NCBI RefSeq assembly: GCF_024448895.1
Contig: NZ_JAMOIC010000001.1
Span: 248,001 to 312,000, forward strand
Direction: 5' to 3'
Length of the DNA stretch: 64,000 nucleotides
DNA from: Stutzerimonas stutzeri
GTDB taxonomy: Bacteria > Pseudomonadota > Gammaproteobacteria > Pseudomonadales > Pseudomonadaceae
Both the position numbers and the translations under genes were made by a program. The notes beneath the pieces are model-generated. The model was given only the letters and a program-made list of their open reading frames with translations. It made no database searches and was not told the DNA's origin. Positions 1 to 64,000 of the stretch are shown here, in pieces (the stretch's first letter is position 1; the number at the start of each line of letters is the position of its first letter).

Positions 1-146
1 TTTATTGCCAGACAACGCCGGATCGATGAGATCCAGCCGCAGCACAGCAAGCTGCACCTCTGCTGCCCGTAGCCAGGGCAGGTCGACAATTTGCAGCGAA
101 GCGGAGGTTAATGGTGGAGAAAACAACGAAGGTGGAAGCAAGGACA

Positions 147-1511
147 TCAACTGCCGGTTCGGAGCCGATCCAGCGATCGGTGTCTGGCGCAACAATTGGA
201 CTCACCAATGACGAAGCGGGCCGGCGCCTCGACCTTGTCCAGCGGCATGTTGCAGCGCTCTCCGCTGGTTAACGTAGCGATACATACCGGCTGCCGATAG
301 TGCTGCACCCAAAGCTCGTACTGCTCTTCCGATACGCCACATTTGGCAGCTGCGTAAGCCAACGGTTTTTGCTGATAGCGGGCCATATCCTGAAGCGGAA
401 TAGTCAGATGGCCGGCCCCTGGGTGGTAAACCATGAACGTCATCCCCAGGGACGACAAACGCTCAAGCATCCGCTCACCGCTCTGGTCCATGAGCGCATC
501 ACGTTGTTTCTGTAGCTGTTCGATCTCTTCCTGCAGCTGGCTGTCGAGCTCGTTCCGGTAAGCGAGCTCGACATCCCGGATGGACACCTGCTCCTTGTAC
601 TCAGCTACGGCCGCCGCCACTTGCCGCTGGAGTTCCTCGTCGAACTGCGCACGCGCGGCATCGGCTTCGATACGACTGTTCTGTTCTAGAGCGCGCAGTT
701 GGCGACTCATCTCTTCGCGGTTCTTCTGAAAGCCCTCGGCCTGGCCTTCCAGTTCCAACTGCAGCTCTGCGATGCGTTGATCCTTGATAGTCAGCTCGGT
801 GCATAACTGAGCGACCTCCTCGCGTAATTTAGCCTGCTGCTGTGCGGCCAACTCACGAAGCCTGCTGATGTCCGTTTCCCGCTGCTGTTCCAGACTGGCG
901 ATACGCAGCCGCTGCTGCTTTATCAACTGAGCTGCCTTGAGGCGCTGGTCTTGCTCGAATTGTTCTGGTCGCGGTGCAGAAGCTGGCTGCTTCGTCGGAT
1001 CAGCTGCGTACCAGGTGTCCTCCGCTACCATCTGGAGGCGCTCGGTTGGCACCGTTTGCGGCGCTTCATCTTCAACCAGCAGCCCCAGCTGGTTGCGTTT
1101 GATCCGGTCACGCAGCATGACGAAATGATTCTTGCCCTGAGCAAGTTCCGGATCCCACAGATGCATCTGGTACCAAGAAACAGGGCATTGGCTACGGCAG
1201 GCCAGCCGGATGGGCCCTGCCCCCAGATCCGGCCCTCGCCCTGTACGCTCAGCCAGATTGCGCAGCGGAATGTTCCAGCCGCTGTCGGCTGAGCCGTCTT
1301 CATTGAAATCGAGATAGAAGAAGACCGCCGCCCGGATATGCAGCCGGGTATTGACCAGCACATAAGCGACGCGCATCTGCTGATCGGCGAATTCGGGCAT
1401 GCTCACTACCCCATCGAGCATGGCCTCGAATTCCGGGTAGAGCATTTCCTTGCAGATGCCACCATCGTTGAAGAACAGTACGGCTTCCACCGTCTGTGGT
1501 TTGATCTGCAT
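147..1511 (-). CDS. Coiled-coil protein with C-terminal Cys/His cluster, function unknown
   Basis: A 454-residue soluble protein without signal peptide or membrane segment. The N-terminal ~150 residues form a globular part. Roughly residues 190-360 are dense in Glu, Gln, Lys, Arg and Leu with heptad-like spacing (for example LRELAAQQQAKLREEVAQL), which predicts a long coiled coil. The C-terminal ~90 residues are globular and hold a Cys pair spaced C-x9-C, followed 19 residues later by C-C-x2-H, suggestive of a metal site. The ATG at 1511 is the only sensible start. I do not recognise a characterised homologue; similar Pseudomonas proteins carry uninformative names. It lies alone at the window edge, so the context gives no function. 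Confidence 0.75.
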   Translation of the reverse strand: MQIKPQTVEAVLFFNDGGICKEMLYPEFEAMLDGVVSMPEFADQQMRVAYVLVNTRLHIRAAVFFYLDFNEDGSADSGWNIPLRNLAERTGRGPDLGAGPIRLACRSQCPVSWYQMHLWDPELAQGKNHFVMLRDRIKRNQLGLLVEDEAPQTVPTERLQMVAEDTWYAADPTKQPASAPRPEQFEQDQRLKAAQLIKQQRLRIASLEQQRETDISRLRELAAQQQAKLREEVAQLCTELTIKDQRIAELQLELEGQAEGFQKNREEMSRQLRALEQNSRIEADAARAQFDEELQRQVAAAVAEYKEQVSIRDVELAYRNELDSQLQEEIEQLQKQRDALMDQSGERMLERLSSLGMTFMVYHPGAGHLTIPLQDMARYQQKPLAYAAAKCGVSEEQYELWVQHYRQPVCIATLTSGERCNMPLDKVEAPARFVIGESNCCARHRSLDRLRTGS

Positions 1512-1706
1512 GCTCGCACCCTCAACGGCTTTGATCGGCCAGTTTTGATTCCGGGATTAGGTCCAACATATCCCGCTATCCCACGGTTGGCGCAAGTTTA
1601 GGGTAAAAATCCACATTGGCGATGTGACTGGGTTGGCAGCGACTCTAGCGCTGCAGTTCCCGCCGGAAAGCAGCCGGGAAACTGTGACAGGGTCGCAACT
1701 GCCCGA

Positions 1707-2138
1707 TCACGTTTTCAGCTTGGCAAGCAAAGGCCCCAGACGCCGCCCCATCTCGTCACCGAGGGCCTGCAGTCCGCTCATGGGACGCACCATCACTTCG
1801 AAATCAGTGATCAGCCCGGCTTCATCGAAGCGGATCATGTCAATGCCCTTGATCTCTTTATCCCCCACCCGGGCGCTGAATTCCAATACGACATCCAGCC
1901 CATCGGCGCTGAACAGTTCGCGATGGTAGGCAAAGTCTTCGAATACCTTCACCACGGTATTGAGGATCAGGTTGACCGCCGCTGCACTTTCGTACGGCTT
2001 GTAGGCCATGGGGGAGCGGAAAACCGCGTGCGGATGCAGCAGTTCGGTCAGGCGGCTAAGGTCCTGGGTTTCGATCATCTGGTGCCAGCGCTGCAGTGAA
2101 GCCGCGACGGCAGGTTTCAACAATGGAGAAGCGCTCAT
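1707..2138 (-). CDS. NTF2-like / SnoaL-like small protein
   Basis: This 143-residue protein has the pattern of the NTF2-like (SnoaL) fold: an N-terminal helix (VAASLQRWHQMIETQDLSRL), then LLHPHAVFRSPM, and C-terminal strands containing VVLEFSARVGDKEIKGIDMI and FDEAGLITDFEVMVRP. The fold hosts small hydrolases, isomerases and binding proteins, so no reaction can be assigned. The start has a strong ribosome site (AAAGGAG, 5 nt before the ATG). It lies just downstream of fadH on the same strand, but a terminator sits between them (2165-2183), so it is probably transcribed partly or wholly on its own. Confidence 0.75.
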   Translation of the reverse strand: MSASPLLKPAVAASLQRWHQMIETQDLSRLTELLHPHAVFRSPMAYKPYESAAAVNLILNTVVKVFEDFAYHRELFSADGLDVVLEFSARVGDKEIKGIDMIRFDEAGLITDFEVMVRPMSGLQALGDEMGRRLGPLLAKLKT

Positions 2139-2157
2139 ATCAGCTCCTTTTACAAGC

Positions 2158-2183
2158 AGAAAAAAGCCCCGCTAAGCGGGGCT
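2158..2183 (-). terminator. Rho-independent terminator of fadH
   Basis: On the minus strand an 8-bp perfect stem (AGCCCCGC / GCGGGGCT, arms 2176-2183 and 2165-2172, loop of 3) is followed by a T-run. It starts 6 nt after the fadH stop codon. Confidence 0.85.
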
Positions 2184-2188
2184 CCCGA

Positions 2189-4351
<2,163 letters not shown>

Positions 4352-4441
4352 TCACAACTGAATGACCGGATCGAGCAAAAACCCTTGGCAATCCACTTCC
4401 TCATGCCTAGTCTCAACCTTCTGCTCTTATATGCCTCCGCC

Positions 4442-5446
4442 ATGCGCCCCCATAGCAAATACATCGGCCTGATCCTCATCGCGCTAGCCGCCCTGATCAT
4501 TTACCTGGACTGGACCGGCGACCGTCATAGCGGGCCTTTGCTGTCCGACTTGCGCACCCTGCCGATCGAAACCCGAGGGCAGCCAAGTCAGCGCGGTAAT
4601 CTGCTTGGAATCGAAGCTCGTCTGATGCCGGCTGATTATCAGAGCCGGGAGCGGCTGACGCTCAAGTTCACCACGTATCTGGATCAGGCCCGCGCCGCAG
4701 GTCTGCTGAATGCACGCACTGTGGTGGTGTTGCCTGAACACGTCGGGACCGGACTTTTTGCGCTCGGCGAAAAGCCGGAAGTTCAGCAGGCACGCACGCT
4801 GCGTGATGCGATGCAGTGGATGGCGCTGAGCAATCCCTGGGATTATCTGCGTGCATTGCGGGGCAACAAGGGAGACGACCGCCGAACCGAAGCAGCGCTT
4901 AAGATCAAGGGCCAGCAAATGGCCGAGGACTATCAATTCATATTCGGCAATCTCGCGCGTGAATACGGCATAACGCTAGTGGCAGGCACTATCGTGCTAC
5001 CCGAGCCGCGGCTTGAACAGGGCCGACTGCTGACCGGCAAGGGACCACTCCGACATATCAGCCTGAGCTTCAAACCTGACGGTGAGCCGGTCGAAGTGCC
5101 GCAATATAAATCGATTCTGAACACCTATGAGCGTCGCTACAGCGGTGAATCCCAAGCGTCAACGCTGGCCAAACCAACGCCGGCCGGCCACATAGCAGTG
5201 ATGATCGGCTGCGATGGCTACCAAAGAAGACCGCCGCCCGATACCGAGGTGATTGCCATCATTGGAGCACCCGAGGATCCAGCTACCACCTGCTTTATCG
5301 ACACGCTGGAATCAGCGTTGCCTCGCGTAGAAGTGCGCTCGCTTGGTCTGCCCTGGAATCTGGCTGGATCGCCACACCGCCCTATGCACCATCACCACAA
5401 CTTGCCGGTTCGAATGCACAACCTCTGGCTGCCGGAGCGACCATGA
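4442..5446 (+). CDS. Membrane-anchored carbon-nitrogen hydrolase (nitrilase superfamily)
   Basis: About 334 residues from the chosen ATG. Residues 8-23 (IGLILIALAALIIYLD) form one membrane segment, and the rest resembles a carbon-nitrogen hydrolase. I can place the superfamily triad: Glu99 in VVVLPEH, Lys223 in VPQYKSIL after the usual pDGe turn, and Cys257 in VMIGCDGY. Members cleave amides or nitriles or transfer acyl groups; the substrate is unknown. The anchor suggests the catalytic domain faces the periplasm. The start is uncertain: an ATG at 4403 is also open, and neither has a strong ribosome site. The stop overlaps the AraC gene by 4 nt (ATGA), so the two are translationally coupled. 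Confidence 0.75.
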   Translation: MRPHSKYIGLILIALAALIIYLDWTGDRHSGPLLSDLRTLPIETRGQPSQRGNLLGIEARLMPADYQSRERLTLKFTTYLDQARAAGLLNARTVVVLPEHVGTGLFALGEKPEVQQARTLRDAMQWMALSNPWDYLRALRGNKGDDRRTEAALKIKGQQMAEDYQFIFGNLAREYGITLVAGTIVLPEPRLEQGRLLTGKGPLRHISLSFKPDGEPVEVPQYKSILNTYERRYSGESQASTLAKPTPAGHIAVMIGCDGYQRRPPPDTEVIAIIGAPEDPATTCFIDTLESALPRVEVRSLGLPWNLAGSPHRPMHHHHNLPVRMHNLWLPERP

Positions 5447-6480
5447 ATCGACAGCGGGTGCGCCTTGGCGACCTTTCGGTAGGATTCGTTCATAGCCTGA
5501 GCAGCGCCCTGCTGGAACGGAACATTGATCCTAAGCCGCTTCTGGAGGCTTATGGCCTGGATCTGGCGCGGCTTTCGGAGCCGCGCGCGAGGCTATCCAT
5601 CCCGCGCTACATGCGCCTCGGTCACGCGGCGATACAGCTGACAGGAGCCCCTACCCTGGGCCTGGAGATGGGGCGATTGCGCAAAGCGGGGCATTTGGGC
5701 CTGGTAGGCGTAACGTCCGCCCAAGCGCCGACAGTGCGCGAAGCGGCACGCACGCTGATCCGTTTCGAGCCGCTGTATGCGACCAATTATCGAGGCGCGT
5801 CGAGCTTTCACGAAGATGCTGAAGGCGCCTGGCTGCGCTTCTACTCGATCAGCCCATACAACGGCTACAACCGCTTTGTCGTGGATACGGTGCTCGCCAG
5901 CTGGATCACCCAGCTAAGTGCTGTCGCCACGCAACCGCTGTTGCCCACCGCAATTCAAATCGAATTCGACCGGCCCGAGTATGGGTCCGGCTACGAGAGT
6001 CTGTTTCAACGTGCCCCGGAGTTCGGTGCCGAGCATAACCAGCTGAGATTGAACAAGACCACGCTGGCACTGCGAAACCCGGAACACTGTCCAGGCACGT
6101 GGCGGCAATTGCTGGAGTTGTGCGAGGCGGAACTGGACCAGCGCACTCGCACGCGGAGCCTCCGCGAGCGAGTCACCCAACTGCTTGGGCCTATGCTCAA
6201 AGGACAGGAGCCAGACCTGACGCAAATCGCCGCAAAATTGCAGAGCCCGCCCTGGACACTGCGACGCAAGCTGGCAGAAGAAGGAACGAGCTACCGCGTG
6301 ATTCTCAATGACACGCGGCGAGATCTGGCGGCCGCATACATTCGCGACACGGAACTTGCCTTCGGGGAAATCGCCTGGCTGCTGGGCTTTTCGTCGGCGG
6401 AAGCCTTCCAGCGCGCATTCAAACGCTGGAACAATTCAACGCCCGGCGAGTTTCGCCGAGCACAGCGCCGGGGCAATTGA
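5443..6480 (+). CDS. AraC family transcriptional regulator
   Basis: A 345-residue regulator. The N-terminal ~190 residues match the 'arabinose-binding' type found in OruR/ArgR-like Pseudomonas regulators (LLEAYGLDLARLSEPRARLS, then GLEMGRLRKAGHLGLVG). The C-terminal ~100 residues carry the AraC double helix-turn-helix, with the family signature FGEIAWLLGFSSAEAFQRAF followed by KRWNNSTPGEFRR. It is translationally coupled to the upstream nitrilase-like gene, so it probably controls that enzyme or a linked target. The inducer is unknown. Confidence 0.9.
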   Translation: MNRQRVRLGDLSVGFVHSLSSALLERNIDPKPLLEAYGLDLARLSEPRARLSIPRYMRLGHAAIQLTGAPTLGLEMGRLRKAGHLGLVGVTSAQAPTVREAARTLIRFEPLYATNYRGASSFHEDAEGAWLRFYSISPYNGYNRFVVDTVLASWITQLSAVATQPLLPTAIQIEFDRPEYGSGYESLFQRAPEFGAEHNQLRLNKTTLALRNPEHCPGTWRQLLELCEAELDQRTRTRSLRERVTQLLGPMLKGQEPDLTQIAAKLQSPPWTLRRKLAEEGTSYRVILNDTRRDLAAAYIRDTELAFGEIAWLLGFSSAEAFQRAFKRWNNSTPGEFRRAQRRGN

Positions 6481-6483
6481 CGC

Positions 6484-6570
6484 CTAGAGTTCGAAGGCGT
6501 CTTCAGCCGGCTCTGGACCGTCTTGCTCGGCGGCGTGCCACTCGAGAATTTCGTCTTGGTAATCATCCAT
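6484..6570 (-). CDS. Candidate 28-residue acidic small protein
   Basis: Reading the minus strand from the ATG at 6570 gives 28 codons and a stop: it begins MDDYQDEILEWHAAEQDG and ends with an acidic tail. A good ribosome site (TGAGGTG, about 9 nt upstream) precedes the ATG. It converges with the AraC gene, leaving 3 nt between the two stops. I have a vague memory of similar short MDDYQ-type proteins in pseudomonads but cannot confirm it. It could be an unrecognised small protein or a chance ORF. Confidence 0.4.
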   Translation of the reverse strand: MDDYQDEILEWHAAEQDGPEPAEDAFEL

Positions 6571-6712
6571 AGGAACGCACCTCACGCTGGGTCTACCAGG
6601 GGTAAACAAAGTCCATGCCAGAGACGCTAACTCGATCACATTAAGAAAACATGACCGCTACGCCCTGGCGATGAAACCTAGATAAACCACCTGCGCTCCA
6701 GCCACAACGCGC

Positions 6713-6928
6713 CTAAACGCCGCAGGTCTGCGTAGTGCGTTCCAGAGCCGCCAATGTTAATGGCGCCGCCAGACCGGCTGCGGTCATGAACTGACGCAGT
6801 AACCAGGCAATCACACCTAGCGCCAGGACGCTGGCTGACCAGATCAACACCAGCCAGGTCATGCGCTTCCATAATGGCTTGGGTTTCGATGCACTGCTTT
6901 CGTGCTTCTCGGGCATAAACGGCTCCAT
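6713..6928 (-). CDS. DUF2474-like small membrane protein of the bd oxidase operon
   Basis: A 71-residue protein with a charged N-terminus (MEPFMPEKHESSASKPKPLW) and one hydrophobic segment (WLVLIWSASVLALGVIAWLL). This resembles DUF2474 proteins, which typically follow cyanide-insensitive oxidase subunit II and are thought to be analogues of the accessory subunit CydX. The start is 12 nt downstream of the cioB stop on the same strand, so it is the third gene of the operon. The inferred role is assembly or stability of the oxidase. The C-terminal ~15 residues (LERTTQTCGV end) exceed the usual short family length and may be non-essential. Confidence 0.6.
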   Translation of the reverse strand: MEPFMPEKHESSASKPKPLWKRMTWLVLIWSASVLALGVIAWLLRQFMTAAGLAAPLTLAALERTTQTCGV

Positions 6929-6940
6929 GACGATTCAGGC

Positions 6941-7948
6941 TCAGTGGTAGCCATCTTCCGCGCTGACCTTGCCGCGGAAGACGTAATAGCTCCACGCGGT
7001 GTACATCAGGATCAATGGAATGATCAGCAGCGCTCCAACCAAGGTGAAGCCCTGGCTCTGAGGCGGCGCAGCGGCTTCCCAGATACTGACCGACGGCGGA
7101 ATTATGTTCGGCCAAAGGCTGATGCCCAAGCCACTGTAGCCAAGGAAGATCAAGGCCAGCGTGAACAGGAACGGCGAATAATGGGCATATCTCGCGATCG
7201 ACCGAAGCAGCCCTAATGTGCACAGGATCACTAGTATCGGTACGGGCATGAACAGGAACAGGTTCGGCATGCTGAACCAGCGTTCGGCGATATCTGGATG
7301 CGTCAGCGGCGTCCATATGCTCACGATGCCCGTCACGGCCAACACGGCCCAGACCAGCGGAATCCCGATGTCATGCATGCGCTTCTGCAGGTCTCCGGCC
7401 GTTTTCATGATCAGCCAGGTACAACCCAACAGCGCGTAGGCCACGATCAAAGCCAGTCCGCAGAAGACGGAAAACGGCGTCAGCCAGTCCAGCGGACCAC
7501 CGGCGTAGGCCCGATCCACAACTGGAAATCCATGTATGAAAGCCCCAAGCGCGACCCCTTGGAAAAAAGTGGCAGCCAACGAGCCCCCAACAAAGGCCTT
7601 ATCCCATATGTGCTGCCGCGCAACGCTTGCCTTGAAGCGGAACTCGAAGGCGACCCCTCTGAAAATCAAACCCATCAACATGAAGATGATCGGCAGATAA
7701 AGCGCTGACAGGATTACCGAATAAGCCAACGGGAAGGCGGCAAACAGCCCTGCCCCTCCCAGCACCAGCCAAGTTTCGTTACCGTCCCAGATTGGCGCAA
7801 CGGTGTTCATGGCCACATCGCGCTCTGACGTATCGGCCAGGAACGGAAAAAGGATCCCGATACCCAGGTCGAATCCGTCCATAACGACGTACATCATGAT
7901 TCCAAAGATGATGATGACGGCCCAGATAAGCGAAAGATCGACACCCAT
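6941..7948 (-). CDS. cioB: Cytochrome bd-type quinol oxidase subunit II (CioB/CydB)
   Basis: CioB is the partner subunit of the bd-type quinol oxidase in the cytoplasmic membrane. The protein has about 335 residues and eight or nine hydrophobic helices. It begins MGVDLSLIWAVIIIFGIMMY and carries the family segments DGFDLGIGILFPF and APIWDGNETWLVLGGAGLFA. The ATG at 7948 is preferred because GAGGA lies 7 nt before it; a TTG two codons earlier is also open but badly spaced. It starts 2 nt after the cioA stop, so the two are coupled. Confidence 0.92.
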   Translation of the reverse strand: MGVDLSLIWAVIIIFGIMMYVVMDGFDLGIGILFPFLADTSERDVAMNTVAPIWDGNETWLVLGGAGLFAAFPLAYSVILSALYLPIIFMLMGLIFRGVAFEFRFKASVARQHIWDKAFVGGSLAATFFQGVALGAFIHGFPVVDRAYAGGPLDWLTPFSVFCGLALIVAYALLGCTWLIMKTAGDLQKRMHDIGIPLVWAVLAVTGIVSIWTPLTHPDIAERWFSMPNLFLFMPVPILVILCTLGLLRSIARYAHYSPFLFTLALIFLGYSGLGISLWPNIIPPSVSIWEAAAPPQSQGFTLVGALLIIPLILMYTAWSYYVFRGKVSAEDGYH

Positions 7949-7950
7949 AT

Positions 7951-9390
7951 TCAATTCCTCTCGCCCAGTTGATCGCCATGGTCGTGGGGGATCGCCTCGT
8001 CAGCGGCCGAGAGCGGACGCATCGGTGTGCGTTTTTCACCAGGCCCGCCGGCACCCTTCTCGTTACCCTCGTTGATGACTGGTCCCTTAGCGATCAGTCT
8101 CAATACATAGACGAATCCAATTCCGAACACCGCGAAGTAGATAAGCACGAACATGGCAAGCGTCAGCCCGAGCTGGCCTGCACCATGATTCGAAACGGCG
8201 TCCGACGTGCGCATCAATCCATAGATAACCCAGGGCTGACGGCCGATTTCTGTGGTGAACCAGCCTGCCAGAATCGCAATGATGCCCGATGGCCCCATGA
8301 GCAGCGCCAGACGCAGGAAGGGCCTTGAGGTGAACAGATTGCCTCCACGCCGAAGCCAGAGGCTCCAGAGACCGGTAAAAATCATCAGGAATCCCAGCGC
8401 AACCATGATCCGGAAGGTCCAGAAGACGATGGTGGAATTGGGCCGATCCTCAGGCGGGAAATCTTTCAGCGCTGGAATGGGTTCGGTCAGGCTGTGCTTA
8501 AGAATGAGACTGCCGAGGTATGGAATCTCAATCTTGTAGCGCGTCTCCTCTCGCTCCATATCGGGCCAGCCGAACAGCAGCAATGGTGTTGGTTCACCCG
8601 AAGAGTTGTCCCAATGCCCCTCCATCGCGGCAATCTTTGCCGGCTGATGCTCCAGTGTGTTCAAACCGTGAAAGTCGCCGACAACAGCCTGAATCGGCGC
8701 TACGATCAGAGCCATCCACATGGCCATCGAAAGCATTTTGCGAACGGCGGGATTGTCTTTGCCACGAAGTAGATGCCATGCAGCGGATGCCCCGACCATG
8801 AACGCCGTCGCGAGGAACGCAGCAATCGCCATGTGGGTTAGGCGGTAGGGGAACGACGGGTTGAACACGATGGCGAACCAATCCACCGGCACCACGATGC
8901 CATCGATGATTTCATGGCCCTGCGGGGTGTGCATCCAACTGTTGGACGCAAGAATCCAGAATGTCGAGATCAGCGTGCCGACCGCCACCATCAAGGTGGA
9001 GAAGAAGTGCAAACCCGGCCCCACCCGATTCCAGCCAAACAGCATGACGCCGAGGAACCCGGCCTCCAGGAAGAATGCGGTGAGCACCTCGTACGCCAGC
9101 AAGGGCCCGGTCACACTACCGGCGAACTCGGAGAATGCGCTCCAGTTGGTGCCGAATTGATAGGCCATGACAATGCCTGAGACCACGCCCATCCCGAAGT
9201 TGACTGCGAATATCTTCAGCCAGAAATGGTAGAGATCGCGGTAAACCTGACGCTTGGTCTTCAGCCACAGTCCTTCCAGCACGGCGAGAAAGCTCGCCAG
9301 ACCAATAGTGATCGCCGGAAAGATGATGTGGAAAGAAATCGTAAAAGCGAACTGGATCCGCGCAAGCTCGAGAGCTTCCAAACCGAACAT
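7951..9390 (-). CDS. cioA: Cytochrome bd-type quinol oxidase subunit I, cyanide-insensitive type (CioA)
   Basis: CioA carries the haems and the quinol site of a terminal oxidase that reduces O2 to water without pumping protons. The 479-residue length and the absence of a long Q-loop insertion fit the CioA class. Visible landmarks are the N-terminal RIQFAFTISFHIIFPAITIG (haem-ligand His), EVLTAFFLEAGFLG, and GWFTTEIGRQPWVIYG, the signature of subunit I. The ATG at 9390 has GAGGGG 6 nt upstream; a TTG two codons earlier is open but poorly placed. In P. aeruginosa the cio genes are repressed by Anr; an Anr-like gene lies in this window at 44264-45001, but I found no clear Anr box upstream. Confidence 0.93.
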   Translation of the reverse strand: MFGLEALELARIQFAFTISFHIIFPAITIGLASFLAVLEGLWLKTKRQVYRDLYHFWLKIFAVNFGMGVVSGIVMAYQFGTNWSAFSEFAGSVTGPLLAYEVLTAFFLEAGFLGVMLFGWNRVGPGLHFFSTLMVAVGTLISTFWILASNSWMHTPQGHEIIDGIVVPVDWFAIVFNPSFPYRLTHMAIAAFLATAFMVGASAAWHLLRGKDNPAVRKMLSMAMWMALIVAPIQAVVGDFHGLNTLEHQPAKIAAMEGHWDNSSGEPTPLLLFGWPDMEREETRYKIEIPYLGSLILKHSLTEPIPALKDFPPEDRPNSTIVFWTFRIMVALGFLMIFTGLWSLWLRRGGNLFTSRPFLRLALLMGPSGIIAILAGWFTTEIGRQPWVIYGLMRTSDAVSNHGAGQLGLTLAMFVLIYFAVFGIGFVYVLRLIAKGPVINEGNEKGAGGPGEKRTPMRPLSAADEAIPHDHGDQLGERN

Positions 9391-9738
<348 letters not shown>

Positions 9739-11376
9739 TCAGCTACGGAAGTAGCCGACCTTCTTGTTCAGCTCTCCTGCGAGTGCTGTCAGGTCTCGGC
9801 TGGAAGAGGCGACCTGATTGGCAGCCGCGGAGCTCGTCACGGCTGAGTCATGGATACGCGTCACGCTTTGATTGACCTCTTCCGCCACGGCGCTCTGCTC
9901 TTCCGAAGCGGTAGCGATTTGAGCATTCATCTCATTGATCGAGCTGACTTCCTGCCTAATCTTTGCCAGCGCGTTTTCAGCCTCAAGCGTCTGCTCGACC
10001 GTCATCTGTGCCATCCGCTTGCTTGATTGCATCACCTCAACCGCTTTGCCTGCGCCAGCCTGCAGCGACGCGATCATTTCGCTGATCTCGCTGGAGGACT
10101 GCTGAGTGCGATTGGCCAGCGAACGAACTTCATCCGCCACAACTGCGAAGCCGCGACCATGCTCCCCGGCTCGAGCTGCCTCAATGGCTGCATTGAGCGC
10201 AAGCAAATTCGTCTGCTGCGCAATGGCCGTAATGACCTGCAGGATCTTCTCGATATTGCCGCTTTCTTCGGACACTCGACTGACGGTCTCCGTGGCCTCT
10301 TCCAGCACCTTGGCGAGATTGTGAATCGAGATGGCAGTCGCCCCTACGACGCGATTACCGGTTTCAACCTGTTCCTCGGCACTCTTGGCCGCGGTAGCTG
10401 CACGGGCGGCGAAATTCGCCACTTCGCTCACCGTGGCTGCCATCTCATTGATAGCGGTCGCAACCTGCTCGGCTTCGGCAGATTGATGCTGGATCTGTTG
10501 ATTGCTGTTGGCTGATGAAGTGAGCAGCTCGCCCGATGCTGTGCCCAGCCCGTCCGCGGCAGTGCGAACCTCGGTAATGATCCCGGTCAAGCGTGCCGCC
10601 ATCTTTGCAGTAGCACCCATGACGCTGTCCGGATAATCGGTGACGATGACTTGCGTCAGGTCACCGTCGGCGAGGTTACCGATAACACGAGCCACCTCAT
10701 CCGGTTCAGCCCCAAGCGTCGAACGCAGCTTCCGGATGATCAGCACCGCAATCAACGCGCCCAAGAGAACCGCTGCGCCAGTCACCGCAATGATGAGCGT
10801 CAAAAATCCGCTCGCAGTGTCTCGCACGACCGTCACATCCTCGCTGATACCGCGCTCCTGGTGGTCGATGAACGCATTGATCAAACGCAGCCACTCTGAA
10901 TAAGCCCCGGCCACATTTTCCAGGAGGAACGCATGCGCCCGCTCCGAGCCCTCAGCGAAGCGAAGCTCGACAACCTGACGGGTGAGGTCGTTGGTCTTCG
11001 CCTCAATGGCTTCAATCTGCATCATCAACTGCTGCTCCGTGGCATCAGCTGAAGGCTGCGAAAGCATCGCTTTCATCGGCTCAGCGGAATCGGCATAGAG
11101 CTTCGCCAGACGCTCGATCTCCAACACCTGCCGGCGGGCTAGCGTGGAGTCGGCAGCACTTACAGCGTCACGCACGGCAATGGCCCGGTCATGCACACTA
11201 CCTCTGAAATTGATTGCGTAACGTTGCTTCAAGCCTGCCTGCGAGCTGATGCTGCTCATCGTGCGATCGATGACGTCGACATTGAACGCACTGACCATCG
11301 CCACTGCCACCATCATCGCCAGGATGACGAAGAAACCCAGGCCTAAGCGCTTTGATACCGACATCTGCTTGTTCAT
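9739..11376 (-). CDS. Methyl-accepting chemotaxis protein
   Basis: A 545-residue transducer. TM1 is at about residues 12-30 ([19 protein letters not shown]). The periplasmic ~160 residues look like a four-helix-bundle sensor ([19 protein letters not shown]). TM2 lies near 190-212 ([20 protein letters not shown]), followed by a HAMP domain. The cytoplasmic signalling domain contains the invariant hairpin tip ([20 protein letters not shown], then [16 protein letters not shown]). It sends ligand state to CheA through CheW. The ligand is unknown. It is monocistronic, and the upstream region holds inverted and direct repeats (see findings). Confidence 0.93.
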
Positions 11377-11693
11377 TGGATCCTATCCTCCGGTGCCTTG
11401 CTGCGACGCAGCCAGTGCAGTAGCGATTGCAGAGACCCGAGATGACCGACGCCACCGCAACTTGTACAGATAATGTCACGCAGCCATCACTTTGTACAAG
11501 TTTTTATCAGGTTTCGCCAAAATCGCTGCAGCGCACTGAGCCAGAGCTATTGCGACCATAGGTCGGATGGCTCGCTATGCCCGTTACAATAGGGTTGTAT
11601 AAGTTTTAGAAGCTGGCACGGCAAACCGAGCACCACGGTGGCGCTGCATCGAGATGCGGAAAATGAGTGCGGAAATAGAATGCAGCAGAAACG
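11377..11693. other. Region between the chemoreceptor and tRNA-Asp
   Basis: No gene seen. It contains a 9-bp perfect inverted repeat AACTTGTAC / GTACAAGTT (11459-11467 and 11494-11502), and a near-identical motif TTGTAyAAGTTTT occurs twice (11492-11504 and 11595-11607). Both lie upstream of the chemoreceptor and may be regulator sites. Confidence 0.5.
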
Positions 11694-11718
11694 AAAAAAG
11701 CGGCCCGTGGCCGCTTTA
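11694..11718 (-). terminator. Terminator downstream of tRNA-Asp
   Basis: On the minus strand GCGGCC-ACG-GGCCGC is followed by TTTTTT, 38 nt past the tRNA 3' end. Confidence 0.85.
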
Positions 11719-11755
11719 TTCGAAGCTCCTTCGCATGAAACGAGGGAGAAATGTA

Positions 11756-11832
11756 TGGCGCAGCGGACGGGACTCGAACCCGCGACCCCCGGCGTGACAG
11801 GCCGGTATTCTAACCGACTGAACTACCGCTGC
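11756..11832 (-). tRNA. tRNA-Asp (GTC)
   Basis: A 77-nt cloverleaf on the minus strand. The acceptor arms GCAGCGG and CCGCTGC pair perfectly, followed by G and an encoded CCA. The T-arm reads GGGTTCGAGTCCC, and the anticodon loop CCTGTCACG gives anticodon GTC. It has its own terminator and no adjacent integrase or repeated 3' end that would mark an attachment site. Confidence 0.95.
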
Positions 11833-12181
11833 GCGTCGGCCGGACTTTCGTCCGAATCACAAAGCCTGCTATTTAGCAGAAGCCAACTCGTTTCCGGTTA
11901 GCTCGTCGCCTTGCGAGGCGCGAAATTTACGCATCCGCCCCAACCAAGTCAACAGCTTGCATACATTTTTATGAAAAAAAAAACGAAGCCATGGAATCAC
12001 TGCGGGGGCCAGCGGTCCGCCGGGCACCTTTTGCCGCAAAAACAGTCATTTGCACTGGTATATTCAGGTACTTCTTTGTCATGGTCCGGGACTAGACTTG
12101 GCAGGTCACCTGTTATTCGCTCCTGCTAGGCGCAACCGGCGACACGACCATCATGATCTGGCCACACGGAGTGCCTAGAGC
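11833..12181. other. Intergenic region between tRNA-Asp and gspC
   Basis: This 349-bp divergent region must hold the tRNA-Asp promoter (leftward) and the gspC promoter (rightward). It includes a run of ten A residues near 11974-11983. I see no gene and no confident -35/-10 pair. In P. aeruginosa, as I recall, the divergent xcpR-Z operon occupies this side of xcpPQ; it is absent here. Confidence 0.5.
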
Positions 12182-12817
12182 TTGGCTTCATCCGCAGCGT
12201 TGCAGAAATTTCGACAGCATGCGCCACTGATGGTCAGCGTGGTCATCGTTGTGCTTTTCGGTCTGTATTTCGCAAGACAGGTCAGCGCGTGGCTGCAATT
12301 GACTCAGCCAGCCCCTGCTGCATCCATAGACAATGCGCAGCCAGCTGGTGTTGCACCCGACCTGCAGCGTATGGAGAGACTGTTTGGTAGCCCGGCGTCT
12401 ACCGGCGAAGGCTATGCGACCGGAGAATCAACTTCTAATCTCACCTTATTAGGCAGCTTCGTTCACGCCGACCCGGCCAAATCAAAGGCGATCATCCAAT
12501 TAACAGGCTCGCCTCCGCAGCTCTATCAGACAGATCAGGAATTGGAAACCGGCCTGCGACTGCACAGCGTTCATCCCGACCGGGTGGAAGTGGCGCGCGG
12601 CGGACGTATTGAAAGCCTGTTTTTTCCAAGCGTTCGTTCCGCCTCGGCTGTGCAGGACAACCTGCCGGACTACAGTGAACCTGCGGATATGGAATATTCA
12701 GACCCGCAAGCAGAGATGCTCCAGCAACAGATGGAAGCGCTCCGACAACAAATGGAAGGTACGACCACCCCTTCCGACACAATGCCCTCCGACGAACAGC
12801 CCACGGAAGACGACTGA
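12182..12817 (+). CDS. gspC: Type II secretion system protein GspC (XcpP-like)
   Basis: GspC links the inner-membrane platform of the type II secretion system to the secretin. The protein has a short cytoplasmic N-terminus, one membrane helix (LMVSVVIVVLFGLYFARQVS, about residues 16-35), a Pro/Ala linker, and a homology region (NLTLLGSFVHADPAKSKAII to GGRIESLFFP) that in the family contacts the secretin N0 domain. No PDZ domain follows; instead there is a short Gln/Met-rich helix (MLQQQMEALRQQMEG) and an acidic tail, as in short Pseudomonas XcpP proteins. The start is a TTG at 12182; the next ATG (12230) would remove residues before the helix. It ends 3 nt before gspD. Confidence 0.85.
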   Translation: MASSAALQKFRQHAPLMVSVVIVVLFGLYFARQVSAWLQLTQPAPAASIDNAQPAGVAPDLQRMERLFGSPASTGEGYATGESTSNLTLLGSFVHADPAKSKAIIQLTGSPPQLYQTDQELETGLRLHSVHPDRVEVARGGRIESLFFPSVRSASAVQDNLPDYSEPADMEYSDPQAEMLQQQMEALRQQMEGTTTPSDTMPSDEQPTEDD

Positions 12818-12820
12818 CCG

Positions 12821-15094
12821 ATGCTGCCTTTTTCCTCCCGCCCGCTCATTGCATTGATCGCCGCCGGTCTGCTTGCCGCTCCCCTGCCCGCGCTTGCGGC
12901 CGACCCCGGAATCGAGCCGAGCGAGACCCAGCAGGACGGCTGGACGATCAACCTGAAAGATGCCGACATTCGGGCTTTCGTCGACCAGATCAGTCAGCTG
13001 ACCGGGCAAACGTTCATCGTGGACCCTCGGGTAAAGGGCCAGGTCAGCGTAGTCTCCTCGACAACGCTCTCGCTTTCCGAGGTGTATCAGCTGTTCCTTT
13101 CGGTCATGGCGACCCACGGCTACAGTGTTCTCACCCAGGGTGAGGTCACGCGAATCGTACCCAACGCCGAAGCCAAATCAGAGGCAGGCGGCGGACCGTC
13201 GGGCGGCGACCTGCTGGAAACCCGCGTAATTCAGGTTCAGCACACCAGCGCTACGGAGTTGATTCCGCTGATTCGCCCTCTGGTTCCTCAGTATGGTCAC
13301 CTTGCAGCCGTCGGCTCGGCCAACGCCCTGATCATCAGTGACCGAAGCGCAAATATCGCGCGTATCGAGGATCTGGTTCGCCAGCTTGATCGCACGCAGA
13401 CCGACGACCACAGCGTGGTGAACCTGCAGTACGGCTGGGCAGTTGATATTGCCGAGGTTTTGCGCAACACCCTGGCGCGCGGCGAAGCCCGGGATACGGC
13501 CGGCGCTCAGATCATCGCCGACTCACGAACCAACCGGCTGATTTTCACGGGACCTGAACAGGCAAGACAGAAGCTCGCCAGCCTGGCCAAGACACTCGAC
13601 ACACCGAGTACGCGCTCAGCCAACACTCGCGTCATTCGCTTGCGGCATAACGATGCCAAGTCCCTGGCGGAGACACTGGGCGACATCTCCGAGAGCCTGG
13701 CCGCGCCTGCTGATGGCGAGGCACAAGGAAGCCGGCAGCAGAACATTCTCATTCGTGCAGATGAGAGCTTGAACGCCCTGGTGATGCTTGCCGAACCCGA
13801 GCTGATCGGCACCCTCGAGTCGATCGTACGTCAGCTGGACATCCCCCGCGCTCAGGTGATGGTCGAGGCCGCCATTGTCGAAGTGTCAGGCGACATTACC
13901 GATGCTCTTGGTGTGCAGTGGGCCGTGGATGCCCGCGGTGGTACGGGGGGTGTAGGTGGCGTCAGCTTCGGCAACGCCGGAATCTCAATTGGCAGTGTTC
14001 TCGGTGCAATCAGTGAGGACGAGGTCCCCAATAACCTGCCCGACGGCGCAATCATCGGCGTCGGCACGCGAAGCTTTGGCGCGCTGATCACCGCGCTTTC
14101 GGCCAACAGTAAAAGCAATCTGCTTTCCACTCCAAGCTTGCTGACGCTGGATAATCAGGAAGCGGAAATTCTGGTCGGACAGAACGTTCCCTTCCAGACC
14201 GGCAGCTATACGACTGATTCGTCAGGCGCCGGGAATCCGTTCACCACCATCGAGCGGCAGGACATCGGCGTAACGCTCAAGGTCGTACCCCACATCAACG
14301 ACGGCGCTACGCTTCGCTTGGAGATCGAGCAGGAGATATCTTCGATTGCGCCGTCGGCCAGCCTCTCTGCACAAGCCGTTGACCTGGTGACCAACAAGCG
14401 ATCCATCAAAAGCACAATCCTTGCCGAAGATGGGCAGGTGATCGTACTGGGCGGCCTCATTCAGGATGACGTGACGCGGACCAACTCGAAGGTTCCTCTT
14501 CTCGGCGACATTCCTCTACTTGGCGCGCTATTCCGCTCCACTCAGGAAAGTCATGTCAAACGCAACCTGATGGTGTTCCTGCGTCCTACAGTTATTCGTG
14601 ATCGCGCTGGATTGGCTGCGTTATCCGGGAAGAAATATAGCGACATACGCGTCATCGAAACCGAGTCGGATAGCCCAAGCATCCTTCCAGCGACACCGGA
14701 ACGCCTGTTCGATGGTCAGGGTCAGCCAGCACCTGCAATCGATCTTCGCTCCAACGAACCCGCCCAACGCCAGGACATCCCACGCGCTCCGGCAACGCAA
14801 CGAGTCCCCCAGACATTCACCCCGCAGGCCCAGCCCAACGACGAGCCAGCCCCCATGCGATCGGGCTGGTCAGTACAAGTCGCCAGCTTTCAGAATCGGG
14901 ACAGCGCAACGACGCTGCAGCAGAAACTGGGGGACGAGGGCTTCGACGCATACCTCAAGGTATCGGGTCGTACACATCGAGTATTCGTCGGCCCAGTCGG
15001 CGGAAGGCAAGAGGCCAACCGCCTGCGCGAGCAGCTGTCCCAGGAGCAACGCCTGGACGGGTTCGTGGTTAATTTCGACTCCGCGAACAATTGA
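12821..15094 (+). CDS. gspD: Type II secretion secretin GspD with C-terminal SPOR domain
   Basis: GspD forms the multimeric outer-membrane gate of type II secretion. After a signal peptide (LIALIAAGLLAAPLPALA) come an N0 domain (about 40-110, GWTINLKDADIRAFVDQISQ), N1-N3 ring domains (about 115-345), and the secretin domain (about 345-605), ending LGDIPLLGALFRSTQESHVK and RNLMVFLRPTVIRD. A Pro-rich linker follows, then residues 683-752 form a SPOR domain (WSVQVASFQNRD, HRVFVGPV, EANRLREQL, LDGFVV). The total of 757 residues is about 100 longer than P. aeruginosa XcpQ as I recall it, and the excess is the linker and SPOR. SPOR domains bind peptidoglycan lacking stem peptides. gspC precedes it, but no other gsp genes are in the window. 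Confidence 0.93.
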   Translation: MLPFSSRPLIALIAAGLLAAPLPALAADPGIEPSETQQDGWTINLKDADIRAFVDQISQLTGQTFIVDPRVKGQVSVVSSTTLSLSEVYQLFLSVMATHGYSVLTQGEVTRIVPNAEAKSEAGGGPSGGDLLETRVIQVQHTSATELIPLIRPLVPQYGHLAAVGSANALIISDRSANIARIEDLVRQLDRTQTDDHSVVNLQYGWAVDIAEVLRNTLARGEARDTAGAQIIADSRTNRLIFTGPEQARQKLASLAKTLDTPSTRSANTRVIRLRHNDAKSLAETLGDISESLAAPADGEAQGSRQQNILIRADESLNALVMLAEPELIGTLESIVRQLDIPRAQVMVEAAIVEVSGDITDALGVQWAVDARGGTGGVGGVSFGNAGISIGSVLGAISEDEVPNNLPDGAIIGVGTRSFGALITALSANSKSNLLSTPSLLTLDNQEAEILVGQNVPFQTGSYTTDSSGAGNPFTTIERQDIGVTLKVVPHINDGATLRLEIEQEISSIAPSASLSAQAVDLVTNKRSIKSTILAEDGQVIVLGGLIQDDVTRTNSKVPLLGDIPLLGALFRSTQESHVKRNLMVFLRPTVIRDRAGLAALSGKKYSDIRVIETESDSPSILPATPERLFDGQGQPAPAIDLRSNEPAQRQDIPRAPATQRVPQTFTPQAQPNDEPAPMRSGWSVQVASFQNRDSATTLQQKLGDEGFDAYLKVSGRTHRVFVGPVGGRQEANRLREQLSQEQRLDGFVVNFDSANN

Positions 15095-15411
15095 AACCAT
15101 CGGGGCTTCTCATAACTCATCAAGTCTCGAGCGTCCCGGCGGCTTGACCTTCAGCCCGCCACCCCTGGAACACCTAATACGCTGACGTCCGATCAGCTCA
15201 GGATCGCCGGGGGCCCGGGATGACCCGCCACCGTAGCGCGTTTCTAATCAATGCCCTTAAGCTACAAATCGGCCGCCTCCGCCAGCCGGACCAGCAAACA
15301 CTGAAGGGTCGGGACTCCAAAGCAGCCGAACTCATAAACGACAATGCCCGCCTCCAAAGAGACGGGCATTGCTTTCAACTTCTGAGCCGGTAGGTCATGA
15401 GCTAGGCGAAA
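15095..15411. other. Convergent intergenic region gspD / metZ
   Basis: This 317-bp stretch lies between two convergent genes. Apart from a terminator hairpin at 15342-15371 I see no gene or element in it. The P. aeruginosa gene I recall between xcpQ and metZ has no counterpart here. Confidence 0.5.
15342..15371. terminator. Bidirectional hairpin between gspD and metZ
   Basis: A 9-bp perfect stem CAATGCCCG / CGGGCATTG with a 12-nt loop lies between the convergent genes. The flanking T-runs are short on both strands, so termination is inferred from position and stem strength. Confidence 0.6.
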
Positions 15412-16623
15412 TCACAGCGCTGCCAGTCCCCGCGCAAGGTCGGCTTTGAGATCGTCGACATCTTCCAGTCCAACAGCCACGCGAATCAGGCTATCCCGGA
15501 TACCCGCAGTCGCCCTATCTTCAGGCGAAAGACGACCATGAGTGGTAGAGCCAGGATGGGTGATGGTGGTCTTGCTGTCGCCAAGATTGGCAGTGATGGA
15601 GATCAGGCGTGTGGCGTCTATGAAGCGCCATGCAGCTTCTTTTCCGCCGGCCACCTCGAAGCTCAACACTGCACCGAAACCTTTCTGCTGACGTTGGGCC
15701 AGCTCGTGCTGCGGGTGGCTGGTCAGGCCGGCGTAATACACCTTCTCGACGCCCGTCTGTTGCTCTAGCCATTCCGCCAGTATCTGAGCGCTCGCGCAAT
15801 GCGCCTGCATGCGCAACCGCAAGGTTTCCAGTCCTTTTAGGAAGACCCAGGCATTGAAGGGGCTCAGAGTCGGGCCTGCAGTGCGGAGAAAGCCAACAAC
15901 TTCCTTCATCTGCTCGGATTTGCCAGCTACCACACCGCCCAGGCAGCGCCCCTGACCATCGATGTATTTGGTTGCCGAGTGAATAACGATATCGGCACCA
16001 AGCGCCAATGGCTGCTGAAGTACCGGTGTACAAAAACAGTTGTCCACCGCCAGCATGGCGCCTTTGGCGTGGCAGAGATCGGCCAATGCAGCGATATCAA
16101 CCAGCTCTGCCTGTGGATTCGACGGCGACTCGACGAAAACCAGCTTGGTGTTGGCCTTGAATGCTGGCTCCCAGACTGCCACGTCCGTGAGCGGGACGTA
16201 GTCGACTTCAAGGCCGAATCGCTTGAGATACTTTTCGAACAAGGAAACGGTCGCGCCGAAAACGCTGCGGGACACCAGCACATGGTCGCCTGCGCTGCAC
16301 AGGCTCATCACCATCGCGAGAATGGCCGCCATGCCGGAGGCTGTCGCAACGGCCTGCTCTGCCCCTTCCATTGCAGCGATACGCTCTTCGAATGCCCGAA
16401 CCGTGGGGTTCGTATAACGGGAATAGACATTCCCCGGCACTTCGCCTGCGAACCGTGCGGCAGCATCGGCCGCACTACGAAACACATAGCTGGAAGTGAA
16501 GAACAACGGCTCGCCGTGCTCACCTTCGGGCGAGCGATGCTGACCCGCACGAACAGCCAGCGTATCCATGCCTACGCCAGACAGATCACTGTCCAGTCGG
16601 CCAGCATCCCAGTCAGTTGTCAT
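15412..16623 (-). CDS. metZ: O-succinylhomoserine sulfhydrylase
   Basis: MetZ makes homocysteine directly from O-succinylhomoserine and sulfide in methionine synthesis, as known for Pseudomonas. The 403-residue protein is a Cys/Met-metabolism PLP enzyme. Landmarks are the opening TLAVRAGQHRSPEGEHGEPL, SSYVFRSAADAAARF, YSRYTNPTVRAFEERIAAME, and the PLP lysine in HSATKYIDGQGRCLGG. The C-terminal SLGDSKTTITHP-like segment (NLGDSKTTITHPGSTTHGRL) is typical. It follows purF on the same strand after 42 nt, a conserved arrangement in pseudomonads. Confidence 0.93.
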   Translation of the reverse strand: MTTDWDAGRLDSDLSGVGMDTLAVRAGQHRSPEGEHGEPLFFTSSYVFRSAADAAARFAGEVPGNVYSRYTNPTVRAFEERIAAMEGAEQAVATASGMAAILAMVMSLCSAGDHVLVSRSVFGATVSLFEKYLKRFGLEVDYVPLTDVAVWEPAFKANTKLVFVESPSNPQAELVDIAALADLCHAKGAMLAVDNCFCTPVLQQPLALGADIVIHSATKYIDGQGRCLGGVVAGKSEQMKEVVGFLRTAGPTLSPFNAWVFLKGLETLRLRMQAHCASAQILAEWLEQQTGVEKVYYAGLTSHPQHELAQRQQKGFGAVLSFEVAGGKEAAWRFIDATRLISITANLGDSKTTITHPGSTTHGRLSPEDRATAGIRDSLIRVAVGLEDVDDLKADLARGLAAL

Positions 16624-16665
16624 AGTGATTCCACCGTGAAGCGAGGCGGCGGGCCGCCGGGTTGA

Positions 16666-18171
16666 TCAGTTGTTGTACAGATCGATGATTGCACTGCCCG
16701 CCACGCCTTTGGTTTTGCTCAGGTCGTTGCGCGCTTGCTCGATCTTGTGCAGATAAACATCATCGATATCGCCCGTCACGTACTTACCATCGAAAACCGC
16801 GCAGTCGAAGTTATCTATCTTTACCTTACCGCCGCCTACTGCTTCGATCAGGTCAGGCAGGTCCTGGTAGATCAGCCAGTCGGCACCGATCAGCTCGGCA
16901 ACCTCTTCCGTACTGCGATTGTGGGCGATGAGCTCATGCGCGCTTGGCATGTCGATTCCGTATACGTTCGGGTAGCGAACCGCAGGTGCTGCGGAGCAGA
17001 AATAGACGTTCTTCGCACCCGCTTCCCGGGCCATCTGGATGATCTGTTTGCAGGTGGTGCCGCGAACGATGGAATCGTCCACCAGCATGACATTCTTACC
17101 GCGGAACTCCAGCTCGATGGCATTGAGCTTCTGCCTTACCGACTTCTTTCGCGCGGCCTGTCCCGGCATGATGAATGTACGGCCGATATAGCGGTTTTTG
17201 ACGAAACCTTCGCGGAACTTCACCCCCAAGCGATTGGCCAGCTCCAGCGCCGCCGTGCGGCTGGTGTCAGGAATCGGGATGACTACATCGATGTCATGAT
17301 CCGGGCGCTCACGAAGTATCTTGTCGGCGAGCTTCTCGCCCATGCGCAGGCGGGCCTTATAGACCGAAACGCCATCCATCAATGAATCCGAACGCGCGAG
17401 ATAGACGTGTTCGAATATGCAGGGAGCATAGTGAGGGTTCTGCGCGCACTGACGAGTGTGCAGCTTGCCGTCAGCGGTGATGTAAACCGCTTCGCCTGGC
17501 GCCAGATCGCGGATCAGCGAAAAACCCAGTACGTCCAGCGCGACGCTCTCGGAGGCAATCATGTACTCCACACCCTGGTCTGTGTGGCGCTGACCAAACA
17601 CGATCGGGCGGATCGCATTAGGATCGCGGAAACCGACGATACCGTACCCGGTCACCATCGCAACTACCGCATAACCACCCACGCAGCGCTCGTGCACTTT
17701 CGTTACAGCGGCGAAAACGTCCTCCTCGGTCGGCTGCAGTTTGCCCCGCACAGCCAACTCGTGTGCGAAAACGTTGAGCAGCACTTCCGAATCGGAATTG
17801 GTGTTCACATGACGAAGATCGGACTCGTAGATCTCTTTGGTCAGCTGATCGACATTGGTCAGGTTGCCGTTATGCGCCAGCGTGATGCCATAGGGTGAGT
17901 TCACATAAAACGGCTGCGCCTCAGCGGAACTGGAACTGCCTGCGGTGGGGTAACGCACGTGGCCAATACCCATGTTACCGACGAGGCGTTGCATGTGCCG
18001 TTGCTGGAAAACATCCCGTACCAACCCGTTGTCCTTGCGCAGGAACAGCTTGCCACTGTCGCTGGTCACGATTCCGGCCGCGTCCTGTCCACGGTGTTGC
18101 AGTACGGTAAGCGCGTCATACAACGCCTGATTGACGTTCGACTTACCGACAATGCCGACAATGCCACACAT
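16666..18171 (-). CDS. purF: Amidophosphoribosyltransferase
   Basis: PurF catalyses the first committed step of purine synthesis, PRPP plus glutamine to 5-phosphoribosylamine. The 501-residue protein begins [20 protein letters not shown]; Cys2 becomes the N-terminal glutaminase nucleophile after Met removal. The phosphoribosyltransferase half carries the PRPP loop [17 protein letters not shown]. It lies 84 nt downstream of cvpA, its usual operon partner, and upstream of metZ. Confidence 0.96.
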
Positions 18172-18255
18172 GCAAGGAACCTCTCAGTTGTTACAGGCTG
18201 ATCCGGTGACTGCGCAGACAGTGGTCTGGCATACCCGTTCTAGAGTGTGCTCGCT

Positions 18256-18768
18256 TCAGCTTGAAGTACCGAGCGAGCCGACTACCCACTGATTTCCGAA
18301 CCCAAGGATCAGGTTCTTGGACCAGTCGGCAACCAACAGAAAATGCGGAAGCAAAGTGGACTCTCTCCACCAAGGGTCCTGCTGCACCGGGGCCAGGCTG
18401 AGCAAGCCCACCAGGACCACGATCAACAGGCCTCCTCGTGCAGCACCGAACACCATGCCGAGAAAGCGATCCGTGCCGGAGAGACCGGTTACCCGAACAA
18501 GTTCTCCGATAAGAAAGTTGATCAACGCGCCGACCAGCAACGTCACGACGAATAGAATCACGCATGCAGCAATGACTTGGAAGGAAGGAGTACTGATGAA
18601 TTCAGCTAGGTGATGGGATAGTGCCCCACCAAACATCCAGGCAACGACACCAGCAACTATCCAGGTGAGCAGGGAAAGCGCTTCTTTGACGAAGCCGCGC
18701 CTCAAGCTGATCAGGCTGGAAATGACCACAACGGCGATGAACGCCCAATCGACCCAGGTGAACGTCAC
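18256..18768 (-). CDS. cvpA: CvpA family membrane protein
   Basis: CvpA is an inner-membrane protein first described for colicin V production and near-universally found before purF. The 170 residues contain four hydrophobic segments. It begins FTWVDWAFIAVVVISSLISL with the conserved RRGFVKEALSLLTWIVA and a later LGMVFGAARGGLLIVV. Its exact role (envelope homeostasis) is not settled. The ATG at 18768 is followed directly by the membrane segment. The gene precedes purF and follows the DedD-like SPOR gene. Confidence 0.92.
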   Translation of the reverse strand: MTFTWVDWAFIAVVVISSLISLRRGFVKEALSLLTWIVAGVVAWMFGGALSHHLAEFISTPSFQVIAACVILFVVTLLVGALINFLIGELVRVTGLSGTDRFLGMVFGAARGGLLIVVLVGLLSLAPVQQDPWWRESTLLPHFLLVADWSKNLILGFGNQWVVGSLGTSS

Positions 18769-18820
18769 AGGGTGTCCTGCAAAGGAGAAAGGCGGCGAAT
18801 TTTAGCAGAGCGCCCGCCAC

Positions 18821-18845
18821 GGAGTAAGCACTGCGAGCTTACTCC
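18821..18845 (-). other. Perfect 9-bp inverted repeat between dedD-like gene and cvpA
   Basis: GGAGTAAGC and GCTTACTCC are separated by 7 nt. There is no T-run on either strand, so it is not a standard terminator. It may be an attenuator, an mRNA processing or stability hairpin, or a protein site in the leader of cvpA. Confidence 0.6.
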
Positions 18846-18885
18846 TGCAGGTAAAAACGAAATGATATGAAACGTCCCTGGCAGC

Positions 18886-19512
18886 CTAGCCCTGCTCAGG
18901 CTTGAAGCGGACGACGAATCCATTCAACTTCTGCTGCCGCTGGAGCGTATCACGCAGTCGATTGGCTTCGGCGCGCTCTACTAGCGGTCCAACGAATACA
19001 CGATTCATCCCGTCTGCAGTGCGAATGTAAGCGTTATAGCCCTGAGAGCGCAGGGTTTGCTGAAGTTTCTCAGCATTGTCACGACTGGAAAGACTCGCTA
19101 ATTGAACTGACCAGCTGACAGGAAGATTCGATGCATCCAACCGCGGCTCAGAAGTTGGCGGGGTCGCAGCCGGGGGCACCTGCTCAGGCGTTGGTTCGGC
19201 CTGAGGGACAGGCTCGACTACTGCCGGGGCCGGATCAATTGGCGCAGCGGGTATTTCGGGGTCTGTGCCCGTTCCTTCCTCGACAATCTCAAACTCTTCC
19301 GGGAAGGGTTCCGCCTCTGGCTCGGGCACTGCTACCGGCTCGGTCTCGATAACCGGCGCAGCGGGGGTTGCCGGCATAGCGGGCGCGTCGACGGCAATCT
19401 GCTCCCCTGCATCCTCACGGTTGAAAAGCATCGGGACGAATATCACCGCCAGCGCCACAAGCACCAGCGCGCCGACGATACGCTGCAGCAAACCTTTATC
19501 TACCAAGACCAT
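18886..19512 (-). CDS. DedD-like SPOR-domain protein
   Basis: A 208-residue inner-membrane protein of the DedD type, which localises to the division septum through its SPOR domain. It has a short cytoplasmic N-terminus, one membrane helix (IVGALVLVALAVIFVPMLF, about residues 12-30), a Pro/Glu/Ala-rich periplasmic linker (about 35-130), and a C-terminal SPOR domain from Trp134 (WSVQLASLSSRD, RVFVGPLVERAEANRL, LNGFVVRF). An in-frame upstream extension lies inside folC and lacks homology; I chose the ATG at 19512, which has an AGGAGG-type site. It overlaps folC by 17 nt. Its SPOR domain is closely similar to that of GspD at 14867-15076. Confidence 0.88.
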   Translation of the reverse strand: MVLVDKGLLQRIVGALVLVALAVIFVPMLFNREDAGEQIAVDAPAMPATPAAPVIETEPVAVPEPEAEPFPEEFEIVEEGTGTDPEIPAAPIDPAPAVVEPVPQAEPTPEQVPPAATPPTSEPRLDASNLPVSWSVQLASLSSRDNAEKLQQTLRSQGYNAYIRTADGMNRVFVGPLVERAEANRLRDTLQRQQKLNGFVVRFKPEQG

Positions 19513-20800
19513 GCCCTCCTCTCGCTGCGTGCCGATCCAACCAGGCCATTGCTTCAGCCACACAAAAGAAAGATCCGAACACCAATATCTCATCCATCTC
19601 AGTGGCCCGATTGCACTGTTCCTCCAGTGCCTGAGATATGTTCGGGTAGATAGTGACCGCCGCATGCCGCTCTATCAATGCCGAACTCAATTCGATTGCA
19701 CTGCGTGAACGGGCAGTTGGCAGGGGCGCAACTGCCCAGCTATCGATAACGGGCACCAGCTCATCGACCACGCCGGGCAGATCCTTGTCAGCCAGCAGGC
19801 CAAAGACGGCTAGTCGGCAGCCAAGCCTGGACCGTGTGCCAAGATGGCGGGCCAGGAAAGCAGCAGCATGTGGGTTGTGCCCGACGTCGAGTATTACGGA
19901 GAGATTTCGGCCCTGCCAAGGAACGTCATACCTATCCAGACGACCTGTCACCCGTGTGCTCGTCAGGGCCTGCTTGATCAGTTCCGGATGCCAGAATGGC
20001 TCGAGCAAGGTGAAGGCCTGCAGTGCCAAGGCCGCGTTCTCCAGGGGTAAGGAGAGCATTGGAATATCTTGCAGCTCGATTGAACGACCCGCGCTGTCCC
20101 GGCCTGTCCAATGCCAGCACTTCATTTCCCTGACCAGATCGAAGTCACGTCCTCGAACCAGCAACGGCACCGTCAATTGCGCCGCCATTTCCCCTATCGT
20201 TTCGGGCGGATCGGAATCTCCGCAAACAGCGGGCTTACCGGTGCGGAAAATGCCAGCCTTCTCAAAGGCGACACTTTCTCGGGTTGTCCCTAGCCACTCA
20301 GCATGGTCCAGGCCGATGTTGGTGACGACCGCAACGTCCGCATCCACAAGATTGACCGCATCGAGCCGACCGCCAAGACCGACCTCCAACACCACGGCGT
20401 CGAGCCTTTCTCGCTCGAACAGCCAGAACGCAGCAAGTGTGCCCATCTCGAAATAGGTCAGAGATACCGAACCACGTGCCGATTCCACGGCCTCGAAGGC
20501 CTCACACAGCGCCTCGTCAGTCGCATCGACTCCTTTCAGACGAACGCGCTCGTTATAACGCAACAAGTGAGGTGAGCTATACACGCCTACACTTTTACCC
20601 TGCGTCACCAGCATCTGAGCAATGAACGCGCAGGTTGAACCCTTACCATTTGTCCCGGTGACCGTCACAACCTGAAGAGCCGGACGCGTGAGCCCAAGCC
20701 TAGTCGCAACCTCACGGCAACGATCAAGGCCCATATCGATTGTGACGGGATGCAGATGCTCGAGGTAATCAAGCCAATCCTGCAGGGTCCGCTGGGTCAT
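19496..20800 (-). CDS. folC: Bifunctional folylpolyglutamate synthase / dihydrofolate synthase
   Basis: FolC adds glutamate to dihydropteroate and extends the polyglutamate tail of folates. The 434-residue protein begins [20 protein letters not shown] and shows the Mur-ligase ATP loop [20 protein letters not shown]. Further landmarks are [29 protein letters not shown] and [19 protein letters not shown]. Its start overlaps the accD stop by 4 nt (translational coupling), and its end overlaps the DedD-like gene. Confidence 0.95.
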
Positions 20801-21690
20801 GCGTCGGCCGTCACCAATGCAGGCTCTGCCGGGGTGGGCAGCTGCTGCAGCTGAGCCAGCAGGCGGGACAGACGAGCCCGCAATTCGGAGCGTGGAACGA
20901 TCAGATCGATCGCGCCGTGATCAAGGAGAAATTCGCTGCGCTGAAAACCTTCCGGCAGCTTCTCCCGCACGGTCTGCTCGATCACCCGCGGGCCCGCAAA
21001 GCCGATCAGCGCCTTGGGCTCGGCAACGATGACATCACCCAGCATCGCAAGACTCGCCGACACGCCGCCGTAGACGGGGTCAGTAAGTACGGAAATGAAC
21101 GGAAGCCCCTCTTCTCGCATGCGCGCCAACACAGCGGAGGTCTTCGCCATTTGCATCAGAGAAATCAGTGCTTCCTGCATCCGTGCACCGCCGGACGCGG
21201 CGAAACAGACCAAAGGACACCGCTGCTCCAGCGCAGCATTGGCAGCGCGAACGAAGCGCTCGCCAACGATCGCGCCCATGGATCCACCCATGAATGAGAA
21301 CTCGAATGCACATGCTACAACTGGCATATGCATCAGGGTGCCGCGCATGGCGATCAATGCATCCTTCTCGCCAGTCTGCTTTTGCGCTGCTGACAGACGA
21401 TCCTTGTACTTCTTGCTATCACGAAACTTCAGCCGATCGACAGGCTCAAGTTCCGCGCCAATTTCTTCGCGGCCATCCTTGTCGAGAAAGATATCCAGGC
21501 GAGTGCGTGCGTCGATACGCATGTGATGCTGACATTTCGGACAGACATCCAGCGTTTTCTCAAGCTCCGGGCGGTAGAGCACCGCCTCGCACGAAGGACA
21601 TTTATGCCACAAGCCTTCTGGCACCGAGCTTTTCTGCGTTTCCGAACGCATGATCGAAGGGATCAGCTTGTCTACCAGCCAGTTGCTCAT
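20797..21690 (-). CDS. accD: Acetyl-CoA carboxylase carboxyltransferase subunit beta
   Basis: AccD forms the carboxyltransferase with AccA and makes malonyl-CoA for fatty acid synthesis. The 297-residue protein begins [14 protein letters not shown] and has the N-terminal four-Cys zinc ribbon ([18 protein letters not shown], then CPKCQHHM). The carboxylase core includes [19 protein letters not shown] and [20 protein letters not shown]. An upstream GTG at 21705 is open, but the ATG at 21690 has GGAG 9 nt before it and fits the family start. A gap of about 220 nt separates it from trpF. Confidence 0.95.
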
Positions 21691-21912
21691 GCTTTTATTC
21701 TCCACAGCTTGTCAGTTCCGCGCGTTGCGACTGCACGCACCGGCAAAGTTCATCGTTGCGACCAGCTTCTCGTTGAGCTCGCTGCGTCGCGTATGCGATA
21801 GCCCAATTGGGGCGCTGTCGCTGAAATCTGATCGGTTGCTATACAACAACAGATCAATGGCGGACCCACTCATCCAGCGAATGGTAACTGGACGGCGATG
21901 CCCTTGGGTTCG

Positions 21913-22536
21913 TCACATCGAGGCTCGTACCAAGCGGACGAATTCCCTGACACTCTCGGCGTCCTTGATCCCCTTGCTCAACTCCACGCCCCCGCTTACA
22001 TCAACAGCAAATGGCCGCACTTGGGCCAACGCTTGTTGAATGTTCTGACAGGTGAGCCCACCGGCGAGAATCAATGGTTTCGACAAATCAGCAGGAATCA
22101 GCGACCAGTCGAAAACCTCGCCAGTGCCCCCAGGCGTTCCGGCGACGAAAGTATCGAGCAAAACCGCGCTGGCACCAGTGTAGCGGTCAACCTGCAGCCT
22201 GAGGTCATCGCCTGGCTTGACCCTGAGCGCCTTGTACCAAGGCCGATGGAAGCCTTCGCAATCCGCCGGTGTTTCGTCACCGTGGAACTGCAACATGTCC
22301 AGAGGAACCGCATCGAGCGTCTCGTTGAGTTCACAACGTGATGCGTTGACGAACAATCCGACAGTCGCAATGAAGGGTGGCAGCGCCGCAATGATCGCGC
22401 GCGCCTGAGCAATGCTCACTGCCCGAGGGCTTTTGGTGTAGAACACCAGACCGATAGCATCTGCGCCAGCTTCTGCCGCTACAAGCGCATCCTCTACGCG
22501 GGTGATTCCACATATCTTGCTACGGACGATAGGCAA
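21913..22536 (-). CDS. trpF: Phosphoribosylanthranilate isomerase
   Basis: TrpF isomerises phosphoribosylanthranilate in tryptophan synthesis. Homology begins at [20 protein letters not shown], with [25 protein letters not shown] and the C-terminal phosphate site [10 protein letters not shown]. No ATG is near: the next in-frame ATG upstream would add 70 non-homologous residues that overlap truA. I place the start at the TTG at 22536 (TTG CCT ATC GTC), giving 207 residues, the normal family length. The unusual start and weak ribosome site suggest low expression or coupling to truA. Confidence 0.9.
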
Positions 22537-22633
22537 CGGGCTGGTACCTGAGACAGACGATTCCGGATGGTAACAAAAGCATCGCAAGCTGCAACCCGGA
22601 TCATTGTTTAGCCAACCCTGGATCAGGCCAGGA

Positions 22634-23503
22634 TCAGGTTGAGTATTTGCGTACGTCTGGCAGTCCGGAAAGAAAGTGCGGCCCGAGATAGCGATCCGGA
22701 AGATCGAACTTCTCAGGGTAATCCACTTGCACGAGATACAGTCCATAAGGGTGCGCAGTGACCCCGCCCGTTCGCCTCACCCGGGATTCCAATACCTCAC
22801 GCGCCCACTCCACAGGCCGCTCTCCGGCGCCGATGGTCATGAGCACACCCGCGAAGTTTCTCACCATATGATGAAGGAAGGCGTTGGCCCGCACGTCAAT
22901 GACGATGAGCCGTCCGTGCTCCAGAAGCTCGAGATGATGGATGGTTTTGATCGGTGACTTCGCCTGGCACTGACGCGCCCGAAACGCACTGAAGTCATGA
23001 GTACCCACGAAAGCCTTCGCGGCTTCTCGCATAAGCGCCACATCCAGCGGACGGTGATTCCAGGTCACCTCTTCAGCTAGATGGGCAGGACGAATTTGAT
23101 CGTTGTAAATCACATAGCGGTAGCGACGAGCCATTGCACTGAAGCGTGCATCGAAGCTCGATGGCATCTGCTTGGCCCAGGTCACGCTGATATCGCCAGG
23201 CAAATTCATGTTGGCGCCCATGACCCAGGCGTGCATGGAGCGGTTTACAGGGGTGTCGAAATGCACAACCTGAGCGCATGCATGAACGAGCGCATCGGTG
23301 CGGCCTGCGCAACTCAGCACAACCGGGTGGCCGCCGGCGACTTTACTCAACGCATTCTCGAGAGAAAGCTGTATAGACGGCACTCCGTCACGTTGGCGCT
23401 GAAAGCCCCTGTAACGAGAGCCTTTGTACTCGACCCCGAGTGCGATTCTGAAAACGTCAGCGGCAGCCGTGGTGGCTGCCGCTTCGGGTACTGCCTCAAT
23501 CAT
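22634..23503 (-). CDS. truA: tRNA pseudouridine(38-40) synthase
   Basis: TruA converts uridines 38-40 of the tRNA anticodon stem-loop to pseudouridine. The 289-residue protein has [18 protein letters not shown] and the catalytic-Asp motif, here [18 protein letters not shown] (Gly is usual where Leu stands after TDA). The C-terminal half has [28 protein letters not shown], and [14 protein letters not shown]. It starts 2 nt after the fimV stop. An N-terminal Ala-rich extension of about 17 residues precedes the conserved domain. Confidence 0.94.
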
Positions 23504-23505
23504 GG

Positions 23506-26283
23506 TCAGGCTAGTTTAGCGAGCATCTCTCGCGCCTCTTGCTGCTGGGTATCGCTGCCTTCACTCATGACTTCATCGAGGATATCGCGAGCGCCCTCGG
23601 CATCACCCATATCGATGTAAGCACGTGCGAGATCCAGCTTCGTCGTGGTTTCATCAGTATCGGCAAAGAAGTCGAAATCGTCGTCAATCGCCTCAGATGA
23701 CGGCTCGACTGGCTCGATTGCGGGCGTAGCTGAAACTACCGGCTGCTCGATCGGCTCCGCCATGTCGCGTGAAAGGTCTTCTAGATCGGCTTCCACCTCT
23801 TCCAGCTCAGAACGGAATGTTTCCGGTGCTGCGAGCGGCGCTGGCTCCTCGTCCAACGACAGATCAAACTCATCCGGCATACCCGCCTGTTCAGTCGGTT
23901 CGGATAGCTCGAAACCAAAGTCATCAGCAGGCTCAATAGCCGCAGGCTTGGATGAATCTTCATCCAGCGAGAACGACTGCTCTTCTCTCCGATTGGATGT
24001 GGGTTGCTCATCCAGGTCGAGCGAGAACGCGGCCAATTCGTCTTCGAATGAAGCATCATCAGGCTTGGATGGCTCGTCGAGCTCGAAGCTGAAATCGTCA
24101 GTTGATTGTTCCTGAGCGGCTGCATCGAGGCTCAGCTCATCGAACTTAAACTCATCAAGTTCGGCCTCGGTTTCGCTGGGAGACGTCATCGGTTCGTTCG
24201 TCAGATCATCGTCCAGCTCCAGATCATCCAAACTCAGATCGAAGCCGTCATCAGCGGGAGATTGCGGGGTATCGGGCCGAGCCTGTTGCACTTCGAGATC
24301 ATCAAGGTTGAAGCTGTCGAAATCGGCTTCATTTTCGCTCAATGAGGCGGCAGTAGCCGCAGCGCCAAAGCCGGCAGCTGCAGCCATCGCTGGATAGCGC
24401 GCCTTGGTTTGCTCGATAGCCGCTGTAGAACCGCCGATATCACGAAGTTCAGCTTCCTGGCGTGCGAACCCGTCCCGATCGCCGAGTTCTGCATAGACTT
24501 CCATGAGCTTCAGGCGCAGGTCACTGCGCTGCGGTTCATCATTCAATGCATTTTGGAGCAATTCTGCGGCTTGATTGAAGCGACCGTAAGCGATGTAAAT
24601 GTCGGCTTCAGCCAGTGGGTCCGCACTAGCGCCAGCAAGTGAATCAGCTGTCGGCTTTTCGGCCTCCTGAAAGCCATGCTCGCTCACGCCGGTATCAGAA
24701 GAGTCAAGGTTTTGCTGGACGGCGTAGAAGGTATCCTGTTCGCTATCGGCGAGAAGACTTTCCTGCAGCTCTGCCTCTTTCATCGCGTTGCGGCGGGAAA
24801 GCGCCATCAGGCCAACCAGCAACAGCAATAACGCACTACCGCCCAGCACGCCTAGCAAAACAGGATTGGCCAGCAATTCATCAACGTAACTGTCGCTCTC
24901 GATTTCGTCAGAAGTGGCGATCGGCTCTGCTGCCACTGGAGCGGGAGCTGGCTCCTCGGCTGCGGGGGCCGGACTGATTGCAGGCTCTTGCGTGGCTGAT
25001 ACCGCAGGGCTTGGAGCTGTATCAGATGTAGGCTCAACCTCGGCGTTCATTTGAGGAGAGGTATTTTCAGACGCGTCCGGGGCAACGCCACTGCCTTGCT
25101 CGGCCCCCTCAACCAACGAGCCTTCCGGTGGGGCAATTGCGCCCGCCGATTCAGCGTCGGTAGCTAATTGAGCCTGGAGCTTCGCGAGTTGATCATCCTT
25201 GAGCTGCATGAGGCGTTGCAGCTTATCCAACTGGCCTTGCAGATCACCGAGTCGATCCTTCAGATCAACATTCTCACGGCGACTTGATTCGAGGCCTTCC
25301 TCAGTCACTGCCAACTTGTCTCGCAAGGCGGCTGCGTCATCATTTCCACCAGCGTCACTACCAGTGGTGGCTTTGCCAGTTTCAGGTGCTACCAGACGTA
25401 GATTATCGCCCTGTTCGCTCTGCGAAGGCGCTGTTCCGGCTGAGCCGCGCTGAGTAGCATCGATTTGCCGCGCGCCTGAGGCTACCGAGCTAGCAGCCTG
25501 ACGCCAGCTGGCGTTTTGTTGAGCGACCTGCTGAATGGCTTCGGCCTGGGAGCGACTAGCAATCTGCTCAGCATTGGGCAATCGAAGTACCTGGCCGTTT
25601 TTCATACGGTTGATATTGCCACCGATGAAAGCCTCAGGATTCAAATCCTGAATAGCCAGCATTGCCTGATGCACCGTTCCGCCTTGACGGGCGCGGTCAG
25701 CCACTTCCCACAGCGTGTCGTTGGGAGTGACCTTGTACTGATCGCCCTGCAGCGCAGAGCTTGATGACGAAGATGAAGACGGAGCCGCAGGCCGAGGCGC
25801 TTGTGTTGGCGCCGCAGCGAGACGGGAGATAGGGGCTGCAACTGGCAGCTGAGGCGCAACGGATGCGGCAATCTCCGGCGAATAAAGCGGAGGATCAAGC
25901 AGCAGAGTGTATTCACGAAGCAGACGGCCGCTGGGCCATAGCACTTCAATGAGGAAATTGAGGTAAGGCTCGCGGACTGGCTTGGTCGACGAGACTCGAA
26001 TGACGCTCTTCCCATCCGGGCGCAGAACTGGCGTAAAGGTTAGATCAGTCAGGAAATACTGACGATCTACACCTGCGCGATTGAAGTCCGCGGCAGATGC
26101 CAGAACGGGTACTACTTCACCAGGCGCTAACGTCTTCGCATCCAGCAGTTCGATTTCTGCCACCAGCGGTTGATTCAATGCGGACTTCAGCGTGACCTCG
26201 CCCAATCCGAGCGCATAGGCCATTTCGGAAGTCAGCGCGGTCGCAGCCGCGATTGCCAGTACCAGATTGCGAACCCGAACCAT
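23506..26283 (-). CDS. fimV: FimV peptidoglycan-binding hub protein
   Basis: FimV is a polar-localisation hub needed for type IV pilus function and twitching in pseudomonads. The 925-residue protein has a signal peptide (VLAIAAATALTSEMAYALGL). A FimV N-terminal domain (about 25-130) is followed by a LysM domain (about 182-240, YKVTPNDTLWEVADRARQGG). A coiled-coil part (about 315-370) precedes one membrane helix near 470-490 (LLGVLGGSALLLLLVGLMAL). The cytoplasmic part is very acidic and contains TPR-like repeats. The C-terminal FimV domain (LDLARAYIDMGDAEGARDIL) ends the protein. It sits in its conserved place between asd and truA. Confidence 0.95.
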   Translation of the reverse strand: MVRVRNLVLAIAAATALTSEMAYALGLGEVTLKSALNQPLVAEIELLDAKTLAPGEVVPVLASAADFNRAGVDRQYFLTDLTFTPVLRPDGKSVIRVSSTKPVREPYLNFLIEVLWPSGRLLREYTLLLDPPLYSPEIAASVAPQLPVAAPISRLAAAPTQAPRPAAPSSSSSSSSALQGDQYKVTPNDTLWEVADRARQGGTVHQAMLAIQDLNPEAFIGGNINRMKNGQVLRLPNAEQIASRSQAEAIQQVAQQNASWRQAASSVASGARQIDATQRGSAGTAPSQSEQGDNLRLVAPETGKATTGSDAGGNDDAAALRDKLAVTEEGLESSRRENVDLKDRLGDLQGQLDKLQRLMQLKDDQLAKLQAQLATDAESAGAIAPPEGSLVEGAEQGSGVAPDASENTSPQMNAEVEPTSDTAPSPAVSATQEPAISPAPAAEEPAPAPVAAEPIATSDEIESDSYVDELLANPVLLGVLGGSALLLLLVGLMALSRRNAMKEAELQESLLADSEQDTFYAVQQNLDSSDTGVSEHGFQEAEKPTADSLAGASADPLAEADIYIAYGRFNQAAELLQNALNDEPQRSDLRLKLMEVYAELGDRDGFARQEAELRDIGGSTAAIEQTKARYPAMAAAAGFGAAATAASLSENEADFDSFNLDDLEVQQARPDTPQSPADDGFDLSLDDLELDDDLTNEPMTSPSETEAELDEFKFDELSLDAAAQEQSTDDFSFELDEPSKPDDASFEDELAAFSLDLDEQPTSNRREEQSFSLDEDSSKPAAIEPADDFGFELSEPTEQAGMPDEFDLSLDEEPAPLAAPETFRSELEEVEADLEDLSRDMAEPIEQPVVSATPAIEPVEPSSEAIDDDFDFFADTDETTTKLDLARAYIDMGDAEGARDILDEVMSEGSDTQQQEAREMLAKLA

Positions 26284-26880
26284 TGTGTAAATCCTTGTTT
26301 TTTAACTTTTCTCGGATCTTCGAGAGGGTCTTATATTCACTGCCTGCGCCCGCCAGGTGGCGGTCCCCCGTCAGCGATAAGCCTAAACAGTGTGTTGGCT
26401 AGAATTATTCTTCAAATTTCCAGCAAGTATCTTTTACAGATAGTGTTTTATCAACAACCCACCAGACCGGGTGGCATTGCCGGCCGCCCCTTTTCGCACG
26501 TTATCAGACACAATCCACAAATTGGCTCTACGACGGCCCGCCGCTGGCGGCGTTACTGAGGCCCAGGGGCGCCCAGTAGATTCAGGTTAGATAATTACGG
26601 CAGAGCGAGAGCGCGCGCACAGGCGTTCACTGTGCAAGTATTCCGATCGTTAATCAGAAGTCTCAACTGAGAACGCGCCTTAACTCCGTTAACGATGGAG
26701 TTTAGGCTGCTGCCTGCCAAATACACGTATCAACACCTTTCCGGATAACTGGACGGAGCCGGCCACACTGTAGCCGAAAGCCGTTCAAGCGCAGAGCGAA
26801 TACGGCTTAACCCGACGAAATAACGCTGGTCATAGCGACGTTCTTAGCAGCACTTCACTATCTGGTCGCCTTCACAGGCG
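26284..26880. other. Long leader/promoter region upstream of fimV
   Basis: About 600 bp without a credible gene. It must contain the fimV promoter. I see only a weak inverted repeat (AACTCC / GGAGTT at 26682-26687 and 26697-26702). The region is AT-richer than its neighbours around 26400-26460. Confidence 0.5.
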
Positions 26881-26918
26881 AAAAAAAAGCGCCGCGGCAA
26901 TGCCAGGGCGCTTTTTTT
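26881..26918 (-). terminator. Terminator of asd
   Basis: On the minus strand AGCGCC / GGCGCT (arms 26907-26912 and 26888-26893) with an inner GGC-AAT-GCC stem is followed by a run of eight T. T-runs flank both sides, so it can act in both directions. It lies about 20 nt after the asd stop. Confidence 0.88.
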
Positions 26919-26936
26919 ACATCTTTGATTACGAAT

Positions 26937-28049
26937 CTAGCGCTCTAGAATGATGCGCAGCATACGACGCAACGGCTCCGCAGCACCCCAGAGCAGCTGA
27001 TCCCCTACAGTGAACGCACCCAGGTAATGTGAGCCCATGTTCAGCTTACGAAGCCGCCCAACCGGAACTGACAAGGTTCCGGTAACCGATGTGGGACTGA
27101 GCTCCTGCATGCTGGCCTCACGGTGGTTCGGCACCAGTTTCACCCAGGGGTTGTGCTGACTGATCATTCCTTCGATATCGGAAATCGGTACATCCTTGTT
27201 CAGCTTGATGGTCAGCGCCTGGCTGTGGCAACGCATGGCGCCGACACGCACACAGATACCGTCTACCGGGATCGGACTCTTGAAGCGGCCGAGAATCTTG
27301 TTAGTCTCAGCCTGGGCCTTCCACTCTTCACGGCTCTGCCCGTTAGGCAGCTCCTTGTCGATGTAAGGGATCAAGCTTCCGGCCAATGGGACGCCGAAGT
27401 TGTCCACTGGAAAGGCTTCTGAACGCTGACATTCTGCAACCTTGCGATCAATTTCCAGAATTGCACTGGCAGGATTGGCAAGTTCATCCGAAACCGAGGC
27501 ATTGATAGCGCCCATCTGCTTGATGAGCTCGCGCATATTCTGGGCGCCTGCTCCCGATGCAGCCTGATAGGTCATGGCACTCATCCAGTCGACCAGGCCG
27601 TTTTCGAACAGCCCGCCAAGGCCCATCAGCATCAGGCTGACAGTGCAGTTACCGCCGATGTAATTGAGCGTGCCGGCATCCAACTGATGGTCGATCACCT
27701 TGCGGTTAACCGGGTCGAGCACGATGACCGCGTCGTCCTGCATGCGCAGCGTCGAGGCCGCATCGATCCAGTAGCCCTTCCATCCCGCTTCGCGCAGCTT
27801 GGGGAATACTTCAGTGGTGTAGTCGCCGCCCTGGCAGGTGAGAATCACATCCAGGGTCTTCAGTTCATCGATACTGTAAGCATCCTTCAGAGGCGCTGTA
27901 TCTTTGCCAATGGTGGGCCCCTGACCGCCTACGTTGGAGGTGGTAAAGAACACTGGCTCGATCAGGTCGAAATCCCGCTCTTCCAGCATCCGCTGCATGA
28001 GCACGGAGCCAACCATGCCGCGCCAACCGATCAGACCTACACGTTTCAT
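26937..28049 (-). CDS. asd: Aspartate-semialdehyde dehydrogenase
   Basis: Asd reduces aspartyl phosphate to the semialdehyde that feeds lysine, threonine, methionine and diaminopimelate. The 370-residue protein begins [20 protein letters not shown] (NADP-binding loop). It carries the catalytic cysteine in [15 protein letters not shown] and [20 protein letters not shown]. An upstream start at 28100 would add 17 unrelated residues; the ATG at 28049 has AGGTG 8 nt before it. It follows leuB on the same strand and ends in a strong terminator. Confidence 0.95.
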
Positions 28050-28224
28050 CGCAACTACACCTATATATATGCGGCCCGCATGGCGAGCCGTCGACAACAA
28101 GAAAGCGCTTTCGGATTCGAAAGCGAGGGCGTTGCTCGATCAGCAACACCTCGCCATATCGCGGCATTACGCCAAGCCGTAGCTCGTCTTTTCTATCAAC
28201 GGCCGGTCAATGGGGCCTGAGAGA

Positions 28225-29307
28225 TTACAACTTCGCGAGCGCGGCGACTACTGCATCGCCCATCGCCTGAGTATTCGCCTTCTGGCAGCCCTCGGACCAG
28301 ATATCACCGGTCCGAAGCCCCTGGTCGAGCACGTTGCTGACTGCCATTTCGATCGCATCCGCCGCGGCGATCTGGTTGAAGCTGTAACGCAGCATCATGG
28401 AAACCGAGAGAATCGTGGCCAGCGGATTGGCAATGCCCTGACCCGCAATATCGGGCGCCGAACCATGACATGGCTCGTACATGCCCTTGTTGCTGGAGTC
28501 GAGGGATGCGGAAGGCAGCATGCCGATCGAACCGGTGAGCATGGAAGCTTCATCCGACAGGATGTCGCCGAACATGTTGTCAGTGACGATTACGTCGAAC
28601 TGCTTGGGCGCCCGCACCAGCTGCATCGCAGCGTTATCGACATACATGTGGCTAAGCGCGACGTCCGGATAGTCCTTGGCCACCTCCTCCACCACGGCTC
28701 GCCATAGCTGGCTGGAAGCGAGTACGTTGGCCTTGTCGACCGAGCAGAGCTTCTTGCCGCGCACGCGCGCCATATCGAAACCGACCTTTGCAATTCGGCG
28801 GATTTCGCTTTCGCTGTAGGGCAACGTGTCAAAAGCCATACGCTCGCCGTTTTCCAGCACCTTGCTTTCGCGCGGCTGACCGAAATAGATGCCGCCGGTG
28901 AGCTCGCGAACGATGAGAATATCCAGCCCGGCAACGATCTCTGGCTTCAGACTGGAAGCTGCTGCCAGTTGCGGATACAGCAACGCAGGGCGCAGATTTC
29001 CGAACAAGCCAAGCTGCGAACGAATTTTTAGCAAGCCACGCTCTGGCCGGATAGCCGGATCGATGGTGTCCCACTTCGGCCCGCCAACGGCGCCAAGCAG
29101 GATGGCATCCGCAGCACGGGCACGCTCCAGAGTCTCGTCTGCCAGCGGCACGCCATACTTGTCGACCGCAGCGCCGCCGAGCTCGTCATAGCTCAGCTGG
29201 AAATCGAGCTGATACTTGTCGTTGGCCAGTTCCAGCACTTTGACCGCTTCGGCCATGATTTCCGGGCCGATACCGTCGCCAGGAAGAATCAGAATCTGTT
29301 TGCTCAT
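28225..29307 (-). CDS. leuB: 3-isopropylmalate dehydrogenase
   Basis: LeuB oxidatively decarboxylates 3-isopropylmalate in leucine synthesis, using NAD. The 360-residue protein begins [20 protein letters not shown]. It has [14 protein letters not shown], the metal/substrate Asp cluster [17 protein letters not shown], and the NAD-binding [20 protein letters not shown]. The ATG has GAGGA about 5 nt upstream. It is separated from leuD by 93 nt containing two hairpins. Confidence 0.96.
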
Positions 29308-29326
29308 TGCATCCTCGTTTTCGTGG

Positions 29327-29389
29327 GGTGGATGAGGTTTTCTTCATCCGCCGAAATCATGCAAGGTGGATGGATGATGCTCATCCACC
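29327..29389 (-). other. Twin hairpins in the leuD-leuB spacer
   Basis: Two adjacent inverted repeats share the unit GGTGGATG. The first pairs 29327-29335 with 29344-29352 (9 bp, one G-T). The second pairs GGTGGATG 29365-29372 with CATCCACC 29382-29389 (8 bp, perfect). They lack long T-runs and lie between two genes of the same operon, so mRNA processing or partial termination is more likely than full termination. Confidence 0.65.
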
Positions 29390-29400
29390 CTCCCCTCATC

Positions 29401-30048
29401 TCATTTGATCGCGCCGAACAGCCACGGCTGGCTCTGCTGATGCGTGACTTCGAAGGTCTTGATGGCCTCCGCGTCTTGCAGTGTCAGGCCAATATCGTCC
29501 AGACCGTTCAACAGACAATGCTTGCGGAATGCGTCGACTTCGAATCCGTACGCCTTACCGTCCGGCCGGGTGACAGTCTGCGCAGCCAGGTCCACGGTGA
29601 GCTGATAGCCCTCACTCACTTCTGCCTGCTCGAACAGCTCATCGACCTCACTTTCCGTCAACACGATCGGCAGCAGGCCATTCTTGAAGCTGTTGTTATA
29701 GAAGATGTCGGCAAAGCTCGGCGCAATGATCGTGCGAAAACCGTATTCCTCCAGCGCCCAGGGCGCGTGTTCGCGGGAAGAGCCGCAGCCGAAGTTTTCG
29801 CGGGCGAGCAGAACGCTGGCGCCCTCATACCGCGGGAAGTTCAGTACGAACTCATGATTCACGGGCCGGTTTGAGCAATCCTGATTGGGCTGCCCCACAT
29901 CCAGATAGCGCCACTCATCAAACAGATTCTGGCCAAAGCCAGTGCGCTTGATCGATTTGAGGAACTGCTTGGGGATGATCTGATCGGTGTCTACGTTGGC
30001 GCGATCAAGCGGCGCGACAAGGCCGGTGTGCTGGGTAAATGCTTTCAT
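29401..30048 (-). CDS. leuD: 3-isopropylmalate dehydratase small subunit
   Basis: LeuD is the swivelling-domain subunit of isopropylmalate isomerase, working with LeuC. The 215-residue protein has the family signatures [40 protein letters not shown] and [19 protein letters not shown]. It starts 10 nt after leuC with a clear ribosome site (GAGGAG). The operon order leuC-leuD-leuB is normal, but the methyltransferase gene I recall between leuD and leuB in P. aeruginosa is missing. Confidence 0.96.
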
Positions 30049-30058
30049 GTCGCTCTCC

Positions 30059-31486
30059 TCAGGCCTGCATCAATTCACGAACGTCAACGAAACGACCAGT
30101 CACTGCTGCTGCTGCAGCCATAGCCGGACTCACCAGATGAGTTCTGCCACCGGCACCCTGGCGGCCTTCGAAGTTGCGATTGGAAGTGGAAGCGCAATGC
30201 TCGCCACTACCCAGCTTGTCCGGATTCATCGCAAGACACATCGAGCAACCTGGCTCGCGCCATTCGAAGCCGGCCTCGAGGAAAATCTTGTCCAGGCCTT
30301 CCGCTTCTGCCTGCTGCTTGACCAGACCGGAACCCGGCACAACCATCGCCTGCTTGACGGTTGCGGCCACCTTGCGACCTTTCGCCACTTCTGCCGCGGC
30401 GCGAAGATCTTCGATACGCGAGTTGGTGCAGGAGCCTATGAATACCCGGTCGAGCTGAATATCCGTGATGGGCTGATTGGCCTGAAGGCCCATGTATTTA
30501 AGGGCGCGTACGATGGAATCGCGCTTGACCGGATCGGCCTCAACCGCCGGGTCTGGCACGCGCTGATCGACTGCCAGTACCATCTCAGGCGAAGTGCCCC
30601 AGCTCACCTGAGGCATGATGTCTTCGGCCTTTAACTCAACGACCGTATCGAACACAGCGTCATCGTCCGAAACCAGACCTTTCCACAGCTCTACCGCCTT
30701 GTCCCAATCAGCGCCTTTTGGCGCAAAAGGACGACCCTCGACGTAGGCGATGGTCTTTTCATCCGCGGCCACCATGCCAACGCGTGCGCCAGCCTCGATG
30801 GACATGTTGCAGATGGTCATGCGGCCCTCCATCGACAGGTCTCGAATGGCGCTACCGGCAAATTCCAGTGCATGGCCGTTGCCGCCCGCTGTGCCGATCT
30901 TGCCGATCACCGCCAGCACGATGTCTTTCGCAGTCACGCCGAACGGCAATTCGCCTTCGACTCGAACCTGCATGTTCTTCATCTTTTTCGCCACCAGGCA
31001 CTGGGTTGCGAGCACGTGCTCCACTTCCGAAGTGCCAATGCCGTGTGCCAGTGCACCGAACGCGCCGTGTGTAGAGGTATGGGAATCGCCGCAAACCACG
31101 GTCATGCCTGGCAACGTTGCGCCCTGCTCCGGGCCGATCACATGCACGATGCCCTGACGCACGTCGTTCATCTTGAACTCGAGAATGCCGAAGTCATCGC
31201 AGTTCTCGTCCAGCGTCTGCACCTGGATCCGCGAAACCTCATCGGCGATCGATTCAAGTCCGCCCTGGCGCTCGCCCTTGGTCGTCGGTACGTTGTGGTC
31301 GGGGGTCGCGATATTGGCGTCGATGCGCCAGGGCTTGCGTCCCGCCAAGCGCAGGCCCTCGAACGCTTGTGGCGAAGTCACCTCATGAAGGATGTGGCGG
31401 TCGATATAGATCAGCGACGAGCCGTCGTCGCGGCGCTTGACCTCATGCATTTCCCAGAGCTTGTCGTAAAGCGTCTTACCAGCCAT
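30059..31486 (-). CDS. leuC: 3-isopropylmalate dehydratase large subunit
   Basis: LeuC is the aconitase-like 4Fe-4S subunit that, with LeuD, isomerises 2- to 3-isopropylmalate. The protein begins [20 protein letters not shown]; five extra residues from an upstream start are unlikely. It has [20 protein letters not shown] and the cluster cysteines in [14 protein letters not shown] and [15 protein letters not shown]. Divergent from the LysR gene at 31657; by analogy with pseudomonads that regulator probably activates leuCDB. Confidence 0.96.
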
Positions 31487-31656
31487 CGGACCTTTCCTCA
31501 TCAGTGCGTCGGGCTATAGCCCTTTTGCTTATGGGGTGATCCTAAGGACTTGCATTCGATTACTCAAATTCATATTTTTCATCCAATGCATTCCTTACCG
31601 GAATAGCATCAGACAAACGCATCGACACTGATTCCTTGTCACTGAACGGACCCAAT
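31487..31656. promoter_or_regulatory. Divergent leuC / LysR control region
   Basis: This 170-bp region separates leuC from the divergent LysR gene. It is AT-rich around 31550-31590 and contains dispersed TTGCATT / AATGCAT half-sites (near 31549 and 31585). Both promoters and the LysR-type site are expected here; the exact operator is not resolved by eye. Confidence 0.5.
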
Positions 31657-32523
31657 ATGGACCTCGCCAGCCTTCACGCTTTCATCGCCATTGCCGAGAC
31701 CGGGAGCTTTTCCCTTGCCGGCGAACGGCTTCACCTGACTCAGCCAGCCGTGAGCAAGCGCCTGGCTTCGCTGGAGTCACAGCTGGATGTGCGGCTGTTC
31801 GATCGACTGGGCCGTGAGATCAGCCTGACCGAAGCCGGTCGAGCACTTCTGCCGCGTGCCTATCAGATATTGAACGTGCTGGACGACACCCGCCGCGCAC
31901 TGACCAACCTCAACGGCGATATCAGTGGCCGGTTGTCCCTCGCGACCAGCCACCATATCGGCCTGCATCGCCTGCCACCCTTATTGAGGGCTTTTACCCG
32001 CGCCTATCCAGGCGTGAATCTGGACATCCGCTTTCTCGACTCTGAAGTCGCCTACGACGAAGTGCTGCATGGCCGCGCTGAGCTTGCCGTGATCACGCTC
32101 GCGCCACATACGGCCGAGCCGATCCGCGCCAGCAAAGTGTGGGACGATCCGCTGGATTTCGTCGTGGCCCCAGAGCATCCCCTGGCCCAGAAGCCCGCTA
32201 TCAGTCTGGCCGACATTGCGGGTTTCCCCGCTGTGTTCCCAGGCGGAAACACTTTCACCCATCACATCGCGCAACGGCTATTCGAGCGAGAAGGACTCAC
32301 GCCCAATATTGCGATGAGCACCAATTATATGGAGACGATAAAGATGATGGTCTCCATCGGCATCGCCTGGAGCGTGCTGCCACGCACGATGCTTGACGAC
32401 CAGGTAGTGCGGCTCCCGCTACCGGGCATCCAGCTATCGAGACAGCTGGGCTACATCACGCACACAGAGCGAACCTTATCCAACGCAGCCAGGGCATTCA
32501 TGGCGCTGTTGGATGCCGACTAA
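31657..32523 (+). CDS. LysR family regulator divergent from leuC
   Basis: A 288-residue LysR-type regulator. It opens MDLASLHAFIAIAETGSFSL, with the winged-helix recognition part AGERLHLTQPAVSKRLASLE, followed by a periplasmic-binding-like effector domain (about residues 90-288). The divergent position next to leuC is conserved in pseudomonads, so control of leucine synthesis is the likely job, with a pathway intermediate as co-inducer (inference). An ATG 7 codons upstream is open; I chose 31657 because it matches the usual family start. Confidence 0.9.
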   Translation: MDLASLHAFIAIAETGSFSLAGERLHLTQPAVSKRLASLESQLDVRLFDRLGREISLTEAGRALLPRAYQILNVLDDTRRALTNLNGDISGRLSLATSHHIGLHRLPPLLRAFTRAYPGVNLDIRFLDSEVAYDEVLHGRAELAVITLAPHTAEPIRASKVWDDPLDFVVAPEHPLAQKPAISLADIAGFPAVFPGGNTFTHHIAQRLFEREGLTPNIAMSTNYMETIKMMVSIGIAWSVLPRTMLDDQVVRLPLPGIQLSRQLGYITHTERTLSNAARAFMALLDAD

Positions 32524-32649
32524 CTGCGCTTGCACTTTGCCATCAGCTACGGATAAGTTCTCGCGACAATTACAAGATCAACCGAATCATGAGCATCGCC
32601 TGTTACCGCCCCATCAGCCCCTGCCCGCCCAAACTGTTCGAGGCCGCTC

Positions 32650-35529
32650 ATGTCACCGCCTGACGTCACCCACGACGATGAAGCCTCAGCCCCTCACTGG
32701 CACGACGCTGCCCGGTTGCTCTCCGTACTGGACGGCGCAGGCTTCGGCCTTTGGTCATGGGACGTGCGGAGCGCCACCATGCAATGGTCCCAAGGTTCTG
32801 GCAGGTTATTCGGCCTGACTGAAACGCTGGTTAATATCTCCCAGAGCGACTACCTCGCCCTGGTCGCATCAGAAGACCGGGCTCAGATAGAAACAGCCAT
32901 GCGCGCGCTGGCCGAGGGTAGTGCATCGCGCCTGGATATTCGCCACCGGGTCCGCTGGCCAGACGCCAGTGAGCATTGGCTAGAGCTGAAGGGGCAGCTG
33001 CAGGACGATCGGGGATCCAGCGTGCTCGTGGGTACAGTCCGCGACATTACCGATCAGCACGCTCAGTCGCAGGCGCTCGAAGACAGCCAGGAGCGGCTGG
33101 AGCTTGCACTGGCGTCGGCAGACCTCGGCAACTGGGAATGGCACATCCCAAGCGACCGACTTTACGCCTCAGCCAGAGCTTCTGAACTGCAAGGCCTGGC
33201 AGGCCCCTTCAACGGCTCCTTTCGCGAATTTTTCCGTACCGTTGCGTCATCCGATCGGCAGGACATGCGTGCGGCCTACAGTGATCTTCTTGCAGGGAAC
33301 AGGCAGGCCTATCAGGCGACCTATCAAGCCAGGCAATCGGACGGTACGACTCGCCACCTCGAAAGCACGGCCAAGCTCTACCTCGATGAACAGGGCGCGC
33401 CGCTGCGCATGGCGGGCATCATCATCGATGCGACCGATCGCGTCCTTCGCGAGCAGCATCTGGCGGCATCGGAGGCGAAATTCTCCGCCTTGTATCAAGG
33501 CAGCCCAGACCCGATTGCGCTTTCGCGCCTGCGCGACGGCGTGTTCATTGAAATCAATCCTGGTTTCAGCGTCGTGTTTGGCTGGGAAGCCAGCGAAATT
33601 ATCGGGCGCTCCGCCCTCGAGATAGGCATCTGGCGTGACGAGCGCCAAAGGCAGGCATTGTTCGAGCAGCTGATGCAGGATCAGCGACTGGATAATGCCG
33701 AAGCGCAATTTCGTACCAGAACGGATGAAATCCTTACCTGCGCGGTCTCCAGCCGCATCATCCGGATCGATCAGCGCCTGTGTATCGTCACGACCTTCCG
33801 CGACATCACGAAACGGCAGCAGGCCGAAGCAGCGCTCAAAGTCAGCGAGGCCAAATTCGCCAGAGCGTTTCATTCAAGCCCGGACGCCATCATCATCAGC
33901 GAGCGCAGCACAGGGCGTTTCATCGAGGTCAATGAAGGCTTCTATCGGCTTTCGGGCTACCGCCAGGAAGAAGCGATTGGCCGGACCTCAACCGAGCTGG
34001 GCATATGGCCCGGAAGTCAGCGCGAGGAGATTCTTGAGCTACTTGAACGTGACGGCCGCGTGTCGAACTGGGAAGTGGTGGGCCAGGATCGTCACGGCCG
34101 ACCTAAGCAGATGGAGGTCTCGGTAGAGCCGATCGAACTCAATGGCATCGACTGCCTGTTGTTATCGGCACGGGACATCAGTCAGCTGAAGGCTGCCCAT
34201 GCGCAAATCCACCACCTGGCCTATCACGACCCGCTGACCAATCTTCCAAACCGTACCTTGCTGACCGATCGACTGAATCAGCAGGCCGCACTACACAAAC
34301 GACACAACCTGCGCGGCGCCCTGCTCTTCCTCGATCTCGATCACTTCAAGCTGATCAATGATTCGCTAGGGCATCCGGTCGGTGACGCAGTGTTGAAGAT
34401 GATCACCGCCCGCCTTGAGGCCAGCATCCGCCAAGAGGATACCGTCGCTCGCCTGGGGGGCGACGAGTTCGTGGTGCTGCTGACCGGCTTGACCGGCAAG
34501 CGCTCCGAGGTCACGCGCCATGTCCGACAGGTAGCGGAAAAGCTTCGCACCCTGCTGGCCGAACCGATGGTGTTCGAAGGCAACCGCCTCCAGGTGACCC
34601 CCAGCATTGGTATCGCGCTGATGCCGGATCATGGTGAAACGCCGGCGGACCTGCTGAAGCGCGCCGACATCGCCCTGTACCGCGCCAAAGCTGCTGGGCG
34701 AAACGCAATCCAGATGTTCCGCACGACCATGCAACATGCAGCAAGCGCCCGCTTGCAACTCGAAAGTGAGCTGCGGCTGGCGCTGCAACGTCACGAGTTC
34801 GAGTTGCATCTCCAGCCGCAGGTGGATGCACGCAGCGGTGGCGTGATCGGTGCGGAAGTATTGCTGCGCTGGCAGCATCCCGAGCAGGGTGCCCGCTCGC
34901 CAGTACAGTTCATCGAAGTGCTCGAAGAAAGCGGTCTGATCGTCGAAGTCGGGAACTGGGTGATTCGCGAAGCATGTCGAATTGCAGCTTTACTGCTCGC
35001 CAAGGGACTGATTGATGCCGACACCTTCAGCCTCTGCGTCAACATCAGCCCGAGGCAGTTCCGGCAGAGCGATTTCGTCGAGCGCACCCTGGACACGCTG
35101 AAGGCCGCTGGCGTTCCGCACAAGATGATCAAGCTGGAGATTACCGAAGGCATCGTGATCCAGAATCTGGAAGACACCATTGCCAAGATGCGCCGCCTTT
35201 GCCGGCACGGCGTGAGCTTTGCGATGGACGACTTCGGTACCGGCTATTCGTCGCTCACCTATCTCAAACGTCTGCCGGTAAACCTGCTGAAGATCGATCA
35301 ATCCTTCGTTCGCGACGCGCTGATCGACTCCAACGATGCTGAGATCATTCGGGCAATCGTCGCAATGGCACGCAGCCTCGGGCTGGAAGTGATCGCAGAA
35401 GGCGTCGAACAGCAAGCGCAGCTGGACCTGCTTCAACTTCAGGGTTGCCACCTGTACCAGGGCTATCTGTTCAGCCGGCCGCTACCGGCGGCCGAGTTCG
35501 GTGAGCTCTTGCTGGCGCAGGCGTCATAA
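32650..35529 (+). CDS. PAS-GGDEF-EAL cyclic-di-GMP turnover protein
   Basis: A 959-residue cytoplasmic protein with no membrane segment. Four PAS-like units occupy about residues 25-520 (the third begins SEAKFSALYQGSPDPIALSR, the fourth SEAKFARAFHSSPDAIIISE). A GGDEF domain (about 525-690) has the intact motif RLGGDEFVVLL and an RQED inhibitory site five residues before it. An EAL domain (about 700-950) has the variant EVL (GAEVLLRWQHP), with VNISPRQF, KLEITE, MDDFGTGYSSLTYLKRLP and LLKIDQSFV retained. Both activities therefore look possible. The PAS array probably senses a cytoplasmic or redox signal. GAGG lies 6 nt before the start. Confidence 0.94.
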   Translation: MSPPDVTHDDEASAPHWHDAARLLSVLDGAGFGLWSWDVRSATMQWSQGSGRLFGLTETLVNISQSDYLALVASEDRAQIETAMRALAEGSASRLDIRHRVRWPDASEHWLELKGQLQDDRGSSVLVGTVRDITDQHAQSQALEDSQERLELALASADLGNWEWHIPSDRLYASARASELQGLAGPFNGSFREFFRTVASSDRQDMRAAYSDLLAGNRQAYQATYQARQSDGTTRHLESTAKLYLDEQGAPLRMAGIIIDATDRVLREQHLAASEAKFSALYQGSPDPIALSRLRDGVFIEINPGFSVVFGWEASEIIGRSALEIGIWRDERQRQALFEQLMQDQRLDNAEAQFRTRTDEILTCAVSSRIIRIDQRLCIVTTFRDITKRQQAEAALKVSEAKFARAFHSSPDAIIISERSTGRFIEVNEGFYRLSGYRQEEAIGRTSTELGIWPGSQREEILELLERDGRVSNWEVVGQDRHGRPKQMEVSVEPIELNGIDCLLLSARDISQLKAAHAQIHHLAYHDPLTNLPNRTLLTDRLNQQAALHKRHNLRGALLFLDLDHFKLINDSLGHPVGDAVLKMITARLEASIRQEDTVARLGGDEFVVLLTGLTGKRSEVTRHVRQVAEKLRTLLAEPMVFEGNRLQVTPSIGIALMPDHGETPADLLKRADIALYRAKAAGRNAIQMFRTTMQHAASARLQLESELRLALQRHEFELHLQPQVDARSGGVIGAEVLLRWQHPEQGARSPVQFIEVLEESGLIVEVGNWVIREACRIAALLLAKGLIDADTFSLCVNISPRQFRQSDFVERTLDTLKAAGVPHKMIKLEITEGIVIQNLEDTIAKMRRLCRHGVSFAMDDFGTGYSSLTYLKRLPVNLLKIDQSFVRDALIDSNDAEIIRAIVAMARSLGLEVIAEGVEQQAQLDLLQLQGCHLYQGYLFSRPLPAAEFGELLLAQAS

Positions 35530-35534
35530 ATGGC

Positions 35535-35556
35535 AACCCCGCTAGACAGCGGGGTT
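35535..35556 (+). terminator. Hairpin after the GGDEF-EAL gene
   Basis: A 9-bp perfect stem AACCCCGCT / AGCGGGGTT with a 4-nt loop starts 6 nt after the stop codon. It lacks a T-run on the plus strand, so its efficiency is uncertain. It also lies at the 3' end of convergent ibpA. Confidence 0.6.
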
Positions 35557-35595
35557 CCCAACCTAAGGGCAGCTGAGCCGCCCTGCTACAGCCGA

Positions 35596-36039
35596 TCAGG
35601 CATCCAGCGCCAGTCGCTCCCCGTTGATAGGGATGCGCTTCGGCTTGGCCTCTTCCGGTACGACACGTACGAGCTCTATGTTCAACAGCCCGTTGTTGAG
35701 CGCCGCACCTTTCACCTCTATATGATCCGCAAGGCGGAACGACAGCTTGAAAGCACGCTGGGCGATGCCTTGGTGCAGGTAGGTAACGTTCTCGCCACCG
35801 TTGTCGCGCTTGCCGCCGCTGACGGTCAAAACACCGCGCTCGACTTGCAAGTCCAGATCCGATTCCTGGAATCCCGCGGCTGCTACGATGATTCGATATT
35901 GGTCGTCACCGTGCTTTTCCACGTTATAAGGTGGAAACGAGCCATTCGCATCGTTGCGCAGCGCTGATTCGAACAGGTCGTTGAAACGATCGAATCCTAC
36001 GGATTGGCGGAACAGTGGAGCCATGGAAAAACTAGTCAT
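35596..36039 (-). CDS. ibpA: Small heat shock protein (Hsp20), IbpA type
   Basis: IbpA is an ATP-independent chaperone that binds unfolding proteins and hands them to DnaK/ClpB. The 147-residue protein has the class opening LFRQSVGFDRFNDLFESALR, an alpha-crystallin domain (about 35-125, PPYNVEKHGDDQYRIIVAAA, then FKLSFRLADHIEVKGA) and the LNNGLLNIEL strand. Its upstream region has a sigma-32-type promoter and a ROSE-like thermometer, which supports the identity independently. It converges with the GGDEF-EAL gene. Confidence 0.94.
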   Translation of the reverse strand: MTSFSMAPLFRQSVGFDRFNDLFESALRNDANGSFPPYNVEKHGDDQYRIIVAAAGFQESDLDLQVERGVLTVSGGKRDNGGENVTYLHQGIAQRAFKLSFRLADHIEVKGAALNNGLLNIELVRVVPEEAKPKRIPINGERLALDA

Positions 36040-36104
36040 TCTGCTATCTCCTGATATTCAGCGAGTGATGTGTACAGGACCCGAATTCGGCATCCTGTGA
36101 TGGC
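36040..36104 (-). promoter_or_regulatory. ROSE-like RNA thermometer in the ibpA 5' leader
   Basis: The minus-strand leader ends in a hairpin in which CUC(G)CU pairs with AGGAG of the ribosome site (36048-36065), with one bulged G. This is the diagnostic U[U/C]GCU anti-Shine-Dalgarno arrangement of ROSE elements. Upstream, ACAGGA / TCCTGT (36093-36098 and 36074-36079) enclose the palindrome CCGAATTCGG and form a second, stable stem. In the known mechanism the last hairpin melts on heating and exposes the ribosome site. Confidence 0.8.
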
Positions 36105-36105
36105 C

Positions 36106-36134
36106 TAAATAGGAATCGCCCGCTGCTTTTCAAG
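36106..36134 (-). promoter_or_regulatory. Sigma-32 (heat-shock) promoter of ibpA
   Basis: On the minus strand CTTGAAA (36128-36134) and CCTATTTA (36106-36113) are separated by 14 nt, close to the sigma-32 consensus CTTGAAA-N11-16-CCCCATNTA. The -35 box lies only 20 bp from the start codon of the divergent SDR gene. Confidence 0.75.
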
Positions 36135-36154
36135 ACCGTTCGTCGGGGTTTTTC

Positions 36155-36901
36155 ATGTCGAGAGTCATGCTCATCACCGGTGCCAGCCGTGGCATCGGCG
36201 CCGCGACCGCCAGACTTGCCGCCGCCAAGGGGTATGCGTTGTGCCTGAACTTTCGTCGGCGCCAGGACGCCGCCCGAGAGTTGCTCGATGAACTGCAGGC
36301 CTCAGGCACCCGGGCCATCGCTGTCGAGGCAGATGTAGCAGACGAGGCACAGGTTGCCCGGCTGTTCGCAGCACTCGATGCCGAGTTCGGCAGGCTCGAT
36401 GTGCTGGTAAACAATGCAGGAATTCTGGAACAACAGATGCGCCTGGACGAGATGGACCGCGCACGCCTGGAGCGAGTCTTCGCTGTGAACGTGTTCGGCA
36501 GTTTCATGTGCGCTCGTGAGGCAGTCAGGCGAATGTCGACTCGTCATGGGGGACGAGGCGGCACCATCGTCAATGTGTCATCCATGGCTGCAAAGCTCGG
36601 CGCGCCCAACGAATACATCGATTACGCAGCCGCCAAGGGCGCGATAGACAGCATGACATTGGGGCTAGCCAAAGAAGTTGCCGCCGAGGGCATTCGCGTC
36701 AATGCGGTACGGCCCGGGGTGATCCGCACCGACATTCACGCCAGTGGCGGCGAGCCGGGCCGCGTAGCCCGCGTCAGCGCGAGCGTGCCCATGGGACGCG
36801 GAGGTGAAGCCGAAGAAGTTGCCGAAGCGATTCTATGGCTGGCCTGCGACAAGGCCAGCTATACAAACGGAGCGCTGCTGGACGTAAGCGGTGGGCGCTA
36901 G
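36155..36901 (+). CDS. Short-chain dehydrogenase/reductase
   Basis: A 248-residue classical SDR. It has the cofactor loop [24 protein letters not shown] in [10 protein letters not shown], the catalytic Ser in [11 protein letters not shown], and Tyr/Lys in [14 protein letters not shown], then the PG motif in [13 protein letters not shown]. An Arg pair after the second strand (NFRRR) suggests NADP preference (inference). The substrate is unknown. It is divergent from ibpA across a very short promoter region, and its stop overlaps the dusC stop region by 4 nt on the opposite strand. Confidence 0.88.
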
Positions 36902-37872
36902 ACCGCGGCCTTGAAACCGGGCGTCCGAGTATCGAGTCCAAACAATGCATCGATCCGGTCGCAATCATTCTCACGCCGGAGTTCGGCGAACAACGTCACG
37001 GCCTGCGGGTAGCTACGGGTCAACAGCGAGATCCACTGCTTGAGTCGCCCTGGCGCATAGCGGAGTGGCATCTTCCAGCGCACCTGCTTCCAGAATTCCG
37101 TCAGAACCGGCTGAAGGTCGCCCCAGCTCATTGGCTCGATCACGCCACCTGATTTTGCAGCATCAATCTGACGCGCCAGATCGGGCCGACAGACCAGTCC
37201 CCGCCCGAGCATGATGTCCTCGACTCCGCTGATTTCACGACAGCGCCTCCAATCCTCGAGCGACCAGATATCGCCATTGGCGAATACCGGTACGCTCACG
37301 ACGTCCTGAACCTTGGCGACCCATTCCCAATGCGCGGGCGGCTTGTAGCCCTCTACCTTGGTTCGAGCATGCACAACCAGCTGCGCCGCGCCGCCATCAA
37401 CCAGCGCTCTTGCGCAATCGAGTGCGCCGTCCTTGCTGTCAAAGCCCAGGCGCATCTTGGCAGTGACCGGGATATGTGCCGGCACCGCCTTGCGTACTTC
37501 GCAAAGGATTGAATAAAGCAGATCGGGTTCTTTGAGCAAAACCGCCCCGCCGCGCGACTTGTTGACTGTCTTCGCAGGACACCCGAAGTTCAGGTCGATG
37601 ACAGGAGCACCCAGGCTGCAAGCCAGGGCTGCATTGTCAGCCAAGCAAAGCGGATCTGAACCGAGAAGCTGGACGCGTAGCGGCGTCCCTGCGCGGGTCA
37701 CAGCACCTTTTTCAAGTTCAGGCGCCAGCTTGTGAAAGCTCGATGACGGGAGCAGTCGATCCGATACCCGAATGAATTCGGTGACACACCAGTCGATGCC
37801 ACCGGCCGCTGTCAGCACATCACGAAGAATTTCGTCGACCAGCCCCTCCATGGGCGCCAAGGCAATTTGCAT
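36898..37872 (-). CDS. dusC: tRNA-dihydrouridine(16) synthase
   Basis: DusC reduces U16 in the tRNA D-loop using FMN and NADPH. The 324-residue protein begins [20 protein letters not shown] and has [20 protein letters not shown] (the catalytic Cys), [28 protein letters not shown] and [13 protein letters not shown]. These features fit the DusC branch rather than DusA or DusB. An upstream in-frame ATG would add 10 residues ([10 protein letters not shown]) without homology. Confidence 0.92.
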
Positions 37873-37950
37873 CAGAATCGGACCACCCGAAAAGGGCGGC
37901 ATTGTACGGAGGCCGCCCTCGGTTAGAAACGTCTGCTGCCTACCCTTGGG

Positions 37951-38265
37951 CTATTGATCGCTCTGTTCGTCGTCTTCTTCAATCGTGTCCGTACCGGTTG
38001 TAGCGCCCACTCCACCTGTCGTGCCCGTGGCGCCAGTTCCCATCGTCCCCAGACCGGGTTCGCTACCCGTGTCCCCGGCGCGATCATTCATACCATCCTG
38101 ATCGGACGAGGCCGAGTTGCCGATCTCGGCGGACGGCTTTTCCATCGCTTCGGTGCCTGTCGTCGACGGGGCAGTCGGGGTGAACTGCTTGTTATCCGGA
38201 TTAGCCAACGCGACACCCGAGATCAATACCAGTCCAGCACTCACTAGCAGAATTTTGTTCAGCAT
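37951..38265 (-). CDS. Exported acidic Gly/Thr-rich small protein
   Basis: A 104-residue protein with a signal peptide (MLNKILLVSAGLVLISGVAL, cleavage likely after ALA). The mature part is low complexity: rich in Asp, Ser, Gly and Thr (TMGTGATGTTGGVGATTGTD) with an acidic tail. I do not recognise a domain. It forms a pair with the similar-sized exported protein at 38290-38601, 24 nt upstream on the same strand, and the two probably form an operon. The composition suggests an unstructured periplasmic or secreted protein. Confidence 0.7.
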   Translation of the reverse strand: MLNKILLVSAGLVLISGVALANPDNKQFTPTAPSTTGTEAMEKPSAEIGNSASSDQDGMNDRAGDTGSEPGLGTMGTGATGTTGGVGATTGTDTIEEDDEQSDQ

Positions 38266-38289
38266 GGTGGCCTCCAGTTCTATAAGTGA

Positions 38290-38601
38290 TCAGTCGTCGT
38301 CTCGATCGCCCAGCGTGCGCCGTGGCCGATGCTCCATATCGGGATCCGTATCGCCGTGGCCGGATTGGTCGTAAGCCCCGTCCTCCTGCTCATCGCGTGA
38401 GTCCCGTTTTTCATCAAGTCGCTCGGGCAGCCGATCTACACCGTCGCCAATGCCCATCGAACCGTTGCCACCGCCGCGGTCGGCGGCGCCACTGTTCTGC
38501 GTTAACTGAAGCTCGCTCGGCCCGATCGAGCCGGCAGAAGCTGGCGTCGACGCGATGGCCAGGATGGTGGCGCCTAACGCTAAAGTCAGATAGCTCCGCA
38601 T
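38290..38601 (-). CDS. Exported Asp/Arg-rich small protein
   Basis: A 103-residue protein with a signal peptide (LTLALGATILAIASTPASAG). The mature part begins SIGPSELQLTQNSGAADRGG and then becomes very rich in Asp, Arg and Glu (RLDEKRDSRDEQEDGAYDQS). There is no recognised domain. It precedes the acidic Gly/Thr-rich exported protein in the same direction. Both could bind cations or stabilise the envelope, but this is only a guess from composition. Confidence 0.7.
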   Translation of the reverse strand: MRSYLTLALGATILAIASTPASAGSIGPSELQLTQNSGAADRGGGNGSMGIGDGVDRLPERLDEKRDSRDEQEDGAYDQSGHGDTDPDMEHRPRRTLGDRDDD

Positions 38602-38758
38602 GTTCCCACCTCAACAGAGTTGCCTTCCTCATTGGGCATCTCCGCTCACTGACCGTGCGCCGTGGCGCTGGGTTACCGACAAGTGGCAAGCGGAACCGTT
38701 GCCCCCGTGACAGGTCCGTATGTGGGAGAGCTGAAGCAAGTTAGAAAGGAATCCGACA

Positions 38759-38947
38759 ATGATCACCCCCGCACTGGTAATACTTCTTATCGTGATTGGC
38801 TGGAGCACAGCCGCATTCGCCATGCTCTGGGGCATGTTGCGAATCGCTCGCCATCATCACAAGCCGCCACCTGAGACCCGGCAAGAGCAACAGCGCTCCC
38901 GCGCAGTCTCTGCATCCCATCCAACGCCCGTGTCGCTCACTATATGA
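38759..38947 (+). CDS. Small single-pass membrane protein
   Basis: A 62-residue ORF with a clear ribosome site (AAAGGA, about 9 nt before the ATG). The N-terminal half is one membrane helix (ALVILLIVIGWSTAAFAMLW) and the C-terminal half is basic and His/Pro-rich (RIARHHHKPPPETRQEQQRS). No family is recognised. It is divergent from the exported pair and lies upstream of the initiator tRNA genes. Confidence 0.55.
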   Translation: MITPALVILLIVIGWSTAAFAMLWGMLRIARHHHKPPPETRQEQQRSRAVSASHPTPVSLTI

Positions 38948-38976
38948 ACGTAAGTCTGCATTGCTGTAATAAAGCC

Positions 38977-39004
38977 GTGACAGAACAGATGAAAGCTGTA
39001 GAAT
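38977..39004 (+). promoter_or_regulatory. Promoter of the first tRNA-fMet gene
   Basis: GTGACA (38977-38982) and TAGAAT (38999-39004) are separated by 16 nt, 12 nt before the tRNA start. The -10 and downstream bases match those of the second copy. Confidence 0.7.
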
Positions 39005-39016
39005 GCCGGCCACAGA

Positions 39017-39093
<77 letters not shown>

Positions 39094-39101
39094 AATACGA
39101 A

Positions 39102-39128
39102 AGGTCACTCGAATGAGTGGCCTTTTTT
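39102..39128 (+). terminator. Terminator of tRNA-fMet copy 1
   Basis: GGTCACTC / GAGTGGCC around a GAAT loop is followed by TTTTTT. Confidence 0.88.
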
Positions 39129-39215
39129 ATTGGCTTGAGGAAAGCTCAGGCAGTCCTGAGCGGTTGCTGCCGACGCTAAATAACTGAAAAGAAATACTTT
39201 TATCCGTTCTAGAGG

Positions 39216-39243
39216 TTGACAGTCCATTCATGGCCTGTAGAAT
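39216..39243 (+). promoter_or_regulatory. Sigma-70 promoter of tRNA-fMet copy 2
   Basis: A consensus -35 TTGACA (39216-39221) and -10 TAGAAT (39238-39243) are separated by 16 nt and end 13 nt before the tRNA. Confidence 0.82.
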
Positions 39244-39256
39244 GCCGCCCCACAGA

Positions 39257-39333
<77 letters not shown>

Positions 39334-39341
39334 AATAGAAA

Positions 39342-39369
39342 AAGCCACTCTTCGGAGTGGCTTTTTTTT
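39342..39369 (+). terminator. Terminator of tRNA-fMet copy 2
   Basis: AGCCACTC / GAGTGGCT around a TTCG tetraloop is followed by a run of eight T. Confidence 0.9.
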
Positions 39370-39828
39370 CGCCTGCATTTCCCCCCTCACCCTCGACCAC
39401 CACGGTTCAGCTTCCCGCCCTCAGCCCTGGGTTCGCTATAGCTTTACTCCTCATACCGCGGTCCTTGATATGGAGCGTTGGCCTGTTCAGGGTGGCGATC
39501 GCGTAATGCCTCTAGAGCTAATTCCGTCCGCGACAAGATTGACAAGCCTCCCCAGCAGGACCCCTAGCCCGACGCTTGCAGTCCGATAGAGGACAATCTG
39601 GGCTCTGGCGCGATCAGTTCAAGCTGAGACTCACTGCTCGCATGCCAACCAATAATCAATCGAACGATTCAGGCGGCAGATTAAGACTTTCCATGATACT
39701 GGCGCCAAGAGGCTTCGTTGCTTCATGGCAATCGGCGGCGGCCGATAAGCGACCCGGCAATCGGAATACGATCAGCCTGGCCGCAACCAGGAGCGCGCCT
39801 AACCTCATTTCAATGCGAGGCTTCAAGG
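39370..39828. other. Region downstream of the initiator tRNAs
   Basis: About 460 bp without a credible gene or RNA. Open frames here lack ribosome sites and have no recognisable content. It must hold the promoter of the small genes that follow. Confidence 0.4.
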
Positions 39829-40164
39829 ATGAACACAGCTACCGCAACACATTGTCTTCAGACAATTTCGGCATTAAGCATCGCTCTGCTAATCAGCGGG
39901 ACGACGAATGCCAGCCATAAATCGGACTCATCCAGCGCACCGTCTCATTCACATGGATACGAGGATATCGATGTTGCGCGCGGCATCCCGAGCTGCAAGC
40001 GCAGTGATGGCGGCGTCGTTCTTACACTGGGAACGCGTCAGATCTTATCGTCATGCGGCGAATCGGCCAGCACTGACAAAGCCGCATCGCCAATACGCTT
40101 GGCCAGACCGCTTTCGGGGAGCTCATATCTACGCTCCAGCGAGAGCATCCGCTACTCGTTCTAA
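39829..40164 (+). CDS. Candidate small exported protein
   Basis: From the ATG at 39829 the frame gives 111 residues with a signal-peptide-like start (THCLQTISALSIALLISGTT, cleavage after NA). The mature part is Ser/His-rich (SHKSDSSSAPSHSHGYEDID). GAGG lies about 9 nt before the ATG. Two cysteines (SCKR and SSCGE) could form a disulfide. The family is unknown; the frame is open further upstream but without homology. It could be real or chance. Confidence 0.4.
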   Translation: MNTATATHCLQTISALSIALLISGTTNASHKSDSSSAPSHSHGYEDIDVARGIPSCKRSDGGVVLTLGTRQILSSCGESASTDKAASPIRLARPLSGSSYLRSSESIRYSF

Positions 40165-40184
40165 CCCGCTGTTTCGGAGGCAAC

Positions 40185-40382
40185 ATGGACAGTTCAGACC
40201 AAGCCACACAAACCCTGGTGTACGCCGACGGCTATTCCTATACCGAGATATTTCAAACGCCGACCTTAACAGGCCTGCCGGGCGGCAAGCAGCTGATCAG
40301 CAGCTACCATGCAATGTTCAATTCAGAGGCAGATGACGAGGCAGCCAGCATCATTGCCAAGGATCGCGAGGCACGCGCTTAA
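40185..40382 (+). CDS. Small soluble protein, unknown
   Basis: A 65-residue ORF with an excellent ribosome site (GGAG, 6 nt before the ATG). It begins MDSSDQATQTLVYADGYSYT and ends with an acidic Ala-rich helix (DDEAASIIAKDREARA). No signal peptide and no known domain. It starts 20 nt after the candidate exported protein and may be co-transcribed with it. Confidence 0.5.
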   Translation: MDSSDQATQTLVYADGYSYTEIFQTPTLTGLPGGKQLISSYHAMFNSEADDEAASIIAKDREARA

Positions 40383-40479
40383 GGCGCAACAGTCGGGCAG
40401 AACAGTCTAATCCAGCGCTGCTCTCCGGGCCTTAGCTACGACGTAGCTGTGTGGTCGATATTCGCCCTGGAGTCGGACG

Positions 40480-40869
40480 CTAGTCGCGCCCCTGTAACAT
40501 CTTGCGAATGGTATTGACCAGCACCGCTAGCCCGGTTCCCTTGGGCAGGAACTCATCGACCAGCTCCCTGCCCTGAACCTGCTGGGGCAGCGCGGCGCTC
40601 ATCATCAGGATTGGAACGTCGTCGAATTCCGGATTTCTGCGAATCGCACGAACCATCTCGTACCCATTGAGCTCGGGCATCATGTAGTCGGTGATGATCA
40701 GTGCAGGCTTCACTTCCTCAAGCTTCGCCAGACCCTGTGAACCGTTTGCAGCTTCGACGACCTGGTAACCCTCGTCCTCCAGGATCATCACCATCAGTTT
40801 ACTGAGGCCGAGTTCGTCCTCTACCAGCAATACGAGCGGCTCGTGTCCTTCCGAACGCTCATCACGCAT
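40480..40869 (-). CDS. Single-domain response regulator (receiver only)
   Basis: A 129-residue CheY/DivK-like receiver. It has the acidic pair in LVLLVEDELGL, the phosphoacceptor Asp in ALIITDYMMPELNGYEMV, the switch Ser in ILMMSAAL and the Lys in EFLPKG. There is no output domain, so it acts by protein contact. Its start overlaps the KaiC-like gene stop by 8 nt, so the two are translated together and probably work in one signalling path. No histidine kinase is adjacent. Confidence 0.92.
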   Translation of the reverse strand: MRDERSEGHEPLVLLVEDELGLSKLMVMILEDEGYQVVEAANGSQGLAKLEEVKPALIITDYMMPELNGYEMVRAIRRNPEFDDVPILMMSAALPQQVQGRELVDEFLPKGTGLAVLVNTIRKMLQGRD

Positions 40870-42340
40870 CCCGCCTCCCCACTGGAAGTTGACGGTGAGG
40901 CTGACCCGTCACCACCCCTTCCGTGCGCTGCATGCGCTCACCCAGCCTGAAACCCTCGGCGCCCAGATGAAACTCGTAGACATAGGGATCGAAGCCGCTT
41001 TCGCGCATCTTCAGGATCGCCAACGTGCGGTAGAGCCTGGACTCAAGCTCGGCATATCTAAGCAGGACAATATTTTCCGCAATCGCCGAGACAGCGGCGA
41101 ACTGCAGACCGGTATCACCGCCGACGATTTCAGCCAGTTCAGCGGTGAATATCGTGGTGACACCTTCGCAGCGCAGGATGGCCGTCAAGGTGCTGATGAA
41201 ACGACCGAGGCGCTGCTCGTTGACTGCGGCCTGCTTGAACGCGTCGATACCATCGATGAACAGGCGCTTGACGCCACGACGCCGTATCGCTTCGAGGATT
41301 TCTTCTGCCAATTGATCCTGTAACAGCTCTGTCGGGGTGTGATGCAGCACCTCAACCACACCGCTATCGATCAATTCCCCTAGTTCCAACCCCAGCGCCT
41401 GGGCACGTCGACGCAGACGATGAGCATCTTCATAGAATCCGAATACCAGTCCCGGCTCCGCTTCGCTGCTATCGCAGATGAAGCTCAACCCAAGGGTGGT
41501 TTTGCCGACGCCGGTCGGGCCGACCAGCAGCGTCGTTGAGGAATAAGGGATGCCACCCTCGATGATCTCGTCAAGCCTCTCCACGCCAGTGCTCAGTCGC
41601 TTGTCGCGCATGGGCGCCGAAGCCAGCTCACCGGTCACGGCCTCAAGCCGGGGGAACACGCGGAAGCCATCACTGGAAATGGAACTCATATGCCGCCCGG
41701 AGATGAAATCGCTACCCCTGAACTTGCGCACCTGCAGATAACGATAAGTGCGGAACTTGTCTTCATCGCTGCCAAGGTGCACCCAGCCGTCCACCATCGT
41801 GAACTCAGGGCTTCCGGAGTCTCGCTTGCTGTTGGTCAGCAGCAGGATGGTGCAGCCAACGACATCGGCATAAATGGAGAGATCGTTGATGAACTCGCGA
41901 AATGCCCGCTCTGACGCGGCGTTTTCCTCGAGCGCAAAGAGGCCGTCGATCACGATCAGCGAGGCGCTCTGGCGCTTTCCATTACGGGTCAGGTATCGAA
42001 GGATGCCTTCGAGCCCTTCGGTTCTCAGCGTATCGAAGGCACTCTCATAAACCACGGACGTGCCGGCGAACTGGTTGTCCATGAACGACATGTTTTGCAG
42101 ATGCCGCAGCAATCTGTGATGCGTCTCGGCCAGCAGCGTCACGTACAGCGAACGCTCGCCACGGGCAGCCCATGCATAGCAGATCTGGTTGGCGAGGATG
42201 GTCTTCCCCTCCCCCGGGCCACCTTGAATGATGTAGACCGCTCTTGGCAGCAGGCCGCCTTTGAGCACGGCATCCAGGCCCGGCACACCGGTCGGGATGT
42301 GGTCTGGCGCAGTCGGCGAGAAGGTAGAAGAATCAGTCAC
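40862..42340 (-). CDS. KaiC-like double-domain RecA-superfamily ATPase
   Basis: A 492-residue KaiC-family protein with two RecA-like domains. CI has Walker A GGPGEGKTILANQ and begins TGVPGLDAVLKGGLLPRAVY. CII has GPTGVGKTTLGLS and begins STGVERLDEIIEGGIPYSST. In my manual alignment to cyanobacterial KaiC, the CII autophosphorylation pair Ser431-Thr432 corresponds to Ser-Ala (VSAIAENIVLLRY), so one site is retained and one lost. The KaiC-like C-terminal segment LAILKMRESGFDPYVYEF is present. No kaiA or kaiB is in the window. The start is GTG. It is coupled to a receiver protein, which suggests stress or phosphorelay signalling rather than a full clock. Confidence 0.9.
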   Translation of the reverse strand: MTDSSTFSPTAPDHIPTGVPGLDAVLKGGLLPRAVYIIQGGPGEGKTILANQICYAWAARGERSLYVTLLAETHHRLLRHLQNMSFMDNQFAGTSVVYESAFDTLRTEGLEGILRYLTRNGKRQSASLIVIDGLFALEENAASERAFREFINDLSIYADVVGCTILLLTNSKRDSGSPEFTMVDGWVHLGSDEDKFRTYRYLQVRKFRGSDFISGRHMSSISSDGFRVFPRLEAVTGELASAPMRDKRLSTGVERLDEIIEGGIPYSSTTLLVGPTGVGKTTLGLSFICDSSEAEPGLVFGFYEDAHRLRRRAQALGLELGELIDSGVVEVLHHTPTELLQDQLAEEILEAIRRRGVKRLFIDGIDAFKQAAVNEQRLGRFISTLTAILRCEGVTTIFTAELAEIVGGDTGLQFAAVSAIAENIVLLRYAELESRLYRTLAILKMRESGFDPYVYEFHLGAEGFRLGERMQRTEGVVTGQPHRQLPVGRRDA

Positions 42341-42552
42341 AGCGGCTTTCCGTTCGGATCAATGCGCGCGCATGGTAGCAAATGGGTGAGGCGCTTCCGT
42401 TGTCCCAATGAGTGTTGGTCACTTGGCACGCGCCGATGTTCAGGTCATTTATCACCATGCGCCCGTTACATTCGGTCGCAGTAGCGATGACTGGAGTATC
42501 CGCGAGGTGAATCGCCACGCCCAATGTTCTCAAGCGAGTCACGCGCCCGGCT

Positions 42553-42567
42553 GATCATTAAATGATC
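42553..42567. promoter_or_regulatory. Palindrome between kaiC-like and diguanylate cyclase genes
   Basis: GATCATT-A-AATGATC is a perfect 7-bp inverted repeat in the ~300-bp divergent region, 73 bp before the cyclase start. It may be an operator; no regulator is assigned. Confidence 0.45.
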
Positions 42568-42639
42568 GAACGGGGTGGAGCCTTGCACTCAAACCACCTA
42601 CCATGCGCCGCGAACCGAAGCCCGATAACAACTAGACCT

Positions 42640-44223
42640 ATGCAACCTGCTCGCCTGCCTCGCCTGGACCTGCGCCGACTGATCATCCTGTTGGCGACGC
42701 TCAGTGGCGTGATTACCCTCGGCATTGGCTTCTATGCCAGTTATAAGGTGCAGCGTGACTCGCTGATCCAGAGCACCCTGGCAGCCAATAGTGCTTATGC
42801 CGCAAAACTGGCGGACGGCACCGAAGTGTTCTTTCGATCCGCACAGCAGCAACTCGCCATCAGCGCCGAGGTTCTAGCCACTCAATTCGATGACGCTGCG
42901 ACCTTGGACAAGGAAGCCAGGCGGCTGCGCCGGCAGACCGATAGTTTCAATGCGGTCATCATCACCAGCGCTCGAGGCAGGGTACGCGCAACCGCCCCAA
43001 ACACTGGAATCCTCGTTGGGCAGAAGCTTGAGTCACCAGGGGCTCTCCAGGCGCTGGGAGAGCGCAAGCCGCTGATAAGCAGGCCGTACACATCCGCACT
43101 TGGTACCCCGGTCGTGCTGATATCGCATCCCATCGTCAGCGCTGACGGTGCCTATCTGGGGTATGTGGGTGGCGTGATCTACCTGAAAGAACTGAACATG
43201 CTGCACAGCATGCTGGGCGAACACTTCTATCAGGATGGTTCCTATCTCTATGCCGTCGATCAGACCCGGCGTCTTCTCTATCACCCGCAACCTGAGCGCC
43301 TGGGCACTGTTGTGGCGAAGAACGAGGTGATAGACAAAGTGCTACGGGGCGAATCCGGCAGTCTGCGCGTGATTAACAGCCAGGGCGTGGACATGCTGGC
43401 CGGCTACGCCGCGTCGCCTGCATCCGGCTGGGGCATCGTGGCCCAGCGGCCCACGGCAGACACGCTACGTCCTCTCGATGACCTGATGCTCAAGGTGATC
43501 GGTGAAACCGCGCCCCTCGCGCTTTTGACGCTTCTTTGCATCTGGATTCTGGCGAGGCTGATCACACGCCCGCTCTCACAGTTGGCCGAGAGTGCCAGCG
43601 AAATGGATGCGCCCGACAGTGCTGACCGCATCCAACGCATTCGCTCATGGTATTTCGAGGCGGCGCAACTCAAACGCGCCATGCAGGTAGGGATCACCTT
43701 GCTGCATCAGCGCATCGGCAAGTTGAAGCTGGACGCCCAGACCGATCCATTGACTGGTCTACATAATCGTCGCGGGCTTGCCCTCGCGCTGGATGTGCTA
43801 ACTGCGGCAGGCCGGCCGGTTGGCGTGATCGCACTGGACATCGATCACTTCAAGCGGATCAACGACACCTATGGTCACGATGCGGGCGACGAGGTGATTA
43901 GGCACATGGCACAACTGATGAAGGCCTGCTCCCGCGACGCCGACATTCTCTGTCGCAGTGGTGGCGAAGAATTTCTGATGCTGTTGCCCGATGCTGATAT
44001 CGAATCCGCCACACGGGTGGCCGAGCGATTACGCGGCAGTGTCGAGCAGGAACGAATCCCCGTGGTCGATCACATCACCATCTCACTGGGAATCGCTGTT
44101 TGGCCTGAACACGCCGATAGCATCGAGCGCGCCCTCAAGCTCGCCGACGCCGCGCTTTACCTGGCCAAGCAGCGAGGCCGGAATCGAGCCGAACTTGCCG
44201 AGCCGGCCCCTGCAACTCCCTGA
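42640..44223 (+). CDS. Membrane diguanylate cyclase with Cache-type sensor
   Basis: A 527-residue cyclase. TM1 is near residues 13-33 (LIILLATLSGVITLGIGFYA). The periplasmic ~250 residues look like a double Cache domain (SALGTPVVLISHPIVSADGA, then LGYVGGVIYLKELN). TM2 is near 290-312 (APLALLTLLCIWILARLITR), followed by a HAMP-like linker. The GGDEF domain has an intact RSGGEEFLMLL motif and an RDAD inhibitory site five residues before it, so it should make c-di-GMP under product feedback. I chose the ATG at 42640 over an open frame from 42562, which would add 26 unrelated residues. It is divergent from the KaiC-like gene. Confidence 0.92.
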   Translation: MQPARLPRLDLRRLIILLATLSGVITLGIGFYASYKVQRDSLIQSTLAANSAYAAKLADGTEVFFRSAQQQLAISAEVLATQFDDAATLDKEARRLRRQTDSFNAVIITSARGRVRATAPNTGILVGQKLESPGALQALGERKPLISRPYTSALGTPVVLISHPIVSADGAYLGYVGGVIYLKELNMLHSMLGEHFYQDGSYLYAVDQTRRLLYHPQPERLGTVVAKNEVIDKVLRGESGSLRVINSQGVDMLAGYAASPASGWGIVAQRPTADTLRPLDDLMLKVIGETAPLALLTLLCIWILARLITRPLSQLAESASEMDAPDSADRIQRIRSWYFEAAQLKRAMQVGITLLHQRIGKLKLDAQTDPLTGLHNRRGLALALDVLTAAGRPVGVIALDIDHFKRINDTYGHDAGDEVIRHMAQLMKACSRDADILCRSGGEEFLMLLPDADIESATRVAERLRGSVEQERIPVVDHITISLGIAVWPEHADSIERALKLADAALYLAKQRGRNRAELAEPAPATP

Positions 44224-44263
44224 AATTGCACAGCAGCGAACGAGCATGTGGGCAGCCGTATCG

Positions 44264-45001
44264 TCAACGGCCCTGAGACAGGCCGCGCGCAGCCAATGCC
44301 CCCAGTTCGCCCGGTTCGATAATCTCGAGTTCCTTGCCGTGAATGGCGATGTACCCCTTGCTGCGAAAGATCGATAACACGCGCGATACCGTTTCCACGG
44401 CCAGGCCAAGATGATTGGCCAGCTCCCGCCTGGACATCGGGAGGCACACGCGGGTTGCCGAAAGGCCGCGTTCACTTAGCCGCGCGCGGTAATGGTTGAT
44501 GAACATCGCCACTCGCACTTCGGCCTTGGGCAGGGACAGCAGCAACCGCGCCTTCTGGTTGTGCTGCAGTTCGCGACTGAGTAGACGCAGCAGATGACGC
44601 CGCATTGCAGGCACTTTCATGCTGACTGCTTCAAGCTCGGCGAACGGCAACTCGCAGATCGCTGTGGTTTGCATGGCTTCGGCAGTTACTTCATAACGGT
44701 CGTCATGCAATGCGGGCAGTCCAACGAATTCTCCAGCCAGATGAAAGCCAAGTATCTGCTCGTCACCGGAATGTTGGCGCGCATAGGTACGCAGCGCACC
44801 CGATCGGATGACGAAAATCGACCGAGGCGTCTCGCCTGCCTGGAAGAGCGTACCGCCTTTACCCAGCGTCGGGCCTCGCACAACAATCCTATCGAGCGCT
44901 TCCAGGTCATGGTCACTTACCGCAGCCGGAAAGCACTGACTGGAAAGTGCGCAGCGCTGGCATCGGACCCGCTGGGCGCTCAACACCCCGATCGAGCCCA
45001 C
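44264..45001 (-). CDS. Fnr/Anr-type oxygen-sensing regulator
   Basis: A 245-residue Crp/Fnr regulator. The N-terminal cysteines CQRCALSSQC have the C-x2-C-x5-C spacing of Fnr, and the fourth ligand is in AICELPFAELEAV, so an O2-labile 4Fe-4S cluster is expected. The cyclic-nucleotide-like barrel contains DEQILGFHLAGEFVGLPAL. The recognition helix MSRRELANHLGLAVETVSRV has the Fnr-type ETVSR. The start is a GTG with GAGGG about 7 nt before it. It matches P. aeruginosa Anr in design, and possible targets in this window include cioAB. Confidence 0.9.
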   Translation of the reverse strand: MGSIGVLSAQRVRCQRCALSSQCFPAAVSDHDLEALDRIVVRGPTLGKGGTLFQAGETPRSIFVIRSGALRTYARQHSGDEQILGFHLAGEFVGLPALHDDRYEVTAEAMQTTAICELPFAELEAVSMKVPAMRRHLLRLLSRELQHNQKARLLLSLPKAEVRVAMFINHYRARLSERGLSATRVCLPMSRRELANHLGLAVETVSRVLSIFRSKGYIAIHGKELEIIEPGELGALAARGLSQGR

Positions 45002-45077
45002 CGGACACCCTCATCTTGGCCGTTTTGCACCCACGCGAATGGTGCCGTGAAGCGCCGAAAGCCTTCCAGGCAGCCCA

Positions 45078-45515
45078 TCATTTGAGCTCCGGAGCCTTGG
45101 CCGCGTAGTCGGCACTGTTGACTTCATGGGTACTGAGCACAGCTTCCAGTTCCTGGCGGATCTGCGGATGCGTGACCTGCTCTAGCAGACTTTCTAGCTT
45201 GCGAATCACCCATTTCTGGCCACGGTCCACCAGCGCTAACCGCTCCGCCAGATCAGTGATCGCCATGCACTTTTCATAAAATGCGCCACGCTCATGGCTT
45301 GGTTCTGCATCCAGCAGCAACAGGCACTCGCGCAGCCGTCTCACGCTGTCAGCCTCACCGCGATGGACCTGGGTCAGCACACTGCGCTGCAGGTCAGCCG
45401 TGGCTTCAGCAAGGCTGACACTGGCAACCTGGGCCCCCGCTCTCTCGGCGCTGAGCAGCTCGTTCAACGCCTCGATCAACGACTCTCGTGGCATTCCTAA
45501 CGATTCAGCAGTCAT
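45078..45515 (-). CDS. Helical protein of ferritin-like (DUF6306-like) type
   Basis: A 145-residue, all-helical soluble protein. Motifs such as SLIEALNELLSAERAGAQVA resemble a ferritin-like helix bundle, a type I remember as DUF6306; this is uncertain. There is no clear ExxH iron motif. It is upstream of the Fnr-like gene on the same strand, 76 nt apart, and may form an operon with it. The start has AAGGA 7 nt upstream. Confidence 0.6.
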   Translation of the reverse strand: MTAESLGMPRESLIEALNELLSAERAGAQVASVSLAEATADLQRSVLTQVHRGEADSVRRLRECLLLLDAEPSHERGAFYEKCMAITDLAERLALVDRGQKWVIRKLESLLEQVTHPQIRQELEAVLSTHEVNSADYAAKAPELK

Positions 45516-45933
45516 GTCTGTTCCTTGTTCGGATTGAGGGCAGCCTTAGCCGGAAAGCGAGGGACGTACGCATGGAGGCCTCGCTGCGCAGGTTCGCTCC
45601 ATGCTAGTAGCGAGGCCTGCGCGCAGCACAATGAAAGTTATTGGTGCGTCAAAGCAGCAGGAGTGCACCGTCGCACGGCTGCCCTACGAGGACGACCTGC
45701 AAGTCGTTTGGTGAGCTGCGAAGCGCATCGAATCCCGCTATTCATATGTTCGGACCACGCACATCTCGGGCTCAGACCGGGCGCTTGGCTGTGGATAATC
45801 AGCTGAACCACCCCTGCCGGACCCTGCCCGGAAGAGAAACGAACTCCCGACGCTCGGCGGGGATCGGAAAGGCGCAGATGCCTGTATACTCGCGCGCTAT
45901 TTTTCCAAGCCGTATGTGCCGAGGCGGCCTGCT
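45516..45933. other. Intergenic region upstream of rimO
   Basis: About 420 bp between the divergent ferritin-like gene and rimO. I see no gene with a ribosome site. A plausible rimO -10 element, TATACT, lies at 45893-45898 within ctgtatactcgcgcgc. No other element was recognised. Confidence 0.4.
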
Positions 45934-47259
45934 ATGTCTATGAAAACGCCAACTGTTGGATTTGTAAGCTTGGGCTGCCCGAAAGCCACAGTGGACTCCG
46001 AACGCATCCTCACCCAGCTGCGCATGGAGGGTTACCAGATCGTGCCGTCCTATGAGGATGCCGATGTGGTGGTGGTCAACACCTGCGGTTTCATTGACAG
46101 CGCAAAGGCCGAATCGCTGGACGCCATCGGTGAAGCCATCGCCGAGAACGGCAAGGTGATCGTCACCGGCTGCATGGGCGTGGCTGAAGACAACATCCGC
46201 AGTGTGCACCCCAGCGTACTGGCCGTGACCGGGCCGCAGCAGTACGAGCAGGTGGTCAACGCCGTTCACCAAGTCGTGCCGCCGAACATCAACCATGATC
46301 CCTTCGTCGATCTGGTCCCGCCGCAGGGCATCAAGCTCACCCCGCGCCACTACGCCTATCTGAAGATCTCTGAAGGCTGCAACCATACCTGCAGCTTCTG
46401 CATCATCCCGTCCATGCGCGGCAAGCTGGTCAGCCGGCCAGTGGGCGACGTGCTCAGCGAAGCCGAGCGCCTGGTCAAGGCCGGCGTCAAAGAAATTCTG
46501 GTCATCTCGCAGGACACCAGCGCCTATGGCGTCGACGTCAAGTACAAGACCGATTTCTGGAATGGCCAGCCGGTCAAGACCCGCATGCTGGAGCTGTGCA
46601 AAGCGTTGTCGAGCATGGGCGTGTGGGTCCGGCTCCATTATGTGTACCCCTACCCGAACGTCGATGACGTGATCCCGCTCATGGCCGAAGGCAAGCTTCT
46701 GCCCTACCTGGACATCCCGTTCCAGCATGCCAGCCCAAAAGTATTGAAGGCGATGAAGCGTCCGGCTTTCGAAGACAGGACGCTGGCGCGCATCCAGAAG
46801 TGGCGCGAGATCTGCCCGCAACTGACCATCCGCTCCACCTTCATCGTCGGCTTCCCAGGCGAGACCGAAGAAGATTTCCAGTACCTGCTCGACTGGCTGA
46901 CCGAAGCCCAGCTGGACCGCGTCGGCTGCTTCCAGTACTCGCCGGTCGATGGTGCTCCGGCAGAAGCCATGGATCTGGAGCCAGTGCCTGATGACGTCAA
47001 GCAGGATCGCTGGGATCGCTTCATGGCACACCAGCAGGCCATCAGCGCCGCACGACTGGAGCGCAAGATCGGTCAGGAAATCGAAGTGTTGATCGATGAG
47101 GTCGACGAGGATGGCGCAATCGGTCGCTCCTATTCCGATGCGCCGGAAATCGACGGCATGGTCTACGTCGACAGCGCGCAGCCGCTGCAACCGGGTGACA
47201 AGGTCTGGGTCCGGGTCACCAATTCCGACGAGTACGACCTCTGGGCCGAAGTGATCTGA
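45934..47259 (+). CDS. rimO: Ribosomal protein S12 methylthiotransferase
   Basis: RimO adds a methylthio group to Asp88 of ribosomal protein S12. The 441-residue protein has the N-terminal MTTase domain ([39 protein letters not shown]), with Cys ligands for the auxiliary cluster. The radical-SAM CxxxCxxC motif is in [20 protein letters not shown], and the C-terminal TRAM domain begins near [21 protein letters not shown] chose the ATG at 45934 (GAGG 9 nt before it) over a GTG at 45916. It stands alone and ends in a strong terminator. Confidence 0.96.
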
Positions 47260-47280
47260 TCACGGCGGTTCAAAATCGAA

Positions 47281-47304
47281 GCCCCGCTACTGCGGGGCTT
47301 TTTT
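47281..47304 (+). terminator. Terminator of rimO
   Basis: GCCCCGC / GCGGGGC with a 4-nt loop is followed by a run of seven T, 21 nt past the stop. Confidence 0.92.
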
Positions 47305-47579
47305 TGTGCGCGCCCGGTGAGTGTCGATGCGAGATGCCGACGATCAGCGGTTTGCAGCCACTCGCAGGCGGACCTGAATCCACCATGGCCATCTGCTTGC
47401 ATCAAGATGAAGCACTGACGGTACGGTCAGGTTTCTTTCGCTGCAAAGCTGGGCACGCCTGACACAGGCAATACATCCTGCAGGCCCGAGCAAGTGCTAA
47501 CACACTGAAATTCAAGACTAATAAACACTTATAAAGGCCCGAATAAGGAATGGCTCAGGTTTTGCTTAATCACCAGCAT

Positions 47580-47595
47580 CTGACCGTTCGGCCAA
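47580..47595 (+). promoter_or_regulatory. Candidate RutR operator upstream of the Tsx-type channel gene
   Basis: The 16-bp sequence CTGACCGTTCGGCCAA matches the E. coli RutR consensus TTGACCANNTGGTCAA at 10 of the 14 defined positions. It is a near-perfect inverted repeat with one half-site mismatch. It lies 34 bp before the ATG at 47630, and a RutR-family gene follows the channel gene. Confidence 0.55.
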
Positions 47596-47629
47596 GAAAT
47601 AAAGAACACAACGCACACAGGAGCTACCC

Positions 47630-48427
47630 ATGAAATCAATGCTGACCACTGCTGCACTCGCGAGCGGCCTGATGCTCGCTGGCCAGGCAAGCGCCGCGCC
47701 GATGCTCTGGCAGAACAACAGCCTGACCTATCTCTACGGGAAGAACTTTTCCGTAGACAGCGCCGGCGGTAAGGAAGGTGATATTCAGCAAACCATCACC
47801 TTCGAGCACGCCAGTGGATGGACCTGGGGCGACATGTTCCTGTTCGTCGACAACAAGTGGTACAACGGCATTTCCGGCAGTGACGGTCACACCTATTACG
47901 GTGAGTTCAGTCCTCGACTCTCGCTAGGGAAAGTCACCGGCAACGATCTGTCATTCGGCCCGATTAAAGACGTTCTGATCTCGGCGACATACGAACGGGG
48001 CGAAGGGCGCAACCGCAACTACCTGCTCGGCCCGGCCGTTGACCTGGAAGTGCCGGGTTTCGATCGTCTTGCCATCAATACCTACTACCGCAAACCCGAC
48101 GGCATCACCAACAAGCCGAGCGGTCAGTGGCAGATCACACCGACCTGGGCCATCACCATTCCCGTCGGCAAGTCAGACATCCTGTTCGATGGCTATATCG
48201 ATTGGGTGGTCAACGACAAGAAGAACGGCAACACGGAATTGAAGAAGAACTTCCATTTCAACCCGCAAGTGAAATACGACCTTGGCAAGGCGATGGATTA
48301 CACGCCGGGCATGCTCTATGTCGGTATCGAATATGACTATTGGTCGAACAAATACGGTATCGAGGACAGCGACGCCTTCAACACCGATAACAATGTGACC
48401 AACTTTATCGTCAAGGCCCATTTCTGA
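47630..48427 (+). CDS. Outer-membrane channel, Tsx (nucleoside channel) family
   Basis: A 265-residue outer-membrane beta-barrel. It has a signal peptide (TTAALASGLMLAGQASAAPM) and alternating aromatic strands (SLTYLYGKNFSVDSAGGK, TITFEHASGWTWGDMFLFVD). The C-terminal Phe of FIVKAHF is typical of BamA substrates. The pattern fits the Tsx/OmpK family, which in enteric bacteria passes nucleosides. A good ribosome site (AGGAG) precedes it. The RutR-like operator upstream and the RutR-family gene next door support uptake of a nucleobase or nucleoside for the pathway downstream (inference). Confidence 0.85.
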   Translation: MKSMLTTAALASGLMLAGQASAAPMLWQNNSLTYLYGKNFSVDSAGGKEGDIQQTITFEHASGWTWGDMFLFVDNKWYNGISGSDGHTYYGEFSPRLSLGKVTGNDLSFGPIKDVLISATYERGEGRNRNYLLGPAVDLEVPGFDRLAINTYYRKPDGITNKPSGQWQITPTWAITIPVGKSDILFDGYIDWVVNDKKNGNTELKKNFHFNPQVKYDLGKAMDYTPGMLYVGIEYDYWSNKYGIEDSDAFNTDNNVTNFIVKAHF

Positions 48428-48432
48428 TTGCA

Positions 48433-48462
48433 AGGTTCCGCCCACTGAGCTGGGCGGAACCT
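48433..48462 (+). terminator. Hairpin after the Tsx-type gene
   Basis: An 11-bp perfect stem AGGTTCCGCCC / GGGCGGAACCT with an 8-nt loop starts 5 nt after the stop. There is no T-run, so it could also be a mRNA-stabilising end. Confidence 0.65.
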
Positions 48463-48500
48463 GATCAGCTACCGATTGAACTTGCGAAAGCCACAAAGAC

Positions 48501-48521
48501 GTTGATACGAGCAGTATCAAC
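48501..48521. promoter_or_regulatory. Perfect inverted repeat upstream of the RutR-like gene
   Basis: GTTGATAC-N5-GTATCAAC has 8-bp perfect arms and lies about 125 bp before the TetR-family start. It resembles a TetR-type operator. It is not an Fnr box, because the spacer between TTGAT and ATCAA is 9 rather than 4. Confidence 0.6.
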
Positions 48522-48645
48522 ATCCGTTATTCAGCGAAAGATCTACCGAGTTGGCAGGAGAGCCGCTTAGGGCTGCCTTCATCTCGACCTATGCTACCGT
48601 TTGAAGCGCATCGAGCCTGATGCGGCAGCCACAGGGAACGGACCT

Positions 48646-49311
48646 ATGACCACTTTCGATGCCGCGCTTGCCCAGGCTTCTCCCGCCGGCAAACGCACCG
48701 GGCGCATCCGCCAGAAGAACGAGGAGCTGATCCTTTCGGCCGCTGCTGAAGAGTTCGCCCACCACGGCTATAAAGGCACCAGCATGAACACCATTGCCCT
48801 GCGCGCAGGGCTGCCAAAAGCCAACCTTCACTACTACTTCACCAACAAGCTCGGGCTCTATGTCGAGGTCATGCGGCATATCCTCGAACTTTGGGACAAT
48901 GCGTTCGACAACCTCACCGCGGACGATGACCCAGCCACCGCATTGGCTGATTACATCCGCACCAAGATGGCGTTTTCCCGCAAGCAACCGCAGGCGTCGA
49001 AGATCTTCGCCATGGAAGTGATCAGCGGCTGCGAGTGCCTTTCAGCGCATTTCAACGAAGACTATCGCGAGTGGTTCCGTAGCCGCTCGGCTGTATTCCA
49101 GGCCTGGAGCGACGCGGGGAAGATGGACCCCATCGACCCCATGCATCTGATCTTCCTGATCTGGAGCAGCACTCAGCACTATGCCGACTTCTCCGATCAG
49201 ATTCGCCGCATCACCGGCCAACGCCGGGTCAGGAAGGAAGACTACGAGCGCGGAACCGAAACCCTGATACGCGTCATCCTCAAGGGTTGCGGCCTGACCC
49301 CGCCACGCTGA
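48646..49311 (+). CDS. TetR family regulator, RutR type
   Basis: A 221-residue regulator with an N-terminal TetR helix-turn-helix (EEFAHHGYKGTSMNTIALRA, then GLPKANLHYYFTNKLGLYVE). The C-terminal domain aligns well with E. coli RutR: PQASKIFAMEVISGCECL matches the RutR segment around PQASRLFCMEML, and PIDPMHLIFLIWSSTQHYAD is nearly identical to RutR. E. coli RutR binds uracil or thymine and controls pyrimidine and purine metabolism genes. I chose the ATG at 48646; a TTG at 48601 is also open. It is the best clue to the substrate class of this cluster. Confidence 0.88.
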   Translation: MTTFDAALAQASPAGKRTGRIRQKNEELILSAAAEEFAHHGYKGTSMNTIALRAGLPKANLHYYFTNKLGLYVEVMRHILELWDNAFDNLTADDDPATALADYIRTKMAFSRKQPQASKIFAMEVISGCECLSAHFNEDYREWFRSRSAVFQAWSDAGKMDPIDPMHLIFLIWSSTQHYADFSDQIRRITGQRRVRKEDYERGTETLIRVILKGCGLTPPR

Positions 49312-49349
49312 CCCCAGCACCATCCCGCAGCCCGAGCCGTCAACCTGCC

Positions 49350-50294
49350 ATGTCACGCCGCCTTCGCATCCACTCCCCGGCCATCCATTACTTCGACATG
49401 GTGCGCCGCTGCCAGTCGATCCGCGAAGCCGCTCGCCGGCTGAATGTCGCCTCGTCAGCGGTCAATCGGCAGATTCTGAAACTTGAAGCCGAGATCGAGG
49501 CGCCCCTGTTCGAGCGCCTGCCGGCCGGCCTGCGTCTGACCGCGGCCGGAGAAGTATTTGCGCGCCACGTAATCGTGGTATTGCAGGACGCCGCACGCGC
49601 GAGTTCCGAGCTCGACGCGTTGCAAGGAATGCGCACCGGACATGTTGAGATCGCCACCGTTTCGGGCGTCACCGTGGACCTTTTGCCAACCGTGCTTGAA
49701 AGCATGACGGTGCGCTATCCCCACATCACGGTTGGCGTCACCAGTCTGGGTTCGCAAGCCATCCCGGAAGCCGTGACCAGCGGCCAGGCCGACATAGGCA
49801 TCGCCTTTGCCCTGCGCCGAACGGCAGATTTGCAGCAGCTCGGCGTCGGGCATTTTCGCCTCGGCGCCATCGTCCCGGGCGGCCATCCGTTGGCAGGGCG
49901 ACGTGAGGTGAGTTTCTCGACCTGCGCGGAAGACCGGCTGATCCTGGCCAAAAGCGATCTGTCGATCCACCACCTACTGGCTCCGGTGATCGCCAGAACC
50001 CGGTCGCCGCACAAGGCGGCCTTGCAGACCAGCTCGGTGGAGCTTGCCGCGCAAATGGCCAAACGCGGCGCCGGCATCGCATTCCAGACACGGATCGGCA
50101 TCGAGGCAGAGCTGGCTTCAGGCGCACTGGTGCACGTGCCGCTGAATGACAACGGCCAGGTACTCAGCGACCTGGGCGTCTACGTACGCAGCTCCCGCTA
50201 TCTGCCCGTGGCGGTGGATGCGTTCGTCCGCGCACTCTGCGAGGAAATCGCCTCGCGCGAACAAGCCGAGCGTTTGCACATCGTTTCGGACTGA
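49350..50294 (+). CDS. LysR family transcriptional regulator
   Basis: A 314-residue LysR-type regulator. The winged helix is in YFDMVRRCQSIREAARRLNV and SSAVNRQILKLEAEIEAPLF, followed by ERLPAGLRLTAAGEVFARHV. The effector domain (about 90-310) includes GHVEIATVSGVTVDLLPTVL. It lies 38 nt after the RutR-like gene, in the same direction, and 365 nt before the oxygenase gene, so it may control that operon. The frame is open further upstream, overlapping the TetR end, but homology starts at the ATG used here. The ribosome site is weak. Confidence 0.85.
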   Translation: MSRRLRIHSPAIHYFDMVRRCQSIREAARRLNVASSAVNRQILKLEAEIEAPLFERLPAGLRLTAAGEVFARHVIVVLQDAARASSELDALQGMRTGHVEIATVSGVTVDLLPTVLESMTVRYPHITVGVTSLGSQAIPEAVTSGQADIGIAFALRRTADLQQLGVGHFRLGAIVPGGHPLAGRREVSFSTCAEDRLILAKSDLSIHHLLAPVIARTRSPHKAALQTSSVELAAQMAKRGAGIAFQTRIGIEAELASGALVHVPLNDNGQVLSDLGVYVRSSRYLPVAVDAFVRALCEEIASREQAERLHIVSD

Positions 50295-50659
50295 ACATCC
50301 TCGGGCATATCACTCGCATCTTGCTCGGCAATTACCCTGTTTCGACTTCCATTTCCGCGAGCGTTACCGGCGCAGTACTCCGTCGATCGCGAAAAATCGT
50401 TAAAGGCTCGGCATCTTGATCGGCCGCTCCATGCTGGTGCGTGAATGCCGGCCAAATGTCGATCAGGATGCCTCGAGCCAATCGTTCTGCACTTGGCCCA
50501 GGCCCCATTCCAGAGCATCCGACGCCCGTTTAAAAGGCATGCTCTAGTGATGCCGAAACGGCATCGGCATGCTCGATATTCTCTGCTTTTGCGTACAGCG
50601 AGTGGGCTGGATACTCCGCAGCAACGGGCTTAGAGCCTTTGTTCTTGCAGGTCTTCACC
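50295..50659. promoter_or_regulatory. Control region of the oxygenase-transporter operon
   Basis: This 365-bp region precedes the catabolic operon. It contains a perfect inverted repeat GATGCCG-AAA-CGGCATC (50549-50565) flanked on both sides by direct repeats of GGCATGCTC (50535-50543 and 50566-50574). Such an arrangement suggests a regulator site. Short ORFs here are not credible genes. Confidence 0.55.
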
Positions 50660-51634
50660 ATGTCCTTCTTGCGCGACGCTGACCGCTCTCCTGCGCAGAC
50701 CCTGCCCCTGATTGATCTGGCCGGGCTACTCCAAGGCGACCCACAAGCACGCGTTGCCGTTGCGCAGAACATCGGGCGCGCCTGCCGAGATACAGGCTTC
50801 TTCTACATCCATAACCATGGCATCGATGCCTCGTTGCAACGCGCTGTGTTCGACCAGACGAAGCAGTTGTTCGACCTGCCTGACGAGGCCAAGCGGGCAC
50901 TGGACAAGGCCACCTCGCCGGCCAATCGCGGTTACGAAGCGCTGCGCGGCCAACGTTTGGAGCCAGGCGCGCCGGCGGACCTCAAGGAAGGCTTCTACCT
51001 TGGCCGCGAGCTTGCCCAAGATGACCCGCGCGTGCTGGCGGGTCGCTTCAATCACGGCGCGAACCAATGGCCGATGTTACCTGCGTTCCGCCCGGCCATG
51101 GAGCGCTACCAGGCTGCCATGACCGCTCTCGCCGAGCGCCTGATGGCCGCGTTGGCGCTATCTCTGGCGCTGCCCGAGGATTACTTCGCAGGGTTTTGTA
51201 ACGAGGCCATGGCGACCCTGCGACTGCTGCACTACCCGCCGCCTGCCACCGCTGCGCCTGGCGAGAAGGGGTGCGGCGCCCACACTGACTTCGGTGGGCT
51301 GACGCTGTTGCTGCAGGACGATAATCCGGGCCTGCAGGTGTGGGACCACAGCGCCGAAATCTGGGTCGACGCACCGCCTCTGCCCGGCACTTACGTGGTC
51401 AATCTCGGCGACATGATTGCCCGCTGGACCAACGACCGTTACCGCTCGACCTTGCATCGCGTGGTGAATCTCTCCGGCCATGAGCGCTACAGCGTGCCCT
51501 TCTTCTACGGCGGCAATCCTGACCACCTGGTGAGCTGCATTCCGACCTGCCTCGAACCTGGCGAAGCGCCGCGCTATCCCAGCGTCACCGTTGAAGCGCA
51601 TTACCGCGAAATGTACCGGAGGACCTATGCCTGA
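50660..51634 (+). CDS. 2-oxoglutarate/Fe(II) oxygenase, isopenicillin-N-synthase-like
   Basis: A 324-residue non-haem iron oxygenase. The N-terminal DIOX_N part includes LPLIDLAGLLQGDP and CRDTGFFYIHNHGID. The core has the facial triad: His and Asp in GCGAHTDFGGLTLLLQD and the distal His in RSTLHRVVNLSG, with the 2-oxoglutarate Arg-x-Ser in ERYSVPFF. The family includes fungal thymine 7-hydroxylase and many hydroxylases. With a RutR-type regulator and a nucleobase-type deaminase nearby, hydroxylation or demethylation of a nucleobase is a reasonable guess. Its stop overlaps the next gene by 8 nt. Confidence 0.88.
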   Translation: MSFLRDADRSPAQTLPLIDLAGLLQGDPQARVAVAQNIGRACRDTGFFYIHNHGIDASLQRAVFDQTKQLFDLPDEAKRALDKATSPANRGYEALRGQRLEPGAPADLKEGFYLGRELAQDDPRVLAGRFNHGANQWPMLPAFRPAMERYQAAMTALAERLMAALALSLALPEDYFAGFCNEAMATLRLLHYPPPATAAPGEKGCGAHTDFGGLTLLLQDDNPGLQVWDHSAEIWVDAPPLPGTYVVNLGDMIARWTNDRYRSTLHRVVNLSGHERYSVPFFYGGNPDHLVSCIPTCLEPGEAPRYPSVTVEAHYREMYRRTYA

Positions 51635-52388
51635 TCGTCACGTAGTGCTGATTCACGGCGCCTGGGCCGGCAGCTGGGTCTGGGACGGCATACTCGAAGG
51701 TCTGCGTGCCGCTGGTTACACGCCACATCCCGTGGACCTGCCCGGCAATGGCAACGACGATATTTCGCCAGCAGCAGTGACCCTCGACCTGTATGCGGCG
51801 CACGTTGCCAGTCTGATCGACAGCCTCGACGGACCCGTGCAACTGGTCGCCCATTCAGGCGGCGGATTGACGGCTACCGCCGTGGCCGAGCAGCGTGCCG
51901 AACGTATTTCCGGCGTCGCCTATGTCGCCGGCATGATGCTGCCCAGCGGCCTGCCGTTCGCCGAAGCCTGTGCGGAACTGGTAAGCACGGCGCCGGAAGT
52001 CTCCGGTGTCGGCCCTTTCCTGCAGCGCAGCGCCGACGGCTTGGGCACACGCGTCCCGGCCGAGATCGCCTGCGCTCTGTTCTTTCATGATGTACCCCTG
52101 CCGCAAGCACTGGCCGCTGCCCAGCGCCTGGGCGCGCAACCCGATGGCGGACGCTCCGTGGCCGCTCGCTGGACGCCCGAACGCTTCGGCCGTCTGCCGC
52201 GCCTGTATATCGAATGCAGCGCCGATCGCTCGGTGGTGCCTGCGGTGCAGAGCTGGATGCAGGAGCTGGTGCCGGGCGCCGAGCGCGTCACGCTCGATTG
52301 CGGCCATGCACCCCAACTTTCCAAGCCCGACGCATTGCTCGCTTGCCTGCTGCCCTTCTTTTCGCGCCATGCCGAAACCGTTTTCTGA
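51627..52388 (+). CDS. Alpha/beta hydrolase
   Basis: A 253-residue alpha/beta hydrolase. The oxyanion region is in HVVLIHGAWAGSWVWDGILE, the nucleophile Ser in LVAHSGGGLTATAVA, and the late catalytic His in LDCGHAPQLSKPDALLA. The fold is close to the small methylesterase/hydroxynitrile-lyase-like group. The substrate is unknown. A strong ribosome site (GGAGG, 4 nt before the ATG) lies inside the oxygenase gene end, and the two genes overlap by 8 nt, so they are co-translated. In the inferred pathway it could open a ring or cleave an ester or amide after oxygenation. Confidence 0.85.
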   Translation: MPDRHVVLIHGAWAGSWVWDGILEGLRAAGYTPHPVDLPGNGNDDISPAAVTLDLYAAHVASLIDSLDGPVQLVAHSGGGLTATAVAEQRAERISGVAYVAGMMLPSGLPFAEACAELVSTAPEVSGVGPFLQRSADGLGTRVPAEIACALFFHDVPLPQALAAAQRLGAQPDGGRSVAARWTPERFGRLPRLYIECSADRSVVPAVQSWMQELVPGAERVTLDCGHAPQLSKPDALLACLLPFFSRHAETVF

Positions 52389-52427
52389 TCCTGACCTTTT
52401 GCGATGCACACCAAGGAGAGACTCCCC

Positions 52428-53408
52428 ATGTTCAAGAAATCCCTGATCGCCAGTTCGCTGCTGATGCTGTTCTCCCAGGCCGCACTTGCGGCCGATACCG
52501 TGCGCTGGCTGAATGACTGGCTGCCCGCGGGTGACAAGGCGGTGATCTATCTCGGCGTCGACAAGGGTTTATTCGCCGAGCAAGACATCGAAGTTGAAAT
52601 CGCCAGCGCTCGCGGCGGCAGCGATGTGGTAACCAAGCTGGCGACCGCCAGCGCAGACTTCGGCAGTGCGGGCCTTGCATCCGTGCTGCAGGCCAGGGCC
52701 CAGGGCGCGGTGCCGGTAGTCGCCGTGGCGCCGATCTACAACAAGCAGCCTGATGCATTCTTCACCGCCGAAGGATCGGGCATCGAAAGCTTCAAGGACA
52801 TTTCCGGCAAAACCGTCGCCACTCCGACCTTCTCCGCCTCGAATGTGGTGTTTCCGCTGGTGCTCGAAGCCAACGGCATCGCCCGTGACGGGGTAAAACT
52901 GCTCAAGCTCGACCCCGGCGCCCTGGCGCCCATGCTGGCGACCGGCAAGGTCGACGCGACCATCAACTGGGTGACCGTGGCACCGGGTTTCGCCCGTTCG
53001 ATGCAGGAAGCCGGCAAGCAACTCAAGGTCATTGCCTGGTCGGATTCAGGCTTCGATGGCTACGGCCTGTCGCTGATCGCCTCAGAGCGCTTCCTGAAGG
53101 ATCAGCCAGAGGTTGCGAAGAAATTCATAAAGGCCTACCGCCAAGCACAGGAGATGGCCATCGCCGACCCGGCTGCAGCGGCCGCCGCGCTGAAGAAAAT
53201 GGTCCCGGAAATTGATGAGCAGCAGGCCGTTGAGCAGTTCGAGGCGTCGGTTCCGCTGATGCAGAACGAAATCAGTGAAGCCGAAGGCACTACCGGGTTT
53301 GATACCAAGCGCCTGGAAACCACCTGGCAGTGGGTCGCACGTGCGCAGAACCTGGAGACCGACAGTCTGGACCCGAGCCAGATCGTCGCCAACGGCTTCG
53401 TCGAGTAA
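52428..53408 (+). CDS. ABC importer substrate-binding protein, NMT1/THI5 type
   Basis: A 326-residue periplasmic binding protein. The signal peptide is FKKSLIASSLLMLFSQAALA. The mature part begins DTVRWLNDWLPAGDKAVIYL and GVDKGLFAEQDIEVEIASAR, the opening of the NMT1/THI5-like family that binds pyrimidines such as hydroxymethylpyrimidine, aliphatic sulfonates or related small molecules. It is followed directly by ATPase and permease genes of one importer. GGAG lies about 9 nt before the ATG. Confidence 0.9.
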   Translation: MFKKSLIASSLLMLFSQAALAADTVRWLNDWLPAGDKAVIYLGVDKGLFAEQDIEVEIASARGGSDVVTKLATASADFGSAGLASVLQARAQGAVPVVAVAPIYNKQPDAFFTAEGSGIESFKDISGKTVATPTFSASNVVFPLVLEANGIARDGVKLLKLDPGALAPMLATGKVDATINWVTVAPGFARSMQEAGKQLKVIAWSDSGFDGYGLSLIASERFLKDQPEVAKKFIKAYRQAQEMAIADPAAAAAALKKMVPEIDEQQAVEQFEASVPLMQNEISEAEGTTGFDTKRLETTWQWVARAQNLETDSLDPSQIVANGFVE

Positions 53409-53412
53409 GCCC

Positions 53413-54213
53413 ATGAACCAGACCGAAACCCGCTCGGCCGTGCGGCCGAGCATCGTCTTCGAGCAGGTCCGACAGGTATTCACCTCCTCGGACGGCAGCG
53501 AGGTGGTGGCCCTCGACGACACTAGCTTCTCGATCGATCGTAACGAGTTCATCGCCGTCATAGGCCCCTCGGGCTGCGGCAAGTCCACCTTGTTGCGGAT
53601 TCTGGCGGGGCTTATCCGGCCCACCAGCGGCCAGGTGAACATCTACGGCAAGAAGCTGGACGGCCCGCGCGACGAGATCGGCATCGTCTTCCAGAAGCCG
53701 ACGCTGCTGCCCTGGCTGACTATCCGCGACAACCTCACCTTCCCGATGAAGCACAAATACGGCCGGGTCACGCAGCAAGAACGTGAGCGCGGCGAGGAAC
53801 TGCTTGATCTGGTTGGTCTGAAGGAATTCGGCGGGACGCGTCCGGACGAGCTTTCCGGCGGTATGCAGCAACGCGCCGGAATTGCTCGTGCGCTGTTGCA
53901 CGACCCGGAAATCCTGCTGATGGACGAACCCTTCTCGGCACTCGACGCATTGACCCGCGACGAGCTGAGCCTGGAGCTGCTGAATATCTGGACGCAGCGT
54001 CCGAAGACGGTGTTGTTCATCACTCACTCGATTCCGGAAGCCTTGCTGCTGGCTGACCGAATCCTCGTGATGTCCGCCCGCCCGGGGCGGATAACCGAGA
54101 TCATCGACGTCGACCTGCCGCGGCCAAGGTCCCTGGATACCCTCACCGAGCCGCGCTTCAATGAGCTCGCCAACCATATCCGTCGGAAGGTGTTCAGCCG
54201 TCATGGCCTTTGA
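53413..54213 (+). CDS. ABC importer ATPase (nitrate/sulfonate/pyrimidine type)
   Basis: A 266-residue ATPase with Walker A GPSGCGKSTLLRILAGLIRP, Q-loop VFQKPTLLPWLTIRDNL, signature ELSGGMQQRAGIARALLHDP, Walker B LLMDEPFSALDALTRDEL and H-loop LFITHSIPEA. It belongs to the TauB/SsuB/ThiZ group and pairs with the NMT1-type binding protein. I chose the ATG at 53413, which lies 4 nt after the binding-protein stop; the frame is open upstream within that gene. It overlaps the permease start by 11 nt. Confidence 0.93.
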   Translation: MNQTETRSAVRPSIVFEQVRQVFTSSDGSEVVALDDTSFSIDRNEFIAVIGPSGCGKSTLLRILAGLIRPTSGQVNIYGKKLDGPRDEIGIVFQKPTLLPWLTIRDNLTFPMKHKYGRVTQQERERGEELLDLVGLKEFGGTRPDELSGGMQQRAGIARALLHDPEILLMDEPFSALDALTRDELSLELLNIWTQRPKTVLFITHSIPEALLLADRILVMSARPGRITEIIDVDLPRPRSLDTLTEPRFNELANHIRRKVFSRHGL

Positions 54214-54976
54214 TCGCGCATTGGGCGAGCGCTTCGCCCCCGGGCTGGCGCTGCTCGGACTGTTACTGCTGTGGGAAGCCGCTTGCTGGGCGTTCCGCCT
54301 GCCAGCGTTCGTCCTGCCCTCCCCGAGCGCCATCCTCACCGCCACTTGGAAACTCGACCCGACGATCTGGGCCGAGCACATTTTCGCGACCTTGCGCGTG
54401 ACCTTGCTTGGCTACGGGCTCTCGATTCTGATCGGCATTCCGCTGGCCATCGCGCTGGCGTCCTCGAGACTGTTGTCGCGCACGCTCTATCCGCTGCTGG
54501 TGATCGTGCAGTCGACGCCAATCGTCGCGGTCGCGCCAATTATCGTGGTGGTGATGGGCGCCGGGGACATGCCGCGGGTGTTCATCACCTTTCTGATCGC
54601 GTTTTTCCCGATCGTCGTGTCCACCGTAACCGGGCTGCTTGCGACCCCAACGGAGCTCATCGAGCTGTCCCGCTCCCTGGGTGCCTCGCGGACGCGGGAG
54701 TTTCGCAACATCCGCTTGCCCTTCGCCATTCCGCACCTGTTCTCGGCGCTACGGATCTCCATCACCCTGGCCGTGATCGGTGCGGTGGTGGCTGAGTTCG
54801 TCGCGGCGGACAAGGGGCTGGGTTATTTCATCAACTTCTCGACCTCTATGTTCCAGGTCCCGCAGGCGTTCGCCGCCTTAATGATGCTGGTGATCATCAG
54901 CCTGGGCCTGTTCCAGCTGGTCGGCCTGGTGCAGCGCCTGTGCTTCGCCTGGAGCCTGCCGAAGAACGAACACTGA
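54203..54976 (+). CDS. ABC importer permease (nitrate/sulfonate/pyrimidine type)
   Basis: A 257-residue permease with six hydrophobic helices. It opens with ALGERFAPGLALLGLLLLWE. The coupling-loop EAA region is in LIELSRSLGASRTREFRNIR, followed by LPFAIPHLFSALRISITLAV. It forms the membrane channel for the NMT1-type system. It ends the tightly packed part of the operon; the deaminase gene follows after 70 nt. Confidence 0.92.
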   Translation: MAFDRALGERFAPGLALLGLLLLWEAACWAFRLPAFVLPSPSAILTATWKLDPTIWAEHIFATLRVTLLGYGLSILIGIPLAIALASSRLLSRTLYPLLVIVQSTPIVAVAPIIVVVMGAGDMPRVFITFLIAFFPIVVSTVTGLLATPTELIELSRSLGASRTREFRNIRLPFAIPHLFSALRISITLAVIGAVVAEFVAADKGLGYFINFSTSMFQVPQAFAALMMLVIISLGLFQLVGLVQRLCFAWSLPKNEH

Positions 54977-55046
54977 CACTTCCAAACAGGCAGGTGCAGC
55001 GTACTACCCTGCTGCGCCCGCCTTCACGAACCCATCTATCTGGGAC

Positions 55047-55523
55047 ATGGATATGCCTCTAGACGACGCCGCTTTACTCCGCAAAAGCTTTGACGTGGCG
55101 CGCCGCGCCTTGGCCGAAGGGACACACCCTTTCGGCGCCATCCTGGTCGGGCCCGATGGTGAAACCTTGCTGGAACAGGGCAATGCCTACATGCCGGATC
55201 ACGACATGACCGGCCATGCCGAGCGGGTACTGATGACCCGTGCCTCGACCCGCTACACGCCGGAATTCCTTTCCCGCTGCACCATGTACACCTCTGCCGA
55301 GCCCTGCGCCATGTGTGCCGGCGCGGCGTATTGGGTGGGACTTGGTCGGGTGGTATATGGTCTTTCCGAGCGCAGCTTGAAAACCATCACCGGCAATCAT
55401 CCGGAAAACCCGACGCTGGATCTGCCCTGCCGTGTGGTGTTCGAAGCCGGACAGCGCAAGGTCGAGGTGATCGGCCCGTTGCTCGAAGACGAAGCGGCCG
55501 CCCTGCACGAGGGCATATGGTGA
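55047..55523 (+). CDS. Nucleobase/nucleoside deaminase (cytidine-deaminase fold, guanine-deaminase-like)
   Basis: A 158-residue zinc deaminase. The zinc and proton-shuttle motif is HAE in DHDMTGHAERVLMTRA, and the PCxxC motif is in YTSAEPCAMCAGAAYWVGLG. The overall pattern (PFGAILVGPDG, EGIW end) resembles the guanine-deaminase/tRNA-adenosine-deaminase group more than true cytidine deaminase. It probably hydrolyses an exocyclic amino group of a purine or pyrimidine. It lies 70 nt after the importer permease, in the same direction. Confidence 0.85.
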   Translation: MDMPLDDAALLRKSFDVARRALAEGTHPFGAILVGPDGETLLEQGNAYMPDHDMTGHAERVLMTRASTRYTPEFLSRCTMYTSAEPCAMCAGAAYWVGLGRVVYGLSERSLKTITGNHPENPTLDLPCRVVFEAGQRKVEVIGPLLEDEAAALHEGIW

Positions 55524-55605
55524 TTCGCACCCTGCCAGAATCAGGCAAGCCCGCGGCAGGATCGACATAACGCCACGCAGCAACCTCTGCCTAGCATTCA
55601 TTCCA

Positions 55606-55621
55606 CGGCGCATGAGCGCCG
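55606..55621 (+). other. Short hairpin between deaminase and SDR genes
   Basis: CGGCGC-ATGA-GCGCCG forms a 6-bp stem with a tetraloop in the 125-nt spacer. It has no T-run; it may mark a weak pause or processing site. Confidence 0.45.
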
Positions 55622-55648
55622 AATGATGGCTAAGCGGAGAACCTGAAC

Positions 55649-56386
55649 ATGTCGAACGTCAACGGGAAAATTGTACTCATCACCGGCGCCAGCAGCGGTA
55701 TCGGCGAAGCGACGGCACGCCTGCTGGCCGCCAGAGGCGCCACGGTCGTACTGGGCGCACGGCGCGTCGAACGGCTGGAAGCGCTTGTCGCCAGCATCAC
55801 CGAAACAGGCGGTATCGCGGCCTGTCGTGCATTGGATGTGACCAGCCGCGAGGATACCCAGGCCTTCGTCGATTTTGCCGAGCAGCGCTTTGGCCGCGTC
55901 GATGTGATCATCAACAATGCCGGCGTGATGCCGCTGTCGCGACTCGACGCCCTGAAGATCGAAGAGTGGGACCGGATGATCGACGTGAACATCCGTGGCG
56001 TGCTGCACGGCATCGCGGCCGGGCTGCCACTGATGCAGCGCCAGCGCTCCGGCCAGTTCATCAACATCGCTTCCATCGGCGCTTATGCAGTCAGCCCCAC
56101 CGCTGCTGTTTACTGCGCCACCAAATACGCGGTGCGCGCCATTTCAGAAGGGCTGCGCCAGGAGGTCGGCGGCGATATCCGCGTCACCCTGGTATCTCCC
56201 GGTGTCACCGAGTCGGAACTGGCCGAGAGCATTTCCGATGAGGGCGCGCGGGCTGCCATGAATGACTTTCGCCGTATCGCCATCCCCGCCGAAGCCATCG
56301 CCCGAGCGATCGCCTACGCCGTCGAGCAACCGGCTGATGTCGATGTCAGCGAGCTGGTGGTTCGTCCGACCGCCAGCCCCTACTGA
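55649..56386 (+). CDS. Short-chain dehydrogenase/reductase
   Basis: A 245-residue classical SDR. The cofactor loop is LITGASSGIGEATARLLAAR with ARR after strand two, suggesting NADP. NNAG is in VIINNAGVMPLSRLDALK, Ser in FINIASIGAYAVSPTAAVYC, and Tyr/Lys in VYCATKYAVRAISEGLRQEV. It could oxidise the alcohol made by the oxygenase (inference). CMD-like gene follows after 10 nt, so the pair is co-transcribed. Confidence 0.9.
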   Translation: MSNVNGKIVLITGASSGIGEATARLLAARGATVVLGARRVERLEALVASITETGGIAACRALDVTSREDTQAFVDFAEQRFGRVDVIINNAGVMPLSRLDALKIEEWDRMIDVNIRGVLHGIAAGLPLMQRQRSGQFINIASIGAYAVSPTAAVYCATKYAVRAISEGLRQEVGGDIRVTLVSPGVTESELAESISDEGARAAMNDFRRIAIPAEAIARAIAYAVEQPADVDVSELVVRPTASPY

Positions 56387-56396
56387 GGACGCCGCG

Positions 56397-56852
56397 ATGA
56401 ATCTACTCACTGGTAACGCTTTGAGCGCGGTTTGCCTGGGATTGCTCGGCTCGCTGACATTCGCCTCCCTGGAAGCGGTCGGCAACGAGCGCCACGCCCG
56501 CGGCGTCGAGGTCATGGATCATCTGTCTGGCGGTGCTGGTCAGCCCGTCCTCGATGCGCTGCGGGAGGACTATCCGTTTCTGGCGGACGGCATCACCCGT
56601 TATGCGCTGGGCGATGTCTGGGGGCGCAGCGGCCTGGATGATCGAACCCGCCAGCTGGCGGTAGTCGCCGCTTTCGCCGCGCAGGGCAACTTGCCCTACA
56701 TGAAGGTCCACGCCGGTTACGCGCTGCGCCTTGGCGTTACCCGCGACGAGTTGAAGGAGGTGGTGTATCTGACCACTGTCACTGCCGGCTTTCCTCGCGC
56801 CATCGACGCGGCGCAGGCGCTGCGTGAGGTCGCTGACCCGGCCGCAGAGTGA
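56397..56852 (+). CDS. Carboxymuconolactone decarboxylase-like protein with N-terminal hydrophobic segment
   Basis: A 151-residue protein. The C-terminal ~100 residues fit the carboxymuconolactone decarboxylase (CMD/AhpD-like) fold: LDDRTRQLAVVAAFAAQGNL, HAGYALRLGVTRDELKEVVY. The CxxC peroxidase pair of AhpD is absent. The N-terminus (LSAVCLGLLGSLTFASLEAV) looks like a signal peptide or anchor, which is unusual for this family and suggests export. GAGG lies 8 nt before the ATG. The role in the pathway is unknown; catalysis or redox stress protection are both possible. Confidence 0.8.
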   Translation: MNLLTGNALSAVCLGLLGSLTFASLEAVGNERHARGVEVMDHLSGGAGQPVLDALREDYPFLADGITRYALGDVWGRSGLDDRTRQLAVVAAFAAQGNLPYMKVHAGYALRLGVTRDELKEVVYLTTVTAGFPRAIDAAQALREVADPAAE

Positions 56853-56864
56853 TTGTCCGAAGGG

Positions 56865-56893
56865 TTCGCTGATCATCGCGGTCGATCAGCGAA
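56865..56893. promoter_or_regulatory. Perfect 10-bp inverted repeat upstream of the nucleoside-type importer
   Basis: TTCGCTGATC-N9-GATCAGCGAA starts 12 nt after the CMD-like stop. It could be a terminator-like hairpin (no T-run) or an operator for the downstream importer genes. Confidence 0.55.
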
Positions 56894-57104
56894 CCTGTGC
56901 CATTCGCCTACTCCGCTCCGTCGCCCCAGTCCGGTGCAAGAGAACGAAACAGCTCCACCACTGGCACCAATTAGAGGCACGACCGAGGCTCGCTGCCGTC
57001 ATTTCCCGGCGGCAAAGCTCCTGCCCAGGGTTCCCGCTAGAATCCTGACTGCCTGGCCAGCTTTTTGCTATCCACACGGACATGAACCTCCAGCGGACGC
57101 ACTC

Positions 57105-58649
57105 ATGCCCGACGCATCCTTACCACGCCTGCAGCTGACCGGTATCACCAAGCAATACCCGGGCTGCCTGGCCAACGACCATATCGACCTCAGTATCCAC
57201 GCTGGGGAGATCCACGCCCTGCTTGGTGAGAACGGTGCTGGCAAGAGCACCCTGATGAAAATCATCTACGGGGTGACCCAGCCGGACGCCGGAGAGATGT
57301 GCTGGGAAGGCGAGCCGGTCGTCATGCGCGATCCGGCGCAAGCGCGCGAGCGGGGTATCGGCATGGTCTTCCAGCACTTCTCGCTGTTCGAAACTCTGAG
57401 CGTGGCGGAAAACGTGGCGCTGGCGCTTGGTGCCGCCGCCGGTACGCCCAAACAGCTTGAAGCGAAGATCCGTGACGTCTCCCAACGGTACGGCATGCCC
57501 CTGGAGCCGCATCGTCTGGTCCATAGCCTCTCCATCGGCGAGCGCCAGCGGGTGGAAATCGTCCGCTGCCTGATGCAGGACATCAAGCTGCTGATTCTCG
57601 ACGAGCCCACATCCGTCCTCACACCGCAGGAAGCCGATGATCTCTTCGTGGTGCTGCGCCGGCTTGCGGCCGAAGGTTGCAGCGTGCTGTTCATCAGCCA
57701 CAAGCTGAACGAAGTGCGAGCGCTATGCGAGAACGCAACGGTGCTGCGCGGCGGGCGCGTCTCGGGGGACTGTGTGCCGGCCGAATGCACGGATATGGAT
57801 CTGGCGCGGCTGATGGTGGGCGATGCCGAAGGGCTGGAGGCCGAATACCCGAAAGCCAGCGGCGGTGCGCCCTTCCTGCGGGTCGAGGCGCTCTCCTGGC
57901 GCAACGCCGATCCGTTCGGCGTATCGCTCGAAGAGGTGATGCTGGAAGTGCGCGCTGGCGAGATTGTCGGCATTGCCGGTGTTGCCGGCAACGGACAAGA
58001 CGAGCTGCTCGCGCTGCTCTGCGGAGAACAGCGCCTGCCTCGAGAACAGGGTGCACGCATTCGCTTTCTGGAATCGCCCGTAGCGCATCTACGGCCAGAT
58101 GCCCGCCGCCGTCACGGCATGACCTTTGTCCCCGCAGAGCGACTGGGGCACGGCGCAGTCCCGGAAATGAGCCTGGCCGATAATGCCCTGCTGACCGGCT
58201 TCCAGCAGGAGGGAATGGTTAGGGGCGGGTTGATTCGCCACGGCCGGGTCGAGGCGTTCGCCCGGCGCATCATCGACACCTTTGCGGTTAAGGCGCCGGG
58301 CACTCATACCGCGGCACGCAGCCTTTCCGGCGGCAATCTGCAGAAATTCATCCTCGGCCGCGAGATCCTCCAGCGACCGAAACTGCTGATCGCAGCGCAC
58401 CCGACCTGGGGCGTGGATGTCGGCGCAGCGGCGGCGATCCACCGCGCACTGATCGAGCTGCGCGACGCCGGCACCGCGATTCTGGTGATATCCGAAGACC
58501 TCGAAGAGCTGTTTCAGATCAGCGACCGAATCGCTGCGCTGAGCCACGGCCGCCTGTCTTCGCTAAAAGCGACCGCGCAGACCACCACCACGGATGTCGG
58601 CCGCTGGATGGCGGGACAGTTCGATCACACCACGCCCACCGCCGCCTGA
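57105..58649 (+). CDS. Nucleoside/simple-sugar-type ABC importer ATPase (double domain)
   Basis: A 514-residue protein with two ATPase domains, as in RbsA and in the BMP-type nucleoside importers (NupO). Domain 1 has Walker A LLGENGAGKSTLMKIIYGV, signature VHSLSIGERQRVEIVRCL and Walker B LLILDEPTSVLTP. Domain 2 has the degenerate loop GVAGNGQDELLALLCG and signature SLSGGNLQKFILGREI. I chose the ATG at 57105; upstream frame has no homology, and the ribosome site is weak. A 252-nt gap with a palindrome separates it from the CMD-like gene, so it may have its own promoter. Confidence 0.9.
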   Translation: MPDASLPRLQLTGITKQYPGCLANDHIDLSIHAGEIHALLGENGAGKSTLMKIIYGVTQPDAGEMCWEGEPVVMRDPAQARERGIGMVFQHFSLFETLSVAENVALALGAAAGTPKQLEAKIRDVSQRYGMPLEPHRLVHSLSIGERQRVEIVRCLMQDIKLLILDEPTSVLTPQEADDLFVVLRRLAAEGCSVLFISHKLNEVRALCENATVLRGGRVSGDCVPAECTDMDLARLMVGDAEGLEAEYPKASGGAPFLRVEALSWRNADPFGVSLEEVMLEVRAGEIVGIAGVAGNGQDELLALLCGEQRLPREQGARIRFLESPVAHLRPDARRRHGMTFVPAERLGHGAVPEMSLADNALLTGFQQEGMVRGGLIRHGRVEAFARRIIDTFAVKAPGTHTAARSLSGGNLQKFILGREILQRPKLLIAAHPTWGVDVGAAAAIHRALIELRDAGTAILVISEDLEELFQISDRIAALSHGRLSSLKATAQTTTTDVGRWMAGQFDHTTPTAA

Positions 58650-58659
58650 GATTCCCATC

Positions 58660-59766
58660 ATGTTGTTATCCCTCGAACCCCGCGGCTATGAATCACGCCC
58701 GATGCTCTGGTTTTCGCCAGTGCTTGCTGCGCTGCTGACCCTGATCAGTGGCGCGCTGCTGTTCGCCGCACTGGGCCATCCACCACTGGAAACGCTACGG
58801 GTGCTGCTGATCGATCCGATCAGCGACCTCTATGGCGTATCCGAGCTGCTGGTCAAAGCGCTGCCGATCCTGCTTTGCGCCCTTGGTCTGGCAGTCGTCT
58901 ACAGGGCTCGGATCTGGAACATCGGCGCGGAGGGCCAGCTGCTCATCGGCGCGCTGGCAGGCAGCGCCGTAGCGGTAAACGTCATCGAGTGGGATTCGCG
59001 CTGGGCGCTGGTACTCAGCCTGCTCATCGGTACGCTCGGCGGCGCCGCCTGGGCGGGTCTCTGTGCCTGGCTGCGCACGCAGTTCAACGCCAACGAAATT
59101 CTTACCAGCATCATGCTCAACTACATTGCGCTGAATCTGCTGCTGTTCGCCGTGCACGGGCCGCTTAAGGACCCGGAAGGCTTCAACTTTCCCGAATCGG
59201 CCATGTTCGGCGACGCCACGCGGCTGCCGCAGCTGTTCGGGGATCTGCGCGTGCACGGCGGCTTCTACTTCGCGCTGCTGGCGCTGGTCGTGGTGTGGGT
59301 GTTGTTGCAGAAGAGCTTTCTCGGTTTTCAGATCAAAGTGCTGGGACTCGACAAGCGTGCGGCGGGCTTTGTCGGCTTTCGTGAGAAGCGGCTGATCTGG
59401 ATCGCGCTGCTGATCAGCGGAGGCCTGGCGGGGCTCGCTGGCGTTGCGGAGGTCGTCGGTCCGATCGGCCAGCTGGTGCCCCAGGTGTCGCCCGGCTATG
59501 GGTATGCCGCGATCACGGTAGCCTTTCTCGGCCGCCTCAACCCCATCGGGATTGTCTTTGCCAGCCTGCTGATGGCGCTGCTTTATCTGGGCGGCGAGAA
59601 CGCCCAGATGGCCGCCAACCTGCCCCAATCGATCACCCAGCTGTTCCAGGGCATGGTGCTGTTCTTTCTGCTGGCGTGCGACGTGTTGATTCTCTATCGG
59701 CCGCGGCTGAAGGGCTGGAGCCGCAAGCCGCAGCCGGCAGCGCTCGCACCGGAGCCCGCCGCATGA
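58660..59766 (+). CDS. Nucleoside-type ABC importer permease 1
   Basis: A 368-residue permease with about ten hydrophobic helices. The family segments are LPILLCALGLAVVYRARIWN, IGAEGQLLIGALAGSAVAVN, and FNANEILTSIMLNYIALNLL, followed by SPGYGYAAITVAFLGRLNPI. It matches the NupP-type BMP importer permease. The ATG at 58660 follows the ATPase stop by 10 nt. Confidence 0.92.
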   Translation: MLLSLEPRGYESRPMLWFSPVLAALLTLISGALLFAALGHPPLETLRVLLIDPISDLYGVSELLVKALPILLCALGLAVVYRARIWNIGAEGQLLIGALAGSAVAVNVIEWDSRWALVLSLLIGTLGGAAWAGLCAWLRTQFNANEILTSIMLNYIALNLLLFAVHGPLKDPEGFNFPESAMFGDATRLPQLFGDLRVHGGFYFALLALVVVWVLLQKSFLGFQIKVLGLDKRAAGFVGFREKRLIWIALLISGGLAGLAGVAEVVGPIGQLVPQVSPGYGYAAITVAFLGRLNPIGIVFASLLMALLYLGGENAQMAANLPQSITQLFQGMVLFFLLACDVLILYRPRLKGWSRKPQPAALAPEPAA

Positions 59767-59821
59767 TCTTCCTGCCCCACTCTTCTGATGGTTTGCCGCT
59801 TGCGCCTCGAGGCTTGATTTG

Positions 59822-60748
59822 ATGGATATCGACCTACTCACGAACATTTTCTACGCCATGATCCGGACCGGCACGCCGCTGCTGCTGGTAGCCCTTGGCG
59901 AACTGGTCTGCGAAAAGTCCGGCGTTCTCAATCTCGGCCAGGAAGGCATGATGCTGTTCGGTGCAGTGGCAGGTTTCATCGCCGCCTTCGCTACCGGCAG
60001 CCTCTGGCTCGGCGTCGTTTTCGCCTGCCTGGGCGGCATGCTGCTGTCGCAGCTGTTCGCGCTGGTGGCACTGGGTTTCAACGCCAATCAGGTTGCCACT
60101 GGCCTGGCACTGACCATTTTTGGCGTAGGCCTGTCTTCCTTCATCGGTGCGGGCTGGGTCGGCAAGCCGCTCGCCGGTTTCGAGCCGGTCGCCATTCCTT
60201 TCCTCAGCGATATCCCCATGATTGGCCGCATGCTCTTCGCCCAGGATCTGCTGGTCTACCTGTCCTTTGCGCTTTTCGCCCTGGTCGCCTGGGTGCTGTT
60301 GAAGAGTCGTATCGGCCTGATCATCCAGGCGGTCGGCGAGAACCCCAACGCTGCCAGCGCCATGGGCCTGCCGGTATTGCGAGTTCGCGCGCTGGCCGTG
60401 CTATTCGGCGGCGCAATGGCCGGTCTGGCGGGCGGCTACCTGTCGCTCGCCTATACCCCGATGTGGGCGGAGAACATGACTGCCGGTCGCGGCTGGATCG
60501 CCCTGGCGCTGGTGGTCTTCGCCAGCTGGCGCGTAGGTCGGGTGCTGCTGGGCGCCTACCTGTTCGGCCTTGCCAGCATCGTGCATCTGGTGGCGCAGGG
60601 CATTGGTCTGTCGATTCCCAGCAACCTGCTGGCGATGCTGCCGTACGTAGCGACCATCATCGTGCTGGTCCTGCTGTCACGCGACGCGATCCGCACCCGC
60701 CTGTACGCACCGGTTTCCCTGGGGCAACCCTGGAAGGCCGGCCATTGA
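59822..60748 (+). CDS. Nucleoside-type ABC importer permease 2
   Basis: A 308-residue permease of the NupQ type. It has GTPLLLVALGELVCEKSGVL, NLGQEGMMLFGAVAGFIAAF and a later LPVLRVRALAVLFGGAMAGL, then AGRGWIALALVVFASWRVGR. The ATG at 59822 has GAGG 9 nt before it; a TTG one codon earlier is also open. It ends the cluster. No binding-protein (BMP-family) gene precedes or follows it within the window. Confidence 0.92.
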   Translation: MDIDLLTNIFYAMIRTGTPLLLVALGELVCEKSGVLNLGQEGMMLFGAVAGFIAAFATGSLWLGVVFACLGGMLLSQLFALVALGFNANQVATGLALTIFGVGLSSFIGAGWVGKPLAGFEPVAIPFLSDIPMIGRMLFAQDLLVYLSFALFALVAWVLLKSRIGLIIQAVGENPNAASAMGLPVLRVRALAVLFGGAMAGLAGGYLSLAYTPMWAENMTAGRGWIALALVVFASWRVGRVLLGAYLFGLASIVHLVAQGIGLSIPSNLLAMLPYVATIIVLVLLSRDAIRTRLYAPVSLGQPWKAGH

Positions 60749-60755
60749 CCGAGTC

Positions 60756-60786
60756 GGAAAGCGGCGGCTGCCAGGCTCCGCTTTCC
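60756..60786. terminator. Hairpin between convergent permease and ATPase genes
   Basis: GGAAAGCGG / CCGCTTTCC is a 9-bp perfect stem with a 13-nt loop in the 76-bp convergent spacer. T-runs are weak on both sides. Confidence 0.55.
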
Positions 60787-60824
60787 ATTCACCATCGTGC
60801 TCATGACGTTCGATTTCGCTACCG

Positions 60825-63542
60825 TCAGGCCGGGCCGAGGCCCAGCCGCCGCAACAGGGCTTTTTCGATCTCCAGAATGACCAGCACGGCTACCCCGGCC
60901 AGTACTACGAAAACACCAGTGGTCAGCGATAAGGCCTCGGACGCGAACAGTGACTGCATGAACGGCGCGTAGGTGAACAGCAGTTGCAGGACAAACACGC
61001 CGAATACCGCCATCAGCACCCGCGGGGTGCCTTTCACGCCTTCCAGGGTGAACGAAGGGGCCTTCAGGTAGCGCACGCTGAACAGATAGAACACTTCCAT
61101 GCAGACCAGCGTGTTGACCGCCACGGTACGCGCCGCCTCCACTGTCGCGCCCTGGTAAAGCATCCACTGGTACATGCCGAAGATGCCAGCCAGAAACAGC
61201 GCGGAGACAAAGAAGATCCGCCAGATGACGAAGCGAGATAGCATCGGTTCGTCCGGCCGACGTGGCGGGCGCTGCATGACATCCGCCTCGGTCGGCTCGA
61301 ATGCCAGGACCATCGCCAGCGCCACCGAGCTGACCATGTTTACCCACAACACCTGCACCGGCGTGATCGGCAGGGCGATGCCGAGCAGCACAGCCAGCAA
61401 CAATGAAAGCGACTCGCCGCCATTGATCGGCAGCAGAAAGGTCACCGTCTTGCGCAGGTTGTCGTAGACGGTTCGGCCTTCTTCCACGGCGTGCGCAATC
61501 GATGCGAAGTTGTCGTCCGCCAGAACTATTGAACCCGCCTGCTTGGCCGCCTCGGTCCCCTTCATGCCCATGGCCACGCCCACATCGGCCTGCTTCAGTG
61601 CTGGTGCGTCGTTGACGCCATCGCCAGTCATGGCGACCACTTCACCGTTGGCCTGCAGTGCACGGACCAGGCGCAGCTTGTGTTCCGGGCTGGCACGCGC
61701 GAACACGCGGGCTTCGGCAACCGCCTGGCGCATGGCCGCTTCGTCCATCTGTTCCAGCTCGGGGCCGGTGATCGCCTTGATGTCATCACCCATGCCGAGC
61801 TGTCTGGCAATGGCACTGGCCGTCACACCGTGGTCGCCGGTAATCATCACAACCCGGATGCCGGCAGCGCTGCACTGCGCAACCGCGCGTATCGCCTCTT
61901 CGCGTGGCGGATCGATGATGGCGACCAGCCCAAGCAGGGTGAGCCCATTGGCGACGTCGGCGTGCTCGAGCATGTCCTTGCCCTCAGGCAGGCGGCGCCG
62001 AGCCAGCGCCAGAACACGGCGCCCGGCTTGCGCCTGCGCCTCGACCTGGACATGCCACTGATCCAGCTCAAGTGCCCGCTCCTGCCCATCGGCCATGAGA
62101 TGGTACGAGCACATCGCAAGAATGCGTTCCGGCGCGCCCTTGACCAGCACCTCGCTGCCGCCATCAATGGCGTGCAATGTCGCCATGAAGCGGTGCTCGG
62201 ACTCGAAGGGGATTACATCCAGCCGCGGACGATCGACATGGAGATTGGTCGGCGAAAGCTCCGCTTTCATGGCCAGGGTCAGCAGCGCACCCTCAGTCGG
62301 ATCGCCAGCCAACGCCCAGACCTGATCCTTCTCGTGCAGGCTGGCGTCGTTGCACAAGGCTGCCGCTTCCATCAGTGAGCTGAACGCGGGAGATCGCGCC
62401 AGCAACGCGGCCGGCTCGATGGGAACAGCATCGAATAGGAGTGCGCCATGCGGCGCGTAACCGGCACCTTCGACCGCCAACGATTGGCCGGCGCAGATCA
62501 CCTCCTGCACGGTCATTTCGTTGCGTGTGAGGGTGCCGGTCTTGTCGGAGCAGATCACCGTGACCGAGCCCAGGGTCTCCACTGCTGGCAGTCGCCGGAT
62601 CACCGCGTTGCGGGTCGCCATCCGCTGCACGCCAATGGCCAGTGTGATGGTCATGATCGCCGGCAGCCCTTCCGGAATTGCCGCTACTGCAAGCCCTACC
62701 GCGGCAATGAACATCTCGCCAGCGCCCATGCCGCGTACCAGCGTGCCGAACAGGAACAGCACGGCGCTGGTGGCCAAAATCACCATCGTCAGAATGCGGC
62801 CAAAGTCTTCCATCTTGCGCAGCAGCGGCGTGGTGCCCTGCTCCACAGATTCCAACATGCGACCGATTCGTCCGATCTCGGTTGACGCCCCCGTGGCTAC
62901 AACCACTGCGCGCGCCTGCCCCTGTGTCACCAGCGTGCCGGCGTAGCCCATGCAGAGACGATCACCGATTGACGCATCATCGGCCACGGCGTCGACCTGC
63001 TTGTCCACCGGGACGGATTCACCGGTGAGCGCCGATTCATCGATTCGCAGGTTGCGCGCCTGCAGCAGCCGCACGTCAGCCGGCAGGCTGTCACCGGAGG
63101 CCAGCAGCACAACATCGCCGGGGACCAGCTCGGCGGCGTCGATGTCCTGCTGACGACCATCACGCAACACCACCGCATGGGGCGCAAGGAGATGTCGGAT
63201 CGCCTGAAGTGCCTTTTCCGCCTTGCCTTCCTGCACGAATCCGATGGCCACGTTGAGCACCACCACCACCAGGATCACGAAGGTATCGACCCAGTGCCCC
63301 ATTAATCCGGTCACCACCGCGGCGGCGATCAATACATACAGCAGCACGTTATTGAGGTGGCGCATCAGTCGCTGCAGGACGCCCACGGGTTTAGCTTCGT
63401 CGAGACGATTCGGCCCGTATTTGGAAAGCCGTTCCTGGACGTGCTCGTGCGTCAAACCGGCGTTCGAAGACTCAAGCTCGCGCAACGCCTCGTCAACCTT
63501 GTGAGCATGCCAAAGGTTCGCTCGGGTTTGATGTTCGGGCAT
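60825..63542 (-). CDS. P-type cation-transporting ATPase
   Basis: A 905-residue P2-type ATPase. It has an N-terminal cation-ATPase domain ([20 protein letters not shown]), the actuator TGES in [17 protein letters not shown] in [18 protein letters not shown], the phosphorylation site [15 protein letters not shown], and the hinge [21 protein letters not shown]5 is [20 protein letters not shown] and M6 contains [19 protein letters not shown]. The calcium-pump residues of M6 (Asn, Thr-Asp) become Asn-Ser-Ser, so the ion may not be calcium. An upstream start would add 14 residues; the ATG at 63542 has GAGGGGG before it. It is convergent with the importer genes. Confidence 0.93.
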
Positions 63543-63741
63543 TGGATCCCCCTCGCCGTGTTTCGCTGATGCCGGATGCAACAACGCAGCTTCATAAGAG
63601 CCGAATAAGGATCACCATAGCTATCGTGTGGACATGCATTGCAACACAGAGGCAGCGGTCTAATGTCGCAGCAGCTCCGCATGAGCCGACGTTGCCGCGT
63701 CAAGCTATGCTTGAAAACCCGCCCACACCCAAGGATCACTC

Positions 63742-64000
63742 ATGCAAAAAACCGTACTTATCGTTGGCGCTTCTCGCGGTCTGGGCCTCGGCCTGGCCAA
63801 ACAGTTTTCCAGCGAAGGCTGGCAGGTGATCGCCACGGTGCGTAATCCGCAACAGGCCGACGTCCTCAACGAGATTCCACAGGTGCGTGTCGAAACCCTC
63901 GACATGACCGATGCAGCAAGCGTTGAGACGCTGGCTAAGCGGCTCGAGGGCACGCAGCTGGATGTGCTGTTCGTCAATGCCGGCGTTGCCGGACCGCAGG
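63742..64000 (+). CDS. Short-chain dehydrogenase, partial at window end
   Basis: The first 86 codons of an SDR, cut by the window edge. It has the cofactor loop VLIVGASRGLGLGLAKQFSS and the conserved acidic site in VETLDMTDAASV, and reaches LDVLFVNAGVAG (the NAG motif). AAGGA lies 6 nt before the ATG. The substrate cannot be guessed. It is divergent from the P-type ATPase. Confidence 0.88.
   Translation, partial: MQKTVLIVGASRGLGLGLAKQFSSEGWQVIATVRNPQQADVLNEIPQVRVETLDMTDAASVETLAKRLEGTQLDVLFVNAGVAGPQ

Follow-up and report, generated by a model that had tools for sequence, protein, structure and literature searches.

The locus lies in a 64-kb stretch of the Stutzerimonas stutzeri genome (GCF_024448895.1; hereafter the window), of which it occupies positions 47580..60748. 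Profile searches confirmed all fourteen genes (14/14) that a sequence-only reading had listed there as open frames at those positions with ordinary family matches. The features are given below together with those that continue the cluster; marker genes were counted by tblastn around the oxygenase OXY1 and its relatives in 80 named loci.

47551..47566, plus strand: sigma-54-type promoter site (TGGC-N7-TTGCT), 63 bp before the Tsx gene
47630..48427, plus strand: Tsx-type outer-membrane nucleoside channel (PF03502, 48.2 bits, cut-off 27.2)
48646..49311, plus strand: TetR regulator with a RutR-type (YcdC-like) C-domain (PF08362, 180.7 bits)
49350..50294, plus strand: LysR-type regulator (PF00126, PF03466)
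50660..51634, plus strand: OXY1, an isopenicillin-N-synthase-like Fe(II)/2OG oxygenase (PF14226, DIOX_N; PF03171, 2OG-FeII_Oxy)
51627..52388, plus strand: ABH, an alpha/beta hydrolase whose gene shares 8 bp with the 3' end of OXY1 (PF12697)
52428..53408, plus strand: NMT1/THI5-like substrate-binding protein (PF09084, 141.3 bits)
53413..54213, plus strand: ATPase of the NMT1-type ABC importer (family matches)
54203..54976, plus strand: permease of the NMT1-type ABC importer (family matches)
55047..55523, plus strand: DEAM, a small zinc nucleobase deaminase, guanine-deaminase-like (PF00383; motif HAE...PCxMC)
55649..56386, plus strand: SDR oxidoreductase, peripheral (family match; 14/80 loci)
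56397..56852, plus strand: CMD-domain protein, peripheral (PF02627; 13/80 loci)
57054..57069, plus strand: sigma-54-type promoter site (motif scan), 35 bp upstream of the nucleoside-type importer operon
57105..58649, plus strand: ATPase of a nucleoside/purine-type ABC importer (family matches)
58660..59766, plus strand: permease 1 of the nucleoside-type importer (BPD_transp_2)
59819..60748, plus strand: permease 2 of the nucleoside-type importer (BPD_transp_2)
60825-63584, minus strand: Ca-ATPase gene, between the main cluster and its continuation
L031:4884-5975, beyond the window: presumed binding protein of the nucleoside-type importer (3s99/AtzT-like)
From L031:6125, beyond the window: OXY2, a second Fe(II)/2OG oxygenase, 45% identical to OXY1

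The gene set runs on beyond 60748, where the Ca-ATPase gene and an SDR are followed by the importer binding protein and OXY2. The Ca-ATPase gene is present at the same interval in the relative G096 and absent there in G129. Among 148 Pseudomonadaceae genomes (the family sample, 18 of them from the same genus), OXY1 was found at ≥60% identity in 18, and in 9/18 of its own genus; the locus is accessory in the family.

OXY1 possesses the iron triad HxD...H and the 2OG site RxS of its family (H207, D209, H265, R275 and S277, numbered from the residue after Met). None of these residues varies among 18 aligned sequences, and each is retained in at least 97% of the 80 loci. The fold family is chemically diverse. 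It includes the Neurospora thymine-7-hydroxylase (PDB 5c3p; PMC4787775, available text), to which OXY1 aligned with only 145 bits. The Fe/2OG residues and the positions of Arg190, Phe292 and Asn87 of that enzyme are kept in OXY1, whereas Glu122 is replaced by Tyr, Tyr217 by Phe (Trp in 1/18 sequences) and Asn294 by Gly, Ser or Thr; 3/6 base-contact residues are therefore identical within a weak overall match. Asn87 is described in the same text as bonding the base, and the aligned Asn88 of OXY1 is kept in 79/80 loci, a conservation that could have other causes.

ABH accompanies OXY1 in 72/80 loci and lies within 150 bp of it in 69 of those 72. It is thus a core, constant partner of the oxygenase. 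We read its conserved Ser77, Asp200 and His227 as a putative catalytic triad.

Purine-related markers (8-oxoguanine deaminase, guanine-deaminase-like enzyme, urate/allantoin enzymes or the nucleoside-type importer) occurred at 64/80 OXY1 loci and at 55/61 of those with full flanks, which upholds the earlier idea that the locus serves to import and break down nucleobases and centres on an oxygenase. The NMT1-type importer and DEAM were each found at 44 loci, 8-oxoguanine deaminase kin at 34 and the nucleoside-type ATPase at 25; four housekeeping proteins, RimO and BetA/B/T, used as controls, were all found at 0/80. The association of these genes with OXY1 exceeds chance. In the family sample, DEAM was present within 20 kb of 15/18 OXY1 genes and 8-oxoguanine deaminase within 20 kb of 10/18. 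We place the SDR and the CMD protein outside the core since they occur only in Pseudomonadaceae (14/80 and 13/80 loci) and the CMD gene is missing from the cluster of the close relative G096. An alcohol-oxidation step by the SDR is accordingly not supported. Rieske oxygenases of the VanA_C type are present in some sibling loci. Four rhizobial loci (L123, L124, L138 and L139) hold an OXY1-ABH pair in the same nuo/lon/clpX-type region, and S. kirkiae (L079) holds one amid unrelated genes, in each case without purine neighbours; we count these against a purine substrate.

The HAE...PCxMC residues of DEAM are conserved across the 44 loci. By sequence only, it scored 48 bits with the guanine deaminase 1wkq and 86-87 bits with the CMP/dCMP-type deaminases 8wlw and 5xkq. 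A role as the tRNA adenosine deaminase TadA was rejected, the match (57.5 of 150 bits) falling below the equivalog cut-off. The guanine-deaminase-like enzyme of the sequence-only reading is present but is not the main GuaD of the genome, which is grouped with XdhB and 8-oxoguanine deaminase on contig C11. Many relatives encode 8-oxoguanine deaminase (NF006055, PRK08203) next to OXY1 or OXY2; in S. stutzeri it is on a separate contig from the cluster, beside xdhB and guaD. Enzymes of this kind from Pseudomonas and the Sargasso Sea were described by Hall et al. 2010, as cited in the available text of PMC6186785. Among seven neighbouring amidohydrolases scored in a first set, three passed the 8-oxoguanine deaminase model, two PRK12393 and two none; in a second set of four, two passed 8-oxoguanine deaminase, one PRK12393 and one fell just under guanine deaminase. 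No methylpurine-specific model appeared among the matches of these 7 + 4 enzymes, and possibly no such model exists.

The presumed binding protein of the nucleoside-type importer aligned with the purine-binding BMP-fold proteins AtzT and 3s99 at 371 and 413 bits, respectively. The seven guanine contacts of AtzT given in the available text of PMC6834077 were placed by hand on the alignment; the locus protein equals 3s99, in whose structure adenine was modelled, at 7/7 positions and AtzT at 4. Asn218 and Asn220 of AtzT are replaced by His and Asp, and the fifth contact is aromatic in both AtzT and the locus protein. An oxygenase 41-48% identical to OXY1 lies within 1.3 kb of 34/34 binding-protein genes of ≥76% identity in the family sample, and 8-oxoguanine deaminase within 6 kb of 15/34, counting only the 87 matches above its curated cut-off. 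A vitamin B6 importer (NF047930/NF047929/NF047928) was rejected, with 438 of 670, 191.5 of 400 and 215 of 465 bits all below the cut-offs. Import of a thiamine precursor, as the NMT1/THI5 names would imply, was likewise rejected, the binding protein being only distantly like FAMP-binding 3ix1 or THI5. The available text of PMC7373994 also found the NMT1/THI5 name misleading for xanthine-riboswitch genes.

The -24/-12 pattern used to scan for promoters, which we take to be the sigma-54 element, was applied after one site had been spotted upstream of Tsx, and relatives were tested afterwards. The Tsx-upstream site was found at the equivalent place in L033 and L035, and a site lay ≤200 bp upstream of the nucleoside-type importer ATPase in 18/25 relatives. 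Across the 80 loci, 128 sites were observed against 20.7 expected. Other genes were rarely preceded by one (ABH 0/72, NMT1-type permease 0/46, DEAM 0/44, NMT1-type ATPase 2/54). Two sites in a 64-kb window arose in 26/100 shuffles and are not rare as such. A promoter scan detected no sigma-70-like promoters. These data suggest sigma-54 control of transcription at the locus and, given that the sites before Tsx and the nucleoside-type importer recur in relatives, use of the substrate as a nitrogen source.

The system had been put forward as a candidate undescribed one, but the same kinds of gene were reported by Yu and Breaker 2020 (PMC7373994). The available text lists, next to xanthine (NMT1) riboswitches that bind xanthine or urate, a pcbC-type dioxygenase, NMT1/THI5-like, tauA and tsx genes together with a PRK12393 deaminase and tadA, and its authors regard the dioxygenase functions as not established. 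The combination of dioxygenase, NMT1 importer, purine deaminase kin and tsx is present in full at the S. stutzeri cluster; ABH, the SDR and the CMD protein are not named among the riboswitch genes in that text. The S. stutzeri cluster differs in lacking the riboswitch (RF03054) and in having a RutR-type TetR regulator, a LysR regulator and sigma-54-type sites. A search for RF03054 at gathering score came up empty in both the window and L031, as did one of 45500-62000 at E≤5 and, with stricter filters, one of the whole genome. In the family sample RF03054 was detected in 14/148 genomes (13 above score); all 14 had an oxygenase match, versus 61/148 overall, and 11 of the 14 are among the 18 OXY1 genomes. 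It was also found in 33/47 genomes with an OXY1 relative, uncorrected for kinship, in a set drawn from 48 of the 80 named loci that served the riboswitch and XdhB searches and leaves out most Stutzerimonas. In L118, RF03054 stands directly upstream of two oxygenase genes. On four chromosome-size contigs, the copy nearest to OXY1 lay at ~1.1 kb, 41 kb, 0.5 Mb (across the origin) and 0.58 Mb, so co-occurrence often does not reflect adjacency. By its gene content, the cluster appears to be a variant of the little-studied kind seen next to xanthine riboswitches. Among the literature matches listed, titles and abstract openings assigned no reaction to these oxygenases.

As the sequence-only reading had held, the locus is not a rut pathway, and a reductive pyrimidine pathway was rejected along with it: the regulator scored 192.2 bits against the 368 required of the RutR equivalog, and no rut enzyme appeared among the matches listed for the fourteen proteins. 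The RutR-type regulator domain is nonetheless common to both, and some relatives, such as G066 and L056, have rut-like genes next to the cluster (at least 5/80 named loci, judged by eye). Taken together, the earlier interpretation is partly supported.

We infer purines as the substrate class from the linkage, which involves guanine, xanthine, 8-oxoguanine and urate and so indicates purines broadly, not specifically the methylated or otherwise modified base of the sequence-only reading. With considerable confidence, we propose that the cluster takes up and oxidises purines. Tsx would pass a base or nucleoside across the outer membrane, and the NMT1-type and nucleoside-type importers, the latter with its binding protein just outside the window, would carry it inwards. 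OXY1 with its partner ABH would then oxidise the imported purine, DEAM would strip the amino group and the product would feed the urate-allantoin pathway, whose genes lie elsewhere in the genome; OXY2 would be tied to the purine-binding protein, and the whole would be sigma-54-driven, with purine bases as nitrogen source. Oxidation toward urate by OXY1 and OXY2 seems to us probable. Purine ring hydroxylation is the likeliest chemistry and guanine to 8-oxoguanine to urate, via 8-oxoguanine deaminase, the lead candidate; attack at C8 of guanine or xanthine is a tentative suggestion, the position and the order of steps being reasoned guesses. Plain ring hydroxylation needs no hydrolase, so the constancy of ABH, which presumably signals a need for it, counts against our reading.

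That constancy would be accounted for if OXY1 were instead an N-demethylase of methylated purines (e.g. methylxanthines, methylguanines), in line with the methylated base of the sequence-only reading, with ABH cleaving an intermediate that carries an N-formyl or N-hydroxymethyl group and the freed base then passing to DEAM and the urate route. The Rieske oxygenases of sibling loci would also fit, caffeine N-demethylases belonging to the wider VanA_C-type Rieske kind. A xanthine-sensing off-switch (PMC7373994, available text) fits xanthine as end product, and amidohydrolases acting on N2,N2-dimethylguanine exist (PMC13054789, available text). We nevertheless consider N-demethylation unlikely, as the neighbouring amidohydrolases mostly pass the 8-oxoguanine deaminase or PRK12393 models.

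We judge it equally unlikely that OXY1 is a substitute xanthine/hypoxanthine hydroxylase yielding urate without molybdenum, with 8-oxoguanine deaminase a separate scavenging branch, as paralleled by the 2OG-dependent fungal XanA and the HpxDE function of Klebsiella. The riboswitch ligand, xanthine or urate (PMC7373994, available text), agrees with this, as do five Alloalcanivorax-type loci (L074, L075, L099, L104 and L120), which also speak for our main reading. All five combine a GuaD-like enzyme (331.6 bits in L120, just below the subfamily cut-off of 351), OHCU decarboxylase, PuuE, HIU hydrolase and PuuD with 8-oxoguanine deaminase, OXY1, ABH, the NMT1 importer and DEAM, and XdhB was not found at E≤1e-60 in any of the five genomes. 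Four of these encode either two or five further molybdenum-hydroxylase domains, which might replace XDH, and A. xenomutans encodes just a single weak one (114 bits). Such an activity, however, leaves the adjacent 8-oxoguanine deaminase unexplained, and Pseudomonadaceae with OXY1 retain XDH: XdhB was present in every family-sample genome with OXY1 (≥60%) or an OXY2-linked binding protein, so no bypass is needed there and XDH bypass as a general rule is ruled out for this family. More improbable still is that the substrate of OXY1-ABH is a plant metabolite or a heterocycle other than a purine, the pair sitting in a nucleobase setting due to common importers and nitrogen control. The rhizobial and S. 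kirkiae pairs, the diverse fold family and the IPNS-type HxnY of fungal nicotinate breakdown would allow it, but the linkage of the pair across genera to urate genes, 8-oxoguanine deaminase, DEAM and the riboswitch speaks against it.

Returning to purine ring hydroxylation, it is conceivable, and we put it forward as speculation, that OXY1 and OXY2 are the first of a bacterial family of purine-hydroxylating Fe(II)/2OG enzymes that convert imported purines to 8-oxoguanine (or urate) and form, with 8-oxoguanine deaminase, a molybdenum-free, nitrogen-controlled and XDH-independent route to urate. New here are the constant partner ABH, the association of OXY2 with a purine-binding protein and of both oxygenases with 8-oxoguanine deaminase, the sigma-54-type sites, and genomes in which the cluster lies beside urate-degradation genes and XDH was not found. 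The annotation question left by the riboswitch dioxygenases (PMC7373994, available text) is narrowed to a few enzyme assays. If true, the proposal would give these dioxygenases their missing function and 8-oxoguanine deaminase a metabolic source of substrate, and the oxygenase-based route to urate may be the sole one in Alloalcanivorax xenomutans.

Searches against protein families bear out the gene set picked out by the sequence-only reading: the window (positions 248001-312000 of contig C1 in a genome of 5.39 Mb) carries fourteen plus-strand genes between rimO and a calcium-type ATPase gene, in the order listed below.

Genes of the locus in order (window coordinates where stated)
plus strand, Tsx
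plus strand, RutR-type TetR regulator
plus strand, LysR regulator
50660-51634, plus strand, OXY1, Fe(II)/2OG oxygenase
51627-52388, plus strand, ABH, alpha/beta hydrolase
plus strand, NMT1-type importer (three genes)
plus strand, DEAM, small zinc guanine-deaminase-like enzyme
plus strand, SDR
plus strand, CMD
57105-60748, plus strand, nucleoside-type importer (three genes)

The reading frames of OXY1 and ABH share 8 bp. Directly beyond the window the locus goes on with a binding protein, presumed to serve the nucleoside-type importer, and with a second oxygenase, OXY2; the choline genes betA, betB and betT, as named from sequence reading, come next. The calcium-type P-type ATPase gene (60825-63584, opposite strand) splits the importer genes from this binding protein. 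Gene order is the same in relatives G129 and G096; the ATPase gene is present in G096 and absent from the G129 interval, where a deoxyribosyltransferase-like gene and a transporter-like gene were seen by eye instead. G096 retains ABH and lacks the CMD gene.

Elsewhere in the window, a ROSE-type RNA thermometer (36034-36099, minus strand; RF02523, 61.9 bits against a cut-off of 43) sits at the start of a minus-strand gene (35596-36039) that looks like one for a small heat-shock protein. Two equally scoring tRNA genes (39017-39090 and 39257-39330), 240 bp apart, lie within a region of about 1.9 kb in which no genes were called.

A search for OXY1 in 148 family genomes gave 125 matches in 61 of them; with identity of at least 60% required, 18 genomes have one match each. 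In sibling genomes, pieces of the locus are rearranged within larger regions that hold xanthine dehydrogenase (XDH) genes, 8-oxoguanine deaminase, further oxygenases and, by eye, an NCS2-like permease. Rieske oxygenases of the VanA_C type occur inside two such regions (G143, L044:14336-15361; G103, L046:13962-15029) and are a possible parallel route of purine oxidation or demethylation. In G066, an apparent rutF-E-D-C-B-A run, identified by eye, adjoins the OXY1 region (L056:15188-19432), so that pyrimidine and purine use may lie side by side there.

The gene set was compared more widely in the best 80 of 192 loci from a scan of named genomes, all at least 58% identical to OXY1 and drawn from Stutzerimonas, Halopseudomonas, Marinobacter, Alloalcanivorax, Acinetobacter, rhizobia and others. 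By tblastn, ABH was present in 72 of the 80 (24 of 27 genus labels), at most 150 bp after OXY1 in 69 of those 72; the NMT1/THI5-like binding protein and DEAM were each found in 44, 8-oxoguanine deaminase kin in 34, the nucleoside-type ATPase in 25, SDR in 14 and CMD in 13. Four housekeeping control proteins matched none of the 80 loci. Markers for purine enzymes or for the nucleoside-type importer, one or more per locus, were present at 64/80 loci and at 55 of the 61 loci that have full flanks. No member of a wider marker set was present at 13/80 loci, eight of them short stretches of less than 17 kb; the rest include rhizobial loci in which OXY1-ABH lies between nuo-region and lon/clpX-region genes (identified by Pfam for L123; L124, L138 and L139 share the same gene clusters). 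In Bradyrhizobium and Corticibacter, OXY1-ABH lies near apparent three-part molybdenum hydroxylase genes, of which only the large subunits were scored (L105:11887-15685, L132:15134-18787). In Stutzerimonas kirkiae (L079) the pair lies near receptor and regulator genes that by eye resemble a FecI/FecR-type system; no purine markers were found nearby, nor a molybdenum hydroxylase domain in that genome.

The claim that the system is undescribed does not stand, as the locus is a variant of gene sets already known from the xanthine riboswitch (RF03054). Yu and Breaker (PMC7373994) describe this RNA, the NMT1 motif, as an off-switch that responds to xanthine and urate. The genes associated with it are those for pcbC-type dioxygenases, NMT1/THI5-like proteins, tauA, PRK12393 deaminases, tsx and tadA, and the authors say that what exactly the dioxygenases do is not established. 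The present locus shares gene kinds with those sets, but an RNA model search found the RNA neither in the locus nor elsewhere in this genome. It was detected in 14 of 148 family genomes (13 over the gathering score, G103 below); by raw counts that ignore kinship, all 14 have an oxygenase match, against 61/148 overall, and 11 belong to the 18 OXY1 genomes. Among 47 genomes drawn from the 80 named loci, 33 carry it (32 over score). In G043 it lies within a region holding RutR, LysR and Tsx; in Pseudooceanicola spongiae (L118) it occupies 8880-8928, at the beginning of an oxygenase gene with the OXY1 relative next downstream, and six other loci in the same scan had none. On chromosome-size contigs, taking contig 1 as that chromosome, the riboswitch nearest to OXY1 was about 1.1 kb away in L118, 41 kb in L110, 0.5 Mb in L115 (across the origin) and 0.58 Mb in L129.

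Five Alloalcanivorax-type loci (L074, L075, L099, L104 and L120) all carry GuaD-like, OHCU decarboxylase, PuuE allantoinase, HIU hydrolase and PuuD urate oxidase genes adjoining 8-oxoguanine deaminase, OXY1, ABH, the NMT1 importer and DEAM. Allantoicase occurs in L074 and L075, and LysR in these and L120; family searches bore out the gene names in L120 and L074, with 8-oxoguanine deaminase over the cut-off in both. The XDH subunit XdhB was absent at E<=1e-60 from all five genomes and from 8/47 in all; for L104, a metagenome-assembled genome, the absence carries less weight. A. xenomutans has a single, weak match to the molybdenum-cofactor domain, A. balearicus has two and the remaining three genomes have five apiece; on these counts replacement of XDH by another molybdenum enzyme would be best excluded in A. 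xenomutans and not in the other four. With XdhB and this domain searched, OXY1 would be the one obvious purine oxidase of these clusters.

The binding protein beyond the window scored 413 bits against 3s99 and 371 against AtzT, for which PMC6834077 gives affinities of 0.11 uM for guanine and 2.5 uM for adenine. When the AtzT contacts named there were mapped by hand alignment (chain number plus five), Ser97, Phe98, Glu165 and Trp194 were kept, and Tyr45 was changed to Trp, Asn218 to His and Asn220 to Asp; in 3s99, modelled with adenine, all seven contact letters equal those of the protein here. Each of the 34 binding-protein genes found at 76% identity or above lies no more than 1.3 kb from an oxygenase gene, whose product shares 41-48% identity with OXY1, and for 15 of the 34 an 8-oxoguanine deaminase gene lies within 6 kb; ten of the 34 linked oxygenases, when aligned, were of one type. 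The last residues of OXY2 in this genome (L031:6125-7273) are unlike those of relatives, and the sequence for the normal C-terminus is found in a different frame, reflecting either a frame change near the 3' end or an assembly error; in G129 a stop falls inside the OXY2 match.

The iron triad and 2OG residues are kept in alignments of OXY1, also across the 80 loci, and of OXY2. The nearest solved structures to OXY1 are 9ovh, 6jyv, TraH and SpoC, with thymine-7-hydroxylase at 145 bits; the latter ranks third for an OXY2 relative (L019), at 172 bits. According to PMC4787775, Asn87 of thymine-7-hydroxylase bonds O2 of thymine. This position is Asn in OXY1 (79/80 loci), His in OXY2, and Trp or Phe in 9ovh, 6jyv and SpoC as given in the printed alignments; as a sign of base contact in OXY1 the Asn is suggestive only. 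The triad-like positions of ABH conserve Ser, Asp and His, and DEAM conserves HAE and PCxMC.

We assign the substrate class as purine with good confidence, and the pathway probably runs toward urate. Guanine to 8-oxoguanine is the favoured reaction because 8-oxoguanine deaminase is a neighbour enzyme and the OXY2-paired binding protein belongs to the guanine/adenine type, with xanthine to urate as the next choice. N-demethylation by OXY1 stays a candidate on account of its constant hydrolase partner ABH, for which the plain hydroxylations give no role and which is the main part left unexplained.

A scan with the canonical sigma-54 promoter pattern found two sites in the window, one ahead of Tsx and one ahead of the nucleoside-type importer; positions 1-47500 have none, and OXY1 itself has none close by. 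Two sites per 64 kb can readily arise by chance, as they did in 26 of 100 shuffles; the sigma-54 case depends on relatives. L033 and L035 have both sites in the corresponding positions. Over the 80 loci the pattern occurs 128 times, compared with 20.7 in resampled sequence; when each genus label is represented by a single locus, the figures are 29 and 6.84. Within 200 bp upstream, a site precedes the nucleoside-type ATPase in 18/25 loci, NMT1 in 14/44, Tsx in 1/7, the NMT1-type ATPase in 2/54 and OXY1 in 8/80, and many OXY1 genes thus have no such site nearby. None was found in that interval before ABH (0/72), the NMT1-type permease (0/46), DEAM (0/44), the nucleoside-type permeases (0/19 and 0/26), 8-oxoguanine deaminase (0/34), RutR (0/11), LysR (0/11), SDR (0/14), CMD (0/13), PuuE (0/9) or PuuD (0/6).

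In the literature searched, no reaction is assigned to the oxygenase of this variant of the riboswitch gene sets. The locus is real and accessory, and it is probably a nitrogen-regulated locus for the uptake and oxidation of purines.
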